Shown one piece after another: positions 1 through 20,714 of a DNA stretch of 20,714 nucleotides. The number at the start of each line of letters is the position of its first letter. The first letter of the stretch is position 1. The notes beneath the pieces were generated by a model. The model worked only from the letters and a program-made list of their open reading frames with translations. It searched no databases and was not told the origin of the DNA. Position numbers and translations under genes: made by a program. Source of the stretch: Baffinella frigidus (Eukaryota; Cryptophyceae; Cryptomonadales; Baffinellaceae); assembly GCA_026770585.1 (NCBI GenBank), contig MU647073.1, positions 51,621 through 72,334 of the forward strand, given 5' to 3'.

Positions 1-21
1 GGGGGGGGGGGGGGGGGTTGC

Positions 22-82
22 CTGCGGGGACGTCGCGGAGAGACTCCGCGAAGAGCGACTCGGGGAGGTTGGCGGTGGGCAC
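22..82 (-). CDS. Riboflavin kinase domain, second exon (partial, left edge)
   Basis: Acceptor CGCGCAG at 85-83; the exon reads VPTANLPESLFAESLRDVPA and then G. PTAN is the flavokinase signature that binds Mg-ATP, and GVYFGWA would be expected next. The sequence instead runs into a poly-G tract at the window edge, so the exon's end (GC-type donor near 21, or continuation) cannot be fixed. The rest of the domain lies outside the window. Confidence 0.72.
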
Positions 83-588
83 CTGCGCGAGACGTGACAC
101 GTGATCAACAAACCCAACACACCTGGTGGCACCTGCAGGGCGTGAATCAGGGGGGGGGGGGTTACTGTAAAGCAACGCTCTTTGGTGTAAAGCAACACTG
201 TGGGTCGCTGTGTCAGCACTGATCAAGGTCTCTCGTGTAGGCTTGTTTTGGATGAGGCGCTCCCTCACTATCTGGACCACAGGCCTAGCTCTGTCGCAAG
301 GTGGGATTGTTGAGAACGCATCAGCCGCGGAGAACGTATCAGCCGCGGAGAACGCATCAGCCGCGGCTGACGTATGGACATAATTCCCAAGGAGCAAAGT
401 ACGATTCCGCCAGACCCAAATGGTCAAAACACTTGTTCAGTGTGAAGTCTCAACAAACATACCAAACCCGGTGGGTTTGTGAACGTACCAGCCGGCTGAC
501 GTATGTAAATCATTCACAAGGAGAAAAATACGATTCCGTCTGAAATATATATGGTCATTTTTTTGGATTTGGAGGCGGGTGGATGGAC
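83..588 (-). repeat. Intron with tandem and direct repeats, between flavokinase exons
   Basis: No coding sequence is recognised. A unit of about 18 bp with core AACGCATCAGCCGCGGAG is repeated three times at about 313-366. A diverged direct repeat of about 60 bp (around 366-426 and 490-556; shared CGGCTGACGTATG, CAAGGAG, TACGATTCCG, ATGGTCA) follows. A poly-G run lies near 150 (poly-C on the sense strand). Confidence 0.55.
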
Positions 589-678
589 CCCGAGTTTCTT
601 GCCTCCGCGGCCGTAGCCAGTCGCCACCTCCCCCCGCATGTACAACACCTCCTCCATCACACGATGCGGAATCTTCTC
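589..678 (-). CDS. Riboflavin kinase domain, first exon
   Basis: 30 codons, phase 0 on both sides: acceptor GAGCAG (681-679), EKIPHRVMEEVLYMRGEV, then GYGRGGKKLG, donor GTCCAT at 588. The RGxV-GxGRGxKxLG pattern is the N-terminal strand and turn of riboflavin kinase (riboflavin + ATP to FMN), found in RFK and in the C-terminal half of bacterial RibF. It joins without a gap to VPTANL in the exon at 82. As the acceptor precedes the first Met, an upstream exon is expected; the in-phase candidate is methyltransferase exon 7. Confidence 0.75.
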
Positions 679-1513
679 CTGCTCAACGCGGGGTTAGTGT
701 CCAGGTGTTGAAACCAGAAATAGGTGGAGGGTTGAGGAGTTGACACCAGAAATTTAGGAGTTGGAAAGAGAAATGCGAGCGGAAGGAGTTGAACCCAAGA
801 GATCTCATTCTGAACCTGAATTGATTCAATTTCGGGAACTGTCCATCTAAAAGATTTATGGCACAAACCCAGCTATTTTAAAGCCCTAAGAGTACGAAAT
901 GGCTCAAACGCCATAAGCCAAATCTGAAATTAAATCTATTCAGGAACACGAAGAGATCTGGCTTGCAACCGCAGAGGGATCCAAGAGCCCCAAGACTGTT
1001 GACTGTACCATCCCTGGAAATCGGCGACCCATGGTCCGAATCTGCCGGACCAAAACTAATCAAAATACTCTGCAGGCGTTGCTACAGTTCCGAGGCGGGC
1101 GTTTCCTGCGGCTCGTAGACGTTTGGATCGCCTCTATTCTAGGCGTGAAAGTGATAAAGAGGAAGAAGAGGGCGGGTGGAGTCGACTCGCCATGACCAGT
1201 TCCAAATAGGCGGGACCCAACTGAACAAAATACTCCGAAGGGGGGGGGGGTAAAGTCGACTCGCCAAGATCGGGAGACAGGTTCCTTTCAGGAGCCCTAG
1301 GGCCTGCCGTAGTCCACTAAGCATGCTAATCACCCTGCAATCACATCGCGACGCCTAATAAAATCTATTTCGCAGCGCGTACATCTAAACTATTTCCAGT
1401 ACAAATCCCAGCATTACGTACTACACGTGCGAACCGGCTCCAACGCCAAGCCAAATCTGAGATAGAATCCATGAGGCGCCGAACTAAATTGAAGGGCGTT
1501 CAGACTCACTGAC
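679..1513 (-). repeat. Intron or spacer between methyltransferase and flavokinase exons
   Basis: No exon is recognised. It holds diverged duplicates. The segment GCCAAGCCAAATCTGAGAT near 1446-1465 has a relative at about 908-935, and the GGACCAAAACTAATCAAAATACTC segment near 1049-1073 has a relative at about 1209-1235. A poly-G run lies at 1240-1250. If the two halves form one gene this is an 835-bp intron, in the size range of its neighbours. Confidence 0.45.
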
Positions 1514-1597
1514 CATAGTCGCGATGTAGAGCTCTTCCTCTGCGACGAGGTTCACAACCTTAAGAGCCTCGAATTGCACCAGCTTGTCCAGCCCAGC
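1484..1597 (-). CDS. Methyltransferase exon 7 (C-terminal strand; stop or cryptic donor)
   Basis: The acceptor CCCTAG closes a telomere-like array. The reading AGLDKLVQFEALKVV then EEELYIATM fits the C-terminal strand of the fold and joins HELPNK in phase 0. Two ends are possible. Translation may stop at TAG (1486-1484) after nine further residues, or the strong donor GTCAGTGAG (1513 leftwards) may splice to the flavokinase exon at 678. The second is favoured by donor quality, phase, and the lack of any gene start in between. Confidence 0.72.
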   Translation of the reverse strand, partial: AGLDKLVQFEALKVVNLVAEEELYIATMVSESERPSI

Positions 1598-4500
1598 CTA
1601 GGGTTGGGGTTTGGGGTTTAGGGTTTGGGGTTTGGGGTTCAGGGTTTAGGGTTTGGGGGTTGAGGGTTTGGGGCTTAGGGTTTAGGGTGTAGAGTTAACG
1701 GCCAAAAAACATTCAAGTCAGCCTGCCTGAATCAGAGCTCGACCTTTGTTTGTTTGTTTGTTTGTGTGTTTGTTCGTTCGTTTGATTGTTCTCGTTCGCG
1801 CGGTTATCTAGCTATGTCTCGAGACTATCTGGGCTCAATAATTTAGTGTGCCCGGGCTCTTTCCCGCTCCAAAGTGGACGAATTTGTACCGCACACCCAG
1901 CATGTCAACTTGAGAATAGTCGGCCAACCCGAGTAAGGCAAAACTAGCTACCCTGGAGCCAACTCAGAGGCAAATCGGACCTTTTCTTGGGTAAATTTTC
2001 AAGGGGATGTACTGCGATTTCAGTACATCCCCTTGAAAATTTACCCACGAAATTTTCCAATTTGCCTCTTGAGTTGGCTCCAGGGTGGCTGGCGCTGCCT
2101 CACTCGGGTTGACCGACTATTCTCGAGTTGACATGCTGGGTGTGCGGTGCAAATCCGTCAACTTTGGAGCGGAGGCCCACCATATTGGTGAGCCCAAATG
2201 GACTGGGACAGAGCTAGGAGCTGGACTTCGTTGGGAAGCTCGTGAAGGATGAGGTCCGGCATCGGGTGAGACACCATTCAAAAATGCTGGAGGATCCTAT
2301 TTACATGTAGGGTTGTAAATATGTGTACCAGGATAGTGTATTCCAACCTTGCGGCTGGCCAATATATGGCTAGTTACGTGACCAATCAACGACAGTGACT
2401 ACACGAATGCCCACTTTTAAAAGCATGTCGGTTTTAAATAGCCCCCTCTAGCATTCTCGTGCGGCAGAGCTACAGTGGACCTACCCTAACACATACCCGT
2501 CGGGGCCGGGCTGATTGAGTATGTGTGGAGGGTAGGTATGCGTTATGGTGTCCACCCTTCAGGCGTACTTCCTTGCAGGGGGAAATCGGGGGCCGGCCGA
2601 AGGAGTATGTGTGGAGGGTACGTATGTGTTACGGTAGCCTGTGTTAGGGTAGGTGGACTGTGGACCTTGTTAGGCAGCTCGTGGAGGATGAGGTCCGACA
2701 TCGAGCCCTTGAGCTGCTTTACAAACGCCGCGCCCAGGGGATGCGATACCACCACGCGCCCCCCCCGCTTCACCTGTGAGACCCACAAAGGATTGTTGGG
2801 TTGGTTAATTGATTTAATTGGGATTCGTAAGAAAAAATACTTATGCCATAGTGATTTTTCCTATGATTTCTCGCGCCCTCCTCGCTTCACCTGTGAAACG
2901 CCGCGGGGAGTGCGCCTGCTGAGTCCTTGGTCGGATAGAAAGGGGTCAAACGGGTCTTTTAAATCCGGGTACGAATTCAAAAAATGGTACGAGTCGTGTC
3001 CAACTTGTGGGCGCTTGACTGCTCAAAACTGTAGTCAAGCCAGAAAATACCCGATCCATTTGCCCCCTTGCTATCCGAGCAAGGATCCCGGTTTCGTGTG
3101 AAGTTTCGCAGTCACCACACGGTGGGCTACGAAGTTTTCACAGCACTCAGAATCTGGGTGTAACGTGACCAAATTTGTACCTGAACAGGGCTAAAATAAG
3201 TGAAATTCGGCGAGACTCCTTTGAAAATGAAAACCTCGCGCTCCACAGTGTGGAACGCCTCCTCTCCTGCGGCCAAAAAAAATCGAAAAATCGCATTGAT
3301 TTGCACGTCCGTCTCAAGTTTTATGCTATCTTAGACATGGATTTGAAGACAAGATCGCGACCCCTAACCATAACATGTGACAAAACGAATCATTGTCACG
3401 TTTCCCCTGCCGATTCCGACACCCCGCTGGTGCGAATTCGCCAAGACCCACCCGAGAGAAAACAAACTCCCCTTCGGGGGGCGGGTGGATGGGCGGGGTG
3501 GGGGGGCACTTGACTGGCAGCAGCTCGGAGCGACAGTACTGAAGAGAGAAAAAACCTTCGCTTGGGGAGGGGGCGGGGGGATGACCGTGTGGGGAGAAAC
3601 CAACTTCCCGTGGGGGGGGAGGCAGACGAGGTTGATTAAGTTGACATACACTAAGTTGACATACACGACCGCGGTATGGAGCCAGGGGGAGAGGTGGGAC
3701 GAGACCAGAGGGCTCATGCTGCCCGTAACCACCCCGAGGGGGGGGGGATGGGCGTGGTGGTGGGGGAGCACATGACTGACATCGGTCAGCTATTTGCTGG
3801 GCGGGGGGGGGGGGGGAGCACATGGGAGCACATGGCTGGCATTTCCTCTTCCGCTACCGATACCGACACCGATCAAGTGCCAGACCGTCTTTGGGGGGGG
3901 TGGGGGGGGCACATGGCGGGGGGATGGGGGGGGGGGGGGGGGAGGACATGGCTGGCAGCGGCGCGGAGCGCCAGAACAGGGTCGAACATCGTCGGCAACA
4001 CCGCGTTCAACACCTGCTCATGTATGGAAGGTTTACTACGGGGGAGGGGTAGTTGCTTTATCTAGGTAACTGGAAAGCAATCCTGGCGGTTACTTTTCCG
4101 TCAAAGTTAAGTATTGGCGGGCATTTCCGACAACTTTTGCCAAATTCAAGGGAAAATAATAGATGGACGCAGGGCGTAAAATGACATGTAGCTCTCCCGC
4201 GTAGTAGGGTGTAGGGGTTTCACTGCCCGCCATATCAATAGGGTAACGTCCTGACAACCGGGTAGTTAGGCCTACAGTATTGCCTACGGTAGGCCGTAGG
4301 GCCCGGCAACACCGCATTCAACACCTGCTCCCGCGTGAAAGGTGGTGTTATTCTACTGTTACCGACAGTTATAAAGTGATATTATTCTGGGACCTGACTA
4401 AATCCTGTTAAAGTTTTTTGCAACTTGGGAAGCTCAACTCTTCGAGCTAAATCCTAAACCAAGAGTTGGCTCAGGGGCGCTCCAGCAACAACAGGTGGAG

Positions 4501-6109
4501 GGACGGTTCGAGCGCCAGTACAGGGTCGAACATCGTCGGCAACACCGCGTTCAACACCTGCTCCCGTCTGTAGTATTTAGGGTTTAGGGTTGTCACTGCC
4601 AGCCACATGGCTGGCAGATGGATTGGAACCGGGTGGTGCACGTTTTCGGGATCAGCGCAGGCGGGTGCGTATGCGGGTGAAGGGCCACTCAGAAGACTAC
4701 ATGGACCACGTGTGAACCGGAATTGGATCCTTTTCCTTCAATTTGTATTGGAAATGGTCACGTTACCCCCGGATATCCGCGGAGCAAAAGTCTTCGTAGC
4801 CTCCGGAGTGGTTAGGTGGGGTTTCAAAGTTTTCGGTGCAGCACAGGCAGGAGTGCATGGGTTTTGCTGCAGGGGTCTTACTGCCAGCCACATAGCTGGC
4901 AGCGATCGGAAGTGGGTGGTGCACGTTTCCAGGATCAGCACAGGCAGGTGTGCATGCGGCGCAGGGCCCGGGTTGAGGGTTTAGGGTTTAGGGTTTAGGG
5001 AGTGTGGTTTAGGGTTTAGTGTTTAGCACGACGGTATTAGGGCAGGTCGACCACACCTGCCGCTTCGCCCGCTGCAGGACGAATTGATGCTGACAACCAC
5101 CCTGGAGGCAACTCTGAGGCAAATTGGACCTTTTCTTGGGTAGATTTGCAAGGGGATGTACTGGAATCGCAGTACATCCCCTTGAAAATCTACCCAAGAA
5201 AAGGTCCAATTTGCCTCAGAGTTTCCTCCAGGGTGGATGCTCTTCCAAGGAGAGGTGGGACCATACCACAAGCCCTCCGAAGCAGATCAAATTTAGCCTG
5301 GAGCTTATGCCGCTTCCTTCAAAGGAAGGAGTGAATTCGACCCTGTCCCGGGGTAAATAGCTAATGCTCGAGCCTCCATTTTGATCAACTTCCCACCAAC
5401 CCTCACGGGAGGATCAAACAGTCGATTTTCGACCTATTCCCAAAAGTTGATTTTGCACCAAGATTGCGACTTCTTAAGTTGTAGCCAGACGAATCCGCCT
5501 GGCTGTCAAGGTGAATCCGAGGTCCGAAAATCGACTGTTTGGTCCTTCCGGGATGGTTGGTGGTCGGAGGGCGTGTGGTACCACAGCGTCGAACGGCCGA
5601 TCCGATACCACCTCGGCAGCAGGACCATACCACAAGCCCTCCGAAGTAGATCAAATTTCTCCTAGAGCTTAAGCCGTTTCCTTTAGAGAAAGGTGCGAAT
5701 TCGACCCTGTCCCGGGGTAAATAGCTAATGCGCCAGCCTCCATTTTGATCAACTTCAGAGGGCGTGTGGTACGGGGAAAAGCTAGATTTCATAAGTTGAC
5801 AAACACGACCGCTTCACGCTAAGGGGGGAGGTGCGACGATACCACAGCGTCGAAAGGCCGATCAGGTACCACCTCGGCAGGTGCGGCAGCGTCTGCTGCT
5901 CCCTCCACCGGAGCTTGATCCTCCACGTCCTCCTGTGGGGGGGACGTGCACTGTCAGCAATGTCAGCAGGGTCACGATCCAGACGTGTGCACGTCTCGAC
6001 GCAGCTGACAGTGCATGCCTCGACGCACTGTCAGCTGCGTCACGGGCCGTGACCGTGCGTGCGTGTCAGTGGCAACCCGTCCAAACGTTTGTGAATTTGG
6101 TTGAGGGTC

Positions 6110-6147
<38 letters not shown>

Positions 6148-7831
6148 GGTCGAGGGTTGAGGGTGAAAAAGCATGCATGTCGCTCGTGATCCGTCAGCCA
6201 TATTGAAAACGTCTTCAGGGGGGGGGGGGGGTGCATTGCTAGCCGCCACCAAAGGCTGGCGCCATGAAAGGGCTGGCGAGTGCGTGACCTCATCAGCACC
6301 GGGCTGGAGGTCGCTGAGCAGGCCGCCTTGAGGTCCTTTAGGTTTTAAATGCTCCCAACATATGCGAACGACACGCCCTTCCGTAGAAAGGATCTGCAGA
6401 AAAAGGATTTTTGCTTTCGGATCGCAGCTCTCGCCCAAGTGCAGTTTTATACCCAATACTCTATTTTATCCTCCATACATCTATTTTATACACCTGGTCA
6501 GCACCGGGCTGGAGCTGAGGGACGCCGTGAGCACGTCCCCGAGCACGAGAGAAGTTGATCAAATCGAGGCTGGATTTTGGCCGTTTCTTTCAGGGGAAGG
6601 TGCGAATTCGAACCATCCCTGGGGGAAACGGCTGATTCTCCAGCCTGGAGGTGATCAACTTCGGAGGGTCTGTGGACCTCACCTTATTAGTGACGGCCCC
6701 CAGATTGAGTTTTGTAAGGTAACTCGTTCTGGTACAAGTTATAAAACAAAGACCACTTAAAACTAAAAAGGATTCCAATTCCGTTTTAAACGAGGTCTCG
6801 TTTTATAATGTGTACCAGAACGAGTTACTTTACAAAACCCAGTCTGGGGGCCGTCACTCTGAACCTCGTCAGCGCCGGGCTGGAGGTCGCTGAGGGACGC
6901 CGTGAGCACGTCCCCTAGCACGAACGTCGCGTCGGGGTACCTGGTGTAGGGTTTAGGGTTTAGGGTTTTGGGCTCAGGGGGTAGGGTGCGAGGTTTACGG
7001 TGCAGGGTGTAGGGTTTCGGGTGCAGGATTTAGGGTTTAGGGCTTAGGGCTTAGGGCTTAGGGCATAGGGCGCAGGACTTCGGGCTTAGGGCGTGTGGCT
7101 CAGGGCTCAAGTCTTAGGGCTTGGGTCTTAGGGTTTAGGGTGTGAACCGCTCGCTCGCGATCTCAAGCATCTCCTCGGAGATATCAATCCCCACAACGTC
7201 CGCCTCGCGCGCCCGCCCCTCCTTGGTGAGGAACTCGATCATTGTCCCGGTCCCGACGCCCACGTCCAGCACCCATTCGCCGGGCGACAGCTTAGCGGCA
7301 TCTGCATCGGTTTGCAGGGTCACACTGATGCCGTGGCTGAGGGGCGGCGGGGTACGTAAAGGGAGCACGGTCGCAGAGGGCAACGCCGCGGGGCAAGAGG
7401 GTGCAAAGATCACCGGCGATGCGGTCGAGCCGTGGGCCGACGACTTCGCTCCACCACTTGGCGGGGGCCTCCAGCGCGACCTCGACATTGGCGGGGCGCG
7501 CCGCAAAATCCTCGGCCGCCTCGCGATACACCTCCTCAATCACCTCGTTGTGTGCATCGAGCCGCTCCTGCAGCGTGAAGGCGGGTTCCCCTGCCGCCAT
7601 GCACCGCGCGGGTGCCTGCAACGCGCGCCCCACCACCGGGACACATCGCCGCGCGGGCGCAGCGCGCGGCGCGAACGCCCCGTGGGATCCCGCGCGCAGG
7701 AGCCCGAACGAGCGCCCGCCGACCCCGGCCCAAGCTAGCGGGACGCGGTTGGACGACAGGGCACGCGCGGAGGAGCACGCGACGACGACCGACGATAGAA
7801 GGGTTGTCGGGACCAGCACCCAACGCGCCAT
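1484..7831 (-). CDS. SAM-dependent methyltransferase, 7 exons, possibly fused to riboflavin kinase
   Basis: Hand-spliced model: 7831-7414, 7301-7148, 6940-6865, 5932-5843, 4013-3948, 2773-2666 and 1597-1484 (stop at 1486-1484) or 1597-1514 if the last donor is used. All introns are GT-AG and all phases agree, giving 341 residues. It is a class I Rossmann-fold methyltransferase. Motif I VLDVGVGTG lies at residues 150-158, the acidic motif VVGIDIS ending strand 2 at 175-181, and GDVL at 200-203. FDAV (243-246) continues into NAVLPTMFDP, then a GGRVVVSHPLG strand at 272-282 and a C-terminal EEELYIA. Substrate and reaction are not evident. Residues 1-25 are hydrophobic and signal-like, followed by an Arg/Ala-rich stretch with AFAP near residue 52, so organelle (plastid) targeting is possible. 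An Ala/Glu-rich insertion fills residues 217-238. The donor GTCAGTGAG after ATG at 1514 joins in phase to riboflavin kinase exons further left, so the stop at 1484 may be intronic. Confidence 0.82.
1601..1695 (-). repeat. Interstitial telomere-like array ending at exon 7 acceptor
   Basis: Degenerate TTTAGGG/TTTGGGG units on the plus strand, so CCCTAAA on the sense strand. The array ends directly at the CCCTAG acceptor of methyltransferase exon 7. It is degenerate and intronic, not a chromosome end. Confidence 0.85.
1865..2170. repeat. Long inverted repeat (about 150-bp arms), intron 6
   Basis: Outer arms: CTCCAAAGT...GCACACCCAGCATGTCAAC against GTTGACATGCTGGGTGTGC...CTTTGGAG. Inner arms: GAGCCAACTCAGAGGCAAAT... 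meeting at a palindromic centre near 2017 (GATGTACTG...CAGTACATC). The inner 140 bp (about 1948-2088) belongs to the same family as 5097-5236. Expected to fold into a long hairpin in the pre-mRNA. Confidence 0.85.
2227..2266 (-). repeat. 3'-edge copy of methyltransferase exon 6
   Basis: Repeats the last dozen codons of exon 6 (DLILHELPN) with a following donor GTCCAG, in the downstream intron. Several substitutions relative to the exon. No acceptor sits at its start, so it is probably non-coding. Confidence 0.75.
2474..2659. repeat. Inverted repeat at exon 6 donor, with internal direct repeat
   Basis: Arms AGTGGACCTACCCTAACAC and GTGTTAGGGTAGGTGGACT. Inside, a segment with GAGTATGTGTGGAGGGTA is present twice (about 2516-2550 and 2603-2636). 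The right arm ends only a few bases from the donor of exon 6. Confidence 0.7.
2666..2773 (-). CDS. Methyltransferase exon 6 (GGRVVVSHPLG strand)
   Basis: 36 codons, phase 0 on both sides. Acceptor TCTCACAG; VKRGGRVVVSHPLGAAF begins at 2773 and the exon ends ILHELPNK with donor GTCCAC at 2665. The GG-hydrophobic-SHPLG segment and the following HELP are typical of this methyltransferase class. A 5'-edge copy lies upstream (2872-2890) and a 3'-edge copy with donor GTCCAG lies downstream (2227-2266). Confidence 0.82.
2872..2890 (-). repeat. 5'-edge copy of methyltransferase exon 6
   Basis: On the minus strand an acceptor-like TTTCACAG is followed by GTGAAGCGAGGAGGGCGCG, matching the first codons (VKRGGR) of exon 6, then unrelated sequence. 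It lies upstream of the real exon. Confidence 0.65.
3100..3945. repeat. Intron with poly-G tracts and repeat fragments
   Basis: 3106-3180 resembles the inverted repeat at 20496-20638 (shared CACACGGTGGGCT, GTTACGTGACCA-like). 3470-3945 is dominated by G runs of 7-16 bp, poly-C on the sense strand, with duplicated AAGTTGACATACAC (about 3636-3666). A small copy of the exon 5 3' end (GCCAGCCAT plus GT) is at 3832-3840. The long proline/glycine-rich reading frames here are by-products of the G runs. Confidence 0.55.
3948..4013 (-). CDS. Methyltransferase exon 5 (post-motif IV)
   Basis: 22 codons, phase 0 on both sides: VLNAVLPTMFDPVLALRAAA followed by SH. This is what should follow FDAV and precede the VKRGGRVVV strand. 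Acceptor GAGCAG is at 4016-4014; donor GTCCTC starts at 3947 and leads into a poly-C tract on the sense strand. Two upstream copies of its 5' end (4510-4557 and 4305-4324) diverge or stop before a usable 3' end, so this copy is taken as the real exon. Confidence 0.72.
4305..4324 (-). repeat. Short 5'-edge copy of methyltransferase exon 5
   Basis: GGAGCAG then GTGTTGAATGCGGTGTTGCC on the minus strand: acceptor plus the first six to seven codons of exon 5, then divergence into a CCTACGGTAGG-type repeat. Confidence 0.7.
4510..4557 (-). repeat. Longer 5'-edge copy of methyltransferase exon 5
   Basis: Acceptor GAGCAG followed by 16 codons matching exon 5 (VLNAVLPTMFDPVLAL) with a single-base change, then unrelated sequence without a matching donor. 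It lies upstream of the true exon. Confidence 0.75.
4973..5032 (-). repeat. Telomere-like array
   Basis: GGGTTTAGGGTTTAGGG units on the plus strand (CCCTAAA on the sense strand) within the intron between exons 4 and 5. A shorter run of the same sort is at 4573-4593. Confidence 0.8.
5097..5236. repeat. Inverted-repeat element, same family as 1948-2088
   Basis: Near-perfect arms of about 65 bp: CCACCCTGGAGGCAACTCTG...AAGGGGATGTACTG and its complement. It shares arm and loop sequence with the core of the hairpin at 1865-2170. Two copies in one gene indicate a dispersed, MITE-like family; no transposase is present. Confidence 0.85.
5279..5392. repeat. GAAGTTGATCA-type inverted-repeat element, copy 1
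   Basis: Begins GAAGCAGATCAAATTTAGCCTGG and ends CTCCATTTTGATCAACTTC, with a centre containing GAATTCGACCCTGTCCCGGGG. Same architecture as 5643-5756, 6551-6662 and 12347-12460. Confidence 0.8.
5393..5563. repeat. Inverted repeat with CCACCAAC arms
   Basis: Left arm CCACCAACCCTC...CAAACAGTCGATTTTCG and right arm CGAAAATCGACTGTTTGGTC...GATGGTTGGTGG, about 45 bp each, around an unrelated centre of about 80 bp. It abuts the element at 5279-5392. Confidence 0.8.
5582..5621 (-). repeat. 3'-edge copy of methyltransferase exon 4 with donor
   Basis: On the minus strand: GCTGCCGAGGTGGTATCGG...TTCGACGCTGTG then GTACCAC. It repeats the last 13 codons of exon 4 with substitutions (P to S in VVPDRP). An AG within it would give a 30-nt frame-preserving unit, but that would duplicate a core strand of the fold, so it is treated as an intronic copy. 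Confidence 0.7.
5643..5756. repeat. GAAGTTGATCA-type inverted-repeat element, copy 2
   Basis: GAAGTAGATCAAATTTCTCC...GCCTCCATTTTGATCAACTTC. Flanking ACCACAAGCCCTCC and GAGGGCGTGTGGT extend the inverted repeat to about 5629-5771. The internal GTGCGAATTCGACCCTGTCCCGGGG is shared with copy 1. Confidence 0.8.
5843..5932 (-). CDS. Methyltransferase exon 4 (acidic/Ala-rich insert, FDAV)
   Basis: Acceptor CACAG precedes 5932. The exon is exactly 30 codons, phase 0 on both sides. It starts with an Asp/Glu/Ala-rich stretch (EDVEDQAPVEGAADAAAPAE) and ends RPFDAV, the strand-4 motif of class I methyltransferases. The low-complexity first half looks like an insertion relative to typical family members. 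Donor GTATCG is at 5842. A copy of the 3' end with its own donor is at 5582-5621. Confidence 0.75.
6100..6164 (-). repeat. GGGTTGA heptamer array
   Basis: About nine tandem GGGTTGA/GGGTCGA units, a variant of the telomere-like heptamer, within the intron between exons 3 and 4. Confidence 0.85.
6290..6320 (-). repeat. 3'-edge copy of methyltransferase exon 3, second
   Basis: Minus strand CTCAGCGACCTCCAGCCCGGTGCTGATGAG then GTCACG: the last ten codons of exon 3 (LSDLQPGADE) with donor. Downstream of the true exon. Confidence 0.75.
6333..6425. repeat. Dispersed repeat shared with 16610-16710
   Basis: AGGTCCTTTAGGTT, GCTCCCAACATATGCG, CTGCAGAAAA and CTTTCGGATC occur in the same order near 16618-16705. 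The function is not apparent. Confidence 0.6.
6499..6546 (-). repeat. 3'-edge copy of methyltransferase exon 3, first
   Basis: Minus strand GTGCTCGGGGACGTGCTCACG...CCGGTGCTGACCAG then GTGTAT. It matches the second half of exon 3 but has lost a GAC codon region and has no acceptor in front. Confidence 0.75.
6551..6662. repeat. GAAGTTGATCA-type inverted-repeat element, copy 3
   Basis: GAAGTTGATCAAATCGAGGCTGG...CCAGCCTGGAGGTGATCAACTTC, a well-conserved copy lying immediately beside an exon 3 edge copy (6499-6546). Confidence 0.85.
6689..6858. repeat. Inverted repeat with CTCGTTCTGGTAC arms, copy 1
   Basis: Left arm AGTGACGGCCCCCAG...GTAACTCGTTCTGGTAC; right arm GTACCAGAACGAGTTAC...CTGGGGGCCGTCACT, about 60 bp each. 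The right end lies six bases from the donor of methyltransferase exon 3. Related to 9318-9420. Confidence 0.85.
6865..6940 (-). CDS. Methyltransferase exon 3
   Basis: The telomere-like array ends exactly at acceptor CCAG (6944-6941). The split Arg codon restores the frame and gives ERYPDATFVLGDVL, the usual continuation after motif II. It ends in phase 0 at GAG (6865) with donor GTTCAG. Two copies of its 3' end lie downstream in the intron, at 6499-6546 and 6290-6320. Confidence 0.82.
6948..7141 (-). repeat. Telomere-like array filling intron 2
   Basis: TTTAGGG and variants (CTTAGGG, GTGTAGG) on the plus strand; CCCTAAA-like on the sense strand. It occupies almost the whole 206-bp intron, from just after the donor of exon 2 to the acceptor of exon 3. 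Confidence 0.85.
7148..7301 (-). CDS. Methyltransferase exon 2 (SAM-binding motifs I and II)
   Basis: The acceptor is GATGCAG at 7304-7302. Exon 1 (phase 1) joins to give a DAAKLSPGEW sequence leading straight into VLDVGVGTG, the SAM-binding glycine loop, and then VVGIDISEEMLEIAS. It ends in phase 2 at 7148. The intron starts GTTCAC and runs directly into a CCCTAAA-type array. The 112-bp intron 1 is the shortest in the gene. Confidence 0.85.
7414..7831 (-). CDS. Methyltransferase exon 1 (start, leader, helical N-domain)
   Basis: The exon begins at the ATG at 7831-7829 and ends in phase 1 at donor GTGATC (7413). The first 25 residues (MARWVLVPTTLLSSVVVACS...) look like a signal peptide. An Arg/Ala-rich stretch with GAFAPRA follows, then from about residue 75 an acidic helical region (LQERLDAHNEVIEEVYREAA) and a WW...VGPRLDRI segment just ahead of motif I. 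No in-frame ATG lies between an upstream stop and this one that would suit the leader better. Targeting is inferred, not shown. Confidence 0.8.
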
Positions 7832-8081
7832 CCTTCTTTTTGCTGGAGCGATCGCTGGAGCCACGAACGAGGCTGGGAGTTCGAGGCTACGAAGCAGAAA
7901 ACATTGAGGCTGTGGCATTTCCAACGGGGGAAGGTGAAAAATCGAACATTCCCCCAGCGCACCGGATCGTACACTAAGCCCAACTTGATCAATTTCAGGC
8001 CAGCGCCAGCGCCGATCCCAGCGCCGGATCGTCGGGGCGGCTGGGACCGTTGCGTTGGACGGCAACCGGCGAGCCTCAAGG
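7832..8081. promoter_or_regulatory. Divergent intergenic region (putative bidirectional promoter)
   Basis: Only 250 bp separate the ATG of the methyltransferase (minus) from the ATG of the RING gene (plus), so both 5' UTRs and promoters must lie here or overlap the genes. No convincing TATA box is seen. The stretch 7905-7998 (GAGGCTGTGGCATTTCC...ACTTGATCAATTTC) resembles a degenerate GAAGTTGATCA-type element. Promoter activity is inferred from layout only. Confidence 0.45.
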
Positions 8082-8306
8082 ATGGAGGATGGCGCAGCCA
8101 AGGTGGCAGCGCTCAGGGCCAAGCGCGACGCGTGGATGTCGCAGCGCTCGGCAGCGATGGAGCGCGAGAACATGCGCAGCGAGGACGGCGGGCTGGTTGC
8201 CCTCGGCGGCGGAGCAGGGGACGGCGGCGCTGTGAACGACGATTTGGTGCTGGACCGCATCACGGAGCAGATCACCAGCAGGCTGCGCGAGGAGCTCCGC
8301 ATTGAG
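8082..8306 (+). CDS. RING gene exon 1 (N-terminal helical region)
   Basis: 75 codons from the first ATG of this frame (MEDGAAKVAALRAKRDAWMS). It contains Arg/Glu-rich helices, a Gly/Ala linker (LGGGAGDGGA) and ITEQITSRLREELRIE, then donor GTGCCC, phase 0. The antisense strand is also open over a long stretch; that is a composition effect. Confidence 0.8.
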
Positions 8307-11300
8307 GTGCCCTGCCGCTTCCTACTGCGTCCTCCCCGGGATTTCCTTGCCACACCAGGATTGGGGAACAGCTTTCCCCGAACCGAGAACCTTCCTGGTG
8401 GGCAGCGAGACGGGTACCGATGGGCGCACGGGGCAGCAGCGGCCGTCCACCGTACGGTCTGGACAACTCCAGTGCATTGATGCGCGCCGCACGGTTCTGT
8501 GATAGTACCGATTACCAGCTCATGCGAAATTGAGGAAACGCATCCTGTGCTCACGACGGTCCTCGTTGCCGGGCGTGCAGGTGCAGCGAGAGGAGCAGGT
8601 CGCGTCGCGGCAGCGCGCCAAGGAGGGGGAGGAGATCGGGGGGTACCTGGCGTCGGAGCTGGAGTCGACGACGTGCCCCATCTGCTACGAGCTGATGCAG
8701 GCGCCCCAGCACACGCCGACGCTCCTCTTCCCCTGCGGACACACCTTCTGCATCGAGTGCGTCACTGTATGCCCCCACTCCCTCCATAGCCCTCCCCCAC
8801 CCCCCCCCACACACACTCTGTAGCTGTCTCCCCCCAGGACCGCTCCTCCCCCCCATCTCTGCTCATCTCTGCCGGGCCGCCTGCGTCGCTTTACATCACG
8901 ATCAAGTCAACCCTTCCCACCGGAGCGAAAGACTGGACCTCGGCAACCCCCGCGAGACGCCCAACACCCCGCACGACTGAGCGTTTTCCGCGCTGCATCG
9001 CCCCTGCCATTCGCTCCGTCCGTCCTCCGCGCGATCCGTCATCCATCCTCCCACGTTGTGAACAAATCAACTCGCTCTTCTAAAAAAATGGACGGATGGA
9101 CCCCCTCGCCAGGCGAAGCACCAGCCGACGTGCCCGCACTGCCACCCCCGGGAAGTTGATCAACCCGAGGCTTGCTATCAGCCATTTCCCCCGGGGGGGG
9201 GGTGCGGAATCGACCGTTCCCCGGCGGAAACGGCTCACGCTCAAAACCCGCGCAGGCGCACATCAAGGCGAACCATCGGCACACGTGCCCGCACTGCCAC
9301 CCTCATAGTACCTGGATCTGGTTTTAGATTCGTCAAATGGCTCGTTCTGGTGACTTGTAGCCCCTTTAGTTTTATTATTTGTACCAGAACGAGCCACTTT
9401 ACGAATCTAAAGCGAGACCCAATCTCTATTAACCCCGTACTGCCACCCCCGGGAAGTTGATCAAACCGCGGCTTGCTATTAGCCATTTCCCCCTGGGGAA
9501 GGGTGCAGAATCGACCGTTCCCCGGCGGAAACGGCTCACGCTCAAAACCCAATCAGGCGCACATCAAGGCGAACCATCGGCACACGTGCCCGTACTGCCG
9601 TGTCAAGATCGAGAAGCAGGCGCCGAATATGCTCCTGCAGCAGCTCATAGACGGCTTCGCGCAGAAAAAGGTGTCCTCCTCACACCTCTCTCCTACCTAT
9701 GTGTGAAGATTAATGGTTTCTTCCCGAGTTGGGAGCGGTTCTACAGCTGCCAACTCGGGAAGAAACCATTTCTTCCCGATTGACTGTACAAGTGTTTTTA
9801 TCTGGCTTTTTGCGCCGCAGGCTGCCCGATTTCGGGGAAAATCTCGTACAATTGCCCGAGAAACGCAAAACCCGCAATCGAAAGTCAATCGGTTCGAAGA
9901 GAGAATGTTCGGCCGCGGTGAAATCACTTGTAAAGTCAATCGGGGAAGAAAAAAAAGACTTTTGAGTGGCAGATAGAAAATGCGAGTCTTTCCAAAAAAT
10001 CTCTCTCTTCGCCCTGGTGTGTCCCGGATTTCTGAGACTACCACGACTTTTTCCTAATTCGAACTTTTCCCAGAAAAAGGCAAGCTGCGATTTATCATCG
10101 TGCTGGTTCAAAAATTGCCCGGTCCATCAAGAGTCTCAGGACTCTCAGATTCCCGACCTAAGCCTGACCTACGCCTGCATGTCTAGCGCCTTTTTCTCCC
10201 CCCAAATCCTCTACAACAGTCGAGACTTTCAGATACCTAACAACGTTCCCCCCCCGGAAACCAGGGGGGGGGCGTTGTTAGGTATTTGAAAATCGGTTCA
10301 TCAACAGTCGCGGGACTCTCAGATTCCTGGCCTAAGCAAGCATGTTCAGCGACTGTTTCTCCCCCCAAATCCTAACAGCGTCTAAACCCTGACACCCTAA
10401 CCCCAAAACCAGACGTCAACAACGCAGACAGCAGCGGCTCTCAGATTCCTGACCCAAGCCTGCCCCACGCCTGCATGTCTAGCGCCTTTTTCTCCCCCCA
10501 AATCCTCTACAACAGTCGGGACTTTCAGATACCTAACAACGTATCCCCCCGGGAACCTTAAACCCTAAACCCTACACCCTAAACCCTACACCCCAAACCC
10601 TACACCCTAAACCCTAAACCCTGACACCCTAACCCCAAAACCAGACGTCAACAAGCAGAAAGCAACGACTCTCAGATTCCTAACCCAGGCCAGACCCAAT
10701 CCCGGTTCATCAACACCGGAATTGGGGGAGAACCCTTGATGAACCGGGCATGTTTCTCCCCCAAACCCCAACAACGTCTCCCTCCGGAACCCAGGCGTCC
10801 ACGACACAGAAAGCAGCGACGGCCGCGGGACTCTCAGATTCCTGACGAACGCCAGCATGTTAGGCGACTGTTTCTCCCCCCAAACCCTAACAACGTCCCC
10901 CCCCCGGCACCCAGGCGTCAACGACGCCGTTTCGTTAAGGGCGTTGTCCCGTGGACTCTCTTATAGGGAGGTCCTAATACGTGACTCCTGGCCCTAAACC
11001 TCTAACCCCTCATCCAGGCGTCGACGACACAGAAAGCAGCGGCGGCGGCCGCCCGCCCTCCCGCCGCGGTCGCACAGATGGCCCTCGCTGTCGAAAGGCC
11101 AGGTCTGCACACCCTCCAACCCCTAACCCCTAAACCTTAAACCTTGAAATCCTGCCCCCCTACACCCAGAACCGTAAATCCTAGACCCTGAACCCCTCCT
11201 GCCGCGGTCGCACAGATGGCCCTCGCTGGTGAAAGGCCTGGTCTGACACCCTCTAACCCCTAACCTTCTTCTTCTTTTTTCTTCTGACCCCTAACCCCTG

Positions 11301-14300
11301 ATCCCTGAACCTTAAAATCTTAAACCCTAAACCCTGAACCCTGAACCCTAAACCCGAAACCCCTCCTGCCGCGGTCGCGCATATGGCCCTCTCTGTGGAA
11401 AGAACTGGTCTGCATGCCCTCTGCACCCTGAACCCTAAACCTTGAACCTTAAAATCCTCAACCCTAAACCCTGAACCCTCAGATGTTGGGCGGATCCTGG
11501 CCGAGTGCCACGGGGAGGCGCGCGGGACAAACCACCGACGTTCCGTTGCCTTAACCGTAGGAACCCACCTGTCCCTACGGTATTGCCTTCCGCAGGGCCT
11601 AGGGACTATTCACTTGGGGGGTTTTCAAAACCCCTTCGAAGTCCGTATGTGGGATGGCTCAGTCAACTCTCGTACGTGGACGTAGTAGTTTTTGTTGCCA
11701 GAATCTGGAGGGAAAAAATAAGTTTCCCCGTATAAGGATGGTTCAGTCAACTCTCGTGCGTGGATGGGGGCCACAGATGTCGGGCGGATCCTGGCCGACT
11801 GTCCCGGGGAGGCGCGGGGGCAGATCGAAGACTACATTCGCCAGTGGCGCGCCCTCCAGATGCGGTGCACGCGCCCGTCCACTTAGCTCATTTGGTTGAC
11901 TTAACAGGGCAGGGCAGGTTTTTGATGCTCGTAAGGTCGTGTGAGCGTCCTCTGGATGCGGTGAACTTGCCTGCCTCGGTTGACTTAACAGGGATTCCCT
12001 GTCTCGGTTGACTTAACAGGTCAGGGCAGGTTTTGGTGCTGGGAAGGTCTCGTGAGCGTCTTTTCAGAAATGCTGGAGTGTTGTGATTGGGTGATGCACC
12101 AGGGCGATGACGGAGATAGGCTCTCGCGTGGTACCTGGGACAACGAAGCACCTTCCACCCCTGACATGAAGAATGTGCTAACCCCCTGTCAGCATCGCAT
12201 CAAGAAGAAAACCGTGTTATCTAACACGTAAAATCGGGTTAGATTCATTCCAAATTTAGCAATCTTTCAAGTGGGAAAACATTCGCCGAATCCGACGAGG
12301 CTTTCCGGGGAAGGTGGCGGATCTCGAGATTGAAGCGCCCCCGAGCGAAGTGGGTCAAATCCAGGCTGGAGCATCCGCCATTTTCTTCGGCCAGAGCTTC
12401 GAATTCGAGAATTCATGCCGGGGGATGGCTCAATTTCTAGCCTCGATCTGACCCGCTTCGGACTGAAGGTGGCGGATCTACGACAACGAGGCGGCCGACT
12501 GCAAGCGCGACGAGGCCAACATCCGCGCGAAAAGGTCCCCACCCGCCCAAAATATGCATATGCACATAACATATAAAATATAATATATAATATATATTAC
12601 ATAATATATAATAATATATGTGTTTAAATGTTTATATGAATTGGGTTTCGTGTGGCCTCCACAGCGACAAGGCCAACATCCGCGCGCGAAGGTCTTCACC
12701 CGCCCAAAATATGCATATGTATATAATATATAATATATTTCATATATAATATATAATATATAACATACTTGTATAATATATGTATATAAATATGTATTTG
12801 AATTGGGTGTCGTGTAGCCCCAACAGCGACGAGGCCAATATCCGCGCCCGAAGGTCTTCACCCCCCAATACTTTCCTTTCGAATTGAGCTTTGTGCAGCA
12901 TCGTCAACTTTTGCGATCGATGAATTGTTTTCGTGGCCACCAGACGTGAAAACCGCTCTATACTGACAAGGTGATGCGCACGTGCAGAGAGGCGTCCGGA
13001 CTTGTGCGCAAGCACCTTCATACCGAGCTCGCTGACTCCAAGCACCGGTGCGCCTCCCACGGAAGTTGACTTAGGCCCACGGAAGTTGACTCCCAGGGGA
13101 GTTGACTTAAGCAGGGATGGTCCTGTTGACTTACACCGGGGAATTTATTGGACGATTCGTGTGCATGTTCGTTGCCGTGCTGGTACAGAACCAGAACGGT
13201 TTGTTGAGCTGGGAGTCTCGTTTAGGTCGGGGAACTTCTCGAATTCAAAGTAATTATCATTCGGAATTTGGCTAGGGTAGGGTGGACGGTTGACGGTTGA
13301 CGGCTGGCGGTTGTCGGTTTAGGGTTAAGGGTTCACGGTTTAGGCAGGCGCTAGGGCTCCTACGACCGCGTGTCTTGACCGCATGATACCTACCCTTCTT
13401 CGGAGGAGAATTCCAATGAGTTTTTTGAGGCGGTACGCTGCAACACCCCAAACCGTGCGCCGCTTGTGCGTATGTTCAAAACCCGAAACCTTAAACCATA
13501 AACCCTAAAACCCAAACCCCAAACCCTAAACCCCAAACCCTAGACCCCAAACCCTAAACCCTAAACCCTAAACCCTAAACCCTAAACCCTAAATTCTAAA
13601 CCCTAAAACTTAAACACTAAACCCTAAACCCTATACCTCAAACCCTAAACCCTAAACCCTAAACCCTAAACCCTAAACCCTAAACCCCAAACCCTAGAAC
13701 CCAAACCCCCAACCCCCACCCCCCAACCCCAAACCCTAAACCCTAATCCTCAAACCCCAAACCCCAAACCCCAAACCCTCAACCACAAACCCAAAACCTC
13801 GCAGGGTGGAGCTGGCGTTGCAGGAGGTGCAGCTGATCGAGGATCAGATCGAGATGCAGAAGGACAAGGTCAGTCTAGGCCTGTCGTGCACACTAGCGTG
13901 ACCCAATCCCAATGCCGGAGAGGGACCCAACCTGCACAAGATGTGCAGGTTGGATGGGCCAGTTGCGGTTGGGTGGGCCGGTTGCATAAAAAGTCAACCC
14001 TCTTCCCCCTCCGCGAACAACGGTTGACGTGTTCGGCGGTTGACTAAACCTGTCAGGTTATGTACCAGCGGGTAGAGTGAACCGGGAAGGCGTTTACCAG
14101 GAAGACCTCAAATTAGTCAACCGCTTCTTGTGAGGGTGGAACTGGCGCTGCAGGAGGTGCAGCTGATCGAGGATCAAATCGAGATGCAGAAGGACAAGGT
14201 CAGCCCCCCCCCCCACACACACACAGCGGCTTTCGAAGGGATTTCGTGAATGACCCCAAAGCGACAAGACCCAGGACCCTACGGTAGGAAACCCGTAGGG

Positions 14301-16037
14301 ACATAGGGGGGTTCCTACGGATAAGGTCACGCTGATCGAGGACCAGATCGAGATGCAGAAGGACAAGGTCAGCCCCCCCCCCCACACACACACAGCGGCT
14401 TTCGAAGGGATTTCGTGAATGACCCCAAAGCGACAAGACCCAGGACCCTACGGTAGGAAACCCGTAGGGACATAGGGGGGTTCCTACGGATAAGGTCACG
14501 CTGATCGAGGACCAGATCGAGATGCAGAAGGACAAGGTCTCAAGAGACTACCCAGCTCCTTAGCCTTTTGCACGATTGTCTCCAGTGCGGCAGCGGGGTT
14601 CCGGGTTGAGGGTTCGTCCCGCCTCCTCTGCAGAAGCCGTCTCGAAAATGATGACGGGCCACACGAGAATGCTAGAGGGGCCTATTCAAAACTGATGTGC
14701 TTTTACAAGTGGGCGTTTGTGTAGCAACTTTCGTTGATTAGCCACGCAACTCTGGATCAGATCGAGATGCAGAAGGACAAGGTCCGGCCCACAACTTGTG
14801 CAGGCTGGGCGGGCCGGTTGCATAAAGTCAACCCTTACCCCCATCCGCGAACAACGGTTGACTAATACGGCGGTTGACTAAACCGGGCAGGTTCTGCACC
14901 AGCAGGTTTTTTTCTGTGGCCCCAGCGCAGTTGTTGGTCTTGACTAATGCAGCTCTCTTTCACGCAGGACGTGCAAATGGACTCGGGCGTGGTGGAGAGG
15001 CGCCGGTGGCAGCAGCAAACACTGGCTTTTGGCCCAGGAATTTGCTGGCTTTTGGCCCAGGAATGGCAAAAGCATGGGCCAAAAGCCAGCAATTGGAGCC
15101 GTTCCTGGGCGCAATAATGTTTCAAGGAGGGAGCCTCAACCTTGCATTCTGACTCGTGTCCACGAAACGTCCTACGATTCGACTCTCGTCCAGTAACCGT
15201 CCACCGAGTCGACTGGGAGTGTACCGGAGTCAGCAATTGGAGCCATTCCTGGGCACAATAATGTTTCATGTGTACCAGGGAACACTTGGAGGGAGCTTCA
15301 ACCTGACGTGATCTGGCGTGGCAGGATGTGCAGATGGACTCGGACGTGGCGGAGCGGCGGCGGCGACAGCAACTGATCGCCACCACGCTCGACGCCCTCG
15401 CTCTCGAGCGCTCCAAGGTTCTTCTTCTTCTTCTTCTTTGTTACTATCAGCCTTGAGATGCGCGATCTAAATGTCTATGCACCGTAAGGTACACAGCCAG
15501 TCGATTCGTTGGGACGGTTTGTGGTCACCTTGGTCGCGGTTCATGTTGGACAAGGGCGTCTCGATTATCCCTCAAGTGGCGAGTAGGCTCATACGCCCTA
15601 CGGTACGGCCCTAGGACCTGCCTGGGGTGAGTTAGAGCGAATATCCGCCCGTCCGCCACTTGAGGGATAATATCCCCCCCCCCCCCTTCAACACCACCAT
15701 AGGGCCCTAGGTGTCGAACCCGCTGTAGGGTCCTACAGCGGGGTGACTGTGTCCCGGGCGCTGTCTTTGAATCGAGGCACCTCTTTAATATGAACCTCTC
15801 AATTAGAGCGTACTAAGCTTCTCAGCCGAGGCGAGTTTCTTGTAAAGTTACTTGTAACGTTACTTGTAACGTTACTTGTAAAGTTACTTGTAAAATTGCT
15901 TGTAACGTTACTTGTAAAGTCACTGAGAGAGACACACTGTAAAGCGACTGATCATTTCTCCATGGCAGGTGCGGTTGATGGTGGAGCATTTCGTGCCTCC
16001 AGGGACGGACATCAACGCGGTTCTTCCAGAGGACTGA
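8082..16037 (+). CDS. RING finger (C3HC4) and coiled-coil protein, 9 exons
   Basis: Hand-spliced model: 8082-8306, 8581-8760, 9557-9670, 11018-11102, 11777-11864, 12469-12534, 13805-13868, 15325-15417, 15969-16037. It totals 984 nt, 327 residues plus stop; every junction is GT-AG and all phases agree. RING at 107-149: C107-x2-C110-x16-C127-x-H129-x2-C132-x2-C135-x10-C146-x2-C149, with PCGHTFC and TCPYCR typical of E3 ubiquitin ligases. A short N-terminal helix (from residue 4) and a Gly-rich linker come before; an Ala-rich stretch (about 174-195) and a charged coiled coil (about 203-305) come after. The protein ends in INAVLPED. The likely role is an E3 ligase that oligomerises through its coiled coil; the target is unknown. 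Introns contain many copies of exon edges, and some may be optional exons. Confidence 0.85.
8581..8760 (+). CDS. RING gene exon 2 (first half of RING finger)
   Basis: 60 codons, phase 0. Carries CPIC (107-110) and FPCGHTFCIEC (126-135), then donor GTCACT. The acceptor may be either of two AGs six bases apart (8580 or 8586; both keep the frame), a NAGNNNNAG arrangement that could add or drop Val-Gln. Confidence 0.88.
9128..9300 (+). repeat. Upstream duplicate unit of RING exon 3
   Basis: Contains a fragment ACGTGCCCGCACTGCCACC (9129-9147), a half GAAGTTGATCA element (9152-9248), then acceptor GCAG and 45 nt of the exon 3 5' edge (9256-9300). The same order recurs at 9438-9600 (short CTGCCACCCCCGGG fragment, half element at 9453-9549, real exon 3), so the unit was duplicated in tandem and split by the inverted repeat at 9318-9420. 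Confidence 0.75.
9318..9420. repeat. Inverted repeat with CTCGTTCTGG arms, copy 2
   Basis: TTTAGATTCGTCAAATGGCTCGTTCTGG against CCAGAACGAGCCACTTTACGAATCTAAA, with a T-rich loop. Related in arm sequence to 6689-6858. Confidence 0.82.
9557..9670 (+). CDS. RING gene exon 3 (second half of RING finger)
   Basis: 38 codons, phase 0: AHIKANHRHTCPYCR completes the zinc site, followed by the post-RING helix APNMLLQQLIDGF and donor GTGTCC. The intact exon is distinguished from its upstream copy at 9256-9300, which runs into sequence without a donor and reads CPHCH. Confidence 0.88.
9712..9770. repeat. Perfect short hairpin after RING exon 3
   Basis: Arms AATGGTTTCTTCCCGAGTTGG and CCAACTCGGGAAGAAACCATT, 21 bp each, loop 17 bp, 41 bp after the donor. 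Confidence 0.85.
9771..9949. repeat. Inverted repeat abutting the hairpin
   Basis: TCTTCCCGATTGACTGTACAAGTG against CACTTGTAAAGTCAATCGGGGAAGA, spacing about 130 bp. It begins at the base after the preceding hairpin and shares the TTCTTCCCGA end. Confidence 0.75.
10120..10930 (+). repeat. Intronic repeat cluster with 5'-edge copies of RING exon 4
   Basis: A segment GACTCTCAGATTCCTGAC...TTTTTCTCCCCCCAAATCC...CAACGT recurs at about 10130, 10310, 10436, 10668 and 10828. Four times an acceptor CCAG is followed by the start of exon 4 (ACGTCAACAACGCAGACAGC and variants) at 10413-10437, 10645-10668, 10795-10828 and 10915-10930, each cut at a different point. A hairpin TTTCAGATACCTAACAACG...CGTTGTTAGGTATTTGAAA (10227-10291) and a short one at about 10702-10747 lie inside. 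A CCCTAAA array is at 10556-10640. Confidence 0.75.
11018..11102 (+). CDS. RING gene exon 4 (Ala-rich linker)
   Basis: 85 nt, phase 0 to phase 1. Acceptor ATCCAG; reads ASTTQKAAAAAARPPAAVAQ then MALAVERP, donor GTCTGC. Chosen because it is the only copy that has both the acceptor-side sequence (four upstream truncated copies) and the donor-side sequence (two downstream truncated copies). Confidence 0.75.
11108..11480 (+). repeat. Telomere-like CCCTAAA/CCCTGAA sequence
   Basis: Degenerate CCCTAAACC, CCCTGAACC and CCCCTAACC runs between the exon 4 edge copies, ending at CCCTCAG, the acceptor of the truncated exon 5 copy at 11483. Confidence 0.8.
11195..11407 (+). repeat. Two tandem 3'-edge copies of RING exon 4 with donors
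   Basis: GCCGCGGTCGCACAGATGGCC...GGCCTG then GTCTGA (11195-11240) and a diverged second copy ending AACTG then GTCTGC (11362-11407). Both are followed by the same telomere-like intron sequence as after the real exon, so the unit 'exon end plus intron start' has been duplicated twice. Confidence 0.8.
11483..11530 (+). repeat. 5'-edge copy of RING exon 5
   Basis: ATGTTGGGCGGATCCTGGCC... after acceptor CTCAG; matches the first 45 nt or so of exon 5, then diverges. A 28-bp direct repeat (GGATGGCTCAGTCAACTCTCG, about 11652 and 11738) lies between it and the real exon. Confidence 0.75.
11777..11864 (+). CDS. RING gene exon 5 (start of coiled coil)
   Basis: 88 nt, phase 1 to phase 2. Acceptor CCACAG; the split codon gives DVGRILADCPGEARGQIEDY, then IRQWRALQM, donor GTGCAC. 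A truncated copy of the first 45 nt or so, also with an acceptor, lies at 11483-11530. Confidence 0.8.
11890..12065 (+). repeat. Direct repeats with GGTTGACTTAACAGG
   Basis: GGTTGACTTAACAGGGCAGGGCAGG...GGTCGTGTGAGCGTC at about 11896-11950 is repeated at about 12007-12060, with an extra GGTTGACTTAACAGG between them. The GTTGACTTA motif recurs at 13060-13135. Confidence 0.65.
12347..12460. repeat. GAAGTTGATCA-type inverted-repeat element next to RING exon 6
   Basis: CGAAGTGGGTCAAATCCAGGCTGG...TCTAGCCTCGATCTGACCCGCTTCG. It sits between the short 5'-edge copy of exon 6 (12314-12325) and the exon itself (12469). Confidence 0.75.
12469..12534 (+). CDS. RING gene exon 6 (coiled coil)
   Basis: 66 nt, phase 2 on both sides. 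Acceptor CTGAAG; reads WRIYDNEAADCKRDEANIRA then K, donor GTCCCC. Two 27-nt copies of its 3' end follow in the intron, each with AG in front and GT behind; a 12-nt copy of its 5' edge precedes it (12314-12325). Confidence 0.78.
12545..12810 (+). repeat. AT-rich duplicated intron segment
   Basis: Two units starting CACCCGCCCAAAATATGCATATG, running through about 80 bp of TATAATATA-like sequence and ending GAATTGGGT(T/G)TCGTGT(G/A)GCC...ACAG. Strongly different in base composition from the rest of the window. Confidence 0.8.
12665..12691 (+). CDS. Candidate 27-nt microexon (copy of exon 6 end), first
   Basis: CCACAG precedes and GTCTTC follows 27 nt reading DKANIRAR in the phase (2 to 2) of exon 6. 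Inclusion adds nine residues without shifting the frame. It lies in a tandem unit with an AT-rich stretch. Either a real optional coiled-coil exon or a duplicated edge that is ignored; transcripts would decide. Confidence 0.4.
12827..12853 (+). CDS. Candidate 27-nt microexon (copy of exon 6 end), second
   Basis: CAACAG precedes and GTCTTC follows 27 nt reading DEANIRAR, again phase 2 to 2 and closer in peptide to exon 6 than the first copy. The preceding unit (12692-12826) repeats the AT-rich sequence after the first copy. Confidence 0.4.
13264..13346 (+). repeat. GGTTGACGGTTTAGGG-type array in the opposite orientation
   Basis: Plus-strand GGTTGACGGTTGACGGCTGGCGGTT...TTTAGGGTTAAGGG within a plus-strand gene. 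It is the only sizeable telomere-like run here whose sense strand is TTTAGGG rather than CCCTAAA, and it is mid-intron, not at an acceptor. Confidence 0.7.
13482..13799 (+). repeat. Longest telomere-like array, ending at RING exon 7
   Basis: About 318 bp of CCCTAAA, CCCCAAA and minor variants, ending at ACCTCGCAG, the acceptor of exon 7. Degenerate throughout. Confidence 0.9.
13805..13868 (+). CDS. RING gene exon 7 (coiled coil)
   Basis: 64 nt, phase 2 to phase 0. The acceptor CTCGCAG ends a 300-bp telomere-like array; VELALQEVQLIEDQIEMQKD then K, donor GTCAGT. A full-length second copy with the same phase is at 14135-14198. Including both would break the frame, so at most one can be used per transcript. 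Confidence 0.8.
14135..14198 (+). CDS. Duplicate of RING gene exon 7 (alternative exon)
   Basis: 64 nt, same start and end points, same phases and, with only synonymous changes, the same peptide as 13805-13868. Acceptor TGTGAG is weak; donor GTCAGC is followed by a C11 tract. Because the phase is 2 to 0, it could only replace exon 7, not be added to it. It may be a mutually exclusive exon or an unused duplicate. Confidence 0.55.
14326..14367 (+). CDS. Candidate 42-nt cassette exon, first copy
   Basis: GATAAG precedes and GTCAGC follows 42 nt (VTLIEDQIEMQKDK), phase 0 to 0, 14 residues or two heptads. Exon 7 ends in phase 0, so inclusion keeps the frame and adds two turns of heptad to the coiled coil. 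The acceptor lacks a pyrimidine tract, so use is uncertain. Confidence 0.4.
14495..14536 (+). CDS. Candidate 42-nt cassette exon, second copy
   Basis: Identical to the copy at 14326-14367, with acceptor GATAAG and donor GTCTCA; phase 0 to 0. Both copies could be included in series without a frame shift. Expression is unknown. Confidence 0.4.
14754..14781 (+). repeat. Further 3'-edge copy of RING exon 7
   Basis: GGATCAGATCGAGATGCAGAAGGACAAG with donor GTCCGG, but no in-frame acceptor. The following sequence (CAACTTGTGCAGG...GGGCCGGTTGCATAAA...AACAACGGTTGACT) repeats 13930-14060, so the intron start was copied along with the exon end. Confidence 0.75.
14968..15021 (+). repeat. 5'-edge copy of RING exon 8
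   Basis: Acceptor CACGCAG then GACGTGCAAATGGACTCGGG... matching the first 17 codons of exon 8 with substitutions, then unrelated GGCTTTTGGCCCAGGAA repeats. Confidence 0.8.
15022..15270 (+). repeat. Short direct and inverted repeats before RING exon 8
   Basis: GGCTTTTGGCCCAGGAAT occurs twice (about 15028 and 15048), followed by its complement GGCCAAAAGCC (about 15077). AGCAATTGGAGCCGTTCCTGG...CAATAATGTTTCA at about 15087 recurs at about 15233. Confidence 0.75.
15325..15417 (+). CDS. RING gene exon 8 (coiled coil)
   Basis: 31 codons, phase 0. Acceptor GTGGCAG; DVQMDSDVAERRRRQQLIAT continues to LDALALERSK, donor GTTCTT followed by a CTT repeat. An upstream copy of the first 54 nt or so (14968-15021, DVQMDSGVVERRRWQQQ) has the acceptor but no donor. 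Confidence 0.82.
15564..15671. repeat. Inverted repeat ATTATCCCTCAAGTGGCG
   Basis: Perfect 18-bp arms ATTATCCCTCAAGTGGCG and CGCCACTTGAGGGATAAT, about 70 bp apart, with a CCCTACGGTACGGCCCTAGG core, in the last intron of the RING gene. Confidence 0.85.
15839..15922 (+). repeat. 12-bp tandem repeat, 7 units
   Basis: CTTGTAACGTTA / CTTGTAAAGTTA, seven contiguous units, 46 bp before the acceptor of RING exon 9. Intronic minisatellite. Confidence 0.92.
15969..16037 (+). CDS. RING gene exon 9 (C-terminus and stop)
   Basis: 22 codons and TGA (16035-16037). Acceptor ATGGCAG, phase 0; VRLMVEHFVPPGTDINAVLP then ED. The stop is followed within five bases by a long inverted repeat. Confidence 0.82.
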   Translation: MRLMVEHFVPPGTDINAVLPED

Positions 16038-16041
16038 CCCC

Positions 16042-16197
16042 CTAGCTCTGTGCCACTTCGATTTCGTCTCCCCATCAGTTCGCCCCCCCCCCCCATTTCT
16101 CAGGTAAATTTTGACCCCCCCCCGCATGAAATTTGCCTGAGGAATTTAGGGGGGGGCGAATTGATGGGGAGACGAAATCGAAGTGGGGCAGAGCTAG
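16042..16197. repeat. Long inverted repeat directly after the RING gene stop
   Basis: CTAGCTCTGTGCCACTTCGATTTCG...CCATCA against TGATGGGGAGACGAAATCG...CAGAGCTAG, with poly-C/poly-G inner arms and CAGGTAAATTT...AAATTTGCCTG at the centre. It starts five bases after the TGA, so it lies in the expected 3' UTR. It could affect 3'-end formation or be an inserted element. Confidence 0.85.
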
Positions 16198-16233
16198 ACC
16201 CCCGCCGTAGGGACTTCTCCGAATTATCCCTTC

Positions 16234-16585
16234 TACCGGCTGCGGGGAATCCATATGTTTATTAAAGGCACGACGCTCGTGTCATGTTCATTTAAGGTAC
16301 GAAGCTCGTATCATGTTCATTAAAGGCACGAAGCTCGTATCACCCCCTGTGTGCGCCCGAGTCCTGCTCGCACGGACGGGTACAGGGGTGCCTCGCTCAT
16401 AAGAAACTGCCCCCCTCATAGGACCACCATAGGGCCCTAGGCATAGGCCTACTGAAGGGTCCTAGGGGGCGGTGGTTTTTTTTATGAGCGAGGTACCCCT
16501 GTACCGGCTGCCGGGATTCCATATGTTTATTCAAGGCACAAAGCTCGTATCATGTTCATGAAAGACACGAAGCTCGTGTCACCCC
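16234..16585 (+). repeat. Duplicated block with AAGGCACGAAGCTCGT repeats
   Basis: TACCGGCTGC(G/C)GGGA.TCCATATGTTTATT at about 16234 recurs at about 16502. Each is followed by tandem 27-28-bp units (TTCATTAAAGGCACGAAGCTCGTATCATG; about three at 16258-16342, two at 16530-16580). An inverted-repeat element lies between the blocks. Both continue with TGTGCGCCCGAGTCC-like sequence. Confidence 0.8.
16381..16503. mobile_element. Terminal-inverted-repeat element (MITE-like), copy 1
   Basis: TACAGGGGTGCCTCGCTCATAAGAAAC...TTTTTATGAGCGAGGTACCCCTGTA, about 25-bp terminal repeats with poly-C/poly-G subterminal arms and CCATAGGGCCCTAGG core. No coding capacity. Same family as 16765-16887 and 16935-17067. 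Confidence 0.85.
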
Positions 16586-16764
16586 ATGAGTGCGCCCGAG
16601 TCCAGCTCCTTTAGGTCCTTTAGGTTCTTCGAGCTCCTAACATAGGCGGACACCGGAACTGGTTCTGCAGAAAAGCCATGCTTCCTTTCGGATCACATTC
16701 ACGCACGGACGGGTACGCACGGCCGAGCTCCCGCGGAGGGGCGGGTCAGCACGGGACACTGGCT

Positions 16765-16887
16765 TTCGGGGGTACCTCGCTCATAAGAAAGCGCCCCCCC
16801 CCCTAGGGCCACCGTAGGACCCGAGACATAGGCCTACTGTAGGACCCTAGGGGGAGGCGGTTTCTTATGCGCGAGGTACCCCTGTAC
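16765..16887. mobile_element. Terminal-inverted-repeat element, copy 2
   Basis: CGGGGGTACCTCGCTCATAAGAAAG...GGCGGTTTCTTATGCGCGAGGTACCCCTGTAC, same ends and the same core (CATAGGCCTACTGTAGGACCCTAGG) as copy 1. The left terminus has lost the TACA. Confidence 0.83.
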
Positions 16888-16934
16888 ATTTTTTTTTCAG
16901 ACAGTGGCCCGGCCTCCTCGTAGTGGTGCGTCGC

Positions 16935-17067
16935 TACAGGGGTACCTCGCTCTTAAGAAACGGCGCCCCCCTAGGACCCTACAGTTCATGCAGTTCATGT
17001 ATGCCTATCTGGGTCCTATGGTGGTCCTAGGGGGGGGGCAGTTTCTTATGAGCGAGGTACCCCTGTA
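16935..17067. mobile_element. Terminal-inverted-repeat element, copy 3
   Basis: TACAGGGGTACCTCGCTCTTAAGAAAC...GCAGTTTCTTATGAGCGAGGTACCCCTGTA. Core differs (ACAGTTCATGCAGTTCATG, a small internal duplication). It interrupts a stretch after TTTTTTTTCAG (16892-16902) that looks like a splice acceptor. Confidence 0.85.
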
Positions 17068-17435
17068 CCAACTGCGCGAGATGTCAGTTGACTTCTTCGT
17101 CAGCTTGTTCGCGCTCCACACGAGGCTATCCATGCACTCAGAATAAATGGACGCAGCTCCAGTGTCCACAAAGTCTGTCAATTTTTTGGAGTTGCAGCCT
17201 CTGCGAGTACTCGGGAGAGAGCACAAAGTGCATTGAGGCCAACATGAACGCAAGCAAGCATGGTCTGGTAAAAGAAGGTGCGCTGCCGTGCATGCGACGC
17301 TCTGCACGACCACCCAGGGTGCCGCAACACCTGAGTTTGACTTGTATTGCGTGTTTTTTAAAAGTTTTTTTTTACGCCAACTTGGCCTCCATTTCGAATC
17401 CGGGCCGGACCCCACACACGCCCCCATCCCTCCAG
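17068..17435. other. Unassigned stretch, possible 5' end of kinase-like gene
   Basis: No confident exon. The plus frame that continues into 17436-17643 has an ATG at 17244 (MNASKHGL) followed by a possible donor GTAAAAG; the intervening stretch contains poly-T (about 17353-17372). A spliced first exon here is possible but unproven. Confidence 0.3.
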
Positions 17436-17643
17436 TGCCGTCCACAAAGGAGTCTCGGAGGAGAGGAGTGTGCGGGAGTGGCCAGCGGGAAGAGCCCCGA
17501 CGAGGCTGGCCCGGAAGAGCTGATGGAGGGGCAGGCAGATGCCGCATCCACGCCTACTCGGGGAGCGCCTGCTGCCGGCTCTCCTGGCGGCGATCTGACG
17601 CCCCAGCACTACGAGATATCAACTTTCATTCGCCGACGTCAAG
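17436..17643 (+). CDS. Kinase-like gene, first recognised exon
   Basis: Reads GVASGKSPDEAGPEELMEGQ and on to HYEISTFIRRRQ, ending in phase 1 at donor GTTCGC (17644). Acceptor CTCCAG at 17435 is a candidate start; an in-frame ATG lies further up at 17244, so the 5' boundary is uncertain. Confidence 0.55.
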
Positions 17644-20475
17644 GTTCGCGCGCCCTGATTCCTCCCTCCTCGTCCCCCCCGCCCCGCCCCAAGGGCTTTG
17701 TGCTCTGGGCACTGTTTTGAATTCCGCCGATTCACTTCCGAACGAGCCACGCGCTGAGAGGCGGGGTGGCTGCGCGTGTGGGCAGCGCAAATGGGGAGGC
17801 TCCCAGCCACTCCCAGGGAGAAGGTTGCCGGGGGCGGCGCTTTCGTCCACCAAGAAAGCTCCCCAAGCACCCCTCATCGGGTGGAGTACAACGCTCCCAG
17901 CAGCGGCAAGGAGAACAACCGCGCCCCTCTTCCTCCGGCTACCTTCCGTCGCCCTTCCCTCCTCCGCACGCCGCTCCGCGTGCATGACGCTCGCCCACAC
18001 GGAGCAGCGCGTCCCCCACCTCCCCCTCTCCTCCGCGCGTGCCCCGCCTCCCCCGCCCCCCCGCGACGCCTCGGCACCCAGGCGTCGCGTACTCCTCCTC
18101 GCACGGAGCTGGAAGCGTGCATGTCGCCGCTGACTACCCTCAGAGAGGAGCGCGGCGCTGGTTGGGCGGCGGCGCTGGAGGCGCGGGTGGACGACCGCGC
18201 CGTCCCCTTCAAACTGGGGCTGGTAGCGACACCAAGGGGATCTCCGCAAAAGAAGGATGAGTCCTCACCGCGCATGCGCACGGCGGAATTATCCCTCTCG
18301 CCGTACGACGCTGCCACGACGGACTCGCCGTTAGCGTCCGCGCGGTTCGCGTTCGCGCCCGGCCCGACAAACAGCACCACGGTGATGCCCGCTGACGGGT
18401 GAAAGGCACACGGGTGAAGGCGGGTGAATGCACAAAGTGAAAGGCACACGGGTGAAGCGGTTGCTGAACATGTCCGCGGAAAGTTGAGATGCAGGGCACC
18501 AGTTCACGAATGTCTCTCTCCGCCCAGAGCAGGGGCCCTCTAAAACCTAACCTTCCACCCTAAATCCTAAAAACCTAAACACTAGAACCTAAACCCTAAA
18601 CCCTAAAACCTAAACACTAAACCATAAAACATACACCCTTTACCCTCAACCCTCAACCCCAAACCCTTAACTCTTGACCCTGCCAACGGTTCAGGCAACC
18701 CAGCCAACCACTCGAATCCTGGCGCACACTGTACCCTCCGCCATGAGCTGAAAGAATACCGGACACGGCAGGTGTCGTGTCTCTCTCGCCTTGACTCTCT
18801 TACTCTGACGGCGAGGCTCTCTCCGGACACGGTGCACCCTAAACCCTAAACCATAAACCCTAAACCCTAAATCCTGAACCCTGAACCCTAAACCCTAAAT
18901 CCTAAACACTAAAACCTAAACCCTAAACCCTAAACCCTAAACCCTAAACCATAAACCTTCAACCCTAAGCCCTAAACCCTAAACCCTAAACCCTAAACCC
19001 TGAACCCTAAACCCCACACCCTAAACCTTGAACCTTCAACCCTAAACCCCAAACCCTAATCCCCAAACCAGGCGGCCCACCGAATCATTGACCTGGAGGC
19101 TGAAAACGCAAAGCTCCACGGACAAGTCGAGGTACTTCAACACTTGACATTAGTGTCAACCCAAGAGAGCCTTTGTCCCCAACAGCTTTCTTTATCGCAG
19201 GGTTTGTGGGTTGAGTGGGTGCAACCACAAGAGGGCCTCTGTCTCAATCAACGTTGATTGACATTAGTGTCAACCCAAGAGGGCCTCTATTTTCTAACAG
19301 CTTTTTCTAACGAAGGGGGTGTGGGTTGAGCGCGTGTGAACGCAAGAGGGCCTTTATCTCAATCAACGTTCTAAATGTCCCCCACTCTACCCCCCCCCCT
19401 CCATGTGACAGAGAACGTCCTCCCAGGCCTCTGTCTCCAACAACGTTTTCTATCACAGTGGGGGTGGGTAGAGTGGGGGACCATCTATATCTGGGGTACC
19501 CAAACCCTCAACCCCAAACCACTCTACCCAGGCGACGAACCTCGCCCTTCAGCAAGAGGCGGACAAGAACGGGCTGCTGCTCTGGCGCAACACTCAGCTG
19601 GGACGACTGCTGAAGGAGGAGAGGGGGGTGGATCAGCGCCCGGGGGATCAGCGCCCTCTGCAGGTCGAGAGAGAGAGAGAGAGAGAGGAGAGAGGAGAGA
19701 GAGGGAGAGGGAGAGGGGGAGAGAGAGGGAGAGGGGGGGGGAGAGGGAGGGGGGGGGACGCCCTCACTGACTGACTGACTGACTCACTGACTCACTGACT
19801 GACTGACTGACTCACTCACTCACTCACTCACTCACTCACTCACTCACTCACTCACTCCGGAAATGCCTCCTACTCTCTGCACCCAACTGGTGACAAATTC
19901 ATACCGAAAAGTGGGTTATTGGCGATGTTGAACTTGATAGCTGCAGCTTTGCAGCGTGGCCTTTAGGGTTGAAGGAAGACGGCATGTCTTCAACATGATT
20001 ATACACTCATACTATGTGTACATGTAGTTATACAACGTGCTACGCGAAGGGGGGGTCAACAAGAAACCAATCCCAGCAGCACAAACTGTTTTGAATCAAA
20101 TGCATTTGTCCAGTGAATGTTGTGAATTGAACCGGAACCATGATCGTTACTGCACTTCACATAAAGATGTATTCACTTGAAGAGTCAATCCTACTTGACT
20201 AAATCCATGGCTACTTATGGCAACTAAGTTGACCTCGCCTGAAAGTGGACTTCGCCTGGAGGTCCACGCGTACCTGTGATTTGCTGCAGACGGGCGTAAG
20301 AGTGGACCACACTAAGTGGCCTAGGCGGACTAAGTGGACGGGATATGCCGAGCGTGGTCCACTTAGCGCGGTCCACTTTCAGGGCGGGGAGGAGGAGGAG
20401 CTCGACGCGCAGGACGAGGTGCAAGAGGGGGAGCTGCAGTTGGGCGAGTGTCTCGGGACGGGCGCCTTCGCCGAG
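17436..20475 (+). CDS. Protein kinase-like gene, 5' part (runs off right edge)
   Basis: Model: 17436(?)-17643, 17786-18381, 19072-19131, 19532-19663, 20383-20475; junctions are GT-AG and in phase. The first part is long and probably disordered: PDEAGPEELMEGQAD, then S/T-P sites (LPATPREK, SPSTPHR, RRPSLLRTPLR, TPRGSPQ), a KEN box (SGKENN, codons at 17908-17916) and RxxL sequences. A leucine-rich coiled coil follows (IIDLEAENAKLHGQVE; LLLWRNTQLGRLLKEE). The last exon has an acidic linker and LGECLGTGAFAE, the glycine-rich ATP loop (GxGxFxxV) of a Ser/Thr or dual-specificity kinase. The catalytic Lys and the rest lie beyond the window. KEN and S/T-P clustering suggests a cell-cycle kinase, which is inference. 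The 5' end is unknown, and the link between exons 4 and 5 rests on phase and order. Confidence 0.62.
17786..18381 (+). CDS. Kinase-like gene, large disordered-region exon
   Basis: 596 nt open in one frame with high G/C at third positions. Acceptor GGGCAG, phase 1; QMGRLPATPREK starts it. Contains GKENN, several S/T-P sites and Pro-rich stretches. Donor GTGATG after GPTNSTT (18381) gives the phase 0 required by the next exon. If that donor is not used, the frame stops at TGA 18400-18402. Confidence 0.65.
18403..19071 (+). repeat. Intron with short repeats and telomere-like arrays
   Basis: GTGAAAGGCACACGGGTGAAG repeats at 18400-18460; CCCTAAA-type arrays at 18541-18680 and 18836-19068, the second ending at the acceptor of the coiled-coil exon. 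Between the arrays is unique sequence with no recognisable exon. Confidence 0.8.
19072..19131 (+). CDS. Kinase-like gene, coiled-coil exon 1
   Basis: 20 codons, phase 0: AAHRIIDLEAENAKLHGQVE, an evident heptad pattern. The acceptor ACCAG ends a telomere-like array; donor GTACTT. Confidence 0.72.
19141..19370 (+). repeat. Tandem duplication (about 115 bp unit) in intron
   Basis: GACATTAGTGTCAACCCAAGAG(A/G)GCC...GTGGGTTGAG(T/C)G.GTG..AACC..AAGAGGGCCT...CTCAATCAACGTT occurs at about 19145-19257 and 19259-19371, with diverged spacers. Confidence 0.8.
19377..19481. repeat. Inverted repeat GTCCCCCACTCTACCC
   Basis: GTCCCCCACTCTACCCCCCCCCC...GACAGAGAACG against CGTTTTCTATCACAG...GGGTAGAGTGGGGGAC. 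It lies 50 bp before the acceptor of coiled-coil exon 2. Confidence 0.85.
19532..19663 (+). CDS. Kinase-like gene, coiled-coil exon 2
   Basis: 44 codons, phase 0. Acceptor TACCCAG; ATNLALQQEADKNGLLLWRN, then TQLGRLLKEERG and a short repeat GVDQRPGDQRPLQ. Donor GTCGAG is followed at once by a (GA)n tract. Confidence 0.68.
19664..19857 (+). repeat. Simple repeats: (GA)n/G-rich, then (GACT)n and (CACT)n
   Basis: A purine tract of about 90 bp (19664-19755) starting right at the donor, then about 22 tetramers of GACT/CACT to 19857. Confidence 0.95.
19858..20382 (+). other. Intron, mostly unique sequence
   Basis: No exon recognised. AT-richer than its surroundings. Near 20220-20375 short motifs (AAGTGGAC, GTCCACTT, GACCTCGCCTG) recur in both orientations and probably form a small hairpin before the kinase exon. 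Confidence 0.45.
20383..20475 (+). CDS. Kinase-like gene, exon with glycine-rich loop
   Basis: 31 codons, phase 0. Acceptor TTTCAG; Glu/Asp-rich start (EEEELDAQDEVQEGELQLGE) then CLGTGAFAE; donor GTCAAC, so the Val of GxGxFxxV would come from the next exon. A kinase-domain start is the best reading of the motif. Confidence 0.7.
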
Positions 20476-20495
20476 GTCAACAGGTTATTTCACCA

Positions 20496-20638
20496 CCACC
20501 ACACGGTGGGCTTCGAGGGTTTCGTTGGGCCTGGATTCCAGGGTGTTACGTGACCAGATTGCATCAGAAAATCTCTCAAGTTAATTACATCAAGGCAAGT
20601 TGATTTCTGATGAAAAGTTCGTAGTCCACCGTGTGGGT
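20496..20638. repeat. Inverted repeat with CCACACGGTGG arms
   Basis: CCACCACACGGTGGGCTTCGA...GCATCAGAAA against TTTCTGATGAAAAGTTCGTAGTCCACCGTGTGGG. The left arm is related to 3106-3180 in the methyltransferase intron, so it is a dispersed element. Confidence 0.75.
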
Positions 20639-20714
20639 ACAGGTTATCATCCCCGCCCCGGGGATACCGCCGTTGCGTCTCTGATTTTGCGGTTAGTTGG
20701 ACTTAAGGGGTTAG

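Follow-up and report, generated by a model that had tools for sequence, protein, structure and literature searches.

Truncated exon copies in introns of the cryptophyte Baffinella frigidus as probable remnants of local tandem duplication

The introns of a RING-finger gene of the cryptophyte Baffinella frigidus, a single-celled Arctic alga, contain truncated copies of the gene's own exons, with the copies of 5' edges lying upstream and the copies of 3' edges lying downstream of the exon that they resemble. The question raised by this locus is whether such a polarity is a rule of its own, as the preliminary description of the sequence had proposed, or the trace of a known kind of mutation.

Genes of the window and the sample of exons

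The window, which is the whole stretch of DNA analysed here (20,714 nt), is nuclear DNA of B. frigidus (contig C733:51621-72334; the assembly searched has 382 Mb). The RING-finger gene (8082..16037, plus strand) has ten exons in a complete frame, with E1 to E5 at 8082-8306, 8581-8766, 9557-9670, 11018-11102, and 11777-11864, and E6 to E10 at 12469-12534, 12988-13047, 13805-13868, 15325-15417, and 15969-16037. Its product, in a nine-exon version, is matched by Pfam RING families. The annotated B. frigidus protein P0001 (T484DRAFT_3431940) is 100% identical over 78% of the RING query, agreeing with E1-E6 and then running into the intron, where it ends. The exon E7 (12988-13047), which encodes an LVRKHL-type segment, is shown by the relatives P0002-P0005 (read by eye); it was missing from the exon set first described, so that exons 7 and 8 of that set correspond to E8 and E9 here. 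The RING-like part of a metagenome protein, P0025, has 61% identity over 26% of the query, and its frame stays open between the first RING half and CPYC, across 33 residues. If this stretch were an unspliced intron, it would measure about 99 nt versus 790 nt in the window, a difference that would fit lineage-specific growth, with one protein as its basis.

The second gene encodes a SAM methyltransferase (1481..7831, minus strand) with a complete ORF and seven exons, M1 to M7 (7831-7414, 7301-7148, 6940-6865, 5932-5843, 4013-3948, 2773-2666, and 1597-about 1481), the structure of which was guided by the homologue P0042. The Pfam family Methyltransf_25 matches the second exon, and none of the four proteins returned by the protein search for this gene carries a Baffinella name. 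Elsewhere in the window, at 20394-20483, there is a 30-residue piece with no Pfam match, which we take to be a possible start of a protein kinase domain.

For the window, local alignments compared each exon with the 2.5 kb before and after it, the gene's own exons being masked, and a local score of at least 30 was taken as a copy; among 20 Markov shuffles of the flanks per exon, the highest scores were 22-29 where an exon had matches. Five of the 21 copies in the window stop 3-10 nt inside the edge and were filed under the nearer edge in the joint table. For comparison beyond the window, chaperonin genes were chosen by their family (PF00118, 10 matches in a genome search) and not by the presence of copies, although their exon cores were hand-picked from the reading frames after the first loci had shown some copies. 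This sample comprises three genes, on contigs C94, C6, and C1202, with 17 exon cores, of which 16 belong to two genes that we take to be the CCT1 and CCT-delta subunits and one (L031) to the gene on C1202. Their edges are approximate, some being ends of peptide cores and not fixed splice sites, and the shuffled maxima for CCT1 and CCT-delta were 21-26 (10 shuffles each). The joint table comprises 34 exons of five genes, with flanks of 2 kb. Two further chaperonin exons on C39 (L032 and L038) had no copy at a score of at least 32 and stand outside this table, and the first CCT1 exon (L033) has a concordant copy that is below the threshold and hence was left uncounted.

Exon copies, their polarity and their divergence

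In the RING gene, two copies of E3 reach the threshold upstream of the exon: a 5'-edge copy of 43 nt (9256..9298) with its AG and 123 nt of intron side in common, and an older 5'-side copy that begins at exon base 11 (9111..9143). Upstream of E4 there are two copies at threshold, at 10795..10826 with the AG kept and at 10414..10438 with a score of exactly 30, as well as two weaker copies found by eye, at 10645 and at 10915..10926, the latter a 5'-edge copy of 12 nt located 87 nt before the CCAG of the real acceptor. The 3' edge of E4 is copied twice downstream (11194..11238 and 11361..11402). Single 5'-edge copies with the AG kept lie upstream of E5 (11483..11526) and E9 (14968..15014). The acceptor copies first reported for E3, E4, E5, and E9 were thus recovered, whereas that of E6 comes down to a 15-base exact match seen by eye (12310-12324 versus 12465-12479), which is outside the counts.

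The donor copies of the same report were recovered in full at a score of at least 30. Besides the two of E4, they include two 3'-side copies downstream of E6 (12664..12686, with 147 nt of intron side in common, and 12826..12847), three 3'-edge copies downstream of E8, which was exon 7 of that report (14331..14367, 14500..14536, and 14754..14781), and a whole copy of E8 (14135..14198). The first of the E8 edge copies is part of a tandem array with a 169-nt unit made of exon end plus intron, present in 2.2 copies with 99% matches. The whole copy has its AG and GT intact and differs from E8 at three positions, all synonymous, and is a possible alternative exon.

In the minus-strand methyltransferase gene of the window, seven of seven copies follow the same polarity. 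M3 has two 3'-edge copies downstream (6494..6548 and 6289..6332), M4 has one (5582..5619), and M6 has a 3'-side copy (2230..2264), also downstream. M5 is copied on both sides, with a 5'-edge copy of 48 nt with one difference (4510..4557) and a short one (4304..4324) upstream and a 3'-edge copy (3511..3539) downstream. Together, the two genes have 21 copies, 20 of them partial and all concordant, plus the whole one. The few genes sampled beyond the window repeat the pattern, with 10 of 10 copies concordant in the chaperonin genes (nine of nine in CCT1 and CCT-delta and one more from L031).

In the joint table, 31 local copies were found for 34 exons at a score of at least 30. All 13 copies of 5' sides are upstream and all 17 copies of 3' sides are downstream, with one whole-exon copy, also downstream, and no inverted copies at the same threshold. 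The polarity first described is therefore real, being concordant in 30/30 partial copies, the other strand and other contigs included. As copies of one edge can descend from each other, the 21 distinct edges, of which 21 are concordant, are the fairer count. A copy is present for 18 of the 34 exons, or 18 of 36 if the two C39 exons are counted. The partial copies end within 3 nt of the exon edge (the edge of the exon core in the chaperonins) in 24 of 30 cases and within 13 nt in the others, and the gap between copy and exon ranges from 57 to 886 nt, with a median of 267 nt (31 copies). Inverted or internal copying was rejected, as no copy is inverted and every partial copy ends within 13 nt of an edge.

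That the copies are assembly artefacts, made from allelic or repeated short reads, is almost certainly not the case. The genome paper describes Illumina reads assembled with AllPathsLG (PMC9756366), and the number of units in the near-identical 169-nt array could be in error; however, misassembly was rejected because the copies vary widely in identity, lie at distances of 57-886 nt from the exon, are interspersed with later insertions, and occur on four contigs, and there is no N in the window.

The splice dinucleotide at the edge, AG or GT, which each copy had been said to keep, is retained in 26/31 copies (11/13 and 15/18, respectively) but not in the others; some chaperonin edges are approximate, and one chaperonin donor copy (L041 at 2026) has TT where the exon has GT. 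An annotation-free survey of the ends of 305 local repeats (54 in the window; 109,743 bases) gave no clear signal of splice-like dinucleotides. Between copies and exons there are 81 differences, distributed over codon positions 1, 2, and 3 as 17:9:55 (26 rows, some of common ancestry), of which 53 are synonymous and 28 are not. In the L031 copy, five of five differences are synonymous, as are four of four in one of the two L040 copies. A drifting copy beside a constrained exon predicts that at most about half of the differences fall on third positions, if mutability is equal. Third positions rich in GC, a diverged template, or some constraint may lie behind the excess, and the case for coding constraint on the copies is weakened since third positions may simply mutate more.

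Two alternatives draw on these differences. Very unlikely, to judge from the sequence, is that some copies have been kept as working alternative splice sites or exons, in line with the decoys of the preliminary description, a reading that the synonymous differences of the whole E8 copy (3/3), of L031, and of L040, the overall 53 versus 28, and the AG or GT retained in 26/31 would suit. Yet an exon that has lost part of its length, and has no partner to supply the rest, cannot yield an identical protein, the AG and GT stay regardless if a duplicated unit spans them, and P0003 and P0005, read by eye, have one segment of E8 length and not two. Slightly more improbable still is an origin of the copies in repair that used a diverged template (the other allele, a homeologue, or a cDNA) by way of exon homology. 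Such a template would account for a homology that is mostly limited to the exon and for the excess of third-position differences; against it, one Baffinella-named protein is found among the 39 RING matches, most of which are nameless, the copies read by eye do not continue into the adjacent exon, unlike a cDNA, and the intron side is in common in several cases.

Tandem duplication and the intron side of the copies

The copies are direct and near their source exon, and several share the adjacent intron. Here it is proposed that they are probably remnants of local tandem duplications within introns, the unit of which happened to span one splice site. A unit reaching from the intron into the exon would give [intron + exon start][intron + exon start + rest], with the truncated copy upstream, and a unit reaching from the exon into the intron would leave it downstream. 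Either slippage or the repair of staggered breaks or nicks would have produced the duplications, and the data do not discriminate between them. Only those that left the mRNA unchanged would have survived, as is the case when splicing takes the site attached to the full exon. Elements, filler, or telomere-like arrays inserted later, at the splice site or next to it, would then break up the intron side in common.

The observed polarity follows from this geometry, as a tandem unit across one splice site must leave its truncated copy on the intron side. Among random units simulated on the RING gene, 73% fell in introns, 19% spanned one edge, 6% spanned two or more edges, and 2.5% were inside an exon, and the units spanning one edge yielded the observed polarity only. 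Pieces on the wrong side need another mechanism, and the polarity is thus diagnostic of tandem duplication and not a new rule, contrary to the first proposal. Within the two genes of the window, 51 local duplicate pairs (offsets of at most 1500, dust filter on, telomere-like pairs excluded) have blocks that cover 33% and 24% of the introns. Splice sites fall in duplicated blocks in 7/18 and 6/12 cases, or 13/30, versus about 29% of intron positions, a weak excess of 13 over about nine expected; moreover, homology persists longer on the exon side because one of its partners is constrained. Edges are therefore hardly special among duplicated positions, and the special role given to them earlier was not borne out; nor is splicing retained at the outermost site, as had been suggested, since the working site is the innermost.

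The intron side, taken as contiguous homology counted from each copy's own edge, is at most 6 nt in 19/31 copies (14/21 in the window and 5/10 in the chaperonins) and 11-147 nt in 12. It is clearly in common (extension score of at least 16) in 6/31 copies, with 123, 25, 70, 147, 55, and 43 nt; these belong to E3, the E4 donor (two), E6, and two chaperonin genes (one copy each). In simulated random tandem units (RING gene, uniform break points, log-normal unit length set by the analyst), an intron side of 6 nt or less occurs in 2.5%, versus the 19/31 observed. This gap is large, though copies of one edge are not independent, and displacement offers an explanation for only three of the cases.

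In the first of these, M4, the 18 nt after the copy's donor recur 70 nt past the real donor (score 31), and both are followed by a 135-nt repeat (5756-5622 and 5392-5258, 90%, repeat score 205). The M4 unit looks like 38 nt of exon plus intron, and from the two recurrences 70 nt seem to have been inserted precisely at the real donor. In the case of M5, a 31-nt piece of the flank upstream of the copy recurs at 4235-4205 (a modest score of 37), 191 nt upstream of the real acceptor and not 20. For E8, the intron side (14803-14907) of the copy at 14754..14781 matches 13967-14073 past the real E8, a 107-nt block (score 128) behind extra sequence adjoining the donor. The intron side thus seems displaced behind a later insertion in M4, M5, and E8. 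Further out, E5, E9, and M6 gave no displaced intron-side homology, and M3 gave matches to a dispersed repeat only. The breaking up of the intron side by insertions is supported in these three cases and presumed elsewhere.

The short intron sides are also what would be expected if insertions, by introner- or MITE-like elements or as filler at staggered breaks, duplicated a target of 15-60 nt across the splice site. With a second AG or GT supplied by the duplicated target, the insert would be removed by splicing, and the resulting polarity would be identical to that of tandem duplication. Elements do lie between copies and exons: a dispersed, MITE-like hairpin (9303..9437, plus strand) is inserted between the E3 copy and E3, and one repeat (2372-2465 and 14658-14751) is located between the real donor and the copy in two different genes. 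Additionally, direct repeats that straddle the E6 (15 nt) and E4 (16 nt) acceptors, seen by eye, flank inserts. The hairpin, queried with 9128-9400, gave at least 115 match rows with 40 of 82 candidates scored, both arms and the rows of the window included. Its target duplications, read by eye at six loci (L003-L008), measure 3-4 nt, however, and not 15-60 nt, so that target-site duplication by the E3 hairpin was rejected as the cause, in agreement with the preliminary description, which had found such duplications far too short. The edge repeats hold 21-64 nt of exon and vary, unlike a constant short target duplication (one element compared). The intron side that is clear in 6/31 copies and in the 169-nt array, and displaced in M4, M5, and E8, also stands against insertion with target duplication, which is considered unlikely. 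In these cases the same evidence supports a tandem duplication that took in the end of an exon together with the intron next to it, the displacement in M4, M5, and E8 being apparent.

Telomere-like arrays, known systems and intron growth

Telomere-like arrays are a further component of these introns. In the five-gene sample, CCCTAAA is on the coding strand in 25 of the 25 arrays counted, of which 24 are within known gene spans and one is about 800 nt upstream of the L031 exon; six TTTAGGG arrays more than 1.6 kb beyond the last tested CCT-delta exon were left uncounted. Those of the window include 13479-13798, 6941-7141, and 1604-1688, and a short stretch of opposite sense in a RING intron (13278-13344) is below the array criterion. 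In 7 of 15 array-bearing introns, the final array stops no more than 25 nt from the acceptor, versus 1.3 expected by uniform placement and a maximum of five in 5000 permutations, whereas the first array starts within 25 nt of the donor in one of 15, with 1.3 expected; some chaperonin "introns" in this test may contain unrecognised exons.

Intron 2 of the methyltransferase gene (6941-7147, minus strand, 207 nt) is almost all telomere-like repeat, from GTTC to CCAG. Two side observations by eye concern the chaperonin locus L041. Past a donor the sequence reads VIPN and the next exon starts with VIPK (8107-8117 and 8418-8428), as if this intron had been born inside a short duplication, and an apparent GC-AG intron is present at 8637.

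The arrays may be a sign of insertion at splice junctions or may serve as a pyrimidine-rich tract; in the sense strand, TTTAGGG would abound in AG and GT. A joint reading, tentative and of low probability, is that introns grow from their ends and that C-strand telomere-like arrays act as ready 3' intron ends. On the first half of this doubtful pair, duplicates, MITE-like elements, and arrays would enter preferentially at the splice junction; on the second, the telomere-like arrays would outcompete stranded decoy sites.

Short tandem duplications and local ones mediated by repair are among the nearest known systems, reportedly treated also by Messer and Arndt 2007. Pace et al. 2009 (PMC2671141) describe short local duplications of intron and exon-border DNA, with four partial exon/intron donors in a table for a set of 824 duplications. 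That study removed tandem cases, whereas the Baffinella copies are direct and beside their source in 31/31 cases, and 18/34 Baffinella exons carry one. Transposition or repair capture of the Pace type would also give inverted, internal, and wrong-side pieces, none of which is present in the joint table. The cases of Lehmann et al. 2010 (PMC2891723) are similar in having duplicated exon DNA with splice-like sites and one copy intronic; however, they concern novel intron positions, whereas in Baffinella existing introns lengthen and the protein is unchanged. Introners (Gozashti et al. 2022, PMC9860276; Amoebophrya, PMC7789003) are alike in that their elements come upon splice sites and that an AG or GT can be supplied by target duplications, which measure 3-9 bp where the survey (PMC9860276) mentions them, but they form families of near-identical whole introns, whereas the Baffinella edge copies are pieces of host exons. 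The word stem "crypt" is absent from the main text of that survey. The telomere-like arrays resemble those of Nergadze et al. 2007 (PMC2246262), which lie inside chromosomes and were inserted at breaks, and differ in being intronic, C-rich on the sense strand, and crowded at acceptors.

The titles and abstract openings searched, largely without subscription papers, hold no description of edge-copy introns in cryptophytes. According to its genome paper, B. frigidus has a genome of 534.5 Mb, 6.1 times that of Guillardia theta, with 41.1% repeats, and the word "intron" is absent from the paper's main text (PMC9756366). To the extent that these sources cover it, local tandem duplication that includes splice sites is already known in kind (PMC2671141, PMC2891723), and the Baffinella edge copies, seen in five genes, are a vivid variant of a known mutation type.

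For Baffinella, the edge copies are a readable record of harmless intron lengthening: each copy is a scar of predicted side, so that counting and dating them would give a rate of intron growth. They also illustrate that a striking sequence rule can be plain geometry plus selection. The oddity that remains is the presence of insertions and telomere-like arrays at splice junctions and, should the reading of growth from the ends be true, telomere repeats would be a working splicing element in this alga.
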